From: Methylobacillus caricis
Lineage (GTDB): Bacteria > Pseudomonadota > Gammaproteobacteria > Burkholderiales > Methylophilaceae
Length of the DNA: 64,000 nucleotides
Direction of reading: 5' to 3'
Assembly (NCBI RefSeq): GCF_020532705.1
Contig: NZ_JAJAVD010000001.1
Coordinates: 1,860,001-1,924,000 of the forward strand
Shown here piece by piece: positions 1 through 64,000 of this stretch. Position numbers and translations under genes: made by a program. The notes below the pieces were generated by a model. It saw only the letters and a list, made by a program, of their open reading frames with translations, did no database searches and had not been told where the DNA came from. Position 1 is the first letter of the stretch. Every line of letters starts with the position of its first letter.

Positions 1-454
1 CCAAAGGGGCAACCAGGATGGGGGAGGTGCTAAATGTCACCATGCCCAGCAGATCTTCACGGCTTTGGCTGACAAAAGACTGCAACACACGCCTGGCAGC
101 TGCCATTTTTGATTCACTGTCACTCTTGGCTGTATCGGCAAAGCTGTCGTTCATACTGGCACTACGATCCAGCACGATCATCACATGGGCGCCACGGCCA
201 ACCTTTTCCAGCCGTTGCTCACCCCAATATGGCCCGGACATGGCAATTGCCAAAGTGGCTATCGCAAGTGAGCCAGCCCAGCGCCAGAGCCGCTCAATCC
301 ATACCGAAAGTTCATCTTCTGGCAACCTGGAAACCGATGGATAAGGAAATGCCGCATGCCCGCGTACCATCAAAGGTACCAGAGCCAACACCAGCAAAAA
401 CAACCAAGCCGGAGAATGCAATCCTGCACCGGTACTTTGCAGAAACTCGCTCAC
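1..454 (-). CDS. mxaC: MxaC, von Willebrand A domain protein for methanol dehydrogenase maturation (partial)
   Basis: The first 151 codons of a protein cut by the left window edge. It starts with GTG at 454-452, inside the stop of mxaA (GTGA overlap), which is why I chose this start. Two hydrophobic segments (about residues 15-31 and 60-73) flank a soluble stretch, and a VWA metal-site motif DRSAS lies at residues 96-100, followed by a conserved threonine region (MVTFST). In known methylotrophs MxaC is a membrane-anchored VWA protein that, with MxaA, MxaK and MxaL, is needed to place calcium in methanol dehydrogenase. Its position directly after mxaA supports the name. The C-terminal half, where a second membrane segment would be expected, is outside the window. 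Confidence 0.85.
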   Translation of the reverse strand, partial: MSEFLQSTGAGLHSPAWLFLLVLALVPLMVRGHAAFPYPSVSRLPEDELSVWIERLWRWAGSLAIATLAIAMSGPYWGEQRLEKVGRGAHVMIVLDRSASMNDSFADTAKSDSESKMAAARRVLQSFVSQSREDLLGMVTFSTSPILVAPL

Positions 455-1332
455 GGTGTCTCCAACAGACTGAGCTGGCGTGCCAGCTTATCAACCTGGA
501 TGTAAGACATGCCGTCCGTTTTTCCGGCAAAAAACACCTGCTGTGTGGCCAAAAAGAACTGTTCAATTTCTGCTTTTCGCACTTGCAATTCGGGCCGTGC
601 AGCAAACAACGGCAACAGGGTTTCATAGGTCACAGCGTTGCTGGCATACACGTTGAATGCCCGACTCAATATGCGCATGGAAGATTGCAACCTGGCAAGT
701 TCATCCTGTTCATTGCGGGCACGGTGTATATCCCGCGCCGCCTGGCGGAATGGTGAAGCACGCCCGCCAAAAATAGGTAACAGATCAAAGCGCCAGGCAA
801 AATAAATTCCTGCAATCCCCAGCCCAGTCAAGGCAAACACCATCTGCTGCCATATGGGTTCAAGCGGCTCTGGCTGAGGTGCGATTGCCTCACGCGGCGT
901 TGCCTGCTCCTTAGTGAGCATAGTGGGTAGCATGGGAGCCATCAGTACCTCGGCGGCCTGTAACCTGGCGACCAATACATCATTACCCTTGCGAAAATTG
1001 AGCTCAAGAGCGCGTAGGGGAATTGGGCGTACATCGCGCAATGTACGGAATACCTGCCAGTCAAACCTCATCACATGTTTCAGGCTGCCATTCACCTTCT
1101 GGGTCTGAATATCCACCTTGCGCAACTCAATATGGGCTCCAGCCCCCAGCTTCTTGGGCAAGGAAGACTCATCAAGCACATATCCTTCAGGGGTAATCAC
1201 CTCAACCCGCTGCTCGACAATATCCCCGATACGATAACCAACATCGCGAACAAGCGACTGCGCATTGACGCTTTTCTCAGCGGCAAATGCTGGCAATGCC
1301 AGCAATAGTAAAGGCAACAGTAAACGTATCAT
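451..1332 (-). CDS. mxaA: MxaA, methanol dehydrogenase calcium-insertion factor
   Basis: About 293 residues. The N-terminus is a clear signal peptide (Arg followed by an all-Leu core and an AFAA cleavage region), then a periplasmic beta-rich domain and one membrane segment around residues 163-180 (MVFALTGLGIAGIYFAW), leaving a roughly 110-residue cytoplasmic tail. In other methylotrophs MxaA is needed for active, calcium-loaded MxaFI. The ATG at 1332 overlaps the mxaS stop by one base (TGATG), implying translational coupling; a TTG one codon upstream is possible but less likely. Function rests on gene order (mxaR-S-A-C) and architecture rather than a catalytic motif. Confidence 0.88.
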   Translation of the reverse strand: MIRLLLPLLLLALPAFAAEKSVNAQSLVRDVGYRIGDIVEQRVEVITPEGYVLDESSLPKKLGAGAHIELRKVDIQTQKVNGSLKHVMRFDWQVFRTLRDVRPIPLRALELNFRKGNDVLVARLQAAEVLMAPMLPTMLTKEQATPREAIAPQPEPLEPIWQQMVFALTGLGIAGIYFAWRFDLLPIFGGRASPFRQAARDIHRARNEQDELARLQSSMRILSRAFNVYASNAVTYETLLPLFAARPELQVRKAEIEQFFLATQQVFFAGKTDGMSYIQVDKLARQLSLLETP

Positions 1333-2195
1333 CAACCAGCCTCCAAAAGATGACGCGTCAATAAACCGGCATCAAATTCATCTTCAACAAAAAACGGGGC
1401 ACGCGCACCAAACTTGCGGCATAAGACTTTCAGGTCATCCTTGCGTTGCAGGTATTGCTGCTGGATTTGCTGTGTAAGACTGCGGCGAAGGAATAGGGAT
1501 CTATCACCACCGCCCTCCATGTCCCGCACCCTTGCCCAGCCCCAATTGGGCAGATCCTTGTATTCACTACTATCCCAGAGCACGACAGGCACTACGTCGT
1601 GAGCAGAAAATGAAGATAAAGTCCGAGTCAGCAACTCTTCATCGAGGTGAAAATCTGAAATCAAAAATATTAAGGAACGGCTTGGCCTCAACTGCTCAGT
1701 GGCATAAGGCAGCGCCTGCGCACCGACATTATTGCCAATATCAGTGGCCAGTATTTTCTTGTGCACCTCCTGTGCCAGACCACGCCTAGCAGAAGGAGGG
1801 GAAAACAAATCCTGGCGTACTACATCATCGCAAGCGACCAATGAGAAAGCATCTCCACTACGGGTAGCAGACCATGCAATTGCCGCTGCAATATCTGCCA
1901 ACAACCTTTTTTTCTCCGCATTGCCGGCAAACCTCATGGAGGTAGAAGTATCCAGCAATGCATATACGACGATTGCGCCACGCTCATAGAATGAGCGCAC
2001 TACATAGCGCCTGGGAATTACGCGTAAACTGGCACGCAGATCCAACCGCCGCGGATCTGGGTTATCCATAAAAGGTACATGGCCGGCAAAATCAGCCCCA
2101 CTGCCCGGGGTGCGGGTTGCGTGCGCACCGGGCTGGGCACCTCGGGCGCGCCAATGCAGGCGATAATAGAATTCCTGTGGGGTAAAACTAGTCAA
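1332..2195 (-). CDS. mxaS: MxaS, DUF58/VWA-like methanol dehydrogenase accessory protein
   Basis: 287 residues with no signal peptide. It has the DUF58 pattern: an Arg-rich, Pro-Arg-Arg region at about 48-63 (DPRRLDLRAS) and a MIDAS-like DTSTS motif at 82-86. MoxR ATPases are typically encoded next to DUF58 and VWA proteins and are thought to remodel partner proteins; here the set mxaR-mxaS-mxaA-mxaC fits that pattern, with methanol dehydrogenase as client. The start is a TTG at 2195 with only a weak AGG ribosome site; the first good internal alternatives would remove conserved sequence. The biochemical role of MxaS itself is not firmly known. Confidence 0.85.
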   Translation of the reverse strand: MTSFTPQEFYYRLHWRARGAQPGAHATRTPGSGADFAGHVPFMDNPDPRRLDLRASLRVIPRRYVVRSFYERGAIVVYALLDTSTSMRFAGNAEKKRLLADIAAAIAWSATRSGDAFSLVACDDVVRQDLFSPPSARRGLAQEVHKKILATDIGNNVGAQALPYATEQLRPSRSLIFLISDFHLDEELLTRTLSSFSAHDVVPVVLWDSSEYKDLPNWGWARVRDMEGGGDRSLFLRRSLTQQIQQQYLQRKDDLKVLCRKFGARAPFFVEDEFDAGLLTRHLLEAG

Positions 2196-2214
2196 AATAA
2201 ACCTGCCAAGCCGT

Positions 2215-3234
2215 TTAAGGTGCAGGAATCTTGTTCAGGACGCCCTGAAGCAATGCTGGAGCAATTTCATCACGGCGCAGCTCATAAGCAGGTGTGAAAA
2301 ATACACGATGCCCTACGGTATGCTGGAACACGGCACGAATATCATCAGGTGTTAGGTAGTCGCGCCCTTCCAGCCATGCCCGTGTACGTGCCGCACGCAT
2401 CAACATTGCCATGCCGCGTGGACTGGCGCCACCAGCCACCAGGCGACTGATGTCCACATCTTCGATCTGAACCCCGGCCTCCTCGGGATTCCGTAAAGCA
2501 CGCCAGAGATTGACTGCATAATCCTGCAAGGCCAATTCGGCACGTACGGTTTCCTGGATTGTTTCTGATACCGCATTCAATTGATCGTAAGGAACCAAGC
2601 CCAGCTCTAGTGTGTTAATAAGCGCGTCTGCATCATGAAAGCGTGTACTGAACATCAAGTCACGTTGCATTTCCTTGTCATCAGGGGCAAATATAGAGAT
2701 TTCCATGAAAAAACGGTCACGTGCCGCAGCAGGCAATTCAAAAGTCTCTTCACGTTCCAATCGATTCCGGTCAGCAAACACGGTCAAATGGGGAAACGCA
2801 TAATCACGGTTAAACGCATTGACACTGCGCTCAGCCATCAAACGTAAAAGCAGTGAATGTGCCTGGGGCCGTGCGCGATTGATTTCATTGAAAAAGAATA
2901 CCGCAAGATCTTCCTCGTGCCGCAACAATGGGCCGGGCGCTACTGCAGGTTGGCCATTCTGGTCGATATAAGCATGGTAGAGAAAATCGCCAGGCATCAG
3001 GTCAATCGCGCCTTCAATCCGTTGATAAGCGCCGCCCAGCAACCTCGAAGCTGCCTTAAGCAAAGTTGTCTTACCAACACCAACATCGCCTTCCAGCAAT
3101 ACATGTCCACGCGAGAAAATCGCAATAGTCAGCGCCCTGACTTGTTGCTCCAGTCCCAGCACCACTTTATTCGTGGACTGTTCAAAACCAAGTGCCCGTT
3201 CCCGCCACTCATTCAGATCAATTTTTTCTTGCAT
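2215..3234 (-). CDS. mxaR: MxaR, MoxR-family AAA+ ATPase
   Basis: 339 residues, a typical length for MoxR ATPases. Walker A is GDVGVGKTT at 49-57 and Walker B AVFFFNEI at 111-118, followed by the MoxR lid region ending in a VFFTPAYELRRDEI-type C-terminus. MoxR proteins act as chaperones for metal-cofactor enzymes; MxaR is the founding example and is linked to methanol dehydrogenase activation. It is the first gene after the terminator that follows mxaI, so it is either expressed by read-through at a lower level or from its own promoter in the AT-rich stretch 3235-3311. Confidence 0.93.
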   Translation of the reverse strand: MQEKIDLNEWRERALGFEQSTNKVVLGLEQQVRALTIAIFSRGHVLLEGDVGVGKTTLLKAASRLLGGAYQRIEGAIDLMPGDFLYHAYIDQNGQPAVAPGPLLRHEEDLAVFFFNEINRARPQAHSLLLRLMAERSVNAFNRDYAFPHLTVFADRNRLEREETFELPAAARDRFFMEISIFAPDDKEMQRDLMFSTRFHDADALINTLELGLVPYDQLNAVSETIQETVRAELALQDYAVNLWRALRNPEEAGVQIEDVDISRLVAGGASPRGMAMLMRAARTRAWLEGRDYLTPDDIRAVFQHTVGHRVFFTPAYELRRDEIAPALLQGVLNKIPAP

Positions 3235-3311
3235 GATGTCGTGTGTCCTGCTGACTGAAGATTTATTTGAATTACACTTTGAAATAAATATGATTTAAAT
3301 AAAACCCAGTA
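3235..3311 (-). promoter_or_regulatory. AT-rich spacer upstream of mxaR, possible secondary promoter
   Basis: The 77 bases between the mxaI terminator and the mxaR ATG are very AT-rich, with several TATTTA/AAATAAAT words on the minus strand. A promoter here would explain expression of mxaRSAC beyond the terminator, but I see no convincing -35/-10 pair. Confidence 0.3.
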
Positions 3312-3345
3312 AAAAAGCTGATGCCCGTAGGAGCATCAGCTTTTT
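3312..3345 (-). terminator. Strong intrinsic terminator after mxaI
   Basis: Perfect 13-base inverted repeat: 3312-3324 (AAAAAGCTGATGC) and 3333-3345, with an 8-base loop and a T-run on the minus-strand 3' side. It lies between mxaI and mxaR and would cut most transcription of the highly expressed mxaFJGI genes before the catalytic-level maturation genes. Confidence 0.88.
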
Positions 3346-3358
3346 CCATGAAGCAAAC

Positions 3359-3634
3359 TTACTTCACATCAAACTTGAATGTGCCAGTTGCTTTAGCGTT
3401 AGCAATACGCTTTGCGTTACGCTCATCGATTGCCTTGATTGCAGCTTCCTGCTTGCTCAGTTCAGCAGCATCATGCTTAGGATCGTACTTGGAGCCAGCA
3501 ATCTTTTCTGGATAGCCAGGTTTGGCTTGCCAGCAGTTACCAGCTTCTTTACAGGTTTGGCCGTCATATGAAAAAGCCAAGCCAGAGGCAACCATCGCAC
3601 CTACGGTTGCTACTAATGTCAAAACGCGTTTCAT
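3359..3634 (-). CDS. mxaI: Methanol dehydrogenase small (beta) subunit
   Basis: 91 residues: a signal peptide (about 22 residues, ending ...ASGLAFS/YDGQTC) and a mature peptide of about 69 residues, the usual size for MxaI. The family hallmark YDGQTCKEAGNCW, with two cysteines that form a short disulfide, is present, followed by the Lys-rich amphipathic helix that wraps round the large subunit. It forms the alpha2-beta2 periplasmic methanol dehydrogenase with MxaF. It is the last gene before the terminator at 3312-3345. Confidence 0.97.
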   Translation of the reverse strand: MKRVLTLVATVGAMVASGLAFSYDGQTCKEAGNCWQAKPGYPEKIAGSKYDPKHDAAELSKQEAAIKAIDERNAKRIANAKATGTFKFDVK

Positions 3635-3678
3635 TGATATCTCCTTGTGTTATGGTTGCTGGTGGTACTACTTAATCC

Positions 3679-3706
3679 GCCGGGAGCCACCAGTCAGCAT
3701 CCCGGC
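3679..3706 (-). other. Intercistronic stem-loop between mxaG and mxaI
   Basis: A 7-base stem (3679-3685 with 3700-3706, GCCGGGA/TCCCGGC) without a T-run. A second small hairpin (CACGG/CCGTG, 3719-3732) lies at the mxaG stop. Such non-terminating hairpins typically mark mRNA processing or 3' protection, which would fit the different amounts of MxaG and MxaI; this is inference. Confidence 0.55.
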
Positions 3707-3733
3707 AGAATTCCTGAGCACGGCTAACCGTGT

Positions 3734-4228
3734 TTAACCATTGCGATGTTCAAATGTTTCCACAGCTTTCTTGGCTTTTTCCGGATCATTCTGCAAAGCG
3801 CGCACCCAGCTCATTACATGCAGAATTTCGTCAGCCTCAAGCAAACCTTGTTGTGGGCCCATCATGCCAGCAGCGCCGCCATAGATAGTTTCAAATAGGC
3901 CCTTGTCTTGAAGGTTGGCTGGATAAGTCCAATAATCATCACTCAATGCCGGACCAAGCTTGCCTTCAGCCAAGTGACCATGACATCCCGAACACGCGGT
4001 TGAAAAAATCACATAACCTTTATTGAGCTCTTCTTGCTTCCCGTTGTATGGGTTCTCACCTGTATTCTTAAACTCCTTGAAAGCTGGAGTTTCATTCTCA
4101 CCAGACAAGTCCAATGGATCACCTGAAACGGTTCCTCTGAAATCAAGATCGGCTTGCGCTGGCATCAGGGCAAAGCCTGAAGCAAGAAAAACACTCAAAC
4201 CACCTACTACTGCTAATTTTTTAAACAT
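3734..4228 (-). CDS. mxaG: Cytochrome cL, electron acceptor of methanol dehydrogenase
   Basis: 164 residues with a signal peptide (cleavage near PAQA/DLDF) and one class I heme site CSGCH at 79-83. The sequence after it (GKLGPALSDDYWTYP) and the late IYGGAAGMMGPQQ segment are characteristic of cytochrome cL. It takes electrons from the PQQ of MxaF in the periplasm and passes them to a class I cytochrome c. Placement between mxaJ and mxaI is the conserved mxaFJGI order. Confidence 0.96.
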   Translation of the reverse strand: MFKKLAVVGGLSVFLASGFALMPAQADLDFRGTVSGDPLDLSGENETPAFKEFKNTGENPYNGKQEELNKGYVIFSTACSGCHGHLAEGKLGPALSDDYWTYPANLQDKGLFETIYGGAAGMMGPQQGLLEADEILHVMSWVRALQNDPEKAKKAVETFEHRNG

Positions 4229-4261
4229 TTACTACCCCGGAGTTACAAAAAAACTAGATTG

Positions 4262-5104
4262 CTAGATTGGCAAGAGAGGAATACTTTCTTTCTCAAGAAT
4301 CGCATCAATCTCTTTCTGATTAGATGTAATTGCCTTGTCCAGCTCCTCTTTTAGAGCCTCATCACCAAGGCGCACACCCATTACCACTTCATACTGCATC
4401 GGTATCTTGCCGCCATTGGCGCGTGTCGCATTATCTTCAATCAACACCATCTTCAGTGGCGTCTTGGAGTCATGAACATAACGGGCCACAGACGGCGCCC
4501 ACAAGGCAGCAGCATGCAAATGCATGCTCACAACATCGTCCACCAGCTTGCGCTCATCGATTTTGACGTAGCGGTTGCGTGTAGACTTAAAATCGGTCAG
4601 CTCAACTTGGTAGTCAAACATGTCATCAAAGCGGTTAAGTTCCAGAAGCATGTTTTTGCCAGGACTATCGGGCAAAACACCTATGCGGAAAGTACGCTCC
4701 TTAAGATATGGATGGTCCCAGGAGGTAATATCAATTTCTCTGTCCTGGCGTGTAACAAAAACGTAACCGGACTTGTAGTAAGGCTTGGTATTCAGAACCC
4801 GAGGGTCACCCTTATCCAGGCCCATCAATACATCACACTGCTTTTTATCTAGAAAATCCCTGACTGCATAACGCGCATCAGACCAGTAGGCAAAAGTCAC
4901 CTTACGATTTAGCGCATTGCCCAGTAACTTCGCTATATTGTTTTCAAACCCTTCCTGTTTGTCATTTGAGTACGGCATTTCGTCCTTGCCCGCACAAACT
5001 CTCAGCTCATTTGCAGCATTAGCCTGAAAAGCGACCATTCCAGCAATACCAAGCAAGACAGTCTTCAGGCCAGTAATACAGGATTTCTTATTAACAATAT
5101 GCAT
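4262..5104 (-). CDS. mxaJ: MxaJ, periplasmic solute-binding-like methanol dehydrogenase accessory protein
   Basis: 280 residues with a signal peptide (cleavage near FQANA/ANEL) followed by a bacterial solute-binding fold (LRVCAGKDEMPYSN at the start of the mature protein, DVLMGLDKGDPRV around 95-107). MxaJ is always encoded after mxaF and is implicated in assembly or activation of MxaFI; a ligand-transport role has not been shown. It is preceded by a GC-rich stem-loop and followed by mxaG after 33 bases. Confidence 0.95.
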   Translation of the reverse strand: MHIVNKKSCITGLKTVLLGIAGMVAFQANAANELRVCAGKDEMPYSNDKQEGFENNIAKLLGNALNRKVTFAYWSDARYAVRDFLDKKQCDVLMGLDKGDPRVLNTKPYYKSGYVFVTRQDREIDITSWDHPYLKERTFRIGVLPDSPGKNMLLELNRFDDMFDYQVELTDFKSTRNRYVKIDERKLVDDVVSMHLHAAALWAPSVARYVHDSKTPLKMVLIEDNATRANGGKIPMQYEVVMGVRLGDEALKEELDKAITSNQKEIDAILEKESIPLLPI

Positions 5105-5141
5105 GTGTACTTAATTCCAAAAAAACGGTTCAACTTAAATA

Positions 5142-5164
5142 CCGGGGCAGCCAAGCCGCCCCGG
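5142..5164 (-). other. Intercistronic stem-loop between mxaF and mxaJ
   Basis: A 7-base GC-rich stem (CCGGGGC 5142-5148 with GCCCCGG 5158-5164) and a 9-base loop. On the minus strand it is followed by a mixed T/A stretch rather than a clean T-run, so it looks more like a partial attenuator or mRNA-stabilising element behind the very abundant mxaF message than a full terminator. Confidence 0.6.
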
Positions 5165-5191
5165 AAATATGACATCAGCTACAAACTACAA

Positions 5192-6991
5192 TTACAGGCT
5201 GAATACCATCAGGCCGCCGCCCATTTGAGTGTGGTTTTGCAGTTCCTTGAAGGCACCTACAGCACCCAGACCAGCGCTAGGATCGGTCAAGTCGAATACC
5301 AGACCAACACCAGGCCAACCGCCTACACCGTACATAGAACCGATGTATTGCTTACCCTTGAACTGATAAGTCATTGGAGCACCGATACCACCAGAAGGCA
5401 TCTTGAACTTCCAGAGTTCCTTACCATTGTCTTTATCAAGAGCCTTGATATAGCCATCAAGCGTGTTGTAAGCAACGAGGCCGCCCTTGGTAGCGAGAGT
5501 ACCGCCCCAAACAGCAAACTTCTCCCACTTAGTCCACTTGTACTTGCCAGTCACGATGTCCATGGCACGTACTTGACCCATTTCCTTCTTGGTTGGGCCG
5601 CTAGGTCCAGGGTACATAGCCAGCGTTGCGCCAACGAAGAACTGACCTGCACGGTATGGCAGCATGAACGGCTCCCAATCCATACAAATGTGGTTCAGAC
5701 CAGCGTAAACAATCGGCTCATCCAGATCCAAAGCATCCAGACCTTGGTTATGGAAGCCCATCGCGGAAGGACAAACGTTGGTGCTCTTGTGATCCATACG
5801 TGTACTGAATTCTGGATCACGAACTGGAGTACCAGTCTTCAGGTCCACCTTCTTGAATACGTTCACTGCCGGGTCAACCTTAGCAGCCTGGATCAAGTTA
5901 CCGTTGTCACGGTTCAGGGTGTACATGATGCCGTTACGGTCAATGTGGGTCAGCAGAGGAGTTACTTTGCCGTCAACCTTGTGATCGGAAAGGATCATTT
6001 GGTTAACACCAGCGAAGTCCCACTCGTCGTGAGGAGTCTTTTGGTAACCCCATTTGGCTTCACCAGTATCCAGATCACGAGCCCAGATAGTCATGGTCCA
6101 TTTGTTATCACCTGGACGCATTGTTTCATTCCAAGGTGCTGGGTTACCGGAACCGTAGTAGAACAGGTTCAGCTTAGGATCGTAGGCATACCAACCCCAG
6201 TTAGTACCACCACCGATTTTCCATGCATCACCTTCCCAAGTCTTCAGACCCAGGCCGAATTGACCATAGTGAGGATTGTCGCTATTGAAGTTCTTAGCCA
6301 GCTTGACTTCTTCATCAGGACCAGTTGCAAAAGCACGCCATTGCAGCTCACCAGTCTTCAGATTGAAGGCATTAACCGCACCACGAACACCCAGCTCAGC
6401 ACCGGAACAGCCAATCAGAACAGTGTTCTTGATAACGTATGGAGCTTGAGTCAGCGTAGCGCCAACTTTAGGATCACAAACTTCGATTTCCCAGACGACC
6501 TTGCCGCTCTTGGCATCCAGGGCAAGCAATTTACCATCCAGTTGCTTCTTGATAATTTTGCCATCGCCATATGCCAAACCACGGTCAACGATGTCACAAC
6601 AAGCAACAGCTTTAACTGATGCAACTTGCTTAGGCTTGTGTTGCCAAGCAATCACGCCTGGATCATTCAAGTTAACAGCGTATGTATTGTTAGGGAAGGC
6701 ACTATGAATGTACATCATGTCGCCAATCACCAATGGAGCACCTTCGTGACCATTCAACACACCGGTTGAGAACGACCATGCTGCCTTCAGGTTCTTAACG
6801 TTGCCCCTGTTGATTTGATTCAGCGTACTATTGTGCTGCCCGGTATAATTACCAGTTTGCAAGGCCCAGTTATCTGCATTCTTGGTCAATTCCTGCACAC
6901 CTGAATTTGCCTGAGCACCTTGCATCGTCGCAAGTACTAGCAAACTGCCGACAGCAGCGCCGATACCGACGTTGGTTACTCTGCCTTTCAT
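5192..6991 (-). CDS. mxaF: Methanol dehydrogenase large subunit (calcium/PQQ type)
   Basis: 599 residues, the normal length, with a signal peptide of about 28 residues. The protein is the eight-bladed PQQ enzyme that oxidises methanol to formaldehyde in the periplasm. Visible hallmarks: adjacent cysteines at 131-132 (ACCDIVDRG) that form the vicinal disulfide over PQQ; the metal ligands Glu199 ([10 protein letters not shown]) and Asn283 ([10 protein letters not shown]); and the catalytic Asp325 in [11 protein letters not shown]. The residue two after the catalytic Asp is Ala327, not Asp, which marks the calcium-type MxaF and excludes the lanthanide-type XoxF. The ribosome site GAGGAG lies 5-6 bases before the ATG. 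First gene of the mxa operon. Confidence 0.98.
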
Positions 6992-7290
6992 ATACTTCTC
7001 CTCATTCTGGTTTGATTACAAACTCCCTGCCGATCGGTTGTTACTCGGCGGAAACAATTCTTAACAATTTGTAACAAATACAATAGATGAAAGATTCCCG
7101 ATGAATTGGGTAAGTATTCATATGCGATACATGGCTTACTCACAAGTCAAAGCCCCAGCCACGGCTTATTTGCGAGAATGGGGATAAGTATTGTTAGCTA
7201 ACATGCTGTTTAGGAAATGCTATCGATCGGAACCTGGTCAGGAAGAACACCCGAGGCCACTAAGTAAATTACGTAACATGCGGAGGGCAA
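6992..7290 (-). promoter_or_regulatory. mxaF upstream control region
   Basis: About 300 bases without a gene. It holds a 12-base perfect palindrome TGTTAGCTAACA (7192-7203), a repeated TAAGTATT word (7111-7118 and 7185-7192, 74 bases apart, same orientation), a 13-base palindrome ATTTGTAACAAAT (7067-7079) and a small leader hairpin GCCGA/TCGGC (7029-7049). A minus-strand TTGACT (7150-7145) could be a -35 element, but no good -10 follows at the right distance. The methanol dehydrogenase promoter must lie here; the exact start is not visible to me. Confidence 0.6.
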
Positions 7291-7323
7291 TAAAAAACGC
7301 CATGGGCACTGGCGCATGGCGTT
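7291..7323 (-). terminator. Intrinsic terminator at the end of the nuo transcript
   Basis: A 9-base stem AACGCCATG (7296-7304) / CATGGCGTT (7315-7323), followed on the minus strand by a run of T (7297-7291). It ends the transcript running through nuoN, DUF2818, the Nudix gene and the epimerase-like gene, and insulates the mxaF control region. Confidence 0.85.
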
Positions 7324-7358
7324 AATCGAGAATTCAGGAAATTGATGAGAGGAAATCG

Positions 7359-8192
7359 CTAGGCAAGCTGGCTTAATAATGCGGTGTATCCGGCTTGGTA
7401 ATCCGGGTAGATGAAGTGATATCCCGTGGATCGCATGCGCTGGTTATTGAGGCGTTTATTACCTGCCACGACAGGTATTTCCATCTCGGGAATTTTTACC
7501 TGCTGCTGCTTTGCCAGCCACATGAGCAGATCGTACACCGGCAAAGGCTGCTGATCAGTGACCAGATATATGGCATCCAGGAGTTGCCCTGCCTGGACAC
7601 GCTGGATCAGAAACTGGATAAATGCAGCCCCATCATCCCGATGAATGCGGTTAGTCCACCCATTTCTTGCCGGCCAGCGCTGAGGCTCCTTAGCCAACTC
7701 TATCATCCGGTGACGTCCAGGGCCGTAAATTCCGGAAAAACGCAATATTGAAGCGGGATGCCCTGCCAGCAAAGCCTCTGCTTCCAACATGCGCTTGCCG
7801 CTAAAGTCACTGGCAAGCGCCGGTGTATCCTCATCAAGGAACTGATCCGTTTCCTGACCGTAGACACTTGTACTGGAAACAAAAAAGATATGTGCAAGTC
7901 TCGTCGAGCTCAATACACTCAAGACGTTCCTGAGCCCATCAACATAGCTTGCCCGGTAACTCTCATCAGAATGCTCACTGGCAGCAACACAATAAACCAG
8001 GATATCCACTTCGAGCTCTGTAAGCACAGATAAACTTTCAGGATCTGTTACATCAGCCTGGATCAGGCTGGCACCGTCAGGCAAAGATTGCGAAGAACGC
8101 CTCAACCCTGTCACCTCAAAGCCGCTTGCGCGAAGATTGCGCAGCAGTTCCAATCCCAAGTCACCGCAACCAGCGATCAGTACATGGCTCAT
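7359..8192 (-). CDS. NAD(P)-dependent epimerase/dehydratase-like protein (YeeZ-like SDR)
   Basis: 277 residues from the ATG at 8192, which overlaps the stop of the upstream Nudix gene (ATGA). An earlier in-frame start would lie inside that gene. A Rossmann motif GCGDLGLELL follows the first strand, then QADVTD (acidic residue of the nucleotide pocket) and an extended-SDR active region with SSTSVYGQ (Ser/Tyr) near residue 108. These are features of small atypical SDRs such as YeeZ, whose substrate is unknown. The conserved placement after a Nudix gene suggests a nucleotide or NAD-repair type role, which is inference. Confidence 0.8.
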   Translation of the reverse strand: MSHVLIAGCGDLGLELLRNLRASGFEVTGLRRSSQSLPDGASLIQADVTDPESLSVLTELEVDILVYCVAASEHSDESYRASYVDGLRNVLSVLSSTRLAHIFFVSSTSVYGQETDQFLDEDTPALASDFSGKRMLEAEALLAGHPASILRFSGIYGPGRHRMIELAKEPQRWPARNGWTNRIHRDDGAAFIQFLIQRVQAGQLLDAIYLVTDQQPLPVYDLLMWLAKQQQVKIPEMEIPVVAGNKRLNNQRMRSTGYHFIYPDYQAGYTALLSQLA

Positions 8193-8773
8193 GTCACAAC
8201 CTCCGCAGGCCATTGTCCCTGAATAAATTTCTCGGCACGGAACAATGCCACTATGGTTTTGCCATCGGTCAATTCACCGCCGCGCACCATCTCCAGACAC
8301 TCATCCAGGCTTGCTTCGAAAAGCTGCAAAGCTTCATCTTCATCGCGATTGTGCTCACCTGCCCGGAGGTTGCGGGCAAGATAAATATGAATGACTTCAT
8401 TGGAATACCCTATGCAGGGATGTTGCAGGCCGAGGTATATCCACTCATCGGCACTGTATCCGGTTTCTTCCAATAGTTCGCGCTGACCAGTGCGCAAATG
8501 TGGCTCACCAGCATCTATCTTGCCTGCCGGAAGCTCTATGAATACCTGGTGCAAAGGATAGCGAAACTGCCGCTCAAGTAACAAATTTCCATTGGGCAGC
8601 AGAGGAATTACCACTACTGCCCCTGGATGTATGACGTACTCACGCTGGCTGATAGCACCCGAAGGAACGCGCACCTGGTCTCGCTTGACCAGAAGCATTC
8701 CGCCCTGTGCAATTGTTTCAGAGGAAATAGCGGTTTCGGTGAGGTCTTGCAGATCTTGATCAATGCTGGCCAT
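8189..8773 (-). CDS. nudF: Nudix hydrolase, ADP-ribose pyrophosphatase type
   Basis: 194 residues from the ATG at 8773. A longer reading frame exists upstream but would run into the DUF2818 gene. The Nudix box is complete: GKIDAGE (Gx5E) followed by seven residues and RELLEETGY. The upstream EYVIHPGAVVVIP and RQFRYPL segments are typical of NudF/ADP-ribose pyrophosphatases, which hydrolyse ADP-ribose to AMP and ribose-5-phosphate. It is translationally coupled to the epimerase-like gene. Substrate assignment is from family resemblance; the gene symbol is tentative. Confidence 0.82.
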   Translation of the reverse strand: MASIDQDLQDLTETAISSETIAQGGMLLVKRDQVRVPSGAISQREYVIHPGAVVVIPLLPNGNLLLERQFRYPLHQVFIELPAGKIDAGEPHLRTGQRELLEETGYSADEWIYLGLQHPCIGYSNEVIHIYLARNLRAGEHNRDEDEALQLFEASLDECLEMVRGGELTDGKTIVALFRAEKFIQGQWPAEVVT

Positions 8774-8775
8774 GT

Positions 8776-9063
8776 TCAGTGCTTGCGCCAGAGATAACGA
8801 TAGACAAATCCCGGAAATGCAAACACCACAAACAGGCTGAAGGTAATTGCATAGAACTCCCAACGACGCTCAGCCACCTGTCCCACGCTCGACTGCTCCA
8901 CTTCAATGGCAATCGCGCCTACTACAAAATACAAAACAACCAGCTCGAAAAAACACCAGGCCAGTGATTTGTGCTTGAGTGGAATCAGGTAGAACAGGCG
9001 TCCGGAAAACCATGGCAGGTTTGCTGCCAGCAATGCCAGCAGCAGAAGTATTGTGATTGTCAT
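8776..9063 (-). CDS. DUF2818 membrane protein
   Basis: 95 residues with three hydrophobic segments (about 3-20, 37-55 and 69-85). It matches the DUF2818 pattern, a small protein found immediately after nuoN in Betaproteobacteria. It starts four bases after the nuoN stop. The conserved link with complex I suggests an assembly or stability role, but none is proven. Confidence 0.85.
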   Translation of the reverse strand: MTITILLLLALLAANLPWFSGRLFYLIPLKHKSLAWCFFELVVLYFVVGAIAIEVEQSSVGQVAERRWEFYAITFSLFVVFAFPGFVYRYLWRKH

Positions 9064-9067
9064 CTAT

Positions 9068-10516
9068 CTATTGAATGCTATGAATAATGGCATACGCGCA
9101 AACATCCATCAGGCGTTGCGGCAACATGCCAAGAATAAGTAAACCAATAGCATTAATACTCAAGACCAGCTTCATGTCAACTGGTGCGACGATGGGGCTA
9201 TGATCCTCTGGCTCATCAAAATACATATACTTGACCACGCGCAGGTAGTAAAACGCCCCTATCAAAGCCATGAGGACGGCAAACACCACTAGCGCCACAA
9301 AACCTGCCTGCAGGGCAGATTGCAGCACGGTGAACTTGGCGTAGAAACCCAGTGTAGGGGGTATGCCTGCCATGGAGAACATGACAATGAGCATCATGAA
9401 TGCATACCAAGGACTGCGCTGATTCAGCCCCTTGAGGTCTTCCAGCCTGTCGGCCTCAAACCCCTTGCGGCTTAATAGCAGAATGATGCCGAAACCAGCC
9501 AGTGTCATCAGCACGTAAGACAGGATATAGAAAGTAGCAGATGCATAGCCGTTCAGGCTTGCACTCAGGAACCCAAGTAGCAGAAAACCAATATGCGAAA
9601 TGGTGGAATATGCCAGCATACGTTTGATATTGGTTTGGGCAATGGCCGCAATATTGCCGACAATCATTGACATGATGGCCATAATCACCAGCATGCCCTG
9701 CCAGTCGACAGCCAATACAAACATGGCTTGCACCAGCAGCCTTATCACCATGGCAAAAGCAGCAATCTTGGTGGCGGAACCGATAAACATCGTAATGGCG
9801 GTAGGTGCGCCATGATACACATCAGGCACCCACATCTGGAAAGGTGCCGCGCCCAGCTTGAAAGCCAATCCAGCTACAATGAACACCAGTCCAAGCACCA
9901 GCACACCATGATCAGGCGCACCACTCAGCAGGGCGTCAGCCACGCCGGAAACATTAAGGCTACCCGTCACGCCATACAACATGGACATGCCGTATAGCAA
10001 CATGCCTGACGCCAATGCCCCCAGCACAAAATACTTCATGGCTGCCTCTGTTGAATTGGCGTTGTCTCTGTCCAGCGCCACCAGGGCATAAAGACAAAGA
10101 GACAATAGCTCAAGCCCCATGTATAGCGTGAGGAAATGCTGGCCGGAAATCATGATCATCATGCCCAGCGTGGAAAAAAGCACCAGCGCATAAAACTCAC
10201 CACGGAACATACCTCGCAAAGCAGTGTATTGGCGGGTATAGACCAACGTCACTGCGGTACTGAGGTAGACGCCCAGCTTCAATACATCCGCCAATGGGTC
10301 ATCCACGAACAGGCCGCTGAAGGCATAACCGACTGCGGGTACATGTGTCACCGTAGTCAGTACAGCCGCCCCAAGCAGGGTCAATTGCGACAAGACATAA
10401 ATAAGGAAGCGATTGGATGGTTTTAAAAACAGATCCAACAACAGGATGAACATGGCCATGCAGAGTACCAATATCTCCGGTAGCGCTGTCATCACGTCAT
10501 ATTGAATGGCATTCAT
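9068..10516 (-). CDS. nuoN: NADH-quinone oxidoreductase subunit N
   Basis: 482 residues, about 14 membrane helices, antiporter-like subunit of the complex I membrane arm. The proton-channel signatures are present: a conserved Glu in helix 5 (LYMGLELLSLCLYAL) and a Lys/Pro helix region (GLAFKLGAAPFQMWVPDVY). It is the last core nuo gene and follows nuoM after 19 bases. Confidence 0.97.
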   Translation of the reverse strand: MNAIQYDVMTALPEILVLCMAMFILLLDLFLKPSNRFLIYVLSQLTLLGAAVLTTVTHVPAVGYAFSGLFVDDPLADVLKLGVYLSTAVTLVYTRQYTALRGMFRGEFYALVLFSTLGMMIMISGQHFLTLYMGLELLSLCLYALVALDRDNANSTEAAMKYFVLGALASGMLLYGMSMLYGVTGSLNVSGVADALLSGAPDHGVLVLGLVFIVAGLAFKLGAAPFQMWVPDVYHGAPTAITMFIGSATKIAAFAMVIRLLVQAMFVLAVDWQGMLVIMAIMSMIVGNIAAIAQTNIKRMLAYSTISHIGFLLLGFLSASLNGYASATFYILSYVLMTLAGFGIILLLSRKGFEADRLEDLKGLNQRSPWYAFMMLIVMFSMAGIPPTLGFYAKFTVLQSALQAGFVALVVFAVLMALIGAFYYLRVVKYMYFDEPEDHSPIVAPVDMKLVLSINAIGLLILGMLPQRLMDVCAYAIIHSIQ

Positions 10517-10535
10517 GATTGTTTTCTCGTCACAT

Positions 10536-12023
10536 TTACAGGGTCGGCAACTTGCTTAAGGCCATATGCTCAAGCAACTGGCTGACTGTGGCATGCGTCA
10601 TCTCGGTAATGGGGTGTGGATAGATACCGAAACCAAGCACTAATATTGCCAGCAATCCCAGTATTAGGAACTCGCGACGGTTGATATCGGTCAGTGCGGC
10701 AACATGTGCATTGGCGACCGGGCCATAATACACGCGCTTGATCATCCACAAGGTATAAGCAGCCCCGAAAATCAAGGTAGTGGAAGCCAGGAATGCGTAC
10801 CAGAAGTTCACTTGTACAGAGCCTAGAATTACCAGGAATTCGCCTACAAAACCAGAAGTCCCAGGCAAACCGGCATTGGCCATGGCAAACAGCACGGCAA
10901 ATGCGGTAAAGGTCGGCATGGTATTCACCACGCCACCATAATCAGCAATCTGGCGTGAATGCATGCGGTCATACAGCACGCCCACAGACAGGAACATGGC
11001 GGAAGAGATAAACCCGTGCGAGACCATCTGCACAATCGCGCCTTCTAGGCCAAGAGGATTGAACAGGAAAAACCCCAGTGTGACAAAGCCCATGTGTGAA
11101 ATGGAAGAATAGGCGATCAGCTTCTTCATGTCCTTCTGCACCAGGGCCACCAGCGCGATGTACACCACGGCAATCAATGACAGCGTGATCATAAATCCGG
11201 ACAGATAATGCGAGGCGTCCGGTGCAATGGGCATGGCAAAACGAAGGAAGCTGTAGCCGCCAAGTTTGAGTGCAATCGCAGCCAATACGACGGAACCGCC
11301 AGTTGGCGCCTCAACGTGCGCATCAGGCAGCCATGTATGTACCGGCCACATTGGGATCTTGACGGCGAATGCCATGAAAAACGCAATGAATATCAGCACC
11401 TGCACATGCAGGTCTAACGGCATGCTGTAGTACTCGGAAATCTCGAAACTGTTGCTCTGGTGATAGAGGTAAATAAATGCAACCAGCATCAGCAGCGAAC
11501 CAAGCAAGGTATAAAGAAAGAACTTGATGGTGGCATAGACACGGTTGGGCCCACCCCAGATGCCGATTACCAGGAACATGGGAATCAGCATTGCTTCCCA
11601 GAAAATATAATAAAGAATGGCATCCAGTGCCGAGAACACCCCTATCATGATGCCGGACATGATGAGGAATGAAGCCATATACTGCGCCACCCTCTTCTGG
11701 ATGACCTCCCAGCCAGCCAGCACAACAATGAAAGTTGTGAAACTGGTCAGGAGAATCAATGGGACAGCGATGCCATCTACCCCAAGGTGGTAATTGATAT
11801 TGAAGGCAGGAACCCATTGCAAGTGTTCCTGAAACTGGAAGCCTCCATTGGCAATATCAAAATCCAGGTACAAAGGCACAGTCACGGCAAACCCGGCAAT
11901 ACTGCCAGCAAGGGCGAGCCAGCGTGCCAAGGGCGCGTTTCTGTCCCCGCCGGTACAAAGCACCAGAAAGCCTGCCACGATAGGCACCCAGATAGACAGG
12001 CTGAGTATTGGTAGATCGGTCAT
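10536..12023 (-). CDS. nuoM: NADH-quinone oxidoreductase subunit M
   Basis: 495 residues, antiporter-like membrane subunit. Diagnostic segments are YYIFWEAMLIPMFL (conserved Glu of helix 5), FFMAFAVKIPMWPVHTWLPDAHVEAP (discontinuous helix region with channel Lys) and KKLIAYSSISHMGF. Six bases separate it from nuoL. It provides one of the proton paths of complex I. Confidence 0.97.
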   Translation of the reverse strand: MTDLPILSLSIWVPIVAGFLVLCTGGDRNAPLARWLALAGSIAGFAVTVPLYLDFDIANGGFQFQEHLQWVPAFNINYHLGVDGIAVPLILLTSFTTFIVVLAGWEVIQKRVAQYMASFLIMSGIMIGVFSALDAILYYIFWEAMLIPMFLVIGIWGGPNRVYATIKFFLYTLLGSLLMLVAFIYLYHQSNSFEISEYYSMPLDLHVQVLIFIAFFMAFAVKIPMWPVHTWLPDAHVEAPTGGSVVLAAIALKLGGYSFLRFAMPIAPDASHYLSGFMITLSLIAVVYIALVALVQKDMKKLIAYSSISHMGFVTLGFFLFNPLGLEGAIVQMVSHGFISSAMFLSVGVLYDRMHSRQIADYGGVVNTMPTFTAFAVLFAMANAGLPGTSGFVGEFLVILGSVQVNFWYAFLASTTLIFGAAYTLWMIKRVYYGPVANAHVAALTDINRREFLILGLLAILVLGFGIYPHPITEMTHATVSQLLEHMALSKLPTL

Positions 12024-12029
12024 AGCTTT

Positions 12030-14099
12030 TTATATCTTCATGAAGAAGGTGAGCAGGAGGAATACGCCTATGATCATGGCAAAGGCATAGTGATAAATCA
12101 GGCCAGTCTGCAGGCGACGCACCAGGCCGGCAATTCGCCCTATCAGGTGAGCTGTACCATTGACCAGGAAACCATCAATCAGCTTCACGTCGCCATAGTG
12201 CCAAAGCTTGCCACCAAGAAAGCGCGATCCTGCTGCAAAGAATTTCTCGTTGAAGCTATCAAAGCCGTACTTATTATCAAGAATGTAGTAAATCAGTGAG
12301 CAACGCGCCTGGATAGCGGCCGGGATGTCCGGGCGCTTCATATAGAAGAACCAGGCCAGCGCTACTCCTGAGGCTGCCAGAATGAATGGCAACGATGTCA
12401 GGCCATGCAGGGCCATGGCACCGGCACCATGGAAATGATGGGCCAGCATATGCATGGCACCATGAGCCTCATGATTTACGTAAATGATGTCATGGAAATA
12501 GTTGCCAAACAGCATGGGCTCTATCGCGAAATAGCCGATAAATACCGAAGGAATGGCCAGCAAGATCAGTGGTATGGTCACCACCCAAGGAGATTCGTGC
12601 GGCTTGTCATGTGGGCCCAGACCATGGTGTTCCTCATGCTCGTCATCAGTGTGGCTGTCGCCATGATCAGCATCATGTGCATGCTCATCATGATGGGCGT
12701 GCTGCTGCTCATGGGCATGATGCCCTGACTGCATCCATTTTTCCTTGCCATGGAATACAAGGAAATACATGCGGAATGAATAGAAGGCTGTCACAAACAC
12801 ACCAGCCAGCACAGCAAAGTAGGCAAAACCACTGCCGGGAATCTGCGAAAACTGGGCGGCTTCTATGATGGAATCCTTGGAATAGAACCCCGAAAACAAT
12901 GGCGTGCCAATCAACGCGAGGGAACCAATAAGCGAGGTAACCCAGGTGATAGGCATGTATTTACGCAGGGCGCCCATATTGCGCATATCCTGATCGTGGT
13001 GCATGCCCATGATCACTGAACCTGCGCCAAGGAACAGCAAGGCCTTGAAGAAGGCATGAGTCATCAGATGGAATATCGCGACAGAATAGGCAGACACGCC
13101 CAGAGCCACTGTCATGTACCCTAATTGGGAGAGTGTCGAATAGGCAACGACACGCTTGATATCATTTTGGATGATACCGAGGAAGCCCATGAACAAGGCC
13201 GTGATGGCACCTATTACCAGTACAAAGGAAAGTGCGGTGGTAGATAATTCATATAATGGCGACATCCGTGCCACCATGAAAATACCGGCAGTCACCATAG
13301 TGGCAGCATGAATCAATGCTGAAATGGGGGTTGGCCCCTCCATCGAGTCCGGCAGCCAAACGTGCAATGGCACCTGCGCAGACTTACCCATGGCACCGAT
13401 AAACAGCAGGATGCAGATTACCGTCATCAATGACCATTCGGTGCCGGGGATTAGCGTTACTTTTGTATCGGCGAACTGCGGAGCAATCGAGAATACGGCG
13501 GCGTAATCCAGGCTGCCCAGGTAATACAGCACCATGCTGATGCCAAGCAGAAATCCGAAGTCGCCCACCCGGTTAACCAGGAAAGCCTTTAGATTGGCAT
13601 AAATGGCTGTGGGCCGCTTGAACCAGAATCCAATCAGCAGATAGGATACCAAGCCCACCGCTTCCCAGCCAAAGAAGAGCTGCATGAAGTTATTGCTCAT
13701 CACCAGCATCAGCATGGAAAAGGTGAACAGGGAGATATAGCTGAAGAAACGGCTGTAGCCGGGATCTTCATGCATATAGCCTATAGTATAGATATGCACC
13801 ATGAGCGAGACGAACGTCACCACCACCATCATGGTAGCAGTCAGCCGGTCTACCAGAAAACCAACTTCAAACTGGCTACCGCCGCTGGTCAGCCATGTAT
13901 AGACTGCGCCATTGAATACATGCCCATCCAGCGCATTCATGAATACGCATACAGACAGGGAAAACGCAGCCGCGACGCCAGCAATCGTGATCCAATGCGC
14001 GGATGCCCGTGGCAGCTGGCGACCAAACAGGCCGACGATTGCGGCAGCGATCAATGGCAGCAACGGAATCCAGATATAGAGGCTTTGCACGTTGCTCAT
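12030..14099 (-). CDS. nuoL: NADH-quinone oxidoreductase subunit L, with His-rich loop
   Basis: About 689 residues; the distal proton-pumping subunit with the long lateral helix. Diagnostic stretches: FFGWEAVGLVSYLLIGFWF, GKSAQVPLHVWLPDSMEGPTP and KRVVAYSTLSQLGYM. I take the ATG at 14099; a GTG two codons earlier is possible. Unusual is a strongly His/Asp/Glu-rich loop at about residues 456-503 (many HH, HDEH and HEEHH words) between membrane helices. Such loops occur in some proteobacterial NuoL proteins; metal binding is only a guess. Confidence 0.96.
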   Translation of the reverse strand: MSNVQSLYIWIPLLPLIAAAIVGLFGRQLPRASAHWITIAGVAAAFSLSVCVFMNALDGHVFNGAVYTWLTSGGSQFEVGFLVDRLTATMMVVVTFVSLMVHIYTIGYMHEDPGYSRFFSYISLFTFSMLMLVMSNNFMQLFFGWEAVGLVSYLLIGFWFKRPTAIYANLKAFLVNRVGDFGFLLGISMVLYYLGSLDYAAVFSIAPQFADTKVTLIPGTEWSLMTVICILLFIGAMGKSAQVPLHVWLPDSMEGPTPISALIHAATMVTAGIFMVARMSPLYELSTTALSFVLVIGAITALFMGFLGIIQNDIKRVVAYSTLSQLGYMTVALGVSAYSVAIFHLMTHAFFKALLFLGAGSVIMGMHHDQDMRNMGALRKYMPITWVTSLIGSLALIGTPLFSGFYSKDSIIEAAQFSQIPGSGFAYFAVLAGVFVTAFYSFRMYFLVFHGKEKWMQSGHHAHEQQHAHHDEHAHDADHGDSHTDDEHEEHHGLGPHDKPHESPWVVTIPLILLAIPSVFIGYFAIEPMLFGNYFHDIIYVNHEAHGAMHMLAHHFHGAGAMALHGLTSLPFILAASGVALAWFFYMKRPDIPAAIQARCSLIYYILDNKYGFDSFNEKFFAAGSRFLGGKLWHYGDVKLIDGFLVNGTAHLIGRIAGLVRRLQTGLIYHYAFAMIIGVFLLLTFFMKI

Positions 14100-14152
14100 C
14101 GACACACCCGCTCACTCATTTGCAGGGATACAGGCTGAATATCCATTCTTGT

Positions 14153-14461
14153 TTAACCTTTCAGTCTGTCCAGATCATCAACATTGATGGTTTTGAGGTT
14201 ACGGAACAGCAATACCAGAATCGCCAGGCCTATTGCTGACTCAGCAGCTGCAACTGTCAGTATGAAGAAGACGAACACCTGGCCAGCTATATCATTCAGG
14301 TAATGGGAGAATGCAATAAAGTTCATGTTGACGGCCAGCAACATCAGCTCAATCGCCATCAACAGCACAATCACATTCTTGCGATTGAGGAAAATGCCAA
14401 TGACGCTGATAGCAAACAACAGGGAACCAAGAATCAAATAATGTGAAAGGCCGACGCTCAT
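14153..14461 (-). CDS. nuoK: NADH-quinone oxidoreductase subunit K
   Basis: 102 residues, three membrane helices with the two buried glutamates expected (IELMLLAVN and [10 protein letters not shown]). The ATG overlaps the nuoJ stop (ATGA). Forms part of the proton-coupling path in complex I. Confidence 0.97.
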
Positions 14462-15102
14462 TTTTTCTTCTCCTCCACAGCTTCAGCCGTTACGGGAATA
14501 ATTTCCTTTTCAGATGGCATGCTGACAATACGAATCCTGTCCGCACGCTTTACCTTGACCTGCTCGGCTGGATCGATGAACTTGGAGTCCTTGCGCTCGC
14601 GCAAGGTCAGTGCAATCGCGGCCACAATCGCCACCAACAACACCACAGAGGCAAGCTCGAACGGTAACAAATAATCGGTATAAAGCTGGCGCCCTAGCTC
14701 TGCAGTGTTGCTGTACCCAGCTGGACGGGGAGTAGGCGTACTCATCATATCCGGGCTGAAATGCTTGCTGCCCAGGATCATGACCATTTCTGCCGCCATC
14801 AGCAGCCCGATTGGCAACGCAATGGGCAGGGCATTCCAGAAGCCCTCGCGCAGTTTGTCCAGGTTGATGTCCAGCATCATGACCACAAACAGGAACAGCA
14901 CCATGACAGCCCCTACATAGACCAGTACCAGGGCTATGGCAAGAAACTCAGCCTCGAGCAGCAACCAGATGCCAGCTGCCGTGAAAAATGCCAGCACCAG
15001 AAAGAGCGCCGCATGTACCGGGTTACGGGCAGTGATGACTCGCAAGCCTGCGAAAAGCAGGATGGCTGCCAAGGCATAGAAAACGTAATCCTGGAATATC
15101 AT
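14458..15102 (-). CDS. nuoJ: NADH-quinone oxidoreductase subunit J
   Basis: 214 residues, five predicted membrane helices followed by a charged C-terminal tail of about 50 residues ending in EEKKK. The helix-3 segment [17 protein letters not shown] is the family hallmark. It is coupled to nuoK by an ATGA overlap and separated from nuoI by 129 bases, the largest gap in the operon. Confidence 0.96.
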
Positions 15103-15231
15103 GTTTAAACTCTGTGAAAGTCAAAATATGGGAAATGAGCTGCCTGGGCAGGCGGTCTCACGCTCACATTCATCCCGTCACATTCCTCCTCCTGTGCTTT
15201 TTACCTGTAACTTCTATTTTGTTAGAATCAC

Positions 15232-15723
15232 TTACCTATACTTGGCATCAGTAGCACGGTCCGCCGCGATCTGTGCTTCATATTTATCGCCCACAGCCAA
15301 CAACATGGGCTTGGTGTATAACAGGTCACCACGCTTTTCGCCGTGATAATCAAAAATCCGGGTTTCAACAATGGAGTCAACCGGGCAGGACTCTTCGCAA
15401 AATCCGCAAAAGATGCATTTGGTCAGGTCAATGTCATAGCGGGTGGTACGGCGCGTATTATCCTCGCGCTGTTCAGACTCTATGGTGATCGCCAACGCAG
15501 GACACACAGCCTCACAAAGCTTGCATGCAATGCAGCGCTCCTCGCCGTTCGGGTAGCGGCGCAGGGCATGCAGGCCGCGGAAGCGCGGACTCATTGGTGT
15601 ACGCTCCTCGGGGAACTGCACTGTGATTTTGCGCGCAAAGAAGTAGCGCCCGGTCAGCGCCATGCCCTTGACCAGCTCCAACAGCATAAAGCTGGAAAAC
15701 AGTTCTCTGATCTTGTTTATCAT
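15232..15723 (-). CDS. nuoI: NADH-quinone oxidoreductase subunit I (two [4Fe-4S] clusters)
   Basis: 163 residues from the ATG at 15723; a TTG two codons upstream is less likely. Two ferredoxin motifs: [12 protein letters not shown] (Cys 64, 67, 70, 74) and [12 protein letters not shown] (Cys 103, 106, 109, 113), holding clusters N6a and N6b on the path to quinone. The N-terminal amphipathic helix contacts the membrane arm. Confidence 0.97.
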
Positions 15724-15792
15724 GTTCAACTCTTAATTGAGGCCTTGGCAAAACACCTCATGGCAATATGCCATTGATGTCCTGCATATCCT

Positions 15793-16812
15793 TTAATGAA
15801 ACAAATAAGCCCACCGTGTCTGCATCATTCCGCCTACAAACAGAATCCAAACCAGTGTTACAGGAATAAATACCTTCCAGCCCAGACGCATGATCTGGTC
15901 ATAGCGGTAGCGCGGGAACGTCGCGCGGAACCATAGGAAGAAAAACAACAGGGCCGCCACCTTGAACAGCAGCCACAAGATGCTGTCCGGCAGGAAAGGC
16001 ACTGGAGACAGCCAGCCTCCCAGGAACATGAGCGCCGCCAGCATGGCAACCAGTATCATATTGGCGTATTCCGCCAGGAAAAATACCGCAAACGCCATCC
16101 CCGAATATTCGACATGGAAACCGGCAACAATTTCCGACTCCCCTTCGGCTACGTCAAACGGCGCACGGTTGGTTTCCGCCACTGCGCTGATGAAGTAGAC
16201 GATAAACAAGGGGAACAGCGGCAGCCAGTACCATTGCCAGAAACCACCGGACTGGGCGAGCACGATCTTGCCCAGATTTAGGCTGTTCGCGGACATCAGG
16301 ACACCAACCAGCGCAAAGCCCATGGCAATTTCGTATGAAACGATCTGCGCGGCTGAACGCAGCGATCCGAGAAAGGCATATTTCGAGTTGGAAGCCCATC
16401 CCGCAATGATCACGCCATAAACCCCCACTGATGTCATCGCCAATATGTAGAGTAATCCGGCATCTATGTCAGCCAGCACCAGTGTCAAATCGAACGGCAC
16501 CACCGCCCAGGCGGCAAACGCAGGCGCAATCGCCAGCACAGGGCCAAGCAGAAACAAGGTGCGGTTGGCCGCAGTAGGGATGATGATTTCCTTCATCAGC
16601 AACTTGAGGCCATCCGCCACTGGTTGAAGCAGGCCGCCATAGCCAACGCGGTTAGGCCCGAGGCGCACTTGCATGAAACCGATTACCTTGCGCTCCGCTA
16701 AGGTCAGGTAGGCCACAGCCCCCATCAAGGGCAATACGATAGCGACGATTTTGACCATGGTCCAGACCACGGGCCACAATGGCCCCAACAGGTTCTGTGC
16801 GGCATCCATCAT
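15793..16812 (-). CDS. nuoH: NADH-quinone oxidoreductase subunit H
   Basis: 339 residues from the ATG at 16812, which overlaps the nuoG stop (ATGA); longer frames upstream are inside nuoG. Membrane subunit that forms the quinone-site entrance. Diagnostic sequence: [20 protein letters not shown] near residue 40 and the acidic-loop segment [20 protein letters not shown]. Confidence 0.97.
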
Positions 16813-19232
16813 GCACTCACCTCTTCCTGGGGCGCTGTTGCAGGAATCCGTTCTATGTAAATCTCGCCCAGTAGGTCTCCCAGGCTTGCTGTAGCAGCAA
16901 TCGCACCTGGAATACGTACACAACCGTGCGGCACATGGATATCGGCCTTGGCTTCAAGTATGGCACTGCCCGTGCCCTGTTTGACCAGTATCTTTTCACC
17001 TTCATTGATACCCAGCTTGGTCAGCTGTTCAGGGTGTATTCCGGCTAACACTGCCTTGGTTACCTGCTTGGTCTTCTGCAATGGTGGGGAACGCCGAACA
17101 ATCGCATCGGACTGGAACTGCGGAATCTCGCCCACGCGTTGCAGGTCGCTATCCAGCTTGACCTTGATTTCCACATCAATCAACTCACGCAGGTTGTTAT
17201 TAAGTGTACGCCAGACCACTGCCGAAGGTTTTTCGCCACCGAAAATCTCGTCCTTGACTTCTTCACTGCTGTCAAACTCAAAGCCATGCAGTCCTGCCAC
17301 ATTTCCCAGCACCCGTAACACTTTCCATCCAGGACGAGCCTCACCCAAGGGTTTGGTCACAGCAGTAAAACTCTGCACCCGGCCCTCCATACTCATGAAA
17401 GTGCCGGAAGTCTCGGTGAATGGGGTAATTGGCAGTAGCACTGTGGCATCTTCCAAGGCTTCGGATTTATAGGCCGTCAGCGCTACCACGCATTCCGCCT
17501 GCTCGATGGCTTGCTTTGCCAGTGCGGCGTTATGGCAATCCAATTCTGGTTCCACATTCACCAGCACATAAGCCTTGCGTGGAGATTCCAGCATGGTCCT
17601 GGCATTCAGGCCACCGGCCTTGGGCATGGCACCGACGAGGTTCGCACCAACGCTGTTGGCTCCTGCGCTCAGTACCCCGAAGGTGGCACCACATAATGAG
17701 GAAATCGCCTCCGCCAGGCTGAATATCTCGGTATAGCGCGGGTGGTGCTGGGAAATATTGCCCAGGAACACGGCAGAACGCGGGCTGATCAGGTCCATGG
17801 TCTCGCCATGTCCAGTCAGGCTCAAGGCAATCGCCTGGCTGTTATCCCAGACCCTGACACCTTCAAGCAAATCGCTCAATGACTTGGGCAGGCACAAGGA
17901 GAGACGTTCCATGCCCGATACCGCCTTGAGGATTTGCGACAACACGTTGACCATGTCGTTCGGTGAGCAGATTGCCTTATGCTTGATCGGAATCAGCGGA
18001 TCATCGTCAAGCGGATTGACTACAGACAGCTCCGCGCCATTGGCAACGGCACGGCGTATGCGCTGTGCCAGCAATGGATGTTCGTTGCGCAGGTTGCTGC
18101 CGATCACCAGGATGCGGTCCATTTCCTGCACATCAGGGATATTGCAACCCATCCAGATCACGCCCAGCCGTTTGCCGTCATGGCGGAAATCGGTATGACG
18201 CAGACGATAGTCCACATTATCCGAACCCAGTCCGTGCGCAAACTTGGTGGCCAAATGCGCTTCTTCCATGGTGCTGTTAGGTGATATCAATACACCCAGC
18301 TCGTCGCTACCATGCGTGCCCACAATCTCCTTGAGATGGCCACCAGCAAATTCCAGTGCGGTTTTCCAATCGGTTTCATGCCACTCTCCATGATGCTTGA
18401 TCATGGGTACCTTGAGTCGATCTGGACTGTTCAAGCCTTCATATGAAAAACGGTCACGGTCGGAAAGCCAGCATTCATTGATGGTTTCCTTCTCACGCGG
18501 CAATACGCGCAGCACCTTGCCATCCTTGATATGCACTTCAATCTGCGATCCCAGGCCATCATGCGGAGCAATGGAAGGCCGGCGCACCAGCTCCCAACTA
18601 CGGGCCGTATAGCGGAATGGCTTGCTGGTCAACGCACCCACCGGGCACAGGTCTATAATATTGCCTGACAATTCAGAATCTACGCTCTTGTCCACATAGG
18701 CGGTAATTTCGGCGTGTTCGCCACGGTTGATCAGGCCCAGCTCCATCATGCCGCCCACTTCCTTGAGGAAGCGCACGCAACGCGTGCATTGTATGCAACG
18801 CGTCATATCAGTAGCCACCAAGGGGCCTATATTCTTGTTGATGACAACACGCTTTTCCTCGGTATAGCGCGAGGCTGGAGCGCCATAAGCCATGGCGATG
18901 TCTTGTAAATCACACTCGCCGCCCTGGTCACAAATGGGGCAATCCAGCGGATGATTGATCAGGAGGAACTCCATCACGCTCTGCTGAGCTTCAACTGCGG
19001 CTTTAGAGCGTGTAAATATCTTCATGCCGTCAGCCACGGGGGTGGCACATGCAGGCAAGGGCTTGTTGAACTTTTCAACCTGCACCAGGCACATGCGGCA
19101 ATTGGCTGCCACAGACAATTTCTTGTGGTAACAGAAACGGGGAATGGCAATACCCAGCTGGTCAGCAGCGTCAATAATGGTAGAACCGTGCTCTACCTCG
19201 ACCACCTTGCCATCGATCTCAATATTAAGCAT
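16809..19232 (-). CDS. nuoG: NADH-quinone oxidoreductase subunit G
   Basis: 807 residues. The N-terminal part carries the [2Fe-2S] ferredoxin ([15 protein letters not shown]), the His-ligated cluster ([18 protein letters not shown]) and a [10 protein letters not shown] cluster; the rest is the molybdopterin-oxidoreductase-like domain without active cofactor. It overlaps nuoF by eight bases. I see no sign of the extra N7-type Cys motif in the C-terminal domain. Confidence 0.96.
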
Positions 19233-20535
19233 AAGCTACCTCTTCCACCGCCACGCCATCTTCCACCATGCTCCTGCCGTGCTGGATGTAATACTCGAAC
19301 TCCGGGCGGAAATGTTTGATAAAACTCAGCACCGGTGTTGCCGCTGCGTCACCCAATGCACAAATGGTGCGCCCGGAAATGTTGCTGCTGACGTCAGTGA
19401 GCAGGTCAAGGTCTTCCATCCTGCCTTGTCCATCCACAATCCGCTTGATCACCCGGTAAAGCCAGCCAGTGCCTTCACGGCAAGGCGTACACTGCCCGCA
19501 TGATTCCTCAAAAAAGAAATAGGACAAACGCTTTAGCGCTTTGACCATACACGTGGTTTCATCCATGACAATCATGGAGCCGGCACCCAGGCTGGAACCT
19601 GCCTTGGAAAGACCATCGTAATCCATGGTCGCCCCAATAATGGCTGAAGCTGGTAAAACGGCAGTTGACGGCCCTCCGGGGATGACGGCTTTCAACTGAC
19701 GCCCCTTCCATACACCCCCAGCCAGCGCAAGCAATTCTGCAAACGAGATCCCCATATTCACCTCGTAATTCCCGGGTTTTTCTACGTGCCCTGAGATCGA
19801 GAAAATCTTGGTTCCTCCTGAATTGGCTACGCCAAGCTCCTGGAATGCCTGGCCACCGTGCTCCATGATCCATGGAATCGACGTGTAGGACTCTGTGTTG
19901 TTCACGTTAGTCGGCTTGCCAAACACGCCGTAGCTGGCAGGAAAAGGCGGCTTGAACCGCGGCTGCCCCTTCTTGCCCTCTATCGATTCGATCAATGCAG
20001 TTTCCTCGCCACAAATATAGGCACCATAACCATGGACCGCATGAAGATCGAAACTGAAACCGGTACCAAACAGGTTTTCACCGAGATATCCCGCTTGGCG
20101 CGCTTCATCAAGTGCGGCCTCGAAAATCTCGTAATCCTGCCAGATTTCACCATGTATATAGTTGTAACCTACCCGTGCACCCAGTGTATAAGCGGCAATC
20201 GCCATGCCCTCAATCAGTTGATGCGGGTTGTAGCGGATAATGTCCCTGTCCTTGAAAGTCCCTGGCTCACCTTCATCGGTATTGCATACCAGGTACTTGG
20301 TGCCATCAAAATAACGTGGCATGAAACTCCACTTGAGCCCTGTGGGGAAACCCGCGCCACCGCGACCGCGCAAGCCTGAAAGCTTGACCTGGCTAATAAT
20401 TTCCGTAGCCTTGACCTTTTCTGTCACCAGGCGCTTAAGCTGGGCATAACCGCCCAATTTCAGGTAAGTCTCCAGGGATGCTGGATCTGCTTGACCAGCA
20501 GTACGCAAGCAAACCAAGGTTTGTGTTGCAGTCAT
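19225..20535 (-). CDS. nuoF: NADH-quinone oxidoreductase subunit F (NADH- and FMN-binding)
   Basis: 436 residues. The glycine-rich NADH site [16 protein letters not shown], the FMN region ([31 protein letters not shown]) and the N3 cluster motif [10 protein letters not shown] are all present. It accepts electrons from NADH and forms the tip of complex I with NuoE and NuoG. The ATG overlaps the nuoE stop. Confidence 0.98.
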
Positions 20536-21011
20536 TTGTCCAGCCCTTCCAGAATCTTGTCCACCTTCTCTGGCGTTAGGTATTCATGCATATCAGTGTT
20601 ATTGATATGGAATAGCGGCGCACCACCGCAACATCCCATGCACTCCCCTTCCTTCAGGGTGAATCGGCCATCTGCGGTTGTTTCGTTAAATCCTATGCCC
20701 AGTTTCTTTTCCAGGTGATCAACGATTTCTTCAGAGTCCCTCAGCATGCAGGAAATATTGGTACATACCGTAATCTTGTATTTACCAACCGGTTCCAGCT
20801 CATACATATTGTAGAAAGTTGCCACTTCCAGGGCAGCAATGGCTGGAATGCGAAGATAGTCCGCCACTTCCGCAATCGTGTCCTTGGACAGCCAGCCCTT
20901 TTCCGTCTGCGCGATACGCAAGGCAGACATCACGGCCGCTTGGCGGTGTTCAGGGGGATACTTGGCCAGTTCACGTTCAATTTTTGCCAGAGACTCAGCA
21001 GACAAGCTCAT
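20532..21011 (-). CDS. nuoE: NADH-quinone oxidoreductase subunit E
   Basis: 159 residues, thioredoxin-like fold. Cluster N1a ligands lie in CTNISCM and in [11 protein letters not shown]. The ATG overlaps the nuoD stop (ATGA) and its own stop overlaps nuoF, so translation is coupled through nuoD-E-F. Confidence 0.97.
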
Positions 21012-22261
21012 CTATCAATCTCTCCGAATACAATATCCTGCGTGCCTATGATCGCCACCAAATCGGCAATCATGTGGCCACGTGTCATTTCATCGAGTGC
21101 TGCGAGATGCGGAAAACCTGGTGCGCGTATCTTGAGCCTGTAAGGCTTGTTCGCGCCATCAGATATCAGGTAAATGCCAAACTCGCCCTTTGGATGTTCC
21201 ACCGCGGCATAGGCTTCACCTGCCGGAATATGGAACCCTTCGGTAAACAGCTTGAAATGATGAATCAGCGCCTCCATGTCGTGCTTCATCCCTTCGCGCT
21301 GTGGAGGTGCAACCTTGGTGTTATCACTGATGACAGGCCCTGGGTTTTTACGCAGCCAATCAATACATTGCTTGACAATGCGATTGGACTGGCGAAATTC
21401 TTCTATGCGCACCAGGTAGCGGTCATAGCAATCTCCATTCACACCCACTGGAATGTCAAAATCCAGCTTATCGTAAACCTCATAAGGCTGTTTCTTGCGC
21501 AAATCCCAGGCAAAACCGGAACCACGCAACATTGGGCCTGTCATTCCCAAGGCTAGTGCACGCTCAGGCGATACCACGCCTATACCCACAGTCCGCTGTT
21601 TCCAGATGCGGTTATCGGTCAGCAGGGTTTCATACTCATCAACATAAGTCGGAAAACGATTTGTAAAGTCCTCGATAAAATCCAGTACCGAGCCCTGACG
21701 GTTTTCATTGAGACGCTTGACGTCTTCCTTGCTACGGACTGTGGATTCCTCGTATTGAGGCATACGATCTGGCAAGTCGCGATAAACACCGCCGGGACGA
21801 TAGTAAGCAGCATGCATACGCGCGCCAGATACTGCCTCATAGCAGTCAAACAGATCTTCACGTTCACGGAATGCATAGAGAAACACTGTCATTGCACCCA
21901 CATCCAACGCATGTGCACCCAGCCATAACAAGTGATTGAGGATTCGCGTAATCTCGTCAAACATCACACGTATATATTGCGCACGCAACGGCACTTCCAG
22001 CCCCAGCAACTTCTCGATCGCCATTACATACGCATGCTCGTTGGACATCATGGATACATAATCCAGCCTATCCATATAGGGGACGGATTGCAGGTATGTC
22101 CGGTTTTCCGCAAGCTTCTCGGTACCGCGATGCAGCAAGCCAATGTGGGGGTCCGCGCGCTGAATCACTTCACCATCCAACTCCAGCACCAGCCTCAACA
22201 CTCCATGAGCCGCAGGATGCTGTGGCCCAAAATTCATGGTGTAATTTCGAATTTCAGCCAT
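21008..22261 (-). CDS. nuoD: NADH-quinone oxidoreductase subunit D (49 kDa-type)
   Basis: 417 residues from the ATG at 22261 ([20 protein letters not shown]), which overlaps nuoC by eight bases; an in-frame extension upstream lies inside nuoC. The beta-hairpin [12 protein letters not shown] and the quinone-site Tyr region (YMDRLDYVS) are conserved. Derived from a hydrogenase large subunit, without metal. Confidence 0.97.
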
Positions 22262-22847
22262 GGTGGAAGCCCTCTTCCCGTATGACGCGAGGCACATTGT
22301 TACGCGGGTCTATAGTTACAGGCTGGTAGATCACGCGTTGTTGCTCTGGGTCATAACGCATTTCCACATTACCAATCATCGGAAAATCCTTGCGGAAAGG
22401 ATGACCGACAAAACCATAATCTGTAAGTAGGCGACGCAAGTCAGGATGGCCCTCATACATGATGCCGTAGAGATCGAAAGACTCACGCTCGAACCAGTTG
22501 GCAGCAGACCACAGATCAACCAACGTAGGCAGCACGGGGAAGTCGTCATCAGAGGCAAACACTCTCAAGCGCACACGCTGATTCAGACTGATGGAAAGAA
22601 AATGATAGACGGTGGCAAAACGCAAGCCGGACCAGGAGCCTTCACCATAATCCGCATAATCCACACCACAAAGATCAATTAACTGCTCGAACTTGAGCTG
22701 GGAATGATCACGCAACAAAGCTGACACATCAAGCAGGTTGCCTGGCTTGCACTCTATGGTGACCTCGCCAACATGCTCAACCAGCCTGGAAAGCTTATCA
22801 CCGAGTACTTGTTGCAGATTATCTTTTAACTGTTCCAATCGTGTCAT
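22254..22847 (-). CDS. nuoC: NADH-quinone oxidoreductase subunit C (30 kDa-type)
   Basis: 197 residues with the signature [20 protein letters not shown] near residue 117-136 and the C-terminal HPFRKDFP motif. Peripheral-arm scaffold next to NuoD; separate from nuoD here, unlike the fused NuoCD of enterobacteria. Confidence 0.97.
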
Positions 22848-22859
22848 ATGGCTCTGCTC

Positions 22860-23336
22860 TTACCGTGCAATCGTGTTAGTACGACGGATCTTGCTCTGCA
22901 ACTGGATAATTCCATATAACAAAGCCTCGGCAGTTGGAGGACAACCCGGCACGTAGACATCAACAGGAACGATGCGATCACAACCACGCACCACTGCATA
23001 CGAATAATGGTAGTAACCACCGCCATTGGCACATGACCCCATGGAAATCACCCACCTGGGCTCTGCCATTTGGTCATATACCTTGCGCAAGGCTGGTGCC
23101 ATCTTGTTTACCAGGGTGCCTGCGACAATCATTACATCTGATTGTCGCGGGCTTGGCCTGAATACGATACCAAACCGATCTAGATCATAACGGGCAGCCC
23201 CCGCATGCATCATTTCAACCGCACAACAGGCAAGGCCAAAGGTCATGGGCCAGAGAGATCCGGTGCGGGTATAGTTGATCACCGTATCCAGCGTAGTGGT
23301 AACAAACCCCTTTTCAAGTATGCCTTCGATACTCAT
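22860..23336 (-). CDS. nuoB: NADH-quinone oxidoreductase subunit B (cluster N2)
   Basis: 158 residues. N2 ligands are visible as adjacent cysteines in LACCAVEM, in MGSCANGGG and in [12 protein letters not shown]2 is the last iron-sulfur cluster before quinone. 58 bases separate it from nuoA. Confidence 0.98.
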
Positions 23337-23394
23337 GCAAGATCACCCATGGCCCAAAAATGATTCATTGCCAGTTTATTTACCAATATCACGA

Positions 23395-23751
23395 TCACTC
23401 CCACTCCAATGCCCCCTTCATCCATTCGTAAACAAAGCCCACGACTAGAATACCGAGGAAAACCAACATGGCGAGAAAACCAAATAGTCCTATTTCCTGG
23501 AGAACCACTGCCCAGGGAAACAGGAATGCAATTTCAAGATCAAAGAGAATAAACAGAATGGCAACAAGGTAATAGCGCACATCGAATTTCATGCGCGCAT
23601 CCTCAAATGCTTCAAAGCCACACTCGTATGGCGAGTTTTTCTCGCCATCGGGCCGATTAGGGGATACCAATTTGCCAAGGACAATAGGAGCAACACCGAC
23701 CGCGAGGCCGACAATGATGAACAGCAAAATTGGAAAATAATTCTCCAGCAC
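23395..23751 (-). CDS. nuoA: NADH-quinone oxidoreductase subunit A
   Basis: 118 residues, three membrane helices, with the conserved loop [20 protein letters not shown]-type segment containing the quinone-tunnel Cys. I choose the GTG at 23751 (giving [11 protein letters not shown]) with GGGA seven bases upstream; a TTG two codons earlier is the alternative. First gene of the nuo operon. Confidence 0.95.
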
Positions 23752-24299
23752 GTTCAAGTCCCATCCAAATCAGCTTTTGAAAGCTGTACAGTGCAACGCG
23801 TCAGCAAATCCAACAAGATTCACTGACACCCAAACTTACCATCAACACTTCCGGGGGATGTAGCGACTCAGGAAGCACCCTTAAAAAAATTAGGGCTTTC
23901 ACAGGCCAACCCGCATTTGAAGCGGTCAAAACAACACATCAAGATACATAATATACCCTGTATTTGTTAATGAATTGTAACACATAAATTACAATTAAAC
24001 ACCGCCAGATCCAGCCAATAACGGGGCATTTAGGTTATTCACTGTTTTTATTGGAGTAATCAAATAATGCCCTTATAAAAATCAGGATTAAATGAAAATC
24101 AATTAACTTTTTGTTACACAAATAACCTTATAAGTTACATGTTTTTCTCTAAAAGGAAGAGCTTCAGGACACACCAAATTGATTAATAACCATCAAGACA
24201 CAACTCAATCAATACCTCATAAAGTAATAAGTAAGCGTCCTGGGCCGAATTTAAGAGGCCGGACATGATGGCGACCAGAATGGGCATAGAGATAGGCTA
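23752..24299 (-). promoter_or_regulatory. Long AT-rich leader upstream of the nuo operon
   Basis: About 550 bases without a convincing gene. It contains a perfect 8-base inverted repeat AATTGTAA/TTACAATT with an 8-base spacer (23973-23996), a TTTGT-TAC-ACAAA dyad (24110-24122) and a short CTTCC/GGAAG hairpin near 23848-23875. The nuo promoter must lie here on the minus strand, but I cannot point to one -35/-10 pair. The dyad resembles the ATTTGTAACAAAT site upstream of mxaF. Confidence 0.5.
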
Positions 24300-24340
24300 A
24301 AAAGAAAAGCCCGCCAATCTCTAGGATTAATGCGGGCTTT
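24300..24340 (-). terminator. Terminator after tRNA-Leu
   Basis: A 9-base stem AAAGCCCGC (24306-24314) / GCGGGCTTT (24332-24340) with a 17-base loop, followed on the minus strand by TTTTCTTTTT. It ends the tpiA-secG-tRNA transcript upstream of the nuo leader. Confidence 0.82.
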
Positions 24341-24371
24341 GATATGGTTTGATACTGCTTGATTTATTCTT

Positions 24372-24456
24372 TGGTGCCGACGGTGAGACTCGAACTCACA
24401 CGGCTTTCGCCACTACCCCCTCAAGATAGCGTGTCTACCAATTCCACCACGACGGC
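24372..24456 (-). tRNA. tRNA-Leu (anticodon GAG)
   Basis: 85 bases with an encoded CCA end (24374-24372). The minus strand reads as a class II tRNA: GTGG, D-loop TTGGTAGAC, anticodon loop TTGAGGG (GAG), a short variable arm and the T-arm GTGAG-TTCGAGT-CTCAC. The acceptor stem has one U-U mismatch at pair 5-68; the other six pairs are perfect. It lies 23 bases after secG, a common neighbourhood in Proteobacteria. Confidence 0.95.
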
Positions 24457-24479
24457 ATTGGGGCTTACCCCTGGAAATT

Positions 24480-24815
24480 TCACTGAGGAACATCCTTGGC
24501 TGATGAAGGTTCAGCAGGCTTGGGAGCATCCGCTGCAGGAGCAGATGTTGTTGTCACCTTTTGCACAATGCTTCCACCTTGCACACGATGACTTGTCAGG
24601 TATGCCAGGCTCAGGCTTGTAATAAAAAAGATGGCAACAAAAATTGAAGTCGCACGGCTCATGAAATTTGAAGAGCCACTCACACCAAACAGGCTGCCTG
24701 ATGCACCACTACCGAAAGCAGCTCCCATATCAGCACCCTTGCCATGCTGCAGAAGCACAAGACCAACAACTCCCAATGCAGCAATGACGTGTATAACTGT
24801 AACTAAAGTTTCCAT
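24480..24815 (-). CDS. secG: SecG, preprotein translocase subunit
   Basis: 111 residues from the ATG at 24815 (a GTG three codons earlier is possible). Two membrane helices (3-22 and about 52-72) around the conserved LLQHGKGADMGAAFGSGASGS-type loop, then a Pro/Ala-rich tail. Auxiliary subunit of the SecYEG channel. Between tpiA and tRNA-Leu, the usual order. Confidence 0.95.
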   Translation of the reverse strand: METLVTVIHVIAALGVVGLVLLQHGKGADMGAAFGSGASGSLFGVSGSSNFMSRATSIFVAIFFITSLSLAYLTSHRVQGGSIVQKVTTTSAPAADAPKPAEPSSAKDVPQ

Positions 24816-24838
24816 TTCCCTCACATCCCCCTGCTTGC

Positions 24839-25597
24839 TTAAATTTTACAAGCAGCGCGACAAATTCTTTCAAAATCAGCGGCATCCAGAGAACAGCGTC
24901 CGATCAGACCACCGTCTATATCCGGCATAGACAGTAATTGTGCCGCATTTATTGGATTTACGCTACCCCCATAGATGATTCTTACACTTTCCGCAGCGCC
25001 CGGATGCAAGGCTGAGATACGCTCGCGAATGAATGAATGCGCGGCTTGCGCTTGTTGCGGCGTAGCATTTTTATTGGTCCCGATTGCCCACACTGGCTCA
25101 TAAGCAACCACGGCATGATCAAGCAAGGCACCCCCTGAAACCGACAAGACAAAATCGAGCTGGTTGGCAATCGCATACTCCATTACACCAGACTCCCTCT
25201 CTTGCAAGGTTTCACCAACGCAGAAGATCGGTGTGATGCCATGTTTCTTTGCCACGGCAAACTTGTCTGCAATATTGGCATCGCTCTCGCAATAAGCATT
25301 GCTACGCTCGGAGTGGCCAATAATCACGTAGCTGGAACCAAACTCTTTGAGCATGGTTGCACTGACTTCACCGGTATAGGCTCCCGCTTCATGCTTGGCG
25401 ATATTTTGTGCGCCCCAGGCAATATTACTGCCACTCAAGATAGCTTGGGCCTGGAATAGATAGGGATAAGGCACACACACCGCAAAATCGGCATGATTGA
25501 TGCCATGCAAGCCACGCACAAGCGCATCAAACAACCTCTTGTTCTGTGCAAGGTTGCCATTCATTTTCCAGTTACCGACAACCAGCTTGCGACGCAT
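24839..25597 (-). CDS. tpiA: Triosephosphate isomerase
   Basis: 252 residues, normal length. Active-site Lys in VGNWKMNG, catalytic His in IIGHSERS, catalytic Glu in [10 protein letters not shown], phosphate loop IYGGSVNP. Interconverts dihydroxyacetone phosphate and glyceraldehyde-3-phosphate; in a ribulose-monophosphate methylotroph it serves the rearrangement and pyruvate branches. Confidence 0.98.
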
Positions 25598-25699
25598 AAA
25601 TAGACCCGAAAATTTTCCCGATATTAACTTGTGGTTGCCACCATGGTCAACGCAGAGGCGCTGAATGCCAGTAGTGGCGAGGCTTTTAGCCAGAAGACA

Positions 25700-27394
25700 T
25701 CACTTGACCTGCTGCCAGTGCTGCAAACATAACTGTAGCGACTTTACGCCGCGGTATTCATTGACTTGCAATTGATAGACAGCTTGTATGGTATCCGGCA
25801 GAAACTCTTCCTGCCGAAAGAAAATCGCATCAAACTGGCTACCGGATTTCTCCAGGCTCAATTTCAAGTGCCGCTCACCGACAATACGCTGGCTAACCAC
25901 GCTGAACTCATCAAAAAACAAGGGGGCGGGAAAGCCCTGGCCCCATACCTGGCGCTCTATGGTTTGCGCCATATCCAGCGCCAGTTCATCGGTAGCCAAT
26001 GCACCATCAACCTCTATCACGGCCTCCAAGTCTGCAGGCGTCAGCAAACTCGACACCACTTCTTCAAATGCCAGATTGAACCGCTCAAAATCAGCTTCCA
26101 TCAAGCCAAGCCCCGCAGCCATGGCATGACCGCCGAACTTCAGCAACAGGCCTGGATATCGCTTGGAAAGCAGGTCCAGCGCATCACGCAGGTGCAGACC
26201 GGGGATAGAGCGCCCGGACCCTTTGATCTGCCCATCGTTCGCTCTCGCAAATGCAATGACCGGTCTATGATATTTTTCCTTGATTCTAGATGCCAGGATA
26301 CCAATAACACCCTGGTGCCAGTCAGGATTGAACATGCTCAGGCTAAATCGTCCTTCGGTATCCACATCATCCAGCACCAGCATCGCGGTGTCCTGCATGC
26401 CAGATTCAATACTACGCCGCTCCTGATTGAGGTCATGCAGGTGCTGCGCCATGCGCAAGGCGGCTGCCGGATTTTCCTCCAGCAGGCAGGCAATGCCCAA
26501 GGACATATCATCCAGGCGCCCTGCGGCATTAAGGCGGGGACCAATACTGAACCCCATGTCCTGCGCACCCGCCTTGAGGTGATCTCGCGCTGCTACTTGG
26601 AACAGCGCCAGAATACCCGCACAACACTTGCCAGCACGAATGCGGCGCAAGCCCTGCTCCACCAGGATCCGGTTATTGTCATCCAGCTTGACCAGGTCAG
26701 CCACTGTGCCCAATGCCACCAGGTCCAGTAACTCAGTGAGATTGGGCTCAGGGTTATTGTCAAATGCACCTCGCGACCGCATCTCTGCGCGCAAGGCCAG
26801 CAATACATAAAAAATCACGCCCACGCCTGCCAGATGCTTACTGGGAAACGTACAGCCGCGCTGGTTGGGATTGACGATACAGGCAGCAAGGGGTGTTTCG
26901 TCTCCGGGCAAATGGTGATCCGTCACCAGCACCGGTATACCGAGACGATTAGCGGTTTCCACCCCGTCTACGCTGGCAATGCCGTTATCTACAGTCAGGA
27001 TGATGTCAGGTTTTCTCTGAGCAGCCAGCATGACAATTTCTGGGGTTAGCCCATATCCATATTCAAACCGATTGGGCACCAGGAAATCCACCTTGCCCTG
27101 CATGCTGCGCAAGCCCTTGACTGCCACAGCTGTTGCTGTAGCGCCGTCAGCATCATAGTCGCCGACCACCAAAATGCGTTTCCCAGCCAAGATGGCATCC
27201 GCCAACAAATTGGCCATGTCCGTGTTATTGGTCAAAAGCTCCGGCGGCAGCAAGCGTGCCAGGGTAGCTTCCATTTGTGCAGGCTGGGTAATACCACGCC
27301 CTGCCAACAATCGTGCCAATGCCATGCTGATCCCAGCTTGTCTCAGTCGTTCGACAACTTGAGTATCAAAATTTCTTTGTATGATCTGTACCAT
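25700..27394 (-). CDS. recJ: RecJ, single-strand DNA-specific 5'-3' exonuclease
   Basis: 564 residues. DHH-family motifs: VVGDYDADGATATA near 75-88, VTDHHLPGD near 156-164, and the DHHA1 region SGRSIPGLHLRDAL with GGHAMAAGL. Acts in recombination and mismatch repair. Its first 29 bases overlap the 3' end of the upstream RpfE-like gene. Confidence 0.96.
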   Translation of the reverse strand: MVQIIQRNFDTQVVERLRQAGISMALARLLAGRGITQPAQMEATLARLLPPELLTNNTDMANLLADAILAGKRILVVGDYDADGATATAVAVKGLRSMQGKVDFLVPNRFEYGYGLTPEIVMLAAQRKPDIILTVDNGIASVDGVETANRLGIPVLVTDHHLPGDETPLAACIVNPNQRGCTFPSKHLAGVGVIFYVLLALRAEMRSRGAFDNNPEPNLTELLDLVALGTVADLVKLDDNNRILVEQGLRRIRAGKCCAGILALFQVAARDHLKAGAQDMGFSIGPRLNAAGRLDDMSLGIACLLEENPAAALRMAQHLHDLNQERRSIESGMQDTAMLVLDDVDTEGRFSLSMFNPDWHQGVIGILASRIKEKYHRPVIAFARANDGQIKGSGRSIPGLHLRDALDLLSKRYPGLLLKFGGHAMAAGLGLMEADFERFNLAFEEVVSSLLTPADLEAVIEVDGALATDELALDMAQTIERQVWGQGFPAPLFFDEFSVVSQRIVGERHLKLSLEKSGSQFDAIFFRQEEFLPDTIQAVYQLQVNEYRGVKSLQLCLQHWQQVK

Positions 27395-28337
27395 GAAAAT
27401 ATGATTCTATTGCCTGTGGCTTACGCCAGAATTTCCAGAGGTCAAACGGCTGCAAATGCAAATGCAACACGCGCCCATGAATTGAAAAAAAAATGTCCAG
27501 CTGACTGAGTTTCCGAGTTTTCAGCGCCTGTAGCGACAGATGACTCCATTGCGGCCCCAGTATGCCAGTGCGGGAAACGACAATAACATCTTCCACCGCA
27601 TGCGCCAGGATAGTCTCAAAGTCAGGCACCTCCTCAGCAGGCATATTGGCAGCCACCGCCATGCCACGCACCAAACTGCTATCGGTAAACAATTGCGGAC
27701 CAGGGGCCTGTGCAACTACAGGGAATCGGCCTCCCCCCGATAACCAGAGGCTGTTCACTGGCAATTCGCCACGTGATTCACGCGCGTGATTGACCTCATG
27801 CTCGAATAGCAGCATTTGCACTTCATTGACAAAACTGCGCCATTTCGCTGCGGATTGACCCTGGGGTGAAAAAGACCTGATATCCCGGCCTACCGCCTCC
27901 GCAACAAGTCGGGTCTGTATCCCCGGAGGCTCTGGCAATCGTAAATACCAATGCCCTTCATCCCCCAATGAGAACTCCAGGCCTTGTGCAGAAAAATGCT
28001 GGTTAAGTGAAGCAATCAGTATCTTTGCTTCGCTCTCAGGTAGAGGCAAGGGGGCAGGCTGATTCAACAGAAAATGATCACGTTGCAGCAAAAAATTGAC
28101 GGGGCTCAGCAATAGCCAGTGGACATCATCTGGCAAAAAGCCCTGCCCTAACCTGGAAAATGGAGCAAGCGGCCAATCCTCCTGCCGAGCCACGCTGAAT
28201 AAATGGCACAACTTCTCATCCATGGCTGCATCCAGCCACAGGCTTTTACCTGCCGCAAGCAGTCGCGCCAAGGCGCTATCATCCAGCACATGCTGGAAAA
28301 TATCAGAGAAATCGGTCAGGTAAAGTTGTAGTTTCAC
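27366..28337 (-). CDS. RpfE-like conserved protein (often mislabelled phosphoglycerate mutase)
   Basis: 323 residues, no membrane segments. The central motif SRGELPVNSLWLSGGGR (about 187-204) is the hallmark of a family encoded next to recJ in Beta- and Gammaproteobacteria and named RpfE in Xanthomonas; some databases label it cofactor-independent phosphoglycerate mutase. I see no metal-binding residues of that enzyme. Function is unknown; the overlap with recJ suggests co-expression. Confidence 0.75.
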   Translation of the reverse strand: MKLQLYLTDFSDIFQHVLDDSALARLLAAGKSLWLDAAMDEKLCHLFSVARQEDWPLAPFSRLGQGFLPDDVHWLLLSPVNFLLQRDHFLLNQPAPLPLPESEAKILIASLNQHFSAQGLEFSLGDEGHWYLRLPEPPGIQTRLVAEAVGRDIRSFSPQGQSAAKWRSFVNEVQMLLFEHEVNHARESRGELPVNSLWLSGGGRFPVVAQAPGPQLFTDSSLVRGMAVAANMPAEEVPDFETILAHAVEDVIVVSRTGILGPQWSHLSLQALKTRKLSQLDIFFSIHGRVLHLHLQPFDLWKFWRKPQAIESYFHGTDHTKKF

Positions 28338-28407
28338 ACAGATGTCACTTTGTCATGATGCGCGTTGAGCGCTAAGATAGAAAACATTCTCTCCCTAAAA
28401 GCGCAAT

Positions 28408-28863
28408 ATGATGGATATTATTTTATGGCGCCACGCCGAAGCCGAGGAAGGCTTTCCAGACCTCGCGCGAAAACTGACTGCCAAAGGCGAGCAGCAAGCT
28501 GCAAAAATGGCAGCATGGCTTAAACAGCATATGCCAGAAAATACGCGCATTCTGGTCAGCCCAGCACAACGCACCCAGCAAACCGCCCGCGCCCTTGAGC
28601 TGGAGTTTACCACTTTGGATGAACTGGCTCCCGGTTCATCCCCTCAGGTATTGCTGGATGCTGCTGGCTGGCCCTTGGGCAAGGACAGTGTATTGATCAT
28701 CGGCCACCAACCTACCCTGGGCATGGCTGCCGCCTATGCCATGACGCGCAGGCTGCAATATTGGAGTGTGAAAAAAGGGGCCATCTGGTGGATTTCAAAC
28801 CGCCGGCGAGGCGAGGAAGAACAAACGGTATTGCGTGCAATGCTGACACCCGAGCTAATTTGA
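28408..28863 (+). CDS. sixA: SixA-type phosphohistidine phosphatase
   Basis: 151 residues, histidine-phosphatase fold. The catalytic RHAEAEEG motif sits at residues 8-15 and the second active His in IIGHQPTLG near 98-106. SixA removes phosphate from phosphohistidine in phosphotransfer proteins. Divergent from the RpfE-like gene and 37 bases before the ParA-type gene. Confidence 0.88.
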   Translation: MMDIILWRHAEAEEGFPDLARKLTAKGEQQAAKMAAWLKQHMPENTRILVSPAQRTQQTARALELEFTTLDELAPGSSPQVLLDAAGWPLGKDSVLIIGHQPTLGMAAAYAMTRRLQYWSVKKGAIWWISNRRRGEEEQTVLRAMLTPELI

Positions 28864-28900
28864 TGGCTCTCCCGTCACAAAATAACAACATGGAGCAGTC

Positions 28901-29560
28901 TTGAGTACAGTCCTGATCGCCAACCCCAAAGGCGGGAGTGGCAAGACAACCTTGGCCACCAACCTCGCCGGTTACTTTGCCAGCCGTGGACGCCACGTGG
29001 TGCTGTCAGACATGGACAGACAACGTTCTGCCCTGCAATGGCTGGAACGACGCCCTTACAAACTGCCTCTCATCCATGGGCTGGATGGACGGGGTGAACA
29101 TACAGGCAGCCTGAGTGCAGACTGGAATATCGTGGACTCACCAGCAGGCCTGCGGGGAGAAAAGTTAAGCAGTGCAGTCAAACATGCAGACTGGGTGATT
29201 GTGCCCATGCAGCCTTCCGCTTTTGACATGAGCGCCACCCGCGATTTTCTGCAGGTGTTGCGCGAGGAAAAATCCATACGCAAAGAACGTACTTTTGTCG
29301 CCATGGTCGGCATGCGGGTCGACAGTCGTACACGTGCCGCGTTTGCCCTGCAGGATTTTCTGGCTGAGTCAGGGTTTCCTGTGCTGGGCAATTTACGTAA
29401 TGCGCAAATATATGCGCTAGCCGCTGAACAAGGCGCCAGCCTCTTTGATATTCGTCCATCGCAGGTAAGTAGGGACTTGCAGCAGTGGGCTCCGTTGCTG
29501 CATTGGCTCGTAAATGCAAGCAAGCGCACCAAAAAACTGGGGGCCGGTAATGCCAAATGA
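28901..29560 (+). CDS. Orphan ParA/MinD-type ATPase
   Basis: 219 residues from a TTG start. Deviant Walker A KGGSGKTTLA at 10-19, the DMDRQRSAL A' motif and IVDSPAGL Walker B-like region near 77-84. Orphan: no ParB neighbour. Such ATPases position chromosomes, protein clusters or polar machines. Its last 11 bases overlap the CYTH-CHAD gene, so the two are probably co-translated. Confidence 0.85.
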   Translation: MSTVLIANPKGGSGKTTLATNLAGYFASRGRHVVLSDMDRQRSALQWLERRPYKLPLIHGLDGRGEHTGSLSADWNIVDSPAGLRGEKLSSAVKHADWVIVPMQPSAFDMSATRDFLQVLREEKSIRKERTFVAMVGMRVDSRTRAAFALQDFLAESGFPVLGNLRNAQIYALAAEQGASLFDIRPSQVSRDLQQWAPLLHWLVNASKRTKKLGAGNAK

Positions 29561-31034
29561 AATAGAACTCAAACTTCGCATCGCTCCCGCCGACATTCCT
29601 CGCTTGAGACGCCATCCGGCGATACGCAGGACTCTCAGCGGAAAAGCGCTTACACGCCGATTGATCAGCACTTACTATGATACTCAAGACTTGCAGTTGC
29701 TGGACAAGCGGCTGAGCCTGCGTGTGCGCCGCATGTCGGGCGGCTGGTTCCAGGCCGTCAAGGCAGCGGGTCACTCATCGGCCGGGTTGCACCAACGTCT
29801 GGAGTGGGAAGATATCATTGCAAAAGGCGAACCTGATTTCACCAAAATTGTCGATCCGGCGCTGACGCCAGTGTTTGATGACCCTGAATTACGCAAGGCC
29901 CTGCAACCTATTTTTACAACGGATATGCGGCGTACCGAATGGCAGTTGCAATACGAAGGCAGCCATATCGAACTATCGCTGGATGACGGTCTGCTGATTG
30001 CAGGCAACCACCAGCAACCATTGATAGAAATTGAACTGGAGCTCAAGCAAGGAGATATCAAGCATTTGTTTGAACTGGCACTGGCATTGCAGGACAATAT
30101 ACCGCTGACCATAGAAAATGCCAGCAAGGCGCAACGCGGTTATGCCTATTATCGCCAGTTTCCGAGCACCCCATCAAGAACCAGGCCTGCAGGTCTTGCC
30201 AAAGAAGACAACCAGCAGCAGGCGTTTGAAAAAATCGGCTGGGAATGCCTGCGCCACTTACAGGACAATCAGGATATTGTCGTGATTGGCACAGATCCTG
30301 AAGGCGTGCATCAAATGCGGACAGCCTTGCGCCGACTACGCATCGCACTCCGCCTGTTCCGGCTGGATGACGAATTCCTGGATGCAGAGCTGCGCTGGCT
30401 CAATGAACTGCTGGCCAGTGCACGCGATCTGGACGTATTACTGACAGAGTCATTGCCCAAGGCCAACCTGTCCCAGGCCAATGCTGCCGGACTCTACCAG
30501 CGCGCAAAAAGTGCACATAAACGTGCCTATGGCAAGTTGCGTGCTGGCCTGAATAGCCAGCGCTATCAGCGCTTGCTGCTGCAACTGGGCTTGACGGTGG
30601 CGAATGGCCCGACAGCTGGCAAGCATGCACTCGCCAGCACCGCCAGTAAAAAACTGGGAAAAATATGGCAGAAATTGCTCTTTCAAGGCAAGAAACTGCA
30701 CACACTGGTCGATGATGAACGGCACCGCGTTCGAATCACTGCCCGTCGGTTGCGCTATGCAATTGATTTTTTCAGCCCGCTTTATCCTGGCAAAAAAACA
30801 CAACGCCATGCCGTACAGTTTCGCCAAGCGCTGGGGGAATTACAGCAACTACTAGGCAAGCTCAATGATATCAGTGTGACACGCACCTTGGTCGGCAACC
30901 TGGCCAAACGTGCCCCTGAATTGCAGCCTGAGTTAACGGCCTACCTCAACTGGGCCAACAAACATGAAAAACGCAACAGGAAATCGTTGATCAGCGCATG
31001 GAAAACCCTCAAAGAGGCAAAAAATTTCTGGTAA
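29550..31034 (+). CDS. CYTH-CHAD protein (inorganic triphosphatase/YgiF-like)
   Basis: 494 residues from the ATG at 29550, preceded by GGGGGCC. The N-terminal CYTH domain has the EIELKLR signature (residues 4-10) and tunnel residues such as QRLEWED and IEIELELKQG; the C-terminal CHAD domain (from about 225) is His/Arg-rich helical (HQMRTALRRLRIALRLF, RHRVRITARRLRYAIDFF). CYTH domains hydrolyse triphosphate, CHAD domains bind polyphosphate. An in-frame extension upstream lies inside the ParA gene. Confidence 0.9.
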   Translation: MPNEIELKLRIAPADIPRLRRHPAIRRTLSGKALTRRLISTYYDTQDLQLLDKRLSLRVRRMSGGWFQAVKAAGHSSAGLHQRLEWEDIIAKGEPDFTKIVDPALTPVFDDPELRKALQPIFTTDMRRTEWQLQYEGSHIELSLDDGLLIAGNHQQPLIEIELELKQGDIKHLFELALALQDNIPLTIENASKAQRGYAYYRQFPSTPSRTRPAGLAKEDNQQQAFEKIGWECLRHLQDNQDIVVIGTDPEGVHQMRTALRRLRIALRLFRLDDEFLDAELRWLNELLASARDLDVLLTESLPKANLSQANAAGLYQRAKSAHKRAYGKLRAGLNSQRYQRLLLQLGLTVANGPTAGKHALASTASKKLGKIWQKLLFQGKKLHTLVDDERHRVRITARRLRYAIDFFSPLYPGKKTQRHAVQFRQALGELQQLLGKLNDISVTRTLVGNLAKRAPELQPELTAYLNWANKHEKRNRKSLISAWKTLKEAKNFW

Positions 31035-31116
31035 GGATGCCCTGTCAGGGAAAATCCACTAAACTCGCAACCATTCACGGTAGCGAATGCCTGCCTGTTA
31101 ATTTCAAGAGATTGCC

Positions 31117-31488
31117 ATGAACCTGGAAAAAGTTGTTTTTGGATTTTTCATCGTATTAGCAATGACGCTGAATTTCGGCTTTTTTATTGGTGGTAGCGAT
31201 AACCCTATCCACCACCATATATATGAGCTTTATGCCGCCATCGTGGTGAATCTGATTGCCACCGTGCTCAAGTTTGGCGATCGTACGCAGATTGGTGCCA
31301 TCCATCTTTCCACCAGCCTGGTGGCGGACTTGCAGTTGATTGCAGCCGCTGTAGTCTGGGTTGCATTTGTCGGAAGCGACGAGGCCGGCACTACAGCGCG
31401 CGTAGTCTCCCTCAGCGGTGGTGCCTTGCTTGCCAATATCACCTCTGTCATCCTGCTGCTGGCAGAAACCATTACCCTGCGTCGCTGA
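31117..31488 (+). CDS. DUF6394-type small membrane protein
   Basis: 123 residues with four hydrophobic segments and a HHHIYELYAAIVVNLIATVLKFGDRTQ loop region, of which the HHHIYELY word is conserved. Resembles the DUF6394 family, usually encoded before a K+ channel/RCK gene as here (41 bases upstream). Likely a partner of the channel, which is inference. Confidence 0.7.
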   Translation: MNLEKVVFGFFIVLAMTLNFGFFIGGSDNPIHHHIYELYAAIVVNLIATVLKFGDRTQIGAIHLSTSLVADLQLIAAAVVWVAFVGSDEAGTTARVVSLSGGALLANITSVILLLAETITLRR

Positions 31489-31529
31489 TGCTAGGCACCT
31501 AGCCATCCCGGCCTTGGCGGAATTCGCGA

Positions 31530-33260
31530 TTGAATAATATATTTTTCCTGATCCTGCGACGCATGCGAGCGCCGCTGATCACGGTCATCGTCACGTATAC
31601 CATCGCGATCATCGGGCTGACCCTGATGCCGGGACTGGACGACAAAGGCCAGCCCTGGCATATGAGCATTTTCGAGGCGCTCTATGTCGTCAGCTATACC
31701 GCCACCACCATTGGGTTTGGGGAGGTTCCTTACCCGTACAGCCCCACCCAGCGCCTGTGGATGACGTTCTCGATTTACCTGACAGTGATTCCCTGGTTCT
31801 ATGCCATAGGGAAAATCATTTCACTATTCCAGGATCCTGCCCTAAAGCAGGCACTCACTACTGCCAGTTTTGCGCGCGCGGTCAACCACCTGCATGAGCC
31901 GTTCTATATTGTTTCTGGCTATGGCGAAACCGGTAGCCTGCTGGTCAAGGCACTGGATCACAAAGGTATACGCGTGGTGGTCACTGAAATGAACCAAGAC
32001 AGGGTCAACGACCTCGAGCTTGAGGACTACCAGTTCGATATCCCCGCCCTATGTTCGGATGCTCAATTACCCGACACCCTGCTGAGGGCAGGGGTACGCC
32101 ATCCCATGTGCAAGGGCATTGCAGCACTCACAGACAATGACCACGTCAACCTGGCTGTCGCTGTCGGAGCCAAATTGCTCAACCCCAACCTCACAGTACT
32201 GGCCAGGGCCGAAGATGATGAAGTGGCTGCCAATATGGCCTCATTCGGTACTGACCACATTCTCAACCCTTACCTGCTATTTGGCGACCAGTTGGGGATG
32301 GAAGTGCATGCTATTGGCACTTATTTATTGCACAAATGGCTAACGGGAGTACCCGGAGACACGCTGGTGCTGCCTAAGGTACCGCCCATAGGCAAGTGGA
32401 TTGTCTGCGGGTATGGCCGATTTGGCAAAGCCGTTGTCGAAAACCTGGAGCGAGAACAGATCACGACGGTAGTCATTGAGGCTGACCCTGAACTCACTCA
32501 CTGTGAAAACTGTATCGTAGGCAGCGGCACTGAAGCAGCAACCCTGATAGAGGCGGGAATTGAGGATGCAGTCGGCATCATCGCCGGTACCAATAACGAC
32601 ATCAATAACCTGTCCATTGTGATGACAGCACAAAAAATCAACCCTGACCTATTCGTGGTTGTCCGCAAGAACCGTCGTTTTAATGAACCCCTGTTTGAGC
32701 ACTTCAACGCTGACATCTCGATGGACCCCAGCGACATCATTGCCCATGAATGCCTGGCCCGCATGATTACGCCCATGATGACGCACTTCCTGCAACTGGT
32801 ACGCACACAGGACAACAACTGGGCCAACCAGCTCATCAGCCAACTGGTCGGCATTGTAGGGGAGAATGTGCCGGACGCCTGGGGGGTCACTGTGGATAAC
32901 GAACATAGCCCTGCCGTTGCCAACCTGATTGCATGGGGCCTTCCGGTCACCCTGGATGCACTGACACGCGATCCAGGTAACCGGGTGCGAAAACTGCCGC
33001 TGGTGCCGCTGATGCTGGTACGCAGCGGGAAGTATGAGCTCCTGCCCAAACTGACTACGCAATTATATGTAGGTGATCGCCTGCTATTCTGTGGCAGCTC
33101 GTCTGGCAAGGCTGCGCAACCTATCGCCTTGAGCAATCACAAGACACTGACCTGGATCATCAATGGCCGGGAAATTGCCGATGGCTGGCTGTGGCGCTGG
33201 ATGACAAGAAAAATCATGCGACTGCGCAGGCCAGGCAGACCTCAAGAAAAAACAAAATAG
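31530..33260 (+). CDS. Potassium channel with two RCK (TrkA-N) domains
   Basis: 576 residues. Two membrane helices (about 14-33 and 84-106) enclose a pore loop with filter TTIGFGEV near 69-76. Two Rossmann/RCK domains follow: YIVSGYGETGSLL (about 127) and KWIVCGYGRFGKAVV (about 289), plus C-terminal regulatory regions. Starts with TTG at 31530. A ligand-gated K+ channel is likely; the filter is GFG rather than GYG, which also occurs in functional K+ channels. Confidence 0.85.
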   Translation: MNNIFFLILRRMRAPLITVIVTYTIAIIGLTLMPGLDDKGQPWHMSIFEALYVVSYTATTIGFGEVPYPYSPTQRLWMTFSIYLTVIPWFYAIGKIISLFQDPALKQALTTASFARAVNHLHEPFYIVSGYGETGSLLVKALDHKGIRVVVTEMNQDRVNDLELEDYQFDIPALCSDAQLPDTLLRAGVRHPMCKGIAALTDNDHVNLAVAVGAKLLNPNLTVLARAEDDEVAANMASFGTDHILNPYLLFGDQLGMEVHAIGTYLLHKWLTGVPGDTLVLPKVPPIGKWIVCGYGRFGKAVVENLEREQITTVVIEADPELTHCENCIVGSGTEAATLIEAGIEDAVGIIAGTNNDINNLSIVMTAQKINPDLFVVVRKNRRFNEPLFEHFNADISMDPSDIIAHECLARMITPMMTHFLQLVRTQDNNWANQLISQLVGIVGENVPDAWGVTVDNEHSPAVANLIAWGLPVTLDALTRDPGNRVRKLPLVPLMLVRSGKYELLPKLTTQLYVGDRLLFCGSSSGKAAQPIALSNHKTLTWIINGREIADGWLWRWMTRKIMRLRRPGRPQEKTK

Positions 33261-33316
33261 CAGCCCTCACGCACGGCCAGCCCTGGAGAGAAACATCTGC
33301 ACCCAATACGCTGACC

Positions 33317-33742
33317 TCAACCATCAACGACCTTGCGCCGTAACGCCTTGACTTCGCCACGCTGACTTTTTCCATCCAGCCTGCGTCTCTGAGCACCTCG
33401 CGTAGGCTGGGTGGGCCTGCGTACCTTGGGCAATACCGCCACACTGGCCACCAGCTCATGTAAACGCCGCAATGCATCCTCACGATTGAGCTCCTGGCTG
33501 CGATGAACCTGGGCCTTGATGATCACCATTCCGTCTCTTGTAATACGATGGTCATGCAAACGCAACAAACGTGCTTTCACAGGTTCGGGCAAGGAGGAAG
33601 CCTTTACGTCAAAACGAAGATGTATGGCACTGGAAACTTTGTTGACGTTTTGCCCGCCCGCTCCTTGCGCGCGAACAGCACTCAATTCCACTTCATGTAA
33701 AGGGATTAACAAATCAAAATAATCCATCATGCTGCCAATCAT
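33317..33742 (-). CDS. arfB: ArfB-type alternative ribosome-rescue peptidyl-tRNA hydrolase
   Basis: 141 residues (or 137 if it starts at the internal ATG at 33730). The release-factor-like GGQ lies in RAQGAGGQNVNKVSSAIHL near 25-43, and the Lys/Arg-rich tail (KVRRPTQPTRGAQRRRLDGK) enters the mRNA channel in known ArfB. Frees ribosomes stalled without a stop codon. Convergent with the K+ channel gene. Confidence 0.93.
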   Translation of the reverse strand: MIGSMMDYFDLLIPLHEVELSAVRAQGAGGQNVNKVSSAIHLRFDVKASSLPEPVKARLLRLHDHRITRDGMVIIKAQVHRSQELNREDALRRLHELVASVAVLPKVRRPTQPTRGAQRRRLDGKSQRGEVKALRRKVVDG

Positions 33743-33945
33743 AAAGAAAAAGGGCGGCCAATAGTATGATCAGCACCACCTTCCATCGTGCATTGCTTGA
33801 TATCGGCAATACTGCTTTCGAGGTCTTCCTTATAATCCTCATCAAAAGCTTGCACACTCGCGCCCACCGCTTCACCCATAGCCACCATTAGGCAAGTCAG
33901 CAGACAGGGGTATTTGCCAGGTCGGTATATTTGCTGGGTGCACAT
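33739..33945 (-). CDS. Small hypothetical ORF upstream of arfB
   Basis: 68 codons whose stop overlaps the first possible arfB ATG (ATGA). The C-terminal half (EDYKEDLESSIADIKQ) looks protein-like and acidic; I recognise no family. Could be a real leader gene, a gene remnant or chance. No good ribosome site is visible. Confidence 0.22.
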   Translation of the reverse strand: MCTQQIYRPGKYPCLLTCLMVAMGEAVGASVQAFDEDYKEDLESSIADIKQCTMEGGADHTIGRPFSL

Positions 33946-34279
33946 TGCAGCCTGGCCTCCAGCACTAACGCCAACGGTAATGCTGATGGTTTATTTCTGG
34001 GTAGAACAAACAGTATATGACTGGCATTGGCGAGGGATTTTTCATCAGCCACCGCCGCAAGCTGCTTGAATTGCACGGCTATAAGATTCCTCTTGTTTTT
34101 AGCGGGTTAGGCCCTTGGTTTCATGCGCTGGCTGAAGCGGCAAAACTTGACCTGAACAGCCAAAAAAGCCAATATAGCGACTTCAAAACGGCCTCAAGCC
34201 ATAACGACATTTCAAGCTTGATGCTGCATCAAGTTGATTATACCCAAGCGAATCATAAAAGTTTCCCGGAGAATCCTAC
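33946..34279 (+). promoter_or_regulatory. aceE upstream region
   Basis: About 330 bases without a convincing gene (one 90-codon frame that overlaps aceE is listed as rejected). It carries a perfect dyad CTTGATG-CTG-CATCAAG at 34217-34233, 47 bases before the aceE ATG and thus placed like an operator. It does not match the PdhR consensus I know. AGAATCC precedes the ATG. Confidence 0.45.
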
Positions 34280-36934
34280 ATGGCATTGACCCCCGATATT
34301 GACCCTCAAGAAACCCAGGAATGGCTTGAAGCCATCTCATCGGTACTTGAGAACGAGGGAACCGAGCGAGCGCACTTCCTGCTGGAAACGCTGATCGACA
34401 AGGCTCGCCGCTCAGGTGCATATTTACCGTACAACGCAACCACGGCTTACGTAAACACCATTCCCGCGCACCTGCAGCCCAAGCATCCTGGCGACACTGC
34501 CATGGAACGCAAGATCCGCGCCCTGATCCGCTGGAACGCGATCATGACCGTGTTGCGCGCCAACGAGAAATCCCCCGGCGTCGGCGGCCATATCGCCAGC
34601 TTCCAGTCAGCCGCAACCCTGTATGACACCGGCTTCAACCACTTTTTCCGTGCCGCCAATGAAAACTTCGGCGGTGACCTGATTTACTTCCAGGGCCATT
34701 CCTCACCAGGCGTCTATGCACGCGCCTTCCTTGAAGGCAGATTGACCGAGGAGCAAATGTCCAATTTCCGTATTGAAACGGAAGGCAATGGACTTTCCTC
34801 TTACCCGCATCCTTGGCTGATGCCTGACTTCTGGCAGTTCCCCACCGTCTCCATGGGGCTTGGCCCATTGCAGGGCATTTACCAGGCTCGTTTCCTCAAG
34901 TATCTGCATGACCGTGGCATTGCCGACACCTCAGACCGCAAGGTCTGGGTGTTCTGTGGCGACGGCGAAATGGATGAGCCTGAGTCACTGGGCGCCATCT
35001 CACTGGCCGCCCGTGAAAAGCTGGACAACCTGATTTTTGTCATCAACTGTAACCTGCAGCGCCTGGATGGCCCGGTACGCGGCAACGGCAAGGTGATCCA
35101 GGAATTCGAGGCCGCATTCCGTGGCTCCGGCTGGAACGTACTGAAAGTATTGTGGGGCTCCTACTGGGACCCATTGCTGGCGATGGACAAGGACGGCTTG
35201 CTCAAAAAACGCATGGAAGAATGCGTGGACGGCGAATACCAGAACTTCAAGGCCAAGGGCGGCGCCTATACGCGCGAGCACTTCTTCGGCAAATATCCTG
35301 AACTGAAGGAAATGGTCGCAGCGATGTCCGATGAAGACATCTGGCGCCTGAACCGTGGCGGCCACGACCCGCACAAGGTTTATGCGGCCTATCACTCCGC
35401 GGTTAACCATAAGGGCCAGCCTACCGTGATCCTGGCCAAGACCGTCAAGGGTTATGGCATGGGCCAGGAAGGCGAAGGCCAGAACACCACCCACCAGCAA
35501 AAGAGCATGGGCGTGGAAACGCTGAAGGCCTTCCGTACCCGTTTTGACCTGCCGCTGACTGATGAACAGGTGGAAAACCTGTCGTTCTACCGTCCGGCAG
35601 ATGACAGCCCGGAAATGCAGTACTTGAAATCCCGCCGTGAAGCGATGGGTGGCTTTGTGCCATCCCGCCGTCGCAAGGGCAATGAGCTGACCGTGCCAGA
35701 GCTTTCGGCTTTCGAGAATATGCTGGGCGCCACCGGTGAGCGTGAAATCTCCACCACCATGGCATTCGTGCGTATCCTCTCCACCCTGCTGCGGGACAAG
35801 CAGATCGGCAAGTATGTCGTACCTATCGTGCCTGACGAAGCCAGAACTTTCGGCATGGAAGGCATGTTCCGCCAGCTCGGCATCTACTCTTCCGTCGGCC
35901 AGCTCTACGAACCGCAGGATGCCGACCAGGTAATGTTCTACAAGGAATCCAAGGACGGCCAGATCCTGGAGGAAGGCATCAACGAGGCTGGCTCGTTCTC
36001 GTCATGGATTGCTGCTGCCACCTCCTACAGCGTGAGCGGCGTGCAGATGGTCCCGTTCTATATCTTCTACTCCATGTTCGGCTTCCAGCGTATCGGCGAC
36101 CTGGCCTGGGCGGCGGGCGATTCACGCGCACGCGGCTTCCTGCTTGGCGCTACCGCTGGCCGCACCACACTGAACGGTGAAGGCTTGCAGCACGAAGACG
36201 GCCACAGCCACCTGATGTCGGCTACCATCCCCAACTGTATTTCCTATGACCCGACCTTCGCCTACGAGCTGGCCGTGATCATCCAGGAAGGCCTGCGCCG
36301 CATGGTGCAGAACCAGGAGGATGTGTACTACTACATCACCCTGATGAACGAAAACTACACCCACCCCGCACTGCCCAAGGGCGTCGAGGAGGGCATACTC
36401 AAGGGTCTCTACCAATTCAGCAAATCCAAGGCCAAGGGCGCCAAGGTGCAACTGCTGGGTAGCGGCGTGATCCTGCGCGAAGTGATTGCGGCAGGCGAGC
36501 TGCTGGAAAAAGACTGGGGCGTTGCTGCCGACATCTGGAGCGTGACCAGCTTTACCGAGCTGCGCCGTGAAGGCCTGGACGTTGAGCGCTGGAACCTGCT
36601 CAACCCGGAAAAGGCACAGAAGGAAAGCTATGTCGCCAAGAGCCTGAAAAAGGCAGAAGGCCCTGTGATCGCATCTACCGACTACATGAAATCCTTTGCC
36701 GACCAGATCCGCAGCTTTATTCCACAGCGCTACATCACCCTGGGCACGGATGGCTATGGCCGTTCCGACTCGCGCGAAGCCCTGCGCAGCTTCTTCGAGG
36801 TTGACCGCTACCACGTGGTAGTCGCGGCGCTGAAAGCCTTGGCCGACGAAGGCAAACTGCCAGCAGCCAAGGCCGCTGAAGCTATCAAGAAATATAAACT
36901 CAACGCGAACAAGCCCAACCCGACTACGGTTTAA
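34280..36934 (+). CDS. aceE: Pyruvate dehydrogenase E1 component (homodimeric)
   Basis: 884 residues, the normal size for the single-chain E1. The thiamine-diphosphate motif GDGEMDEPESLGA near 228-240 continues to NCNLQRLDG; the N-terminal PDPQETQEWLEA-type segment and C-terminal GTDGYGRSDSREALR are conserved. Decarboxylates pyruvate and acetylates the lipoyl group of E2. Codon choice is biased to C- and G-ending codons, consistent with high expression. First of aceE-aceF-lpd. Confidence 0.98.
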   Translation: MALTPDIDPQETQEWLEAISSVLENEGTERAHFLLETLIDKARRSGAYLPYNATTAYVNTIPAHLQPKHPGDTAMERKIRALIRWNAIMTVLRANEKSPGVGGHIASFQSAATLYDTGFNHFFRAANENFGGDLIYFQGHSSPGVYARAFLEGRLTEEQMSNFRIETEGNGLSSYPHPWLMPDFWQFPTVSMGLGPLQGIYQARFLKYLHDRGIADTSDRKVWVFCGDGEMDEPESLGAISLAAREKLDNLIFVINCNLQRLDGPVRGNGKVIQEFEAAFRGSGWNVLKVLWGSYWDPLLAMDKDGLLKKRMEECVDGEYQNFKAKGGAYTREHFFGKYPELKEMVAAMSDEDIWRLNRGGHDPHKVYAAYHSAVNHKGQPTVILAKTVKGYGMGQEGEGQNTTHQQKSMGVETLKAFRTRFDLPLTDEQVENLSFYRPADDSPEMQYLKSRREAMGGFVPSRRRKGNELTVPELSAFENMLGATGEREISTTMAFVRILSTLLRDKQIGKYVVPIVPDEARTFGMEGMFRQLGIYSSVGQLYEPQDADQVMFYKESKDGQILEEGINEAGSFSSWIAAATSYSVSGVQMVPFYIFYSMFGFQRIGDLAWAAGDSRARGFLLGATAGRTTLNGEGLQHEDGHSHLMSATIPNCISYDPTFAYELAVIIQEGLRRMVQNQEDVYYYITLMNENYTHPALPKGVEEGILKGLYQFSKSKAKGAKVQLLGSGVILREVIAAGELLEKDWGVAADIWSVTSFTELRREGLDVERWNLLNPEKAQKESYVAKSLKKAEGPVIASTDYMKSFADQIRSFIPQRYITLGTDGYGRSDSREALRSFFEVDRYHVVVAALKALADEGKLPAAKAAEAIKKYKLNANKPNPTTV

Positions 36935-36950
36935 CTTGATGCATTAAGCA

Positions 36951-36995
36951 CATGCACAACAACCCCGGCTGCAAGGCATGAGGCTGTTGTGCATG
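36951..36995 (+). other. Stem-loop between aceE and aceF
   Basis: An 11-base perfect stem (CATGCACAACA 36951-36961 with TGTTGTGCATG 36985-36995) around a 23-base loop, with no T-run. Probably an mRNA processing or stability element rather than a terminator. Confidence 0.65.
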
Positions 36996-37031
36996 ATGAT
37001 CTTGAAAAGATGAATTTTAAGGAACACAAGC

Positions 37032-38372
37032 ATGGCAATTAAAGAGGTACTCGTTCCCGACATCGGTAATTTTGACAGCGTTGATGTCATCGAAGTCCTG
37101 GTCAAGGCCGGCGACACTATCGCCAAGGATGACTCCCTGATCACCCTGGAATCCGACAAGGCGTCCATGGATATCCCTGCGCCTTTCGCCGGGACAGTCA
37201 AGGAAGTCAAGATCAAGGTCGGTGACAAGGCGGCCCAAGGTGGACTGATCCTGCTTCTGGATGCGGAAGAAGGCAGCAGTGCTGCTACTGCGCAACCAGC
37301 AGCTGAAGAAAAACCTGCGCCAGCCCCAGTGGCACAAGCAGCGCCTGCAGCCGCCGTGCCTGAGCCTACTCGTCCGGCACCAGAACCACCGCAAACCATA
37401 CAACCGCAAGCCACGCCCAACCCGATTGCCGCGCATGTAGAAACGGCTCCGGGCAAGCAGGCACATGCCAGCCCATCGGTACGCAAGTTTGCGCGCGAAC
37501 TGGGCGTGAACCTCTCGCTGGTCAACGCCAGCGGCCCAAAGAACCGCATCCTGCAAAGCGACGTACAGGCATTCGTCAAGGGTGAACTGAACAAGCCACG
37601 CGGCGGCGGTGTAGCCTCCGCCGGCGGCATTGCCGTGATACAGGCGCCGGTGATTGACTTCAGCCAATTCGGCGGCACCGAGACCAAGCCGCTTTCCCGC
37701 ATCAAGAAACTGTCCGGCGCCAACCTGCACCGCAACTGGGTCACTGCCCCGCATGTTACCCAGTTTGACGAGGCAGACATTACCGACCTCGAAGACTTCC
37801 GCAAGTCCATGCAGGCCGATGCCGAAAAACGCGGCGTCAAGCTGACCATGCTCGCCTTCCTGATCAAGGCCTCGGTCAATGCCTTGCGCACCTACCCGAA
37901 CTTCAATGCTTCACTGTCGCCCGATGGCGAGAACCTGATTCTCAAGCAATACTTCAACGTCGGCTTTGCCTGCGACACGCCCGATGGCCTGGTGGTGCCG
38001 GTCATCCGCGACGTCAACCGCAAGGACGTATTGGAAATCGCCGCAGAGCTAGGCGAACTCTCGGCAAAGGCACGTGAACGCAAGCTCAAGGTCGAGGAAA
38101 TGCAGGGCGGCTGCTTCACCATCTCCAGCCTGGGCGGCATAGGCGGCACTGCATTCACGCCTATCATCAATTGCCCAGAAGTCGCCATCCTCGGTGTTTC
38201 CCGCTCCAGCATACAGCCGGTGTTCAACAGCAAGACCAAGGAATTCGAGCCGCGCCTGATCCTGCCGCTTTCCCTGTCTTACGATCACCGCGTCATCGAC
38301 GGTGCCGACGGCGCACGCTTTACCAGCCACCTGCGCATGATGCTGTCTGACGTACGCCGTTTGTTGCTGTAA
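37032..38372 (+). CDS. aceF: Dihydrolipoamide acetyltransferase, E2 of pyruvate dehydrogenase
   Basis: 446 residues. One lipoyl domain (1-80, lipoyl-Lys in ESDKASMD), an Ala/Pro-rich linker (about 82-140), the E1/E3-binding domain (SPSVRKFARELGV, about 143-180) and the catalytic core with DHRVIDGADGARF at the C-terminus. Only one lipoyl domain, where E. coli has three; the matching second one sits on the E3 subunit next door. Ribosome site AAGGAA. Confidence 0.97.
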   Translation: MAIKEVLVPDIGNFDSVDVIEVLVKAGDTIAKDDSLITLESDKASMDIPAPFAGTVKEVKIKVGDKAAQGGLILLLDAEEGSSAATAQPAAEEKPAPAPVAQAAPAAAVPEPTRPAPEPPQTIQPQATPNPIAAHVETAPGKQAHASPSVRKFARELGVNLSLVNASGPKNRILQSDVQAFVKGELNKPRGGGVASAGGIAVIQAPVIDFSQFGGTETKPLSRIKKLSGANLHRNWVTAPHVTQFDEADITDLEDFRKSMQADAEKRGVKLTMLAFLIKASVNALRTYPNFNASLSPDGENLILKQYFNVGFACDTPDGLVVPVIRDVNRKDVLEIAAELGELSAKARERKLKVEEMQGGCFTISSLGGIGGTAFTPIINCPEVAILGVSRSSIQPVFNSKTKEFEPRLILPLSLSYDHRVIDGADGARFTSHLRMMLSDVRRLLL

Positions 38373-38388
38373 GAGTTGAGGGATAGAA

Positions 38389-40161
38389 ATGAGCAAAATT
38401 ACTGAAGTACTGGTACCCGATATCGGCAACTTCGATAGCGTCGACGTCATCGAAGTGCTGGTCAAGGCTGGCGACACCATTGCCAAGGAAGACTCACTGA
38501 TCACCCTGGAGTCCGACAAGGCGTCTATGGACATCCCTTCCTCTCACGCGGGCGTGGTGAAAGAAGTCAAGGTCAAAGTGGGCGACAAAGTTGCCAAGGG
38601 CGCACTCATCCTGCTGCTGGAAGAAGCCGCAGACGAAACTGCTGACCCTGCATCTGCAGCCCAGTCACAACCACAAGCAAGTCCTGCCGAAACAGCACCT
38701 GCTGCAGTTGCACCGACGCCTGCCCCAGCAACAGCTATAGGCGATGCTGACATCAACACCGAAGTCGTCGTGCTGGGCTCCGGCCCCGGCGGCTATACAG
38801 CTGCCTTCCGTGCCGCAGACCTCGGCAAGCAGGTTGTGCTGATCGAGCGCTATTCCACGCTGGGCGGCGTCTGCCTCAACGTAGGCTGCATCCCGTCCAA
38901 GGCATTGCTGCATACCGCCAAGGTCATCACCGAGGCTGAGGAAACCAGCCATCATGGCGTCAGCTTCGGCAAGCCCAAGATCAACCTGGATGAACTGCGC
39001 GACTGGAAAACCAACGACGTTGTCAACAAACTGACCGGCGGGCTGGCTCAAATGGCCAAGCAGCGCGGTGTGACCGTGGTGCAGGGCGTAGGCAAGTTCA
39101 CCAGCCCCAACCAGATTGACGTCACTGCCGCAGACGGCAAGGTCACTGCTGTCGGCTTTCAGAATGCGATCATCGCGGCTGGCTCGCAAGCCACCAAGTT
39201 TCCTGGCGCGCCCGAAGACGAACGCATCATGGACTCCACCGGCGCGCTGGCGCTGGCTGACATTCCCAAGCGCCTGCTCGTTATCGGCGGCGGTATCATC
39301 GGCCTGGAAATGGGTACCGTGTATGATGCATTAGGCAGCAAGGTCAGCGTGGTCGAGTTCATGGATGGCCTCATCCCGGGTGCGGACCGCGACCTGATCC
39401 GCCCCTTGCACAAACGCATGGAAAAGCGCTTTGAAAGCATCATGCTATCCACCAAGGTTGCGAAAATTGAAGCCAAGAAAGACGGCATTCATGTCAGCTT
39501 TGAAGGTGAAAACGCACCCAAGGAAACACAGGTCTATGATCGTGTGCTGGTCTCCATCGGCCGCCGCCCGAATGGCAAGAACATAGGCGCTGAAAACGCA
39601 GGCGTTGCCGTGGATGATCGCGGCTTTATCGCTGTGGACAAGCAGATGCGCACCAACGTGCCGCATATCTTCGCTATCGGCGATATTGTTGGCCAGCCTA
39701 TGTTGGCGCACAAAGCCACGCATGAAGCCAAGGTAGCAGCCGAAGTCATTGCCGGGCACAAGGTTGAGTTCCAGGCATTGGCGATTCCGTCCGTAGCCTA
39801 TACCGACCCTGAAGTGGCTTGGGCAGGTGTCACGGAAACGGAAGCCAAAGCCCAAGGCCTCAACATCGAGAAAGCCTCCTTCCCGTGGGCTGCCAGCGGA
39901 CGCGCGCTTTCCATCGCCCGCTCCGAAGGCAGTACCAAACTAATTTTCGACAAGGAAACCCATCGCGTCATTGGAGCCGGTATTGTCGGCACCAATGCAG
40001 GTGAGTTGTTGGCAGAGGCAGTATTGGCGATCGAAATGGGCGCTGATGCTCATGACCTGGGGCTGACTATTCATGCCCATCCCACACTCTCGGAAACCAT
40101 TTGCTTTGCCGCCGAGATGAAAGAAGGCACGATCACTGACTTGTATATCAAGAAAAGATAG
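38389..40161 (+). CDS. lpdA: Dihydrolipoamide dehydrogenase (E3) with N-terminal lipoyl domain
   Basis: 590 residues, about 120 longer than a plain E3. Residues 1-80 are a lipoyl domain (ESDKASMDIP) followed by a Pro/Ala linker to about 118. Then the FAD motif (VLGSGPGGYTAAF), the redox disulfide GGVCLNVGCIPSKALL, the NAD motif VIGGGIIGLEMG and the catalytic HAHPTLSE. Reoxidises dihydrolipoyl-E2 with NAD+. The lipoyl domain is almost identical to that of AceF. Lipoyl-E3 fusions are known in Betaproteobacteria and Neisseria. Confidence 0.97.
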   Translation: MSKITEVLVPDIGNFDSVDVIEVLVKAGDTIAKEDSLITLESDKASMDIPSSHAGVVKEVKVKVGDKVAKGALILLLEEAADETADPASAAQSQPQASPAETAPAAVAPTPAPATAIGDADINTEVVVLGSGPGGYTAAFRAADLGKQVVLIERYSTLGGVCLNVGCIPSKALLHTAKVITEAEETSHHGVSFGKPKINLDELRDWKTNDVVNKLTGGLAQMAKQRGVTVVQGVGKFTSPNQIDVTAADGKVTAVGFQNAIIAAGSQATKFPGAPEDERIMDSTGALALADIPKRLLVIGGGIIGLEMGTVYDALGSKVSVVEFMDGLIPGADRDLIRPLHKRMEKRFESIMLSTKVAKIEAKKDGIHVSFEGENAPKETQVYDRVLVSIGRRPNGKNIGAENAGVAVDDRGFIAVDKQMRTNVPHIFAIGDIVGQPMLAHKATHEAKVAAEVIAGHKVEFQALAIPSVAYTDPEVAWAGVTETEAKAQGLNIEKASFPWAASGRALSIARSEGSTKLIFDKETHRVIGAGIVGTNAGELLAEAVLAIEMGADAHDLGLTIHAHPTLSETICFAAEMKEGTITDLYIKKR

Positions 40162-40179
40162 CAATCCCACCCCTGGAAG

Positions 40180-40207
40180 AATCCCGCGCAATGCGGGATT
40201 TTTTTTG
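40180..40207 (+). terminator. Terminator after the aceE-aceF-lpd operon
   Basis: An 8-base stem AATCCCGC (40180-40187) / GCGGGATT (40193-40200) with a five-base loop and a run of eight or more T directly after. Classic intrinsic terminator. Confidence 0.92.
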
Positions 40208-40461
40208 CTAAAGGATAAGCATCATAAAATTGAAGGAACGTTGCCTGCCAGAGTCCGATAGAAGCTCATGTACCGCTTGTTCACAGAATAATACTGTTTA
40301 ATATGAAACAGCACTCTGTTGCATATCTAGCAATCTCCTTGACTCAACTTGCTTGCCATCAGCTAAGCCATTGTATTAACAGCAACACAATATCAGGTAC
40401 GTTATTTGCTGTTAATGCCGGGTATCTCGCCACCTAGGGTGGCCATGTTTTAGGAGCAAGC
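40208..40461 (+). promoter_or_regulatory. Upstream region of the cytochrome b561-like gene with long inverted repeat
   Basis: About 250 bases without a gene. A perfect 10-base inverted repeat TTAACAGCAA (40376-40385) / TTGCTGTTAA (40406-40415) with 20 bases between arms lies 47-86 bases before the start codon. The spacing places the arms about three helical turns apart, as for a dimeric or looping regulator. Confidence 0.5.
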
Positions 40462-41118
40462 ATGAAACACATCAATACCTGGGATCTTCCCTTGCGCATT
40501 TTTCACTGGTCGCTGGTCGCGCTTTTCACCACTGCAATTATTACGGTCAAGATAGGCGGCAACGCTCTGGAGTGGCATGTCATTTCAGGGTTGGCTTTGC
40601 TCGCGCTATTGATTTTTCGTGTGCTGTGGGGATTTGCCGGCGGCACTTACGCCAAGTTTTCCAACTTTATCCGTGGTCCGCGGGCGATTGTTGGCTACCT
40701 CAAAGGCACTGGCGACAAGACCATAGGCCATAACCCGCTGGGCGGCTGGTCGGTTGTCGCCATGTTGCTACTGCTGCTGGCCCAGGCCATTACCGGCCTG
40801 TTTGCCAATGACGATATTTTTACCGAGGGGCCGCTTTATTCGCTGATTGACAAGGATACAAGCGATTACCTGACTTATTTGCATACGGTGAACCAGTATG
40901 TGCTCTATGGCCTGATAGGGTTGCATATCGCAGCAATCCTCTACTACCGCCTGTTCAAGCATGAAAACCTGGTAAAGGCCATGATCACCGGGCGCAAGCA
41001 GGTGCCTCAATCCCTCCCTGACACCCATGCCAGCCAGGGGGGGCATGTAATATTGGGCTCGGTTCTGCTGGCAGCAAGCGCAGGCATCGTCTGGTTTATT
41101 GCCACACATTGGGCATAA
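40462..41118 (+). CDS. Cytochrome b561/b6-type membrane protein
   Basis: 218 residues, at least four membrane helices plus a C-terminal one. Heme-ligand candidates are His in LRIFHWSLVAL (residue 15), LEWHVISGLALL, and LHTVNQYVLYGLIGLHIAAILYY. This matches the b-type cytochrome family of Ni/Fe-hydrogenase and di-heme cytochrome partners. No hydrogenase or cytochrome c partner is adjacent, so it may serve a soluble periplasmic cytochrome. Ribosome site GGAGC. Confidence 0.85.
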   Translation: MKHINTWDLPLRIFHWSLVALFTTAIITVKIGGNALEWHVISGLALLALLIFRVLWGFAGGTYAKFSNFIRGPRAIVGYLKGTGDKTIGHNPLGGWSVVAMLLLLLAQAITGLFANDDIFTEGPLYSLIDKDTSDYLTYLHTVNQYVLYGLIGLHIAAILYYRLFKHENLVKAMITGRKQVPQSLPDTHASQGGHVILGSVLLAASAGIVWFIATHWA

Positions 41119-41187
41119 AGGCTTTTGGCAATGCAGCTGGTTACTTTTAAAATTACATATCCATACATTTTAACCCTCAAATAACTC

Positions 41188-42324
41188 ATGATCTCCAGGC
41201 TAGTTCTCGTACTCACCCTGCTTTGCCAACTGCCTTCGGCCTATGCCGACGCTCAGCCAACCAATGAGCGCCAGTACACTTTTTCATGGCAGTTCCAGGA
41301 CGAGTCCAGCCTCTCCCCCCGTGGCGGCACTACAACAGGGACGTCAGTCAAGCTAGTCACCGAACCCAGCGCAGAATGGAAAGCCTTGCAGGAGCCCGGC
41401 CTGAGCAGTTTTGAGCGGGACAGGCGTGCCATCCTGGCTATGGCAGGCGAGTACCGCGCTACGTTTGATTTCATAGAAACTGCCGGCTTCGTCACCGCAT
41501 ACAAGCCAAACCGCCCTTACCGTAGCTGGGGTACGGAAAAAGTCTATCTGGTGGAAGACAAGGGAACATCCATCGTGCTGCAACACCTGTTAGTCATGTC
41601 TTTTGTCGGTGAAAATGGCAAGGTCGAAGGCCCGTTCGTCACCAAGCACTGGCGCCAGGACTGGCAGTATGAAGCTCCTGAGCAGTTGGTCTTCCGCGGC
41701 AACAACACCTGGCAACGCGTCAAGGTGCCGGCAGACCGGCAAAGCGGATTCTGGCGGCAAACTGTTTACCAGGTCGATGACAGTCCCCGCTATTCCGGCG
41801 TGGCAAAATGGCAGCATTTGGGCAATTACTCCAGCTGGAGCGATGAAGACGGCTGGCGCCCGCTACCGCGCCGGGAATACAGCATTCGCGGCGATTATGA
41901 TGTATTGATAGGAAATAACCGCCACATCATCACACCGACTGGCTGGGTGCATGAACAACAGAACCTCAAGGTCAAACTGGACAAGACTGGTGAAATAGCG
42001 GCCAGCAACCCAGCACTCGCCCGTGAATCCGGTTTTAACCGTTATGAGCGCATACAGGATTTCGATTGGAGCGAAGGCGACCGCTATATCCAGGCAAGCA
42101 AACCGGTGTGGGATGCGGTACGCGACAAATGGCAACGACTGATCGCCAGCAATGAGTTCCTGCGTTTGCGCGGCTCCCCTGACAAGGACAATCTATTTAT
42201 TCCGCTATACCAGTATGCCCAGGAGGTAGCGGAGTCAAAGACACCTGTGCCCGCTGCCGAAATCAGCAAGAAAGTAGACGCCGCCGTGCAGGATTATCTC
42301 GCTCGCGATGGCAAAAACCGCTGA
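41188..42324 (+). CDS. DUF6607-like secreted protein
   Basis: 378 residues with a signal peptide (cleavage near SAYA/DAQP). Rich in aromatic residues with repeated WxxE/WRQD words (KHWRQDWQYEAPEQLVF), beta-rich by eye. It resembles the DUF6607 family of exported proteins of unknown role, often near TonB receptors or haem/metal genes in Proteobacteria. 69 bases after the cytochrome b gene, so possibly co-transcribed. Confidence 0.65.
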   Translation: MISRLVLVLTLLCQLPSAYADAQPTNERQYTFSWQFQDESSLSPRGGTTTGTSVKLVTEPSAEWKALQEPGLSSFERDRRAILAMAGEYRATFDFIETAGFVTAYKPNRPYRSWGTEKVYLVEDKGTSIVLQHLLVMSFVGENGKVEGPFVTKHWRQDWQYEAPEQLVFRGNNTWQRVKVPADRQSGFWRQTVYQVDDSPRYSGVAKWQHLGNYSSWSDEDGWRPLPRREYSIRGDYDVLIGNNRHIITPTGWVHEQQNLKVKLDKTGEIAASNPALARESGFNRYERIQDFDWSEGDRYIQASKPVWDAVRDKWQRLIASNEFLRLRGSPDKDNLFIPLYQYAQEVAESKTPVPAAEISKKVDAAVQDYLARDGKNR

Positions 42325-42525
42325 ATATACTTTTGCTATCGCAACATCAGCTGTTCATGGATTGCTGAATAAGCAACCGCACCGACTGCAACATAAAACA
42401 AAAACTATTACCTATCAAAAAGTTACCTCATTATCCGGCCTGGCATGCAGCTTGCTGTTCAATCTAATGGCATGCCTATCCCTGATGCTAGGCAATGCTA
42501 TCCAGACACCAACCGGAGAACGACA

Positions 42526-43008
42526 ATGAATGATTTATTCAAGCCCTTGCTTGCCCTAAACCTGGCAGGGCTGGTGGGGCTAGCCATATTAACTGCCAGT
42601 GTGGGGCTTGCGAGCGCAGGAGAAGAATTGGACCCGAAAGCCATATCGATCAAGCTTCCCAATGACATCAAGTGGGTAGCCAATCCTAGCGGTTCGGAAA
42701 CTGCAGTCCTGGTAGGCGATCCTAGCAAGCCGGGTTTGTACGTGGTCCTCAACAAATGGAAAGCCAACCACCATAGCAAGCCCCACTCCCACCCCAATGA
42801 CCGTTTCATCACTGTGTTGTCTGGCACCTGGTGGGTTGCTACAGGCGCCGATTACAATCCGGCGCATTTCAAGCCTGTACCAGCCGGCAGCTTTGTCACT
42901 CATCATGGCAATGAAATCCATTACGATGGCGCCAAGGATGAAGATACGGTACTGCAAATTGTAGGTATCGGCCCGGCGACTTCAACCCGGGTGGAAGAAA
43001 AGAAATAG
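42526..43008 (+). CDS. Secreted cupin-domain protein
   Basis: 160 residues from the ATG at 42526, preceded by GGAGAA; the longer frame upstream lacks a ribosome site. Signal peptide ends near ASAG/EELD. The cupin motif is visible: HHSKPHSHPNDRFITVLSG (metal His residues) and a second GSFVTHHGNEIHYDGA motif. Periplasmic cupins of this type are often stress or repair proteins; substrate unknown. Confidence 0.8.
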   Translation: MNDLFKPLLALNLAGLVGLAILTASVGLASAGEELDPKAISIKLPNDIKWVANPSGSETAVLVGDPSKPGLYVVLNKWKANHHSKPHSHPNDRFITVLSGTWWVATGADYNPAHFKPVPAGSFVTHHGNEIHYDGAKDEDTVLQIVGIGPATSTRVEEKK

Positions 43009-43252
43009 CCCTGGTTCCTGCCCGGCGAAGACTAACCTGAACAGGAAGCCCCCATTTAGCATTTTTACGGCATGCATGATAGTCGGACTTGGTATTGCAA
43101 CCGTCTGCATCAGGCCAAGTGTTGACAAGGTTGCCATTGAGGTCAATGAGACGAGCATTCGACTTTTATCACTTCGTCTCGGCATACCGTACAGGCCATG
43201 CTTTACTGACGACCAACCACATGCTTTCCGAATTGCTCCCACAACAATGGTG

Positions 43253-44122
43253 TCAAGGCTTTTCCCCGGCCAGCTTGCGGGCCTCATCCAGTGCAGCACT
43301 AACGGAAACATAGGCTTCAGAGCCAGGCGGCAACTTCTGTAGCAGGCGTTGCCACAAGATGATCGCACGCGGGTAGTCCTGGCGATCAAAGGCGGCGGAA
43401 GCAGCCAGCATCAGTGCCTTTACCTGTTCCGGATCCAGTTCCAGCGCGCGGTTCACCAGCTCCTCAGGCTTGCCTGCCATATTGTGCTGGTTGATAAACG
43501 CCAGCGTGATGGCGTAATCCACCAGCAGGTTGGGATCATCAGGGATAATGCGGACGGCATTCTCAAACGCCTGCACGGCTTCATCATAGCGATGCAACTT
43601 GGCGTCGGCCCGCGCGAGCAATGCCCAGCCTGCCCCATCCCCGGGATCCGACTCCAGTTGCTGTTTGAGGGATTGCAATATCAGTTCGATATTGGCCGGT
43701 ACATCTTCGCTATTAACCGTTTGGCTGTCAGGTGAATTGTCATGCACATCAAGCGCTTGCGGGTTGCCGGCTTTAAGGTAGATCAGCACGGCAAATACCG
43801 GTACCAGCACCAGTAACAACACTGCCAGCAACCGGTCTGGTCTGCCGCTGTCCGCGCCAGTCACCCTATCGCGGGAGATGTCTTGCGCTTCTTCCAGCAA
43901 CCGCCGCTCCAACTCATTTCTTGCCTGTTGGTATTGCGCGACGTCCAGCACGCCGTTGTCCCTGTCTTGCTCAAGTTCGGCCAACTGCTCGCGATACACC
44001 GCCGCGACAGCACTGCTCGATGAAATGGGAATCGAAACACGTCGGCGCAGCAGGGGCGGCAAAAGCACGAACAACGTAATTAGCAGCAAGAGCGTTGCAA
44101 TTCCCCAAAATACCAGCATCAT
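43253..44122 (-). CDS. ccmI: CcmI, cytochrome c maturation TPR protein
   Basis: 289 residues from the ATG at 44122, which overlaps the ccmH stop (ATGA). An N-terminal membrane helix (3-24), a cytoplasmic stretch with an EQLAELEQDRDNGVLD coiled-coil region, a second helix (about 99-116) and a periplasmic TPR domain (ALLARADAKLHRYDEAVQAFENA). CcmI chaperones apocytochromes to the CcmFH ligase. Last gene of the ccm operon; convergent with the cupin gene. Confidence 0.92.
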   Translation of the reverse strand: MMLVFWGIATLLLLITLFVLLPPLLRRRVSIPISSSSAVAAVYREQLAELEQDRDNGVLDVAQYQQARNELERRLLEEAQDISRDRVTGADSGRPDRLLAVLLLVLVPVFAVLIYLKAGNPQALDVHDNSPDSQTVNSEDVPANIELILQSLKQQLESDPGDGAGWALLARADAKLHRYDEAVQAFENAVRIIPDDPNLLVDYAITLAFINQHNMAGKPEELVNRALELDPEQVKALMLAASAAFDRQDYPRAIILWQRLLQKLPPGSEAYVSVSAALDEARKLAGEKP

Positions 44123-44577
44123 TGCTCCTGCTTCAATAATTCCGCCAACTGGCGCGACTGCTCCGGGGTTAATGGCAGACTGGCTACTTGGCGCTCGCGC
44201 CGCCGCACAAGGACAGAGACAAACAGCATGCCCAGTACCAGCAGTACAAATGGCCCTGCCCACAACACGGCAGTGCTGGCCTTGAAGGGAGGGCGGTAGC
44301 GCACGAAATCACCATAGCGGGCCACCAGGTGGTCGATGATTTGCTGGTCGCTCATATTCTTGGCTGCCATTTCCCGGATTTCATTGCGCAGGTCCTCTGC
44401 CAGCGGGGCGCTTGAATCGGCCAATGTCTGGTTCTGGCACACCAGGCAACGCAGTTCCTCGGCCAAGCGCGAGACCTGCGCCTCAATTTTTGGATTATCC
44501 ACCAATAGTGCAGCTTCCTGCGTAGAAAATGCCGGGCCTGAAAAAAGCAGGCCAGCGATGATCAAGCAATATTTCAT
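44119..44577 (-). CDS. ccmH: CcmH, apocytochrome thioreductase (short form)
   Basis: 152 residues with signal peptide and one membrane helix (about 103-120). The LRCLVCQNQTLADS motif gives the CxxC at about 43-46. It reduces apocytochrome CxxCH. Corresponds to the N-terminal half of E. coli CcmH; the TPR half is the separate ccmI. Confidence 0.96.
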   Translation of the reverse strand: MKYCLIIAGLLFSGPAFSTQEAALLVDNPKIEAQVSRLAEELRCLVCQNQTLADSSAPLAEDLRNEIREMAAKNMSDQQIIDHLVARYGDFVRYRPPFKASTAVLWAGPFVLLVLGMLFVSVLVRRRERQVASLPLTPEQSRQLAELLKQEQ

Positions 44578-45110
44578 TCTGCTTTTAACTCCATGATGAG
44601 TGGCAACAGTTTTTCCACCAATATCTGTTCGGTCAACGGACCGATTTGCTTGTAGCGTATGGTGCCCGCCTTGTCGACCACATAGGTTTCCGGTACGCCA
44701 TAGACACCATAATCAATGCCTGTCCGACCGGCCACATCCGACACAGAGGCGAGGTAGGGGTCCCCCCCTCCTTGCTCGAGCCAGGCCAGGGCCTTGTCGC
44801 GCTGGTCCTTGTAGTTCATGCCGACGATGGGCACAATCCGGCTCGCAGCAAGCTTCAGCAATACTGGGTGCTCCTCGCGGCAAGGCGCGCACCATGAGGC
44901 CCACACATTGAATAGCCAGACCTGACCGCGCATGCCTGCCGCAGACAATGTAAGCTGCGGATCATCCAGCCGCGGCAAGTTGAAGGCGGGGGCAGGCTTA
45001 CCCACCAAGGGAGACGGCACTTCATGCGGGTCGTGGCGCAGGCCTGCCGCCAGAAACCCAACCAGGATCAGGAAAGCGGCAAGTGGAACCAGGATAAAGA
45101 GGCGCTTCAT
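44574..45110 (-). CDS. ccmG: CcmG/DsbE, thioredoxin-like cytochrome c maturation protein
   Basis: 178 residues, membrane-anchored (5-23). WASWCAPCREEHP holds the thioredoxin CxxC; the GVYGVPETYVVDKAG cis-Pro segment is characteristic. Provides reductant to CcmH/apocytochromes. Overlaps both neighbours by four bases. Confidence 0.96.
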   Translation of the reverse strand: MKRLFILVPLAAFLILVGFLAAGLRHDPHEVPSPLVGKPAPAFNLPRLDDPQLTLSAAGMRGQVWLFNVWASWCAPCREEHPVLLKLAASRIVPIVGMNYKDQRDKALAWLEQGGGDPYLASVSDVAGRTGIDYGVYGVPETYVVDKAGTIRYKQIGPLTEQILVEKLLPLIMELKAE

Positions 45111-47062
45111 GCAGTGGCTGCTGCCTCTTGCTTGCGTTTAATGCGGTAACGCCTGTCACTAAGCGCCAGCGCCCCACCGGCTGCCATCAGCAGGCAACCG
45201 CCCCATATCCAGTTGACCATGGGCTTGTAATAAATCCTCACGCTCCAGCTGCCATCTCCCAGGGCTTCGCCCAGCGATGCGTACTTATCGCTCCACAGGC
45301 CTGCGGCAATACCGGCTTCCGTCATCGGCATGTTCTGCACGGTATATAGGCGTTTTTGCGGGTGCAGGCTGGCAAATTCACGCTGATTGCGGCTCACGCG
45401 CAGGTTGCCCTGGGTCGCGGTGTAATTGGGTCCTTGCACCTCAGACACGCCGTCAAACACAAAGTCGTAGCCGGACAAGTGGGCCACATCGCCCGGATGC
45501 ATGCGCACTGCGGTTTCTGTTTCAAACCCCTTGACGATGGTGACGCCCAGGATGAACACGCCTATACCCACATGCGCCAGCCACATTCCCCACCAAGAGC
45601 GCGTCAGGCTCCGCAGGCGCCCGGTTAGCGGCAATCCAGCCAGTTTCAAGCGCAGCCACAAGGTTTGCACTGAGGCAGCAAACACCCAGAACGCCAGGAA
45701 CAGGCCCAGCCCCACCATCGGTGTCCAGCGTCCCAGCAGCAATGGCAGGCATATCGCCGTAGCCAAACTTACGGCAAAGGCCCAGCGCAAGCGCACAACC
45801 AGTTCGGGCAGTTCGGCCTTCTTCCAGCGGGCCAGGGGGCCAATGCCCATCAGAAACACCGCAGGAGCCATTAGCGGCGCAAACACCGTATCAAAGTACG
45901 GAGGGCCTACCGATATCTTGCCCAAATTGAGCGTATCCAGGAATAAGGGGTAAAGCGTCCCCAGCATGACCGAGGCAGCAGCAACCACCAACAGCACATT
46001 ATTGGAAAGGAGCAGGCTTTCGCGCGACAGCGCACTGAAACTGCCGCCCTTGCCGACAGAGGTTGCACGCCAGGCAAACAGGCCGAGTGATCCGCCGATC
46101 ACGATCACAAGAAACGCAAGAATGAACAGACCGCGCTCGGGGTCGGTGGCAAAGGCGTGGACTGAAGTCAGCACCCCTGAACGTACCAGGAATGTGCCGA
46201 GCAGACTCAGTGAAAATGCCGTAATTGCCAACAACACTGTCCAGGCCTTGAAGCTGCCGCGCTTTTCCGTCACAGCCAATGAGTGGATAAGCGCGGTGCC
46301 CACCAGCCATGGCATGAAAGAAGCATTTTCCACCGCATCCCAGAACCACCAGCCACCCCATCCCAGCTCGTAATAAGCCCAGTTGCTGCCGGCCATGATG
46401 CCCACGGTAAGGAAAATCCATGCCAGCGTGGTCCATGGACGCGACCAGCGCGCCCAGGCTGCATCCAGCTCACCGCCAAGCAAGGCGGCAATGGCGAAGG
46501 CGAAGGCGACGGAAAAACCGACATAGCCCATGTAAAGCATGGGCGGATGGAACACCATGCCAGGGTCCTGCAACAGCGGGTTGAGGTCGCGCCCATCGAG
46601 CGCTGCAGGTATCAGGCGCTCGAACGGGTTGGAGACGGTGAGCATGAACAGCAGGAAGCCTATGCTGATCAGGCCCATCACACCGAGGATGCGTGCCTGC
46701 GTCAATTGGGGCAACTGCTTGGAAAAAAAGCTGACCGCCAGCGTCCAGATATTGAGAATGAACACCCACAGCAACAAGGATCCCTCATGTCCGCCCCAAA
46801 GCGCAGCAACGCGGTAATGCAGCGGCAGCCTGGAATTGGAGTTGGAAGCCACATAGAGGACGGAGTAGTCCTTGACAGCAAAAGTATAGGCAAGGCAGAA
46901 GATAGCCAGCGCCACCAATACAAACTGCAACCTGGCACTGGGCTTTGCCAGCGCTATCCAGGCAGGCTTGCCCAGGGCCGCCCCGGCAATCGGGAACACG
47001 CCCTGTACTATCGCCACCAGCAAGGCCAGGACCAGGGAGAAATGACCAATTTCAGGAATCAC
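45107..47062 (-). CDS. ccmF: CcmF, heme ligase
   Basis: 651 residues, about 15 membrane helices. The WWD domain reads [20 protein letters not shown] in part, with Ala where most homologues have Pro. Heme His positions lie in [11 protein letters not shown] and in the AEWHPGDV-like [10 protein letters not shown] region. Joins heme to the cysteines of apocytochromes with CcmH/I. Confidence 0.96.
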
Positions 47063-47526
47063 GAATTTCTCCCTACTCCGTCAGGCGACTGCGCTGTATC
47101 TGCCGCCTTGGCCCGCTTAAGGGCCTCTGCGGCTTCAGGCGGCATGTAGTTCTCGTCATGCTTGGCAAGTACATTGCTGGCGATAAAGCGGCCATCCTGA
47201 TCCAGCACACCCTGAGCCACCACACCTTTGCCTTCCTTGAACAGGTCGGGAAGTATGCCCTGGTAGCTTACGGGAATATTCTTTACCGTATCTGTCACCA
47301 CAAAATGGACGGTCAGGCCGTCAGCCTGCCGCTTGAGGCTGTCTTCCACCACCATGCCGCCTATGCGGAAACTGGTGTCTTTAGGTACTTCACCGTTCGC
47401 AACCTGGGTCGGGGTATAGAAAAACACGATATTGCTGCGGAAAGCGCTCAGTATCAGCGTAATTGCCAGGGCGACCGCCACGATGCCGCCGCCAATCAAG
47501 GCCAGGCGCTTGTGTCTCGACTTCAT
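47059..47526 (-). CDS. ccmE: CcmE, periplasmic heme chaperone
   Basis: 155 residues with an N-terminal membrane anchor (10-28). The heme-binding His lies in [12 protein letters not shown] near 118-129, and the beta-barrel segments ([23 protein letters not shown]) match the family. Carries heme from CcmC to CcmF. Confidence 0.97.
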
Positions 47527-47714
47527 TCCTTATGCTCCAAACCTTGCCCGGCCCATGACTGCACCTGCCGCACTCGCCCGATTGCCTTGCGCCGGCGCAG
47601 GCCAAGGGCAAACACTTCCCAGGCCAAGGCGAGCAGAGTCAGTCCAAATGAACCCCATACATATCCAGCGTAGCCGCCCATGGCGAAAAATTCGCCCCAT
47701 GAATTCCATTGCAT
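47523..47714 (-). CDS. ccmD: CcmD, small membrane subunit of the heme-release complex
   Basis: 63 residues from the ATG at 47714, overlapping the ccmC TAA by one base. One helix (about 12-32) after [20 protein letters not shown], whose GGYxxYVW word is typical, and a basic tail. Releases holo-CcmE from CcmC. Confidence 0.9.
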
Positions 47715-48466
47715 TACGGCTGTACCTCTTCCAGTTGTCTTACCCACATCGCATGTCGCTCGCGCTCAAGGATGATGCAGCGTACGCGCACCAAAGCAAC
47801 GGCTATGCTGTAAATCCACCCTGCCAATGCCATCACCAGCATTCCGGCAAGCATGGTGGTTGCCATTTTGGGCGCGGATGACATATTGATGGATGCTCCC
47901 TGGTGCAGGGTATTCCACCAGCGCACGGAAAAATAAATGATAGGCACATTGACCGCCCCCACAATCGCGAGTACGGCAGCCGCCCGGTCTGCGCGCAACG
48001 GGTTGTCAATGGACGCCCGCAGTGCGATAAAACCAATGTAAAGAAACAAGAGAATCAGCTCAGAAGTCAGCCGCGCATCCCAGACCCACCAGGCGCCCCA
48101 GGTCGGCTTCCCCCACAACGACCCGGTCACCAGCGCCAGTACGGTAAACAAGGCGCCCGTAGGCGCCAGGGCCTGCGCCATCATGGAAGATAACCTGGTG
48201 TTGAAAACCAGGCCGGCAGCCGCCCAAAACGCCATGGCCAGGTAAATCACCATGGACATCCAGGCAGCTGGAACATGGACAAAAATAATGCGGTAAGCCT
48301 CTCCCTGCTGAAAGTCGGTCGGCGCCATGGCAAAACCGATGTAGACACCGGTTATTGCCAACAGGATGGCAACAGCATAAAGCCAGGGAATCCAGCGTCC
48401 GGCCAGGACATAAAACGTCTGCGGCGCAGCATATTTGAACCAGTTAACAGCTGACATGTAATCCAC
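47714..48466 (-). CDS. ccmC: CcmC, heme export/handling protein
   Basis: 250 residues, six membrane helices. The WWD domain is seen as WGKPTWGAWWVWDARLTSEL, with heme His in FVHVPAAWMS and TLHQGASI. Loads heme on CcmE. Confidence 0.97.
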   Translation of the reverse strand: MDYMSAVNWFKYAAPQTFYVLAGRWIPWLYAVAILLAITGVYIGFAMAPTDFQQGEAYRIIFVHVPAAWMSMVIYLAMAFWAAAGLVFNTRLSSMMAQALAPTGALFTVLALVTGSLWGKPTWGAWWVWDARLTSELILLFLYIGFIALRASIDNPLRADRAAAVLAIVGAVNVPIIYFSVRWWNTLHQGASINMSSAPKMATTMLAGMLVMALAGWIYSIAVALVRVRCIILERERHAMWVRQLEEVQP

Positions 48467-49134
48467 TATTCCAAAGCAATTCGTAAAGCAACGGCGGTCG
48501 CCCAGGGAGCAACTACCAGCGACAATAAAAAGCAGGCGCCAAGCAGCAAAAAATAAGCTCGCACCTCAAGCCCAGCCTGGCTGGCGACTACCGCGCCGGC
48601 ACCGAAAATCAGGACGGGGATATACAACGGCAGCACCAGCACAGGCAACAGCGCCCCGCCCCCGCGGCCTCCCAATGTCAATGCTGCGCCGATAGCGCCG
48701 ATTAGGCTCAATGTAGGCGTGCCCAGCAACAAGGCTGCTACCAGCACGAGCAAAGGCTCTCCCTGCAGCCCATACTGCAAGCCCAGCAATGGCGCCAACA
48801 GCACCAGCGGCAGGGCCGATACCAGCCAATGGGCAAATATCTTGCCTAGCACCAGCAGGCTTAATGGTTGCGGAGCGATCGCCATTTGCTCAAGGGAGCC
48901 GTCTGCATAATCCCCTGCAAAAATGCGCGGCAATGACAACAGGCACGCCAACAAGGCGGAAACCCACAGCACTCCCGGCGCAAGGTTCCGGAGAACAACC
49001 GGATCGGGGTTTCCGGCCAACGGGAACAGGCTGGCCACCACCACAAAAAAAATCAGTACCGTGGCCACATCGGCAGACCGTCGTACTGCCAGCAGCAGAT
49101 CGCGGCGTACTATTTCAATCAAGATAGCGGCCAT
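48466..49134 (-). CDS. ccmB: CcmB, ABC permease of cytochrome c maturation
   Basis: 222 residues, six membrane helices, with FFVVVASLFPLA near the N-terminus and the LLSLPRIFAGDYADGSLEQM loop typical of CcmB. Works with CcmA to release holo-CcmE. Confidence 0.95.
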   Translation of the reverse strand: MAAILIEIVRRDLLLAVRRSADVATVLIFFVVVASLFPLAGNPDPVVLRNLAPGVLWVSALLACLLSLPRIFAGDYADGSLEQMAIAPQPLSLLVLGKIFAHWLVSALPLVLLAPLLGLQYGLQGEPLLVLVAALLLGTPTLSLIGAIGAALTLGGRGGGALLPVLVLPLYIPVLIFGAGAVVASQAGLEVRAYFLLLGACFLLSLVVAPWATAVALRIALE

Positions 49135-49754
49135 TAAGCAATCTTGAGCTGGTGTACCACAGCGGCCTGGATATCAACCTGCTGGTGTGTGGTCAATATC
49201 GCCATGCCACCGGCTTGCAAGTGTTGCCGCAAACGTTCCGCCAGGATGGCAATGGATGCCGTATCCAGCGCGGCAAAGGGCTCATCCAGCAACCATAAGC
49301 GGGCGCGGCTTATCCAGAGCCTTGCCAGGCTGGCACGGCGGCGCTGTCCCTGTGAAAGGCTGCCTACGCGCTCATGGGCATAAGCTTGAAGCTTGACCGC
49401 ATCCAGTGCGCGGTTAACATTAACTTCCTGGTTGTCTTCCCCGGCCAGATAGGTGGCAAAGCGTAAATTCTCAGAAACGCTCAAATCGTCCTTCAGTCCG
49501 TTCAAGTGGCTAATAAAAAGTGAGTCCAGACGATATTGTTCATTATCCTTGCTCACATCCTGACCACCCCAATGCACCCTGCCCTGCTCCGGAATCAAGA
49601 TGCCGCACAAAATACGCAACAGGCTGCTCTTGCCGGCCCCGTTATCACCTAATACATAAAGCAGCTCGCCAGCATCAAGGGTGAAGCTAATATTCTTGAA
49701 CAGCAACCTGTCGCCGCGTACGCAGGCAAGATGTTCTACCGTCAGCTTGCTCAT
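49134..49754 (-). CDS. ccmA: CcmA, ABC ATPase of cytochrome c maturation
   Basis: 206 residues from the ATG at 49754 (normal length); the frame extends upstream but without family sequence. Walker A GDNGAGKSSLL, signature LSQGQRRRASLARL, Walker B LWLLDEPFAALD. First gene of the ccm operon; the genes A to I overlap or abut throughout. Confidence 0.96.
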   Translation of the reverse strand: MSKLTVEHLACVRGDRLLFKNISFTLDAGELLYVLGDNGAGKSSLLRILCGILIPEQGRVHWGGQDVSKDNEQYRLDSLFISHLNGLKDDLSVSENLRFATYLAGEDNQEVNVNRALDAVKLQAYAHERVGSLSQGQRRRASLARLWISRARLWLLDEPFAALDTASIAILAERLRQHLQAGGMAILTTHQQVDIQAAVVHQLKIA

Positions 49755-49800
49755 CACTTCCAATACCTTGCTTTCATCCAAAGAACTGCAGGTATAGCCC

Positions 49801-49834
49801 AAATAAAACAGGGCCGGCTGAGGCAACCGGCCCC
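49801..49834 (-). terminator. Terminator after the class II cytochrome c gene
   Basis: GC-rich stem GGGCCGG (49811-49817) / CCGGCCC (49827-49833), followed on the minus strand by TGTTTTATTT. Separates the cytochrome gene from ccmA. Confidence 0.82.
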
Positions 49835-49896
49835 ACAATCACACAACATTCAAGCTTGGCTGGACCATTTAAAGGCCAGCGTCTTGCTTACTGGCT

Positions 49897-50361
49897 CTAC
49901 TGGCGCGCTTCTTTCAGGCGGAAATTATCATGACACCCCTTGCAGGTCTTGCCGATCTCCCCTACCTGGGCCTTTAACGAGTCCAGATCCTTGGCCGATG
50001 CAGACAATTTGGCAATCTCCACCTGGAACTTGTCGGCTGCCTCTTTGTATTTGGCCTGCTCAGTCCAGATTTTAGGGTCGGCCTTGTTCAAAGCGCCTTT
50101 ATCAGTACCAGGGCCGAACGAGCCAAATGGCAATGGCCCCAATAGCTCAAGCAATGCCGCCGTCTTCACTGCAAACGCCTGGTCATAAGGTCGCTCACCT
50201 TTGGCGATAGCGCCCAATGCATTGAAGTTACGGCCAATCACATTGAATACAGACTGGCGATAGCGGATTTCCTCTTCAGGCTTGGGATCAGCGGCATAAG
50301 CAGCATGCACGCTTCCACTCATGGCGATAACAAGAACAAGTTGTTGAAATACTTTCTTCAC
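49897..50361 (-). CDS. Class II cytochrome c (cytochrome c'-like), paralogue 1
   Basis: 154 residues, signal peptide (AAYA/ADPK). Four-helix-bundle pattern with an N-terminal RYRQSVFNVIGRNF segment and a C-terminal heme site CKGCHDNF near 139-146, as in cytochrome c'. Periplasmic; cytochromes c' bind NO or carry electrons. It sits between ccm and the TonB receptor and resembles the protein at 56999-57478 (shared RQSxxxVxxxN and PGTxxG words). Confidence 0.9.
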   Translation of the reverse strand: MKKVFQQLVLVIAMSGSVHAAYAADPKPEEEIRYRQSVFNVIGRNFNALGAIAKGERPYDQAFAVKTAALLELLGPLPFGSFGPGTDKGALNKADPKIWTEQAKYKEAADKFQVEIAKLSASAKDLDSLKAQVGEIGKTCKGCHDNFRLKEARQ

Positions 50362-50972
50362 TTTGATTCCTCTTTTTTAATTGGCAGAGTTTGGAATTTG
50401 GATTTTTCACTGCTGCGCCGGCAAACCCAAGCCGACTTATTCAGTTGCTATGCCTGTCACTTCCATAACGCTAACGTTGGGCATATAAATCAACCTTAGC
50501 ATCATGGTTTTTATGCAATATCCATACCATCCAATTAAAACAGTCACTTGAATAAAAAACCAAAATAAAAAAGCACCCGCCTGTTCCAAACCAAACATTC
50601 AATGCTGCAACAAAAACAACAACTGTTCATTAACAACTTCAAATAGAAAACTTAGCGCCACCCAATCCTTAAGAAAAAAGCATCAAGTACCATCCGGTTT
50701 GTATCAAAACTGCTTGAAATAAATCATCAGTCAATCACATTCCAGTACAGAGAATGATTCAAACCCAACAGCATGAGACCAGTTCTTCAGGCAAAAAAAT
50801 TTAAATATTTTTACATTCCAGGTTTTTATTGGGGCCAATAATAACAAGGCTTCTATAGGCTAATAAGGAATATTTAAACCTATACAAATACCCTTTACTT
50901 ATAAATTGGCACACTCTTTGCGCTAGCTGATGCGGTAATTTTTATTTGCATATCTAGGGGAGTGAACTAAAA
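50362..50972 (+). promoter_or_regulatory. Divergent region between cytochrome c' gene and TonB receptor
   Basis: About 610 AT-rich bases with no supportable gene. Besides the sigma-54 promoter (listed separately) it holds a perfect dyad TTATTGG-GG-CCAATAA at 50826-50841, about 100 bases upstream of the expected start, where activators of sigma-54 promoters usually bind. Confidence 0.55.
50906..50921 (+). promoter_or_regulatory. Sigma-54 (-24/-12) promoter of the TonB receptor
   Basis: TTGGCAC-N5-TTGC matches the sigma-54 consensus exactly at the invariant GG (50908-50909) and GC (50920-50921) with correct spacing. It lies about 50 bases before the ATG of the receptor, and AGGGGAG precedes that ATG. 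Confidence 0.82.
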
Positions 50973-53723
50973 ATGAATTTTTCACATCGTCACCGCCGAC
51001 CACGGACGGTGCCATTTAGATTATCCAGAATCGCAACTGCTGTTGGCGCAACAATTAGTATCCTGGGAGCCAATCCGATATATGCAGCGGACGATGCCAT
51101 TGTTAACGAGCTGCAGGCGGAAATCGCCAAGCTCAAACAAGCATTGGAAAAGAGCCAACAGGAACTGGCTGCGCAAAAAAGCGGCCCACCTCAAGATGTA
51201 ACAGAGGCTCAAACTACCCAGCCTGCTGCTGCACAACCTCAACAAGTGGCGCAGGAAGAAGAACCTGCAGAACTGGGCAAGGTGGTGGTACGTAGCCGTA
51301 ACAAACTGGAGGCACTGCAGGACGTGCCAATCTCCATTTCAGTGGTCAGCGGCAAGGAACTGGATCGATTCCAGGCACGTGACCTGGGATCAGTTACCCA
51401 ACGTGCAGCCAACGTATCCTGGAATCAGGGCAACGCCCGTACCAGCAGCCTCTCAATTCGCGGATTGGGCAAACAGGCTCAGACAGATTCGATGGACCCC
51501 AGTGTAGGAGTGACAGTAGATGATGTCTCCTATGGCTATAACCCCCTCTCTAGCTTTGACTTTTATGATATAGAACAAGTTGAAGTAGCTCGTGGTCCTC
51601 AAGGAACATTAAAAGGCAAGAATTCCAGCATAGGTGCCATTACGATCACTACTCGTCGCCCAACATTTGAGTCTCAGCAAAGCTACTCTCTCGCTATGGG
51701 CGACAACAACCGAGTGATCGCCAATGCGGCCATCGGTGGAACCGTGATAGAGGATGTGCTTGCATGGCGTGGCTCTTTTGCTGTAGACAAAGGAGAGGGT
51801 TACTATCCCAACAATTATAATCGTGACTTCCGTTACATGAACAAAGACAATGTTTCAGGACGTGTGCAATTTCTGTTTACGCCAACGGAGAAGTTCGATG
51901 CACTGGTAAGGCTTGAACTAACGCCAAAACACGAAGAATATTACAACGGCTGGACTTTCTTCAAGCCAACGCCCACTAGATATGCAAATGGCCAAGCCAA
52001 TTTACTAGGTACAGATGCTTCAACAAGATTAAATAGACGTTGGTTTCTACAAAGAAGCGACTATAGTTATAAAAATGATTACTTAGATAATAGTGTTTAT
52101 CAAAATGACCAGCGTCCGCTCGTTACATCTACCTGGGGCACATCTGCCGTATTGAACTGGCATTTAGAAAATCACACCCTAACGTCAATTACTGCATACA
52201 AAAACTTCTCTTTCCAAGCCAGAAATGATGAAGGAACTCCGTTTGACATTACTAAAAATGGTGGTGGATTGGTGACCCGTCATGATCAAATCAGTCAGGA
52301 ATTTAGATTATCTTCTAATGGTGGTGAATTTGTAGACTACCAAACTGGTTTATATTTCTTGAGTTCGCGCAATAATTACAGCTCTCGAACAGGATTTGGG
52401 TCTGACGCAGGTGCATGGTTTGCTAACGATAATCAATACACAACCTTAGATACAACAGGAGCTGGTCGATATCTTATGCAAAACGCATTAAGCGGCTTGG
52501 AATATAATATCCCACAGGATATTCATAATAAAAGCGCTGCTATCTACGGACAAGCAGATTGGCATCTTTCCGAACCTTTAACTTTAACAACAGGTTTAAG
52601 ATTTACTTTAGAGGATAGAGCCAACTCATCTTCAAGATCCATCGCTAGTCAAGGCTATGGTGCAGATCTGAACCCCTACTCTGTCAATGGAGTCTTGCTG
52701 GGTGGGTATGATGCAACAAACCTAGCAGACCCTACACAAATGGCACTTGCAAATGCTGTTGCTCAGAAATATTTTGGTAAGGATTATAATACGCTATTAA
52801 GCCCTGAACTAGCCCAGATAAATGCAGCTAGAGCACTTCGCGCAAACCAATTAGGCATTGTATATAATAAAGTTGAAGCGGAGACCTTCAGAAAAGTACA
52901 ACCTACCGCATTATTCAGCCCAAGTTATAAATTTAATGAAAATGTCACTGGATATGTTTCATTACAATATGGTGAAAAATCTGGTATAGCTCAAGTTGTT
53001 AATGGTTATGATAACCAAGTCAAGCCGGAAAAAACCAAATCCTTTGAAGTTGGTTTTAAAAGCATATTGTTAAATGACACTTTAACCTTCAACACAAACT
53101 TATTCTTAACTGATATTAAAGATTATCAACAAGCAGTGATGATCTATGATGAATATACAACCAAGCTTAATAGTGGTGGTTCAACTCAACAACTTTACTA
53201 CACATCAGCCACAGGAAATGCTGCAAAGGTTCGAGCGTATGGATTAGAGTTTGATGGAGTCTATTCAGGACTCCCACATACCACGATACGTTTTGCTGGG
53301 GCCTACAATAACGCTTACTATAAAGATTTCAAGAATGCAGGAAAACCTCCTGAAGAAGCTAATACAAGTAATCCTTATCGAGATGTAACCGGTGAAAACT
53401 TGCCGGGAGCAGCAAAATTCTCCTTTAACATTGGGGCAGATTATCGATATCCTGTCTTTTCAAATGCAGAGTTCCATAGCAGCATTAACCTTGCATATAC
53501 CAGCAAATATAACTCCGATGTAACTCTTTCAAGTTATGGTTGGGTTGATGCTTACACTCGAACAGATTTTTCGATTGGTCTTGGTAGACGAGACCGCAAG
53601 TTTGACGTCAGCCTGCTAGTGAAGAACTTATTCGATGATGATACGCCACAGATACGTACTTGGAACAGCTATGTGCCAGCTATTCCCCGTTGGATTGGCA
53701 TTATGTTTACTAGTGATCTTTAA
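50973..53723 (+). CDS. TonB-dependent outer-membrane receptor with N-terminal coiled coil
   Basis: 916 residues. Signal peptide (cleavage near IYAA/DDAI), then a short coiled coil (about 41-68, ELQAEIAKLKQALEKSQQEL), a Pro/Gln-rich linker, a TonB-box-like LGKVVVRSRN (about 100-109), the plug domain (LQDVPISISVVSG to VEVARGPQGTLKGKNSSIGAI, about 113-228) and a 22-strand-type barrel ending in NLFDDDTPQIR...FTSDL. Imports a large or metal-bound solute; substrate unknown. Base composition falls sharply from about 51,950 on, so plug and barrel look like different origins. Confidence 0.9.
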   Translation: MNFSHRHRRPRTVPFRLSRIATAVGATISILGANPIYAADDAIVNELQAEIAKLKQALEKSQQELAAQKSGPPQDVTEAQTTQPAAAQPQQVAQEEEPAELGKVVVRSRNKLEALQDVPISISVVSGKELDRFQARDLGSVTQRAANVSWNQGNARTSSLSIRGLGKQAQTDSMDPSVGVTVDDVSYGYNPLSSFDFYDIEQVEVARGPQGTLKGKNSSIGAITITTRRPTFESQQSYSLAMGDNNRVIANAAIGGTVIEDVLAWRGSFAVDKGEGYYPNNYNRDFRYMNKDNVSGRVQFLFTPTEKFDALVRLELTPKHEEYYNGWTFFKPTPTRYANGQANLLGTDASTRLNRRWFLQRSDYSYKNDYLDNSVYQNDQRPLVTSTWGTSAVLNWHLENHTLTSITAYKNFSFQARNDEGTPFDITKNGGGLVTRHDQISQEFRLSSNGGEFVDYQTGLYFLSSRNNYSSRTGFGSDAGAWFANDNQYTTLDTTGAGRYLMQNALSGLEYNIPQDIHNKSAAIYGQADWHLSEPLTLTTGLRFTLEDRANSSSRSIASQGYGADLNPYSVNGVLLGGYDATNLADPTQMALANAVAQKYFGKDYNTLLSPELAQINAARALRANQLGIVYNKVEAETFRKVQPTALFSPSYKFNENVTGYVSLQYGEKSGIAQVVNGYDNQVKPEKTKSFEVGFKSILLNDTLTFNTNLFLTDIKDYQQAVMIYDEYTTKLNSGGSTQQLYYTSATGNAAKVRAYGLEFDGVYSGLPHTTIRFAGAYNNAYYKDFKNAGKPPEEANTSNPYRDVTGENLPGAAKFSFNIGADYRYPVFSNAEFHSSINLAYTSKYNSDVTLSSYGWVDAYTRTDFSIGLGRRDRKFDVSLLVKNLFDDDTPQIRTWNSYVPAIPRWIGIMFTSDL

Positions 53724-53746
53724 GCAGGCCTAATTGGCAACTCGAT

Positions 53747-53775
53747 AAACGGACTCCACTGGAGTCCGTTTTTAT
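53747..53775 (+). terminator. Terminator after the TonB receptor
   Basis: An 11-base perfect stem (AAACGGACTCC 53747-53757 / GGAGTCCGTTT 53761-53771) with a 3-base loop and T-run. It ends the receptor message before the next promoter. Confidence 0.92.
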
Positions 53776-53927
53776 TTCACCTTGCTGGGCACAGCTGTTT
53801 ATTTACCACCAGCAGTATGTTGCCATTACATCAATCTCGTGAACACTCTTGGTCCATTATCATAAAGTTATGAGCTTAACACGCTGTATCAAAATATATT
53901 TTCAGACCAATTAGATATCTCATTATA

Positions 53928-53943
53928 TTGGCACAGTCTCTGC
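53928..53943 (+). promoter_or_regulatory. Sigma-54 promoter of the small secreted protein gene
   Basis: TTGGCAC-N5-CTGC: invariant GG at 53930-53931 and GC at 53942-53943, correct spacing, one mismatch in the -12 box. It lies about 51 bases before the ATG at 53994, the same geometry as the receptor promoter. Confidence 0.72.
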
Positions 53944-53993
53944 TATCTATCTTTGATAAATCAATTGTTAAAATCATCACTAAGAGATCAAAT

Positions 53994-54374
53994 ATGAAAC
54001 TTGAAAAATATCATCATAAAACTCTGATCAACAATTTTTGCAAATTGATTGCCATAGTGGCAATTGCAGCTTATAGCATGAGCAATCTTACCGAAGCGGG
54101 CACGCTGACAGAAGGCAATTGGTCTTCTATAAAATGTGGTAAACCTATCGCTCCCACACTCAACCTAACAGATGAAGATGCCTATAACGACAGCGTTCTT
54201 GCAGTAAACGCCTACCGCCAGAAAATCAAGCCTTACTTGGATTGCATAGTTGATGAAGCCAATGCAGATATACAGGCAATCAATAATCAAGTGAAAAAGG
54301 AGCAACTGGCAATTCAGGAAGCCAATAATAAAATTTCTGAAGATGCAAAATCTGCTGGTGAGAAGTTCAAGTAG
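53994..54374 (+). CDS. Small secreted protein of unknown function
   Basis: 126 residues from the ATG at 53994; an upstream extension of the frame would overlap the promoter. Signal peptide (helix about 17-30, cleavage near TEA/GTLT), a mature part with two cysteines (SIKCGKP and YLDCIVDE) likely to form a disulfide, and a C-terminal helical, charged stretch with coiled-coil character. AT-rich like the receptor barrel. I recognise no family. Confidence 0.75.
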   Translation: MKLEKYHHKTLINNFCKLIAIVAIAAYSMSNLTEAGTLTEGNWSSIKCGKPIAPTLNLTDEDAYNDSVLAVNAYRQKIKPYLDCIVDEANADIQAINNQVKKEQLAIQEANNKISEDAKSAGEKFK

Positions 54375-54496
54375 TATTAAAAATCTACCTCTTAAACTTG
54401 GGGAAATCCAAATGACTTTCCCCTGAATTAAAGTGATCCTTTGTTCAAAACGAGGCCAAGGATTCCGGTACTTGTAAATGGAAGGGGATTTTAAGA

Positions 54497-55108
54497 TTAG
54501 CGTTTGACCTTAATAAAGGTCGAAATAATATATTTGTCTCCCGATATAGGCATGTGCCCACAATGCATATAATTCCACCCTGCAGGAAATAAAACGAGAT
54601 ATCCGGCCTTCGGGGAGATTTTTATTCCTTGATGAAAAAATTCTGTCTCTCCCCCTTTTTCCACATCGTTCAGATACAGCACCATGGCGACAACCCGGTC
54701 TCCGGTATCTCCTCCGATCGAGTCGGCATGCCAACGGAAATAGCCCTGGTTTTTTGGATACATTTGGATCTTGTACCCCGTTGCCTGCAAATCAAATGCT
54801 TCTAATATAGGGCTTCTGGATATGTAATGAGATATGCAAGCTTCAATCTTTGGATGGACTCTCTGAAAGATGTCCTGCCAATTACCTTCATTGACTATTT
54901 CAAGATCCCAGGAACGTTTAGTTTCCGCTTCATAGAGAGCACCTCCTGACCTGTCCACCTTTCCCCGCCACTTGCCTTTGTCTTGATCAAAAAGATCGAC
55001 AATAGAGCCACACAAGCCTTCATCCAGCCCCTGATAAACTACAATAAAATCTTGATCGTACACAATATCTGCTAATAGATGGTTATTGGCATTCATCGGA
55101 CATTTCAC
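54497..55108 (-). CDS. 2-oxoglutarate/Fe(II)-dependent oxygenase (prolyl-4-hydroxylase type)
   Basis: 203 residues (199 from the internal ATG, MNANNHLL). The double-stranded beta-helix metal site is complete: HAD (in WHADS), a distal His in HCGHMP and the 2-oxoglutarate Lys in SGDKYIISTF. No signal peptide, so cytoplasmic. Such enzymes hydroxylate peptides or small molecules. Convergent with the secreted-protein gene. Resembles phage/environmental P4H-like proteins more than PiuC. Confidence 0.85.
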   Translation of the reverse strand: MKCPMNANNHLLADIVYDQDFIVVYQGLDEGLCGSIVDLFDQDKGKWRGKVDRSGGALYEAETKRSWDLEIVNEGNWQDIFQRVHPKIEACISHYISRSPILEAFDLQATGYKIQMYPKNQGYFRWHADSIGGDTGDRVVAMVLYLNDVEKGGETEFFHQGIKISPKAGYLVLFPAGWNYMHCGHMPISGDKYIISTFIKVKR

Positions 55109-55144
55109 TCATTAAAAGCTTGGCGCCAGCACAAATAGAAGCAA

Positions 55145-55174
55145 AATGCCGTTCAGAAGCTACTGAACGGCATT
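55145..55174 (-). terminator. Terminator after the MBL-fold gene
   Basis: A 12-base perfect stem (AATGCCGTTCAG 55145-55156 / CTGAACGGCATT 55163-55174) with a 6-base loop and ATTTTGC following on the minus strand. It lies between the MBL-fold gene and the oxygenase gene, so the latter probably has its own promoter or relies on read-through. Confidence 0.78.
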
Positions 55175-55213
55175 ACTATCCAAGAAGGTTATTGTTAGTA
55201 TTTCTTAGGTAAC

Positions 55214-56707
55214 TTATTTACCAATAAAACCTTCCAGGTCAGCCAAGGTAACAACATTAGGGCCATGCAAGGCAGCAATCTTGTCTACATTCAGCTTCAA
55301 GCGCTTGATATTGTCATACAAGTTCACTGAATATGGGTTGATGCTTGCAGGAACCGGAGCACCAGCAGGCAATGGTGTGTAAGCATCAGCCTCAATCAGA
55401 ATTTTCTCTGCAGGAAGATAGATCAGGGCAAAGGCATCATTGTGGCCGCTATCCTTGATGGTATGAATCTCAATGTTGCGCTGGCCGTCAGTCAATACAT
55501 GCTTATCGGAGAAAGCGGCAAACTTGGCCGATTTGTTTGACTTCGCAAGGCGGTCGGGATTGATCGTATGCTTGGCAGCCCATATTTTTTCATAATAGGG
55601 CTTGTTGGCCTGCTGAGTAACGATAGTCGCTCCCTCGTCGACAAAGGTGCGCAAACCGCCTGAATGGTCAAAATGGTGATGTGTGTTCACCAGGTAACGA
55701 ATCGGCTTGTTTGGCACGAGCTCCTTGGCCTTGGCAATCACGGCTTCAGAGCGGGCTTCATTGAGCGGGGCCTCCACTATCACTAGGTGATCCTTCTGGT
55801 CTATCAGCACACTGTGGTGGGTGCCTCCCTTGAGGTAATAAACGCCAGGAGCTAATTCTTCAGACGTGACAAGGATGCTCTGAGCATTACTGGCACTAGC
55901 CTCGGCAGGTACATCGATATGTGCAGCGGCATTAGGGGTGACAGATGCAATGTTCAGGTCCAGCACCGGATATCCTCCCTGCTTGCGTACGATATGGGCA
56001 GGGAACAACACACCGTTGAAATCCTTGTAATTGGAATAGGTATAGTCAATTTCAGTATCACCCAGCACCGGATTATCAATCCAGGTTTGCACACGCTCAA
56101 CCTGATTCTTCACATTGATAATGCCGACATAACGGTTCTTGCCCGCGGTGAATGTCAGCTTGGTGCCCCCATTATGGGCTTGCGAAGTGGCATTGTTGGC
56201 TGCGGCAGCCTTGAGAAAACCTTGCGGAGTTGTCCAGATTTCCGTGATTCGTTCTTCCAACTGCGCGGGTTGTGGCTGTACTGTTGGGGTGGCTGCACCA
56301 GGGGCAGCGGCGAGATTCCAGGCAGCATTACCGCTCACGTATTGATCAGGTTTTTGCTCTACCGGGGCAGGCCTTACGCGACCAGCTTCTACCACTTGCT
56401 TGCGCGTAATTTGCACGCGTGCAGCCGGCTGACCGTAATTGATAGTGGCATCATAGCTGCTGACATCAAATGGCGGCCATGGAGACTTGGTATTGGGTGC
56501 CTGGCCAAACTGGTACCAGCGTCCTGTGCCAGTAAAAGCGATGGACTGTATCTTGGCAACTCCGAGTGCCTCGCTAGCATCCTGCAAAGTACCTGCTGCC
56601 ATACTGTAGGTCGGGATCAAGCCCAGGGAAAAAAGAATGGTCGGCACGGCCACTATGCGTGTGCGCCAGTTAACACTGTGGAAATAACTGGAATTACTTA
56701 CGGACAT
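55214..56707 (-). CDS. Exported metallo-beta-lactamase-fold hydrolase with extra N-terminal domain
   Basis: 497 residues, signal peptide (YSMAA/GTLQ). Residues about 40-270 form a beta-rich region of unknown function, split by an Ala/Pro linker (AAAPGAATPTVQPQPAQ), before the MBL core. The Zn motif is THHHFDHSGG (about 341-350), with later ligands in DSGHNDAF and EADAYTP. Typical MBL length is about 250-300, so the N-terminal half is extra. Periplasmic hydrolase of unknown substrate, resembling those of quinoprotein gene sets only loosely. Confidence 0.85.
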   Translation of the reverse strand: MSVSNSSYFHSVNWRTRIVAVPTILFSLGLIPTYSMAAGTLQDASEALGVAKIQSIAFTGTGRWYQFGQAPNTKSPWPPFDVSSYDATINYGQPAARVQITRKQVVEAGRVRPAPVEQKPDQYVSGNAAWNLAAAPGAATPTVQPQPAQLEERITEIWTTPQGFLKAAAANNATSQAHNGGTKLTFTAGKNRYVGIINVKNQVERVQTWIDNPVLGDTEIDYTYSNYKDFNGVLFPAHIVRKQGGYPVLDLNIASVTPNAAAHIDVPAEASASNAQSILVTSEELAPGVYYLKGGTHHSVLIDQKDHLVIVEAPLNEARSEAVIAKAKELVPNKPIRYLVNTHHHFDHSGGLRTFVDEGATIVTQQANKPYYEKIWAAKHTINPDRLAKSNKSAKFAAFSDKHVLTDGQRNIEIHTIKDSGHNDAFALIYLPAEKILIEADAYTPLPAGAPVPASINPYSVNLYDNIKRLKLNVDKIAALHGPNVVTLADLEGFIGK

Positions 56708-56998
56708 ATTTTGCTCCCTTGTAGGTTAAAAAGTGTTATCAATTAACCTGGGATACTCAGCAAATTATGCGCCAGTGCCGACAATATCCGGTGCAAATGC
56801 AAAATTAACCAGATAAAAATTCAAGACATTGTTTTATATGAAAAATAACAATGAAATTAAAATAAAAAAAGAGTAAGAAACCTCGCAAGCCTAAAAATTT
56901 GCTTCATCCGTTGTTGCAGGTGAAATCCGTCAGAAACAGCGCTGTTGCATTCACATCACCAACTGCTCCTGCCAGATCACCTACAGCTATGCGCCAGT
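56708..56998 (-). promoter_or_regulatory. Spacer between class II cytochrome and MBL-fold gene
   Basis: About 290 bases, strongly A-rich on the plus strand around 56,780-56,880. No gene and no clear terminator hairpin. It probably holds the promoter of the MBL-fold gene; I find no sigma-54 match on this strand. Confidence 0.35.
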
Positions 56999-57478
56999 TT
57001 ATTCCTTACCCTTGAAATCATCGTGGCAGGCTTTGCAAGTACGCGTCACCTTGCCAAACTGCGCCTTCACAGCAGCCGCGTCAGCGGTAGGCGCAATTTT
57101 TGCCAGCTCTGCAGCTTCTTTGCTGAAACTGAGTGAAAGCTCTGCAAACCGTTTACGATCCTTGAAGGCCTCAGGCTTGGCGCTGGTTTCGTGCCAGCCT
57201 TTGCCCTGCTCGGTTCCCGGGACAAATAAGTCCTCAATACCAGAGCTGGCAACACTAGCAATTGTATTGGCAGCCGTGGTAACTTCATTTTTGTCATATT
57301 GCCCTTCTAGCGCGGCTTTGATCCTGGCGACATTCCATTCCACCACACGATAGGCAGACTGGCGCCATTGGATGAGCTTTTCCGGCTTGGCTGCAGGGGC
57401 AGCCAGGACTGAAAGCGGGGACACAGCAAGATAAGTTGCTACCAAAGGCAGTAACACCAATTTAGAAAAAATTTTCAT
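56999..57478 (-). CDS. Class II cytochrome c (cytochrome c'-like), paralogue 2
   Basis: 159 residues, signal peptide (VLAA/PAAK). QWRQSAYRVVEWNVARIK at the first helix and CKACHDDF heme site near 149-156. Clearly related to the protein at 49897-50361 (shared PGTxxGKG region), so a duplicated pair flanks the TonB receptor block. Confidence 0.9.
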   Translation of the reverse strand: MKIFSKLVLLPLVATYLAVSPLSVLAAPAAKPEKLIQWRQSAYRVVEWNVARIKAALEGQYDKNEVTTAANTIASVASSGIEDLFVPGTEQGKGWHETSAKPEAFKDRKRFAELSLSFSKEAAELAKIAPTADAAAVKAQFGKVTRTCKACHDDFKGKE

Positions 57479-57495
57479 TCATATTTCCATGAAGT

Positions 57496-57521
57496 AACAA
57501 CCCCGCCTAAGCAGGGTTGTT
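57496..57521 (-). terminator. Possible attenuator before the class II cytochrome gene
   Basis: An 8-base stem AACAACCC (57496-57503) / GGGTTGTT (57514-57521); on the minus strand only a weak T-stretch follows. Ends or attenuates the SMP-30-like message 18 bases before the next start. Confidence 0.45.
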
Positions 57522-57572
57522 TATGACAGATACCAAGTTATCCAGGACCATAAGCCAAGGTATTTAGCAAGG

Positions 57573-58565
57573 CTATTTGGCCCGACCGGTGTAGCCTTGC
57601 GCCAACGTCGGGAATTTGTATGCAGCGCCACGACCGACGATATAGAACGTACGTTTGTCCTTGCCAGAAAATGCAATATTCTGGGCTTTCCTGGGTAAGG
57701 CAATATTGCCAAGGAACTCACCTTTGGCACTAAAAACCTGTATGCCGGTATTGGCAGCAACATACAATCTGCCATCAGCATCCACCGCCAAGCCATCGGC
57801 TCCACTGGAAACACCGCCAGTTTCGGTTTTCTGCAAGGCATCTTCAAGTTTGGCGAAATTACGCTTGTTGCTGACGGAGCCATCCGCAGCAATATCGTAT
57901 GCAATGATGTATTCACCGGCAGTGTTAGCCACATACAGTACTTTTTCATCTGGGCTGAGCTGAATACCGTTTGGACGTTCAATATCGGTTGCAATCAACA
58001 CCAGCTCGCCACTAGGCTTAGTGTAGTAGACCGCTGGCTTTGTTGGTACCTGATCAGGCTTGACCGGTCCGTTAGCACCTGGGTCGGTGAAATACACGCC
58101 CCCTTTTTTATCCAGCACAAGGTCATTTGGACGGTTCAATGGCTTGCCGTCATATTGCTCCGCTAATACTTTGGCTTTGTCCGCAGGGTGAATAATGCCG
58201 ACACGAGGTTTCAGCGTTTGTGCAGCGTACAGCTCACCGTTCACACTCAGCGCCAGGCCATTGGCCCCATTGCTATCTGCAATATAGGTGGTCACATTGT
58301 CATTTTCATCAATTCGCGTAATTCGGTTGGCCTGAGTTTCAGTAAAAATCAAGCTGCCGTCAGGCAAACCCAAAGGGCCCTCAGTACCAGTGAAGCCATC
58401 TTTGATCAAGCGGATCTTAACCCCGCCAGCCACTACGCCAGCGATGGCAGGTGTAACCGGATCTTCCTCAGCCTGAACTGGAGCTATTGAGACCATACTC
58501 ACAGCCGCGGCAGCAATTAATAACTTTATTAGCCACGATTCACGTTTAACAACATTGACCTGCAT
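57573..58565 (-). CDS. SMP-30/gluconolactonase/LRE-like exported protein
   Basis: 330 residues, signal peptide (PVQA/EEDP), ribosome site AGGAG. Six-bladed propeller pattern: GLPDGSLIFTETQANRI, NGLALSVNGELYAAQT, RPNDLVLDKKGGVYFTDPG, RPNGIQLSPDEKVLYVANT, and DGLAVDADGRLYVA. Metal ligands Glu, Asn and Asp in TET, RPND and DG positions are present. Usually hydrolyses lactones; here periplasmic. Confidence 0.88.
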   Translation of the reverse strand: MQVNVVKRESWLIKLLIAAAAVSMVSIAPVQAEEDPVTPAIAGVVAGGVKIRLIKDGFTGTEGPLGLPDGSLIFTETQANRITRIDENDNVTTYIADSNGANGLALSVNGELYAAQTLKPRVGIIHPADKAKVLAEQYDGKPLNRPNDLVLDKKGGVYFTDPGANGPVKPDQVPTKPAVYYTKPSGELVLIATDIERPNGIQLSPDEKVLYVANTAGEYIIAYDIAADGSVSNKRNFAKLEDALQKTETGGVSSGADGLAVDADGRLYVAANTGIQVFSAKGEFLGNIALPRKAQNIAFSGKDKRTFYIVGRGAAYKFPTLAQGYTGRAK

Positions 58566-58667
58566 ATCTTTATTTCTCCTTTATTTTAACGATCCACCCT
58601 ACAGGCACCGGATGCTGTGATGTCCAGTTAAGCATTCGGGACTGATCAGTGCTGACCTGCTACTCAA

Positions 58668-59330
58668 CTACATTCCCGATATGTAATCCGCCAGGGCTTC
58701 AATTTCTTCATCCCTGAGCGACTTAGCTACCAGGTTCATTACGCCACCAGGGCTATTCTTGCGTTCAAGTGCCCGCCATTTAAGTAACTGCTCACGTAAA
58801 TAAAGCTTGTGCTGCCCTGCTATCGCCGGGAAGCTTTCACTCCCCACATAGCTACCTTGGCCAGCAGTCCCATGACAGCTTGCGCAAGCCATGATGGTTC
58901 GCTTCATATCGCCATTGACGAATAGCTTTTCCGCGATTTCATTGGATTTTTTCTGCTGGCTGCGCACGCGGTCGCGGCTGGCAAAATAAGCCGCAATATC
59001 CGCTAGGTCTTCATCCTTAATGCTTCCAGCAACGGCATTCATTACATGATGCTGGCGTGCGCCAGAACGAAAATCTCTGAACTGTTTCATGATGTAATCA
59101 GCATATTGACCGGCAAGGCGCGGATACTCTGCCCCGCTACTATTGCCCTGCTCGCCATGGCATCCTTGGCATAACTCGGCCTTGGACTTGGCTTCACCCG
59201 CCACCGGGTCTCCATCCCCAACCCGGTCTGCAATCCCATCGTGCTCATCGGCAACAGCACACTGACTCGACACAAGCGCCAGAAACAACACACTTACAGC
59301 ACACGCCCTTACCAAAAACTTAACTACCAC
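58668..59330 (-). CDS. Di-heme cytochrome c4-like protein
   Basis: 220 residues from a GTG start, signal peptide (CAVA/DEHD). Two class I heme sites, CQGCHGEQGN (about 54-63) and CASCHGTAGQG (about 150-160), each followed by a domain with distal Met (HHVMNAV and GGVMNLV). This is the c4 architecture, an electron carrier to terminal oxidases. 31 bases after the peroxiredoxin gene. Confidence 0.93.
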   Translation of the reverse strand: MVVKFLVRACAVSVLFLALVSSQCAVADEHDGIADRVGDGDPVAGEAKSKAELCQGCHGEQGNSSGAEYPRLAGQYADYIMKQFRDFRSGARQHHVMNAVAGSIKDEDLADIAAYFASRDRVRSQQKKSNEIAEKLFVNGDMKRTIMACASCHGTAGQGSYVGSESFPAIAGQHKLYLREQLLKWRALERKNSPGGVMNLVAKSLRDEEIEALADYISGM

Positions 59331-59361
59331 GAAACCTTCCTACCCTTCCCTGCCAAGCGCA

Positions 59362-59961
59362 TCAAGGCTTCTTGGCAAGGCCTTTAGCCGCAGTCAGCCG
59401 CTGAACAGACTCAAGCGCTTTATCAACATTCAATGCAGGCGTCACGCCTCCAACGGTTTCACTTATCTTGCCATCAGCAGTGATAATGAAGGTCGTACGC
59501 TCAGCGAAGCCGTGATCTATTTCTTTACCTTTGGTGTCTTTTTTGCCAGTGGTGGCGTCCCTCACCACCAGATCATAGGATTTGGCAATCTTGCCCCCAA
59601 CATCAGAGGCTACCGGGAACTTGCCTGCGCAATAATCAGGATCTGCCGAGAACTCATTCAAGCGCTCAATGCTATCAAGCGATACCCCAATAATGGTGGC
59701 GCCTGCGGCGGCAAACTTGTCATGATTTTCTGCAAATGTGTGAGCTTGCACATTGCATCCGCCGGTATAAGCAGATGGATAGAAATAGACCACGACAGGC
59801 CCTTTTTTCAATGCATCCTTCAACGAGAAATCAAAACTTTTCCCGTTCAGCGAAGCTTGTGTCTTAAAGTCGGGGGCAACATCGCCATCCTTAAGCGCAG
59901 CCAATGCTGACAAGCTGAATAAACCAAGCAATACACTACTGATAACGATGAATCTTTTCAT
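59362..59961 (-). CDS. Exported peroxiredoxin (AhpC/TSA, Bcp-like)
   Basis: 199 residues, signal peptide (LSALA/ALKD), ribosome site GGAG. Peroxidatic Cys in PSAYTGGCNVQAHTF near 70, within the PxxxTxxC frame; a second Cys in DPDYCAGKF may resolve it. Export of a peroxiredoxin is uncommon and fits a periplasmic reaction producing peroxide. Confidence 0.88.
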   Translation of the reverse strand: MKRFIVISSVLLGLFSLSALAALKDGDVAPDFKTQASLNGKSFDFSLKDALKKGPVVVYFYPSAYTGGCNVQAHTFAENHDKFAAAGATIIGVSLDSIERLNEFSADPDYCAGKFPVASDVGGKIAKSYDLVVRDATTGKKDTKGKEIDHGFAERTTFIITADGKISETVGGVTPALNVDKALESVQRLTAAKGLAKKP

Positions 59962-59993
59962 TGGGAACTCCGATGTTGAATCTTTCAGGACAA

Positions 59994-60377
59994 TTAATCC
60001 TTGGATTTATAAATCTTGTGACAAGCCTTGCAAGTCTTGGCAAGTGAGACCGCAGACTGAGAAGCAGCATCAAAATTCTTGGCTTCTAACGCTTTGGAAA
60101 TAGCTACAAGATAACCGCGACTTTCCTTGGACCAATCCACGGCATCGGCCGCATCACCCTTCTTCACATAGAACTCTTCAACATCCTTGAACATTGCTTC
60201 AAGCTCAACCGCCTCCGACTTTGCCGTCGCTGCATCCTGCAAGGAAATATTCGATGTCATGCTCTTCTGTATGTCTTCGATGTCCTGCATGAAATCCTCT
60301 TCAATTTCAGTCAGTGCCGCTACTACAGATCCTGTTAAAGCAAGATAAACAAATAGTGAAACTAAGAACTTACTCAT
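59994..60377 (-). CDS. Short class II-type cytochrome c
   Basis: 127 residues, signal peptide (VVAA/LTEI). Helical bundle with C-terminal CKACHKIYKSKD heme site. Shorter than the two cytochrome c' paralogues and not closely similar; closer to the cytochrome c class II family of small electron carriers. Confidence 0.87.
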   Translation of the reverse strand: MSKFLVSLFVYLALTGSVVAALTEIEEDFMQDIEDIQKSMTSNISLQDAATAKSEAVELEAMFKDVEEFYVKKGDAADAVDWSKESRGYLVAISKALEAKNFDAASQSAVSLAKTCKACHKIYKSKD

Positions 60378-60456
60378 TTAACCCTTTTAATCTAGGCCTA
60401 TCCTGGGGTTATGCATCATTCCCCTAAAGCGCTTTTACTCAGCATTAAATTAAACC

Positions 60457-60501
60457 GCGCGATGATCCTTCCTGAGTGATCGTCCAGGATTTTCATCGCG
60501 C
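60457..60501 (-). terminator. Terminator after the DUF1501 gene
   Basis: A 9-base stem GCGCGATGA (60457-60465) / TCATCGCGC (60493-60501) with a structured loop, followed on the minus strand by GGTTTAATTT. Moderate terminator or attenuator. Confidence 0.6.
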
Positions 60502-60525
60502 AGTGCTTGATGCAACCAGCCAGTG

Positions 60526-61968
60526 CTAAGCCAACAATTCCTTGATGACTTCACCATAAACCACGGTAGGACGCTCCGAGCGGCCGTTGTGCAAGAAAGT
60601 GGTTTTCAGGTGATCAAGGCCCATCAGCTGCAAGACAGTGGCATGAAGATCATAGGTATCCATGGTCTTGCCAACAGCCTGCAGGCCCACCTCATCTGTT
60701 TGGCCGAACGTAGTACCAGCCTTGATACCGCCGCCAGCCAGCCACTGGGTGTAGCCCCATGGGTTGTGGTCACGGCCGGTACCACTCTGCCCGTAAGACG
60801 TACGGCCAAACTCTGAGGTCCACACAATCAATGTAGAATCGAGCAGGCCGCGAGACTCAAGATCGGCAAGCAAGCCAGCAATCGGCTTATCAACAACTTT
60901 TGAATGAGTGCGATGGTTTTCCTCGATATCGTTGTGTCCATCCCAGTTACGGCTGTCACCAGCAATATCCTGCGGGCCCGAGACAACCTGGATGAAACGA
61001 ACTCCACGTTCTACCAGTCGGCGTGCGCGCAACAAGGTTTGGCCGTAACTCTTGGTAATGTCCTCATCAAGGCCATACAGCGCCTTGGTTGCATCCGTCT
61101 CCTTGGTCAGGTCTACCGCTTCTGGGGCTGACACTTCCATCCGGGCAGCCAGTTCATAAGAACGGATACGGGCTTGTAGTTCGGTATCTTCCGGGTAGTG
61201 TGCACCGCGTACACGATTCAATCTGGTCAACAGATCCAGGCTACCCTGCTGTTGCGCTGCCGCAATCAGCTCAGGCCTGTCCAGATGCAGGATAGGGGAC
61301 GGGCCAGGACGGAAAGCCGTTCCCTGGTAAACCGCAGGCAAGAAGCCTGAGCTCCAGTTGATCGATCCGCCAGTTGGCTCCTTTTTGTCGTTATAGAGCA
61401 CGACATAGGCTGGCAAGTCGGGATTGGCAGAACCCAAGGCATACTGTATCCAGGCACCCAGGGACGGGCGGCCAGGGTTAAGATCGCCCGTGTTCAGCTT
61501 GAGAATGGAAATATCATGTGTAGCCCCGATGGTCACGCTGGATTTAACAAACGCCAGTTTATCGGCATGTTTAGCCAGATTTGGCAGTAGGTCAGAGAAC
61601 CAGGCACCGCTCTCGCCATGCTGTTTCCAGGTGCGGTCGGTTGCAAACAATTTTCCGTCACCACCACGGATGCCCGCCTTCAGTCCATTGAGGAAGGAAT
61701 CTGGAATCTGCTGTCCAGCCAACTTAATCAAATCAGGTTTGTAATCAAACAGTTCCAGCGTGCTAGGTGCGCCATCCATATGCAGCCAGATGACCGATTT
61801 AACTTTGGCCGGGAAGTGAGTACCCTTAGGACTCAATGGATCGACCAGTGAAGCTGCGTTGGCAAAGGTGGTAAATAATCCACCGCCAGGCATCAGGCCG
61901 CTAAGGGCCAAGCCTCCCACCCCGTAACTCGTTTTAAACAAAAAATCACGCCGTGAATTGTTGCTCAT
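60526..61968 (-). CDS. Tat-exported DUF1501 protein (sulfatase/phosphatase-like fold)
   Basis: 480 residues from the ATG at 61968. Twin-arginine signal NSRRDFLFKTSYGVGGLAL at the N-terminus. DUF1501 marks: VIWLHMDGAPSTLELFDYK, RARRLVERGVRFIQV, and the C-terminal VWTSEFGRT plus DHNPWGY motifs, which recall alkaline-phosphatase-superfamily metal sites. Common beside DUF1549/DUF1553 genes in Planctomycetes, uncommon in Betaproteobacteria. Ribosome site GGAAAC. Confidence 0.9.
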   Translation of the reverse strand: MSNNSRRDFLFKTSYGVGGLALSGLMPGGGLFTTFANAASLVDPLSPKGTHFPAKVKSVIWLHMDGAPSTLELFDYKPDLIKLAGQQIPDSFLNGLKAGIRGGDGKLFATDRTWKQHGESGAWFSDLLPNLAKHADKLAFVKSSVTIGATHDISILKLNTGDLNPGRPSLGAWIQYALGSANPDLPAYVVLYNDKKEPTGGSINWSSGFLPAVYQGTAFRPGPSPILHLDRPELIAAAQQQGSLDLLTRLNRVRGAHYPEDTELQARIRSYELAARMEVSAPEAVDLTKETDATKALYGLDEDITKSYGQTLLRARRLVERGVRFIQVVSGPQDIAGDSRNWDGHNDIEENHRTHSKVVDKPIAGLLADLESRGLLDSTLIVWTSEFGRTSYGQSGTGRDHNPWGYTQWLAGGGIKAGTTFGQTDEVGLQAVGKTMDTYDLHATVLQLMGLDHLKTTFLHNGRSERPTVVYGEVIKELLA

Positions 61969-62008
61969 GATGTTGTTTCCTTTTATTTGTATTCGATGTA
62001 AACGCTGT

Positions 62009-64000
62009 TTAGAAGCGATAGCTGAATTCGTTTGAGTTGGCCACTGTATGCACCAAGTCCACAAAGGCAGAGGCTCGAACTGGATCCAATTGCTGCGTAT
62101 CCTTTAATCCAACTGGTACAGCCAGTGCCAATTTTCCTTCCGAATCCTTGATCTTCTCCTTGATCAGCTTTTCCTGGCTGCCAAGGAAAGCTATCAGGGC
62201 TGCTTTCTCTTCCTTATCCGGATTCCGCGCAAACAGCACTTGGAACAGCTTGTCCACCTGGGCAGATTCACTTGCCCCAGCCTCACTAATTACTTTTCCT
62301 GCCAATGCTTGTGACCAGCCAAAGATCACGTCGCTATTGAATAAAGTGAGTGCTTGCAGTGGCGTAGTCGTCACGTCCCGCTTGCTGTGCACCTGTTGTG
62401 CATTCGCCATGTCAAAAGTATCTAACAATGGATAAGGCACGCTACGACGGGTAAAGATATAGAGGCTGCGACGATTCCAGTCGCTGGTATCCTTGGAAAC
62501 TTCCCAGAAACGGCCCGCATTCAGGTTTGAAGGCACAGGAGGCATCACGCTAGGGCCACCCACTTTGTCTTCCAGCTTGCCTGAAGCCACCAGCAGGGAA
62601 TCCCGGATCTGCTCTGCATCCAGTCGCTTCCGTGGGAATACTGCCAGCAGTTTGTTTTCAGGATCTGCCTTGTAAGCATCTTCTCGATAGTCGGATGACT
62701 GACGGTAGACGCTAGACAACAGAATTTCCTTATGCAGTTTCTTGACGCTCCAACCTTGTTTCACGAAGTTGCTGGCAAGATATTCCAGGAGTTCCGGATT
62801 GTTAGGCTTATCTCCTGCCCGACCAAAGTCGCTGACGGTACGGACGATGCCAGAGCCAAAGTATTGGTCCCATACACGATTGACAAAGACACGCGCTGTC
62901 AACGGGTTTTGTGGGCTGGCAATCCAGTTAGCCAAGGCAGTACGCCGTCCTGAAGAAAACGCTGTCGGGACGATCTGTGGCTTCTCGCTAGTCAGTGCCG
63001 CTGGAAAGGCTGGCTGCACTTCATCAAGCGGGTGGTCAAAAGCACCGGTGAACAACACATGGGTTGGCGGCGCATCGGCGTACCCAAGCTCAGTCATGGC
63101 AGAAATGGTATTTGAACCCTTGGCCGGCTTGATCTTGTCGAACTTCTTCAGCTCATCATCCAGCTTTTTGTATTCAGCATACTTCTCTGCATATTCAGGC
63201 TTATAGTCTTTGGCATCTTTGCTAGCGTTATCCCTGAAGAAATTCGCCAAAATGTCATCGGTCTGGTAATCGCCATAACGATGATTGATCCAGCGGTCAC
63301 GAGCAGTCCACTGGCTATCTGGGACATAGACTTTCCTCAATGCCTCCTGTGTGTCAGCAGAGTAACGCTCAAACAAGTAAGCAATGGCTTCAGAACGGTA
63401 AGCATCAACAATGGCTTTTTTCTTTTCGCGGATTTCCCTGGTTGCTTCTTGCCATTTAGCCTGAGCTTTTTCAAACTGGACTTCCTGAGGGCCTTTGGGG
63501 GCAGGAATGTTATCCACTGCACTTACGTTGGCAAAGAACGCCTGCAAGGCAAAGTAGTCTTTCTGGCTGATCTTGTCCGACTTGTGGTTATGGCAGCGAG
63601 CGCATTCAAAAGTAGTCCCCAGAATTGCAGTGCCTACCGTATCGGTGATGTCAGTCGTAATCTGGTATTTTCGCTGCACCAAGTCACGGGAGTTGCTATT
63701 GTCCGGGAAACCGCGCAAGAAACCAGTAGCAACTAACGCGCTGTTATCACCAGGATAAATCTCATCACCAGCCAGTTGCTCCTTGATAAACCGGTCATAT
63801 GGCTTGTCTTCATTAAAGGAGTTGATGACGTAGTCTCGGTAACGCCACATGTTGGGTCTTGTCTGGTCGCCCTGGAAACCAGAACTATCTGCATAACGTG
63901 CAAGATCCAGCCATTTGCGCGCCTGGCGCTCGCCATACTTGGGAGATGCCAGCAAACGATCCACCAGCTTCTCATAAGCATCAGGGGATTTGTCATTCAC
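62009..64000 (-). CDS. DUF1549/DUF1553 (planctomycete cytochrome-associated) protein, 5' end missing
   Basis: 664 codons including the stop, open at the right edge. The N-terminal visible part is DUF1549 (KLVDRLLASPKYGERQARKW, WRYRDYVINSFNEDKPYDRF) with one heme-like CARCHNH motif near 119-125; the C-terminal part is DUF1553 (ANWIASPQNPLTARVFVNRV, LLSSVYRQSSDYR). Family members are usually 800-1000 residues with an N-terminal cytochrome-like domain, so 150-300 residues are outside. 40 bases before DUF1501, the order seen in Planctomycetes. Confidence 0.9.
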   Translation of the reverse strand: MNDKSPDAYEKLVDRLLASPKYGERQARKWLDLARYADSSGFQGDQTRPNMWRYRDYVINSFNEDKPYDRFIKEQLAGDEIYPGDNSALVATGFLRGFPDNSNSRDLVQRKYQITTDITDTVGTAILGTTFECARCHNHKSDKISQKDYFALQAFFANVSAVDNIPAPKGPQEVQFEKAQAKWQEATREIREKKKAIVDAYRSEAIAYLFERYSADTQEALRKVYVPDSQWTARDRWINHRYGDYQTDDILANFFRDNASKDAKDYKPEYAEKYAEYKKLDDELKKFDKIKPAKGSNTISAMTELGYADAPPTHVLFTGAFDHPLDEVQPAFPAALTSEKPQIVPTAFSSGRRTALANWIASPQNPLTARVFVNRVWDQYFGSGIVRTVSDFGRAGDKPNNPELLEYLASNFVKQGWSVKKLHKEILLSSVYRQSSDYREDAYKADPENKLLAVFPRKRLDAEQIRDSLLVASGKLEDKVGGPSVMPPVPSNLNAGRFWEVSKDTSDWNRRSLYIFTRRSVPYPLLDTFDMANAQQVHSKRDVTTTPLQALTLFNSDVIFGWSQALAGKVISEAGASESAQVDKLFQVLFARNPDKEEKAALIAFLGSQEKLIKEKIKDSEGKLALAVPVGLKDTQQLDPVRASAFVDLVHTVANSNEFSYRF

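Follow-up and report, generated by a model that had tools for sequence, protein, structure and literature searches.

A probable sigma54-controlled organosulfur-scavenging island with DUF1501 and DUF1549/DUF1553 proteins in Methylobacillus caricis

In this study we analysed a 64,000-nucleotide stretch of the Methylobacillus caricis genome (the window), and conclude that its last 14 kb probably hold a sigma54-controlled island for scavenging organosulfur compounds during sulfur starvation, in which DUF1501 and a haem-bearing DUF1549/DUF1553 protein would be active in the periplasm; the proposed substrate and chemistry are inferences. The genomic setting points to sulfur starvation rather than to C1 or metal use. 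Both families are listed as 'protein of unknown function' in Pfam. They now gain a likely condition (sulfate limitation), a type of regulator, a promoter and fixed partners, in bacteria that to our knowledge are not pathogens, and their function becomes directly testable.

All genes named by the original prediction were recovered as open reading frames, and a Pfam scan gave them the families it had assigned. The forward strand carries a TonB-dependent receptor of 916 aa (50973..53723; PF07715 and PF00593) and a small secreted protein with two cysteines after the signal region (53991..54374). On the reverse strand are an exported class II cytochrome, cytochrome c' (49897..50361; PF01322, 111 bits), a 2OG-Fe(II) oxygenase (54497..55108; PF13640), an exported MBL-fold hydrolase (55214..56707; PF00753), a second exported cytochrome c' (56999..57478; PF01322), an exported SMP-30-like lactonase (SMP-30/SGL; 57573..58565; PF08450, 144 bits), an exported dihaem, c4-like cytochrome c (58668..59330; PF00034 in two stretches, two CxxCH), an exported peroxiredoxin (AhpC/TSA; 59362..59961; PF00578), a small class-II-like c-type protein, here called J, with a CxxCH near its C terminus (59994..60377), DUF1501 with a twin-arginine signal and a predicted sulfatase/alkaline-phosphatase-like fold (60526..61965; PF07394, 445 bits, and conserved residues) and DUF1549/DUF1553 (PSCyt2/PSD1) with one CxxCH (62009..64000; PF07583 and PF07587). 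The last gene runs to window-equivalent position 64333 (L003:2009-4333), 333 bases beyond the window end. Three class II cytochromes had been predicted, of which the two cytochromes c' stand; the third, J, has a C-terminal CKACH and stays below the Pfam cut-off (20.1 versus 26.5 bits), and 23 of its 69 relatives show a variant CxxxCH. For the small secreted protein, a Pfam scan of a longer form gave nothing at E<=0.001 and a scan at E<=1 gave three weak matches, all under the cut-off; its relatives among 80 related loci are confined to the Methylobacillus loci L004 and L006.

The operon core recurs in the same order over these 80 loci, and the gene grouping therefore exceeds chance. DUF1549/DUF1553 adjoins DUF1501 in 79 of the 80 loci, and the small c-type protein (69), the exported peroxiredoxin (67), the TonB receptor (53) and the dihaem cytochrome (52) are frequent companions. 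This conserved order supports the predicted module of outer-membrane import and periplasmic redox and hydrolytic enzymes. By sequence, the neighbouring genes keep together and have the same type of promoter, the opposite of the scattered, separately regulated genes that would have spoken against an island. The 2OG oxygenase, which had been counted in, is probably a bystander outside the island: no sigma54 site was found upstream of it, its Cys+Met content is normal (4.46%) and its relatives among the 80 loci are in L004 and L006 only, so that we rejected it as a member. DUF1501 relatives were absent from a phage collection at E<=1e-5 and were found in only 5 plasmid records.

A sigma54 site was found upstream of DUF1553 in 59 of 75 loci, compared with a mean of 4.5 and at most 9 in random stretches (50 draws); 5 of the 80 loci were dropped for want of a usable DUF1553 start, and L016 and L079, whose starts were inferred to lie outside the locus, were scored as misses. 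Sites upstream of the TonB receptor are similarly enriched (25/41, control mean 1.2, at most 5). None of the 11 alphaproteobacterial loci shows such a site in the region tested. Four island transcription units in the window are preceded by such sites: the -24/-12 site TGGTATGGATATTGCA (50514..50529, reverse strand; score 13.8/15) lies 168 bp before the cytochrome c' gene 49897-50361, TGGCACACTCTTTGCG (50907..50922, forward; 14.5/15) 66 bp before the TonB receptor, TGGCACAGTCTCTGCT (53929..53944, forward) 62 bp before the small secreted protein and TGGCGCATAATTTGCT (56759..56774, reverse; 14.0) 67 bp before the MBL gene. The DUF1553 site is found just outside the window, at window-equivalent positions 64412-64427.

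A palindrome, TGYTG-N6-CARCA, was derived from 82 island regions upstream of sigma54 sites. There are 103 exact copies in 1.50 Mb (the 80 loci and L003) and 3 copies of the reversed pattern in the same sequence. Most exact copies (79/103) sit 40-330 bp upstream of a sigma54 site, a closeness that is partly by construction because the palindrome was sought there. For the window's island, an exact copy precedes the promoter of the DUF1553 unit only (window-equivalent 64524-64539). The others carry one mismatch, for example the copy at 53818-53833, which begins 111 bp above the TGGCACAGTCTCTGCT site and is singly not significant, and the window's 25 one-mismatch copies against 15 expected are a modest excess. 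In the window's own genome the palindrome stands ahead of DUF1553 and of an MsuE-like gene, and also in the interval that separates sfnB from msuE-sfnG, although these sfn/msu promoters, while outside the set used for derivation, had already been viewed.

The island thereby resembles the sfn/msu/ssu sulfate-starvation genes of Pseudomonas and its relatives, which likewise have sigma54 promoters with SfnR-like activators nearby; such activators stand beside 15 of the 80 islands. In the window's genome the island and the sfn/msu genes have the palindrome in common. Among the own-genome regulators, the two most similar to that of the island (58% and 63% identity, others 48% or less) sit in the MsuE-like and the sfnB/msuE-sfnG sulfur clusters. 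SfnB, SfnG, SsuD and MsuE of L096 exceed the curated cut-offs. An SsuA-like neighbour in 5 loci stays under its model cut-off (146.7 versus 163.5 bits, one member scanned). A rhodanese-like protein is encoded near the island in 35 loci. Its Pfam match is below threshold (one member scanned), and in the 21 of these 35 in which our pattern located the active-site-like loop, that loop has no cysteine; for these two reasons we excluded it as evidence of sulfur chemistry. The sfn/msu/ssu genes encode monooxygenases, reductases and transporters located in the cytoplasm or in its membrane, with which our annotation agrees, whereas the island is periplasmic, haem-rich and equipped with a TonB receptor. 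In Pseudomonas aeruginosa sulfur starvation induces the peroxiredoxin LsfA and Sfn/Msu proteins, according to the accessible part of PMC12581299, which is consistent with the sulfur reading but is not evidence for the island. In the accessible part of PMC13352529, SfnR is named in the references only.

Another link to sulfur starvation is the family 2A encapsulin, which is found in 43 of 49 island genomes but in 5 of 274 genomes of the class, a comparison that ignores phylogeny and whose 50 loci were not randomly drawn. The available text of PMC8049743 describes this encapsulin, SrpI, as upregulated by sulfur starvation in Synechococcus. SrpI forms a cytoplasmic compartment, unlike the periplasmic island. 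In 7 of the 80 loci the encapsulin gene is no more than 10 kb from the island, and in 6 a gene for a cysteine-desulfurase cargo is there too (a single member of each was scanned); all 9 alphaproteobacterial island genomes tested have the encapsulin. It also occurs without an island-type DUF1501, in five matching genomes of the class sample other than G000 and in two Methylophilaceae. In the window's genome it is about 1.6 Mb from the island, beside sulfate-transporter genes.

The composition of the proteins tells a similar story. Most island proteins are stripped of Cys and Met except for haem and presumed catalytic cysteines. Mean Cys+Met is 0.75% in DUF1553, 0.91% in DUF1501 and 0.39% in SMP-30, against 3.37% in 307 own-genome ORFs, and six DUF1501 from other bacteria have 2.3-4.4%. 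The window's MBL hydrolase (0.20%) and SMP-30-like lactonase (0.30%) are very poor, its DUF1501 has no cysteine, the cytochrome c' at 56999..57478 keeps only its haem pair and has no Met past the initiator, and the peroxiredoxin has two Cys and no Met past the initiator; exactly two Cys after residue 25 are found in 63/63 of its relatives. The window's TonB receptor, at 0.77%, has the sixth lowest value among 31 TonB receptors examined, in a class that is sulfur-poor as such. Same-genome sulfur proteins are also poor (SfnB 0.49%, MsuE 0.49 and 0.55%, SsuA-like 0.28%), with SfnG (1.35%) and SsuD (2.07%) less depleted. J (3.97%), the dihaem cytochrome (5.48%) and the small secreted protein show no depletion. 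DUF1501 and DUF1553 of the 11 alphaproteobacterial loci are equally sulfur-poor, though without the sigma54 site. The sparing of cysteines marks which of them count, namely the haem pair of DUF1553 and both of those in the peroxiredoxin.

Depletion on this scale raises the question whether the island is merely induced by sulfur starvation, its cytochromes, peroxiredoxin, pump and hydrolases being sulfur-poor stand-ins that spare sulfur-rich housekeeping proteins and acquire no sulfur. A neighbouring membrane fusion protein of 417 aa without any Cys or Met past its initiator would fit, as would a GroEL paralog that adjoins the island in five Duganella/Rugamonas loci and, in a length of 539-563 aa, has 2-4 Cys+Met counting the initiator. 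We consider this unlikely: the window's genome has a single DUF1501 and so no sulfur-rich one to replace, and the TonB receptor together with ExbB/TonB-like genes beside some islands (names from our reading of the sequences) suggests import.

If the island does scavenge organosulfur, an SfnR-type activator would switch its genes on once sulfate is short, and the TonB receptor would carry a large organosulfur compound excluded by porins into the periplasm. The compound would there be split or oxidised by DUF1501, a Tat-exported hydrolase, and the haem c protein DUF1553 as its constant partner, assisted by the SMP-30 and MBL hydrolases in the window's genome. Electrons could leave via the small c-type protein, the dihaem cytochrome and cytochrome c', and elsewhere via the cytochrome b561 or PepSY proteins that accompany the island in other genomes, while the peroxiredoxin would clear peroxide. 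A released small sulfonate or sulfate would enter the cell through Ssu/Cys-type transporters, the sulfonate to be desulfonated by SsuD/SfnG/MsuE-type enzymes, and the adjacent RND pump may export the desulfurated remainder. A narrower proposal, which we put forward tentatively and regard as possible rather than likely, is a haem-dependent periplasmic desulfuration, in which a metal-dependent, formylglycine-free DUF1501 and a new, mostly helical haem c oxidoreductase, DUF1549/DUF1553, strip sulfur from large, possibly humic-type organosulfur imported by a TonB receptor. The planctomycete expansions of both families would then be relatives of sulfur-ester or sulfonate chemistry, not general degradation enzymes. 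Organosulfur scavenging by the island as such would place a periplasmic, cytochrome-linked route beside the cytoplasmic ones, in bacteria that by record title live in freshwater and peat and include methanotrophs.

We found no paper naming both DUF1501 and DUF1553, and no description of the island in the abstract beginnings seen for part of the matches on sulfate starvation, TonB and cytochromes. The accessible text of PMC2754498 credits PSD1/PSC2 only with 'a function in redox reactions', and the main text of PMC5615132 leaves the functions of planctomycete-type cytochromes open and does not contain the term DUF1501. The CxxCH haem motif is found in 72 of 73 DUF1553 proteins. The DUF1553 model (mean pLDDT 77.5) has no fold relative in the PDB (0/102 Foldseek matches at E<=0.001), and sequence profiles gave no relative either (best E 0.3).

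The original prediction had pointed to planctomycete DUF1501/DUF1553 pairs involved in degradation of complex matter. These are real relatives, with the same domains in the same adjacency; DUF1501 is 37-43% identical to the Singulisphaera, Catenovulum and Haliscomenobacter copies, with Singulisphaera at 43%. However, the two Singulisphaera DUF1501 examined are not depleted (2.9 and 3.1% Cys+Met, island mean 0.91%), and planctomycete-type pairs examined have 2.0-4.4% and no sigma54 site, unlike the island. A general periplasmic oxidation and hydrolysis of complex organic matter for carbon, under sulfur-starvation control for some reason other than sulfur release, would agree with relatives that bear no sulfur-starvation marks. 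Catenovulum DUF1501 pairs lie close to glycoside hydrolase or fucose-transporter genes, and a plasmid of the marine Saccharobesus holds a relative of the whole unit amid pectin genes (in sequence, DUF1553, DUF1501 with 62% identity, J-like, cytochrome c, b561 and TonB receptor). No sigma54 site or palindrome was found in this unit, and its Cys+Met content is not depleted (2.06 and 2.29%). The Saccharobesus unit means that the DUF1501/DUF1553 chemistry itself may not be tied to sulfur. Since sulfur-starvation marks prevail in the 80 loci and there are no glycoside hydrolases among the window's island genes (recurrent neighbour clusters scanned in part), we hold a carbon-supply role to be quite improbable and organosulfur scavenging to be the better account.

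The proposal of the original prediction, an uptake island for a C1 growth substrate or a metal ligand of a methylotroph, was not supported and is in our view very improbable. Many of the 80 loci do come from methanotrophs and methylotrophs by record title, PepSY proteins, a frequent element of siderophore loci, are present in 22 of the 80 (one member scanned), and the receptor partially matches siderophore-receptor models under their cut-offs. But by record title the island is also found in Duganella, Rugamonas, Massilia, Derxia, Hydrocarboniphaga and Solimonas, none of which is known to us as a methylotroph, and the palindrome common with sfn/msu, the Cys/Met depletion and the encapsulin co-occurrence fit sulfur.

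The predicted DUF1501 model has 43 PDB matches at E<=0.001, all sulfatases or fold relatives, most of them by their titles, with sulfatases at the top (E 3.6e-05), although the model is of low confidence (mean pLDDT 65.4) and TM-scores to the query are about 0.2-0.36. Sequence profiles gave weak matches to sulfatases (10/13, best E 0.008) and cyanoglobins (3/13). That DUF1501 is a classic type I sulfatase, freeing sulfate from sulfate esters with a formylglycine, is scarcely conceivable despite this likeness: the motif C-x-[PA]-x-R is absent (0/79 relatives), which speaks against the assignment, there is no Cys after residue 25 in 75/79, the serine form of the motif occurs in 9/79 and is not conserved, and the fold family also includes phosphonate hydrolases and lipoteichoic acid synthases. 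For an organosulfur-scavenging island, DUF1501 could possibly be a metal-dependent sulfohydrolase with another nucleophile.

The gene list of the original prediction proved correct when checked against open reading frames and family matches within the window, and its observation that these genes are grouped stands, as the gene set is conserved. The operon core lies on the minus strand in the order DUF1549/DUF1553 (PSCyt2/PSD1; its minus-strand start is 333 bases beyond the window end), DUF1501, the small class-II-like c-type protein J (59994-60377), exported peroxiredoxin, dihaem cytochrome c, SMP-30-like protein and cytochrome c'. The MBL-fold gene is separate, behind the core. The TonB receptor and the small secreted protein are on the plus strand, and a further cytochrome c' is divergent from the receptor.

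Our scan with one genome per species found 178 stretches encoding relatives of the window's DUF1501, and the best 80 were kept; judged by record title, these loci are Methylococcales, Burkholderiales-type, Nevskia/Solimonas-type and alphaproteobacterial. Searches with the window's proteins (tblastn, E<=1e-4; contig ends shorten several loci) placed DUF1553 directly ahead of DUF1501 in 79/80 loci and detected J in 69, peroxiredoxin in 67, the TonB receptor in 53 (some at only 24-30% identity), dihaem c in 52, SMP-30 in 31, cytochrome c' (family of the second copy) in 25 and MBL in 12. Matches to the 2OG gene and to the small secreted protein were present in 2 loci each. Clustering of open reading frames added rhodanese-like (35 loci), cytochrome b561 (28), PepSY (22) and sigma54 activator (15) neighbours, named from one scanned member each, and ExbB-like (14), dienelactone-hydrolase-like (14) and TonB-like (9) neighbours, named from the sequence. 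The window's genome (2.97 Mb) is near Methylobacillus gramineus (DUF1501 97% identical), which carries two DUF1553-DUF1501 pairs in tandem (L004:3295-7226 and 7613-11440). The window's DUF1501 is present in 3 of 300 sampled genomes of its order, its own included, and the distribution is therefore patchy. One contig filed as a Verrucomicrobiaceae MAG (L011) holds a proteobacterial-type island with a 77% identical DUF1501, through either misbinning or transfer.

By sequence, the main promoters of the island are of the sigma54 type. Sites were scored by simple weighting (maximum 15) against the -24/-12 consensus, with a threshold of 13.3 on the coding strand for DUF1553. In 59/75 loci the roughly 1.3 kb preceding DUF1553 contains a site of at least 13.3; equal-sized stretches drawn 50 times from these loci averaged 4.5 and never exceeded 9. 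On the opposite strand of the DUF1553 regions, some of which have divergent genes, 13 had a site. Upstream of each locus's best TonB receptor the count is 25/41, whereas random stretches averaged 1.2 and never exceeded 5. For the window's genes, the distance from the site to the gene downstream of it is 66 bp for the receptor, 62 bp for the small secreted protein, 67 bp for MBL, 168 bp for the first of the cytochrome c' genes and 94 bp for DUF1553. The same scoring gave no site upstream of the window's 2OG gene and none belonging to the operon-internal DUF1501, SMP-30 or second cytochrome c'. From 49839 to window-equivalent 64820 there are 8 sites, two of them (51429, 54039) not ahead of any gene, against 0.6 in simple shuffles; the remaining 49.8 kb of the window has 9.

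The 16 loci without a DUF1553 site comprise 11 alphaproteobacterial islands (L013, L015, L030, L037, L041, L044, L045, L052, L063, L067, L075), two incomplete loci (L016, L079) and three others (L042, L050, L076). The alphaproteobacterial DUF1501 and DUF1553 are as sulfur-poor as those of other islands, and a different regulator would be needed there if the sulfur-starvation reading holds.

A common palindrome connects the island with known sulfur genes. Among 82 regions upstream of sigma54 sites in island loci, an inverted-repeat search found TGCTG-N6-CAGCA in 14 and TGTTG-N6-CAACA in 9, and neither in 20 shuffles. TGYTG-N6-CARCA has 103 exact copies in 1.50 Mb (the 80 loci and own-genome stretch L003), compared with 3 of the reversed pattern. 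For 79 of these copies a sigma54 site follows 40-330 bp downstream, a nearness that arises partly by construction, with spacings clustering near 111-113, 143-147 and 155-158 bp. The own genome has 57 places, against 7 for the reversed pattern; one precedes the sigma54 site of DUF1553 by 112 bp, and one (window 51038) is inside the TonB receptor gene. The palindrome also precedes an MsuE-like gene (TGTTGATTAATCAGCA) and lies between sfnB and msuE-sfnG (TGCTGATTAATCAGCA). SfnB, SfnG, SsuD and MsuE of own-genome stretch L096 score above NCBIfam cut-offs, and MsuE of stretch L095 slightly under (203.7 of 212.5). The closest regulators to the island activator (58% and 63% identity) are located in these two clusters, and an SfnR-type regulator may be the activator.

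Two more own-genome blocks combine sites of these kinds with sulfur-poor products. L154 (C1:1100001-1118000) has several TGYTG-N6-CARCA sites, a peroxiredoxin, an SsuA-like protein, FMN-dependent monooxygenases, a TonB receptor with 0.13% Cys+Met and a 203-aa protein without Cys or Met past the initiator. L140 (C3:45001-65000) has sigma54 sites, a TonB receptor, sulfur-poor exported-looking proteins without a Pfam family and a dienelactone-hydrolase-like gene of the kind adjoining the island in other genomes.

We consider it very probable that the island is under sulfur-starvation regulation, with induction presumably by sulfate limitation, and likely that it serves sulfur acquisition. This replaces the C1 or metal use originally proposed.

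Most island proteins are depleted in cysteine and methionine. Mean Cys+Met is 0.75% in DUF1553 (n=71, some incomplete), 0.91% in DUF1501 (n=64), 0.75% in receptors (n=54) and 0.39% in SMP-30 (n=19); the own-genome background, 307 ORFs from 20 stretches picked around sigma54-like sites, has a mean of 3.37% and a 5th percentile of 1.03%. In six DUF1501 encoded on plasmids of other bacteria the value is 2.3-4.4%, and in the DUF1553 proteins paired with them 2.0-3.3%. Own-genome sulfur proteins are at 0.49% (SfnB), 0.49 and 0.55% (MsuE), 0.28% (SsuA-like), about 1.5% (two DszC/SfnB-like), 1.35% (SfnG) and 2.07% (SsuD). The window's receptor (0.77%) is sixth lowest among 31 own-genome receptors, which include 30 of 38 other matches. 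Past residue 25, DUF1553 has exactly two Cys in 70/73 and CxxCH in 72/73, peroxiredoxin exactly two Cys in 63/63 and zero Met in 57, cytochrome c' two Cys in 36/37 and zero Met in 36, dihaem c four Cys in 47/50, and DUF1501 zero Cys in 75/79. Cysteine is therefore retained for haem and for the presumed catalytic residues of peroxiredoxin. The window's 2OG (4.46%), J (3.97%), dihaem c (5.48%) and small secreted protein (3.97% over its full length) are not depleted. A GroEL/Cpn60 paralog (family from one scanned member) adjoins the island in five Duganella/Rugamonas loci (L031, L047, L055, L057, L060; e.g. L031:18714-20333). It has 2-4 Cys+Met, initiator counted, in 539-563 aa, and may serve as a sulfur-poor chaperonin when sulfur is scarce.

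Family 2A encapsulin is reported to be upregulated in Synechococcus under sulfur starvation (PMC8049743). In 7/80 loci an encapsulin 2A gene is located no more than 10 kb from the island, 6 with a cargo-type cysteine-desulfurase gene (each identified from one scanned member). It scores above cut-off in 43/49 island genomes, from a non-random, hand-made list of 50/80 loci, mostly long contigs, against 5/274 genomes of the class, the window's own among the 5; the comparison ignores phylogeny, and alphaproteobacteria are among the 49 and absent from the class sample. In the class sample, five further genomes match encapsulin (4 above cut-off) and lack this DUF1501, and two Methylophilaceae have encapsulin and no island-type DUF1501, so encapsulin is not sufficient. 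The own-genome encapsulin adjoins sulfate-transporter genes and a serine acetyltransferase-like gene.

The marine bacterium Saccharobesus litoralis has a contrary relative on a plasmid (L084), where DUF1553, DUF1501 (62% identity), J-like, cytochrome c, b561 and TonB receptor genes are surrounded by pectin genes. In this unit neither a palindrome nor a sigma54 site ahead of DUF1553 (best score 11.0) is present, and its DUF1553 and DUF1501 are not sulfur-poor (2.06-2.29% Cys+Met). Either the chemistry of the unit is useful beyond sulfur starvation, or the marks were lost where sulfate is abundant.

The specific periplasmic chemistry proposed for the island is judged possible, though less likely than not. 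Across 37 aligned DUF1501 sequences, with a column identity averaging 75%, H62, S68, T69, D74, D342, H344, H351, D399 and H400 are invariant, residues that suggest a metal site. Its weak model matches sulfatases, phosphonate monoester hydrolases and fold relatives (E<=0.001), and the formylglycine Cys motif was not found in DUF1501 relatives. The twin-arginine pair is invariant in 37/37, with RR-x-F-[LI] in 57/79. DUF1553 has an invariant C245-A-R-C-H249 (35 aligned sequences); its predicted structure is mostly helical (mean pLDDT 77.5), with no PDB fold relative at E<=0.001.

An RND operon divergent from DUF1553, with a weaker sigma54-like site (13.5), is probably linked to the island. Its 417-aa membrane fusion protein (L003:7996-9249, window-equivalent 67996-69249) has no Cys or Met past the initiator; the outer-membrane factor has 0.43% Cys+Met and the pump protein 2.84%. 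An RND relative of at least 59% identity occurs in 6/80 loci (L004, L006, L048, L066, L072, L076). The TonB receptor would presumably act in import; as a guess, the pump would export the desulfurated remainder.

In J, CxxxCH replaces CxxCH in 23/69 relatives (including L005, L012, L039, L077), all Methylococcales according to their record titles, which would represent either a variant haem-attachment motif or haem loss.
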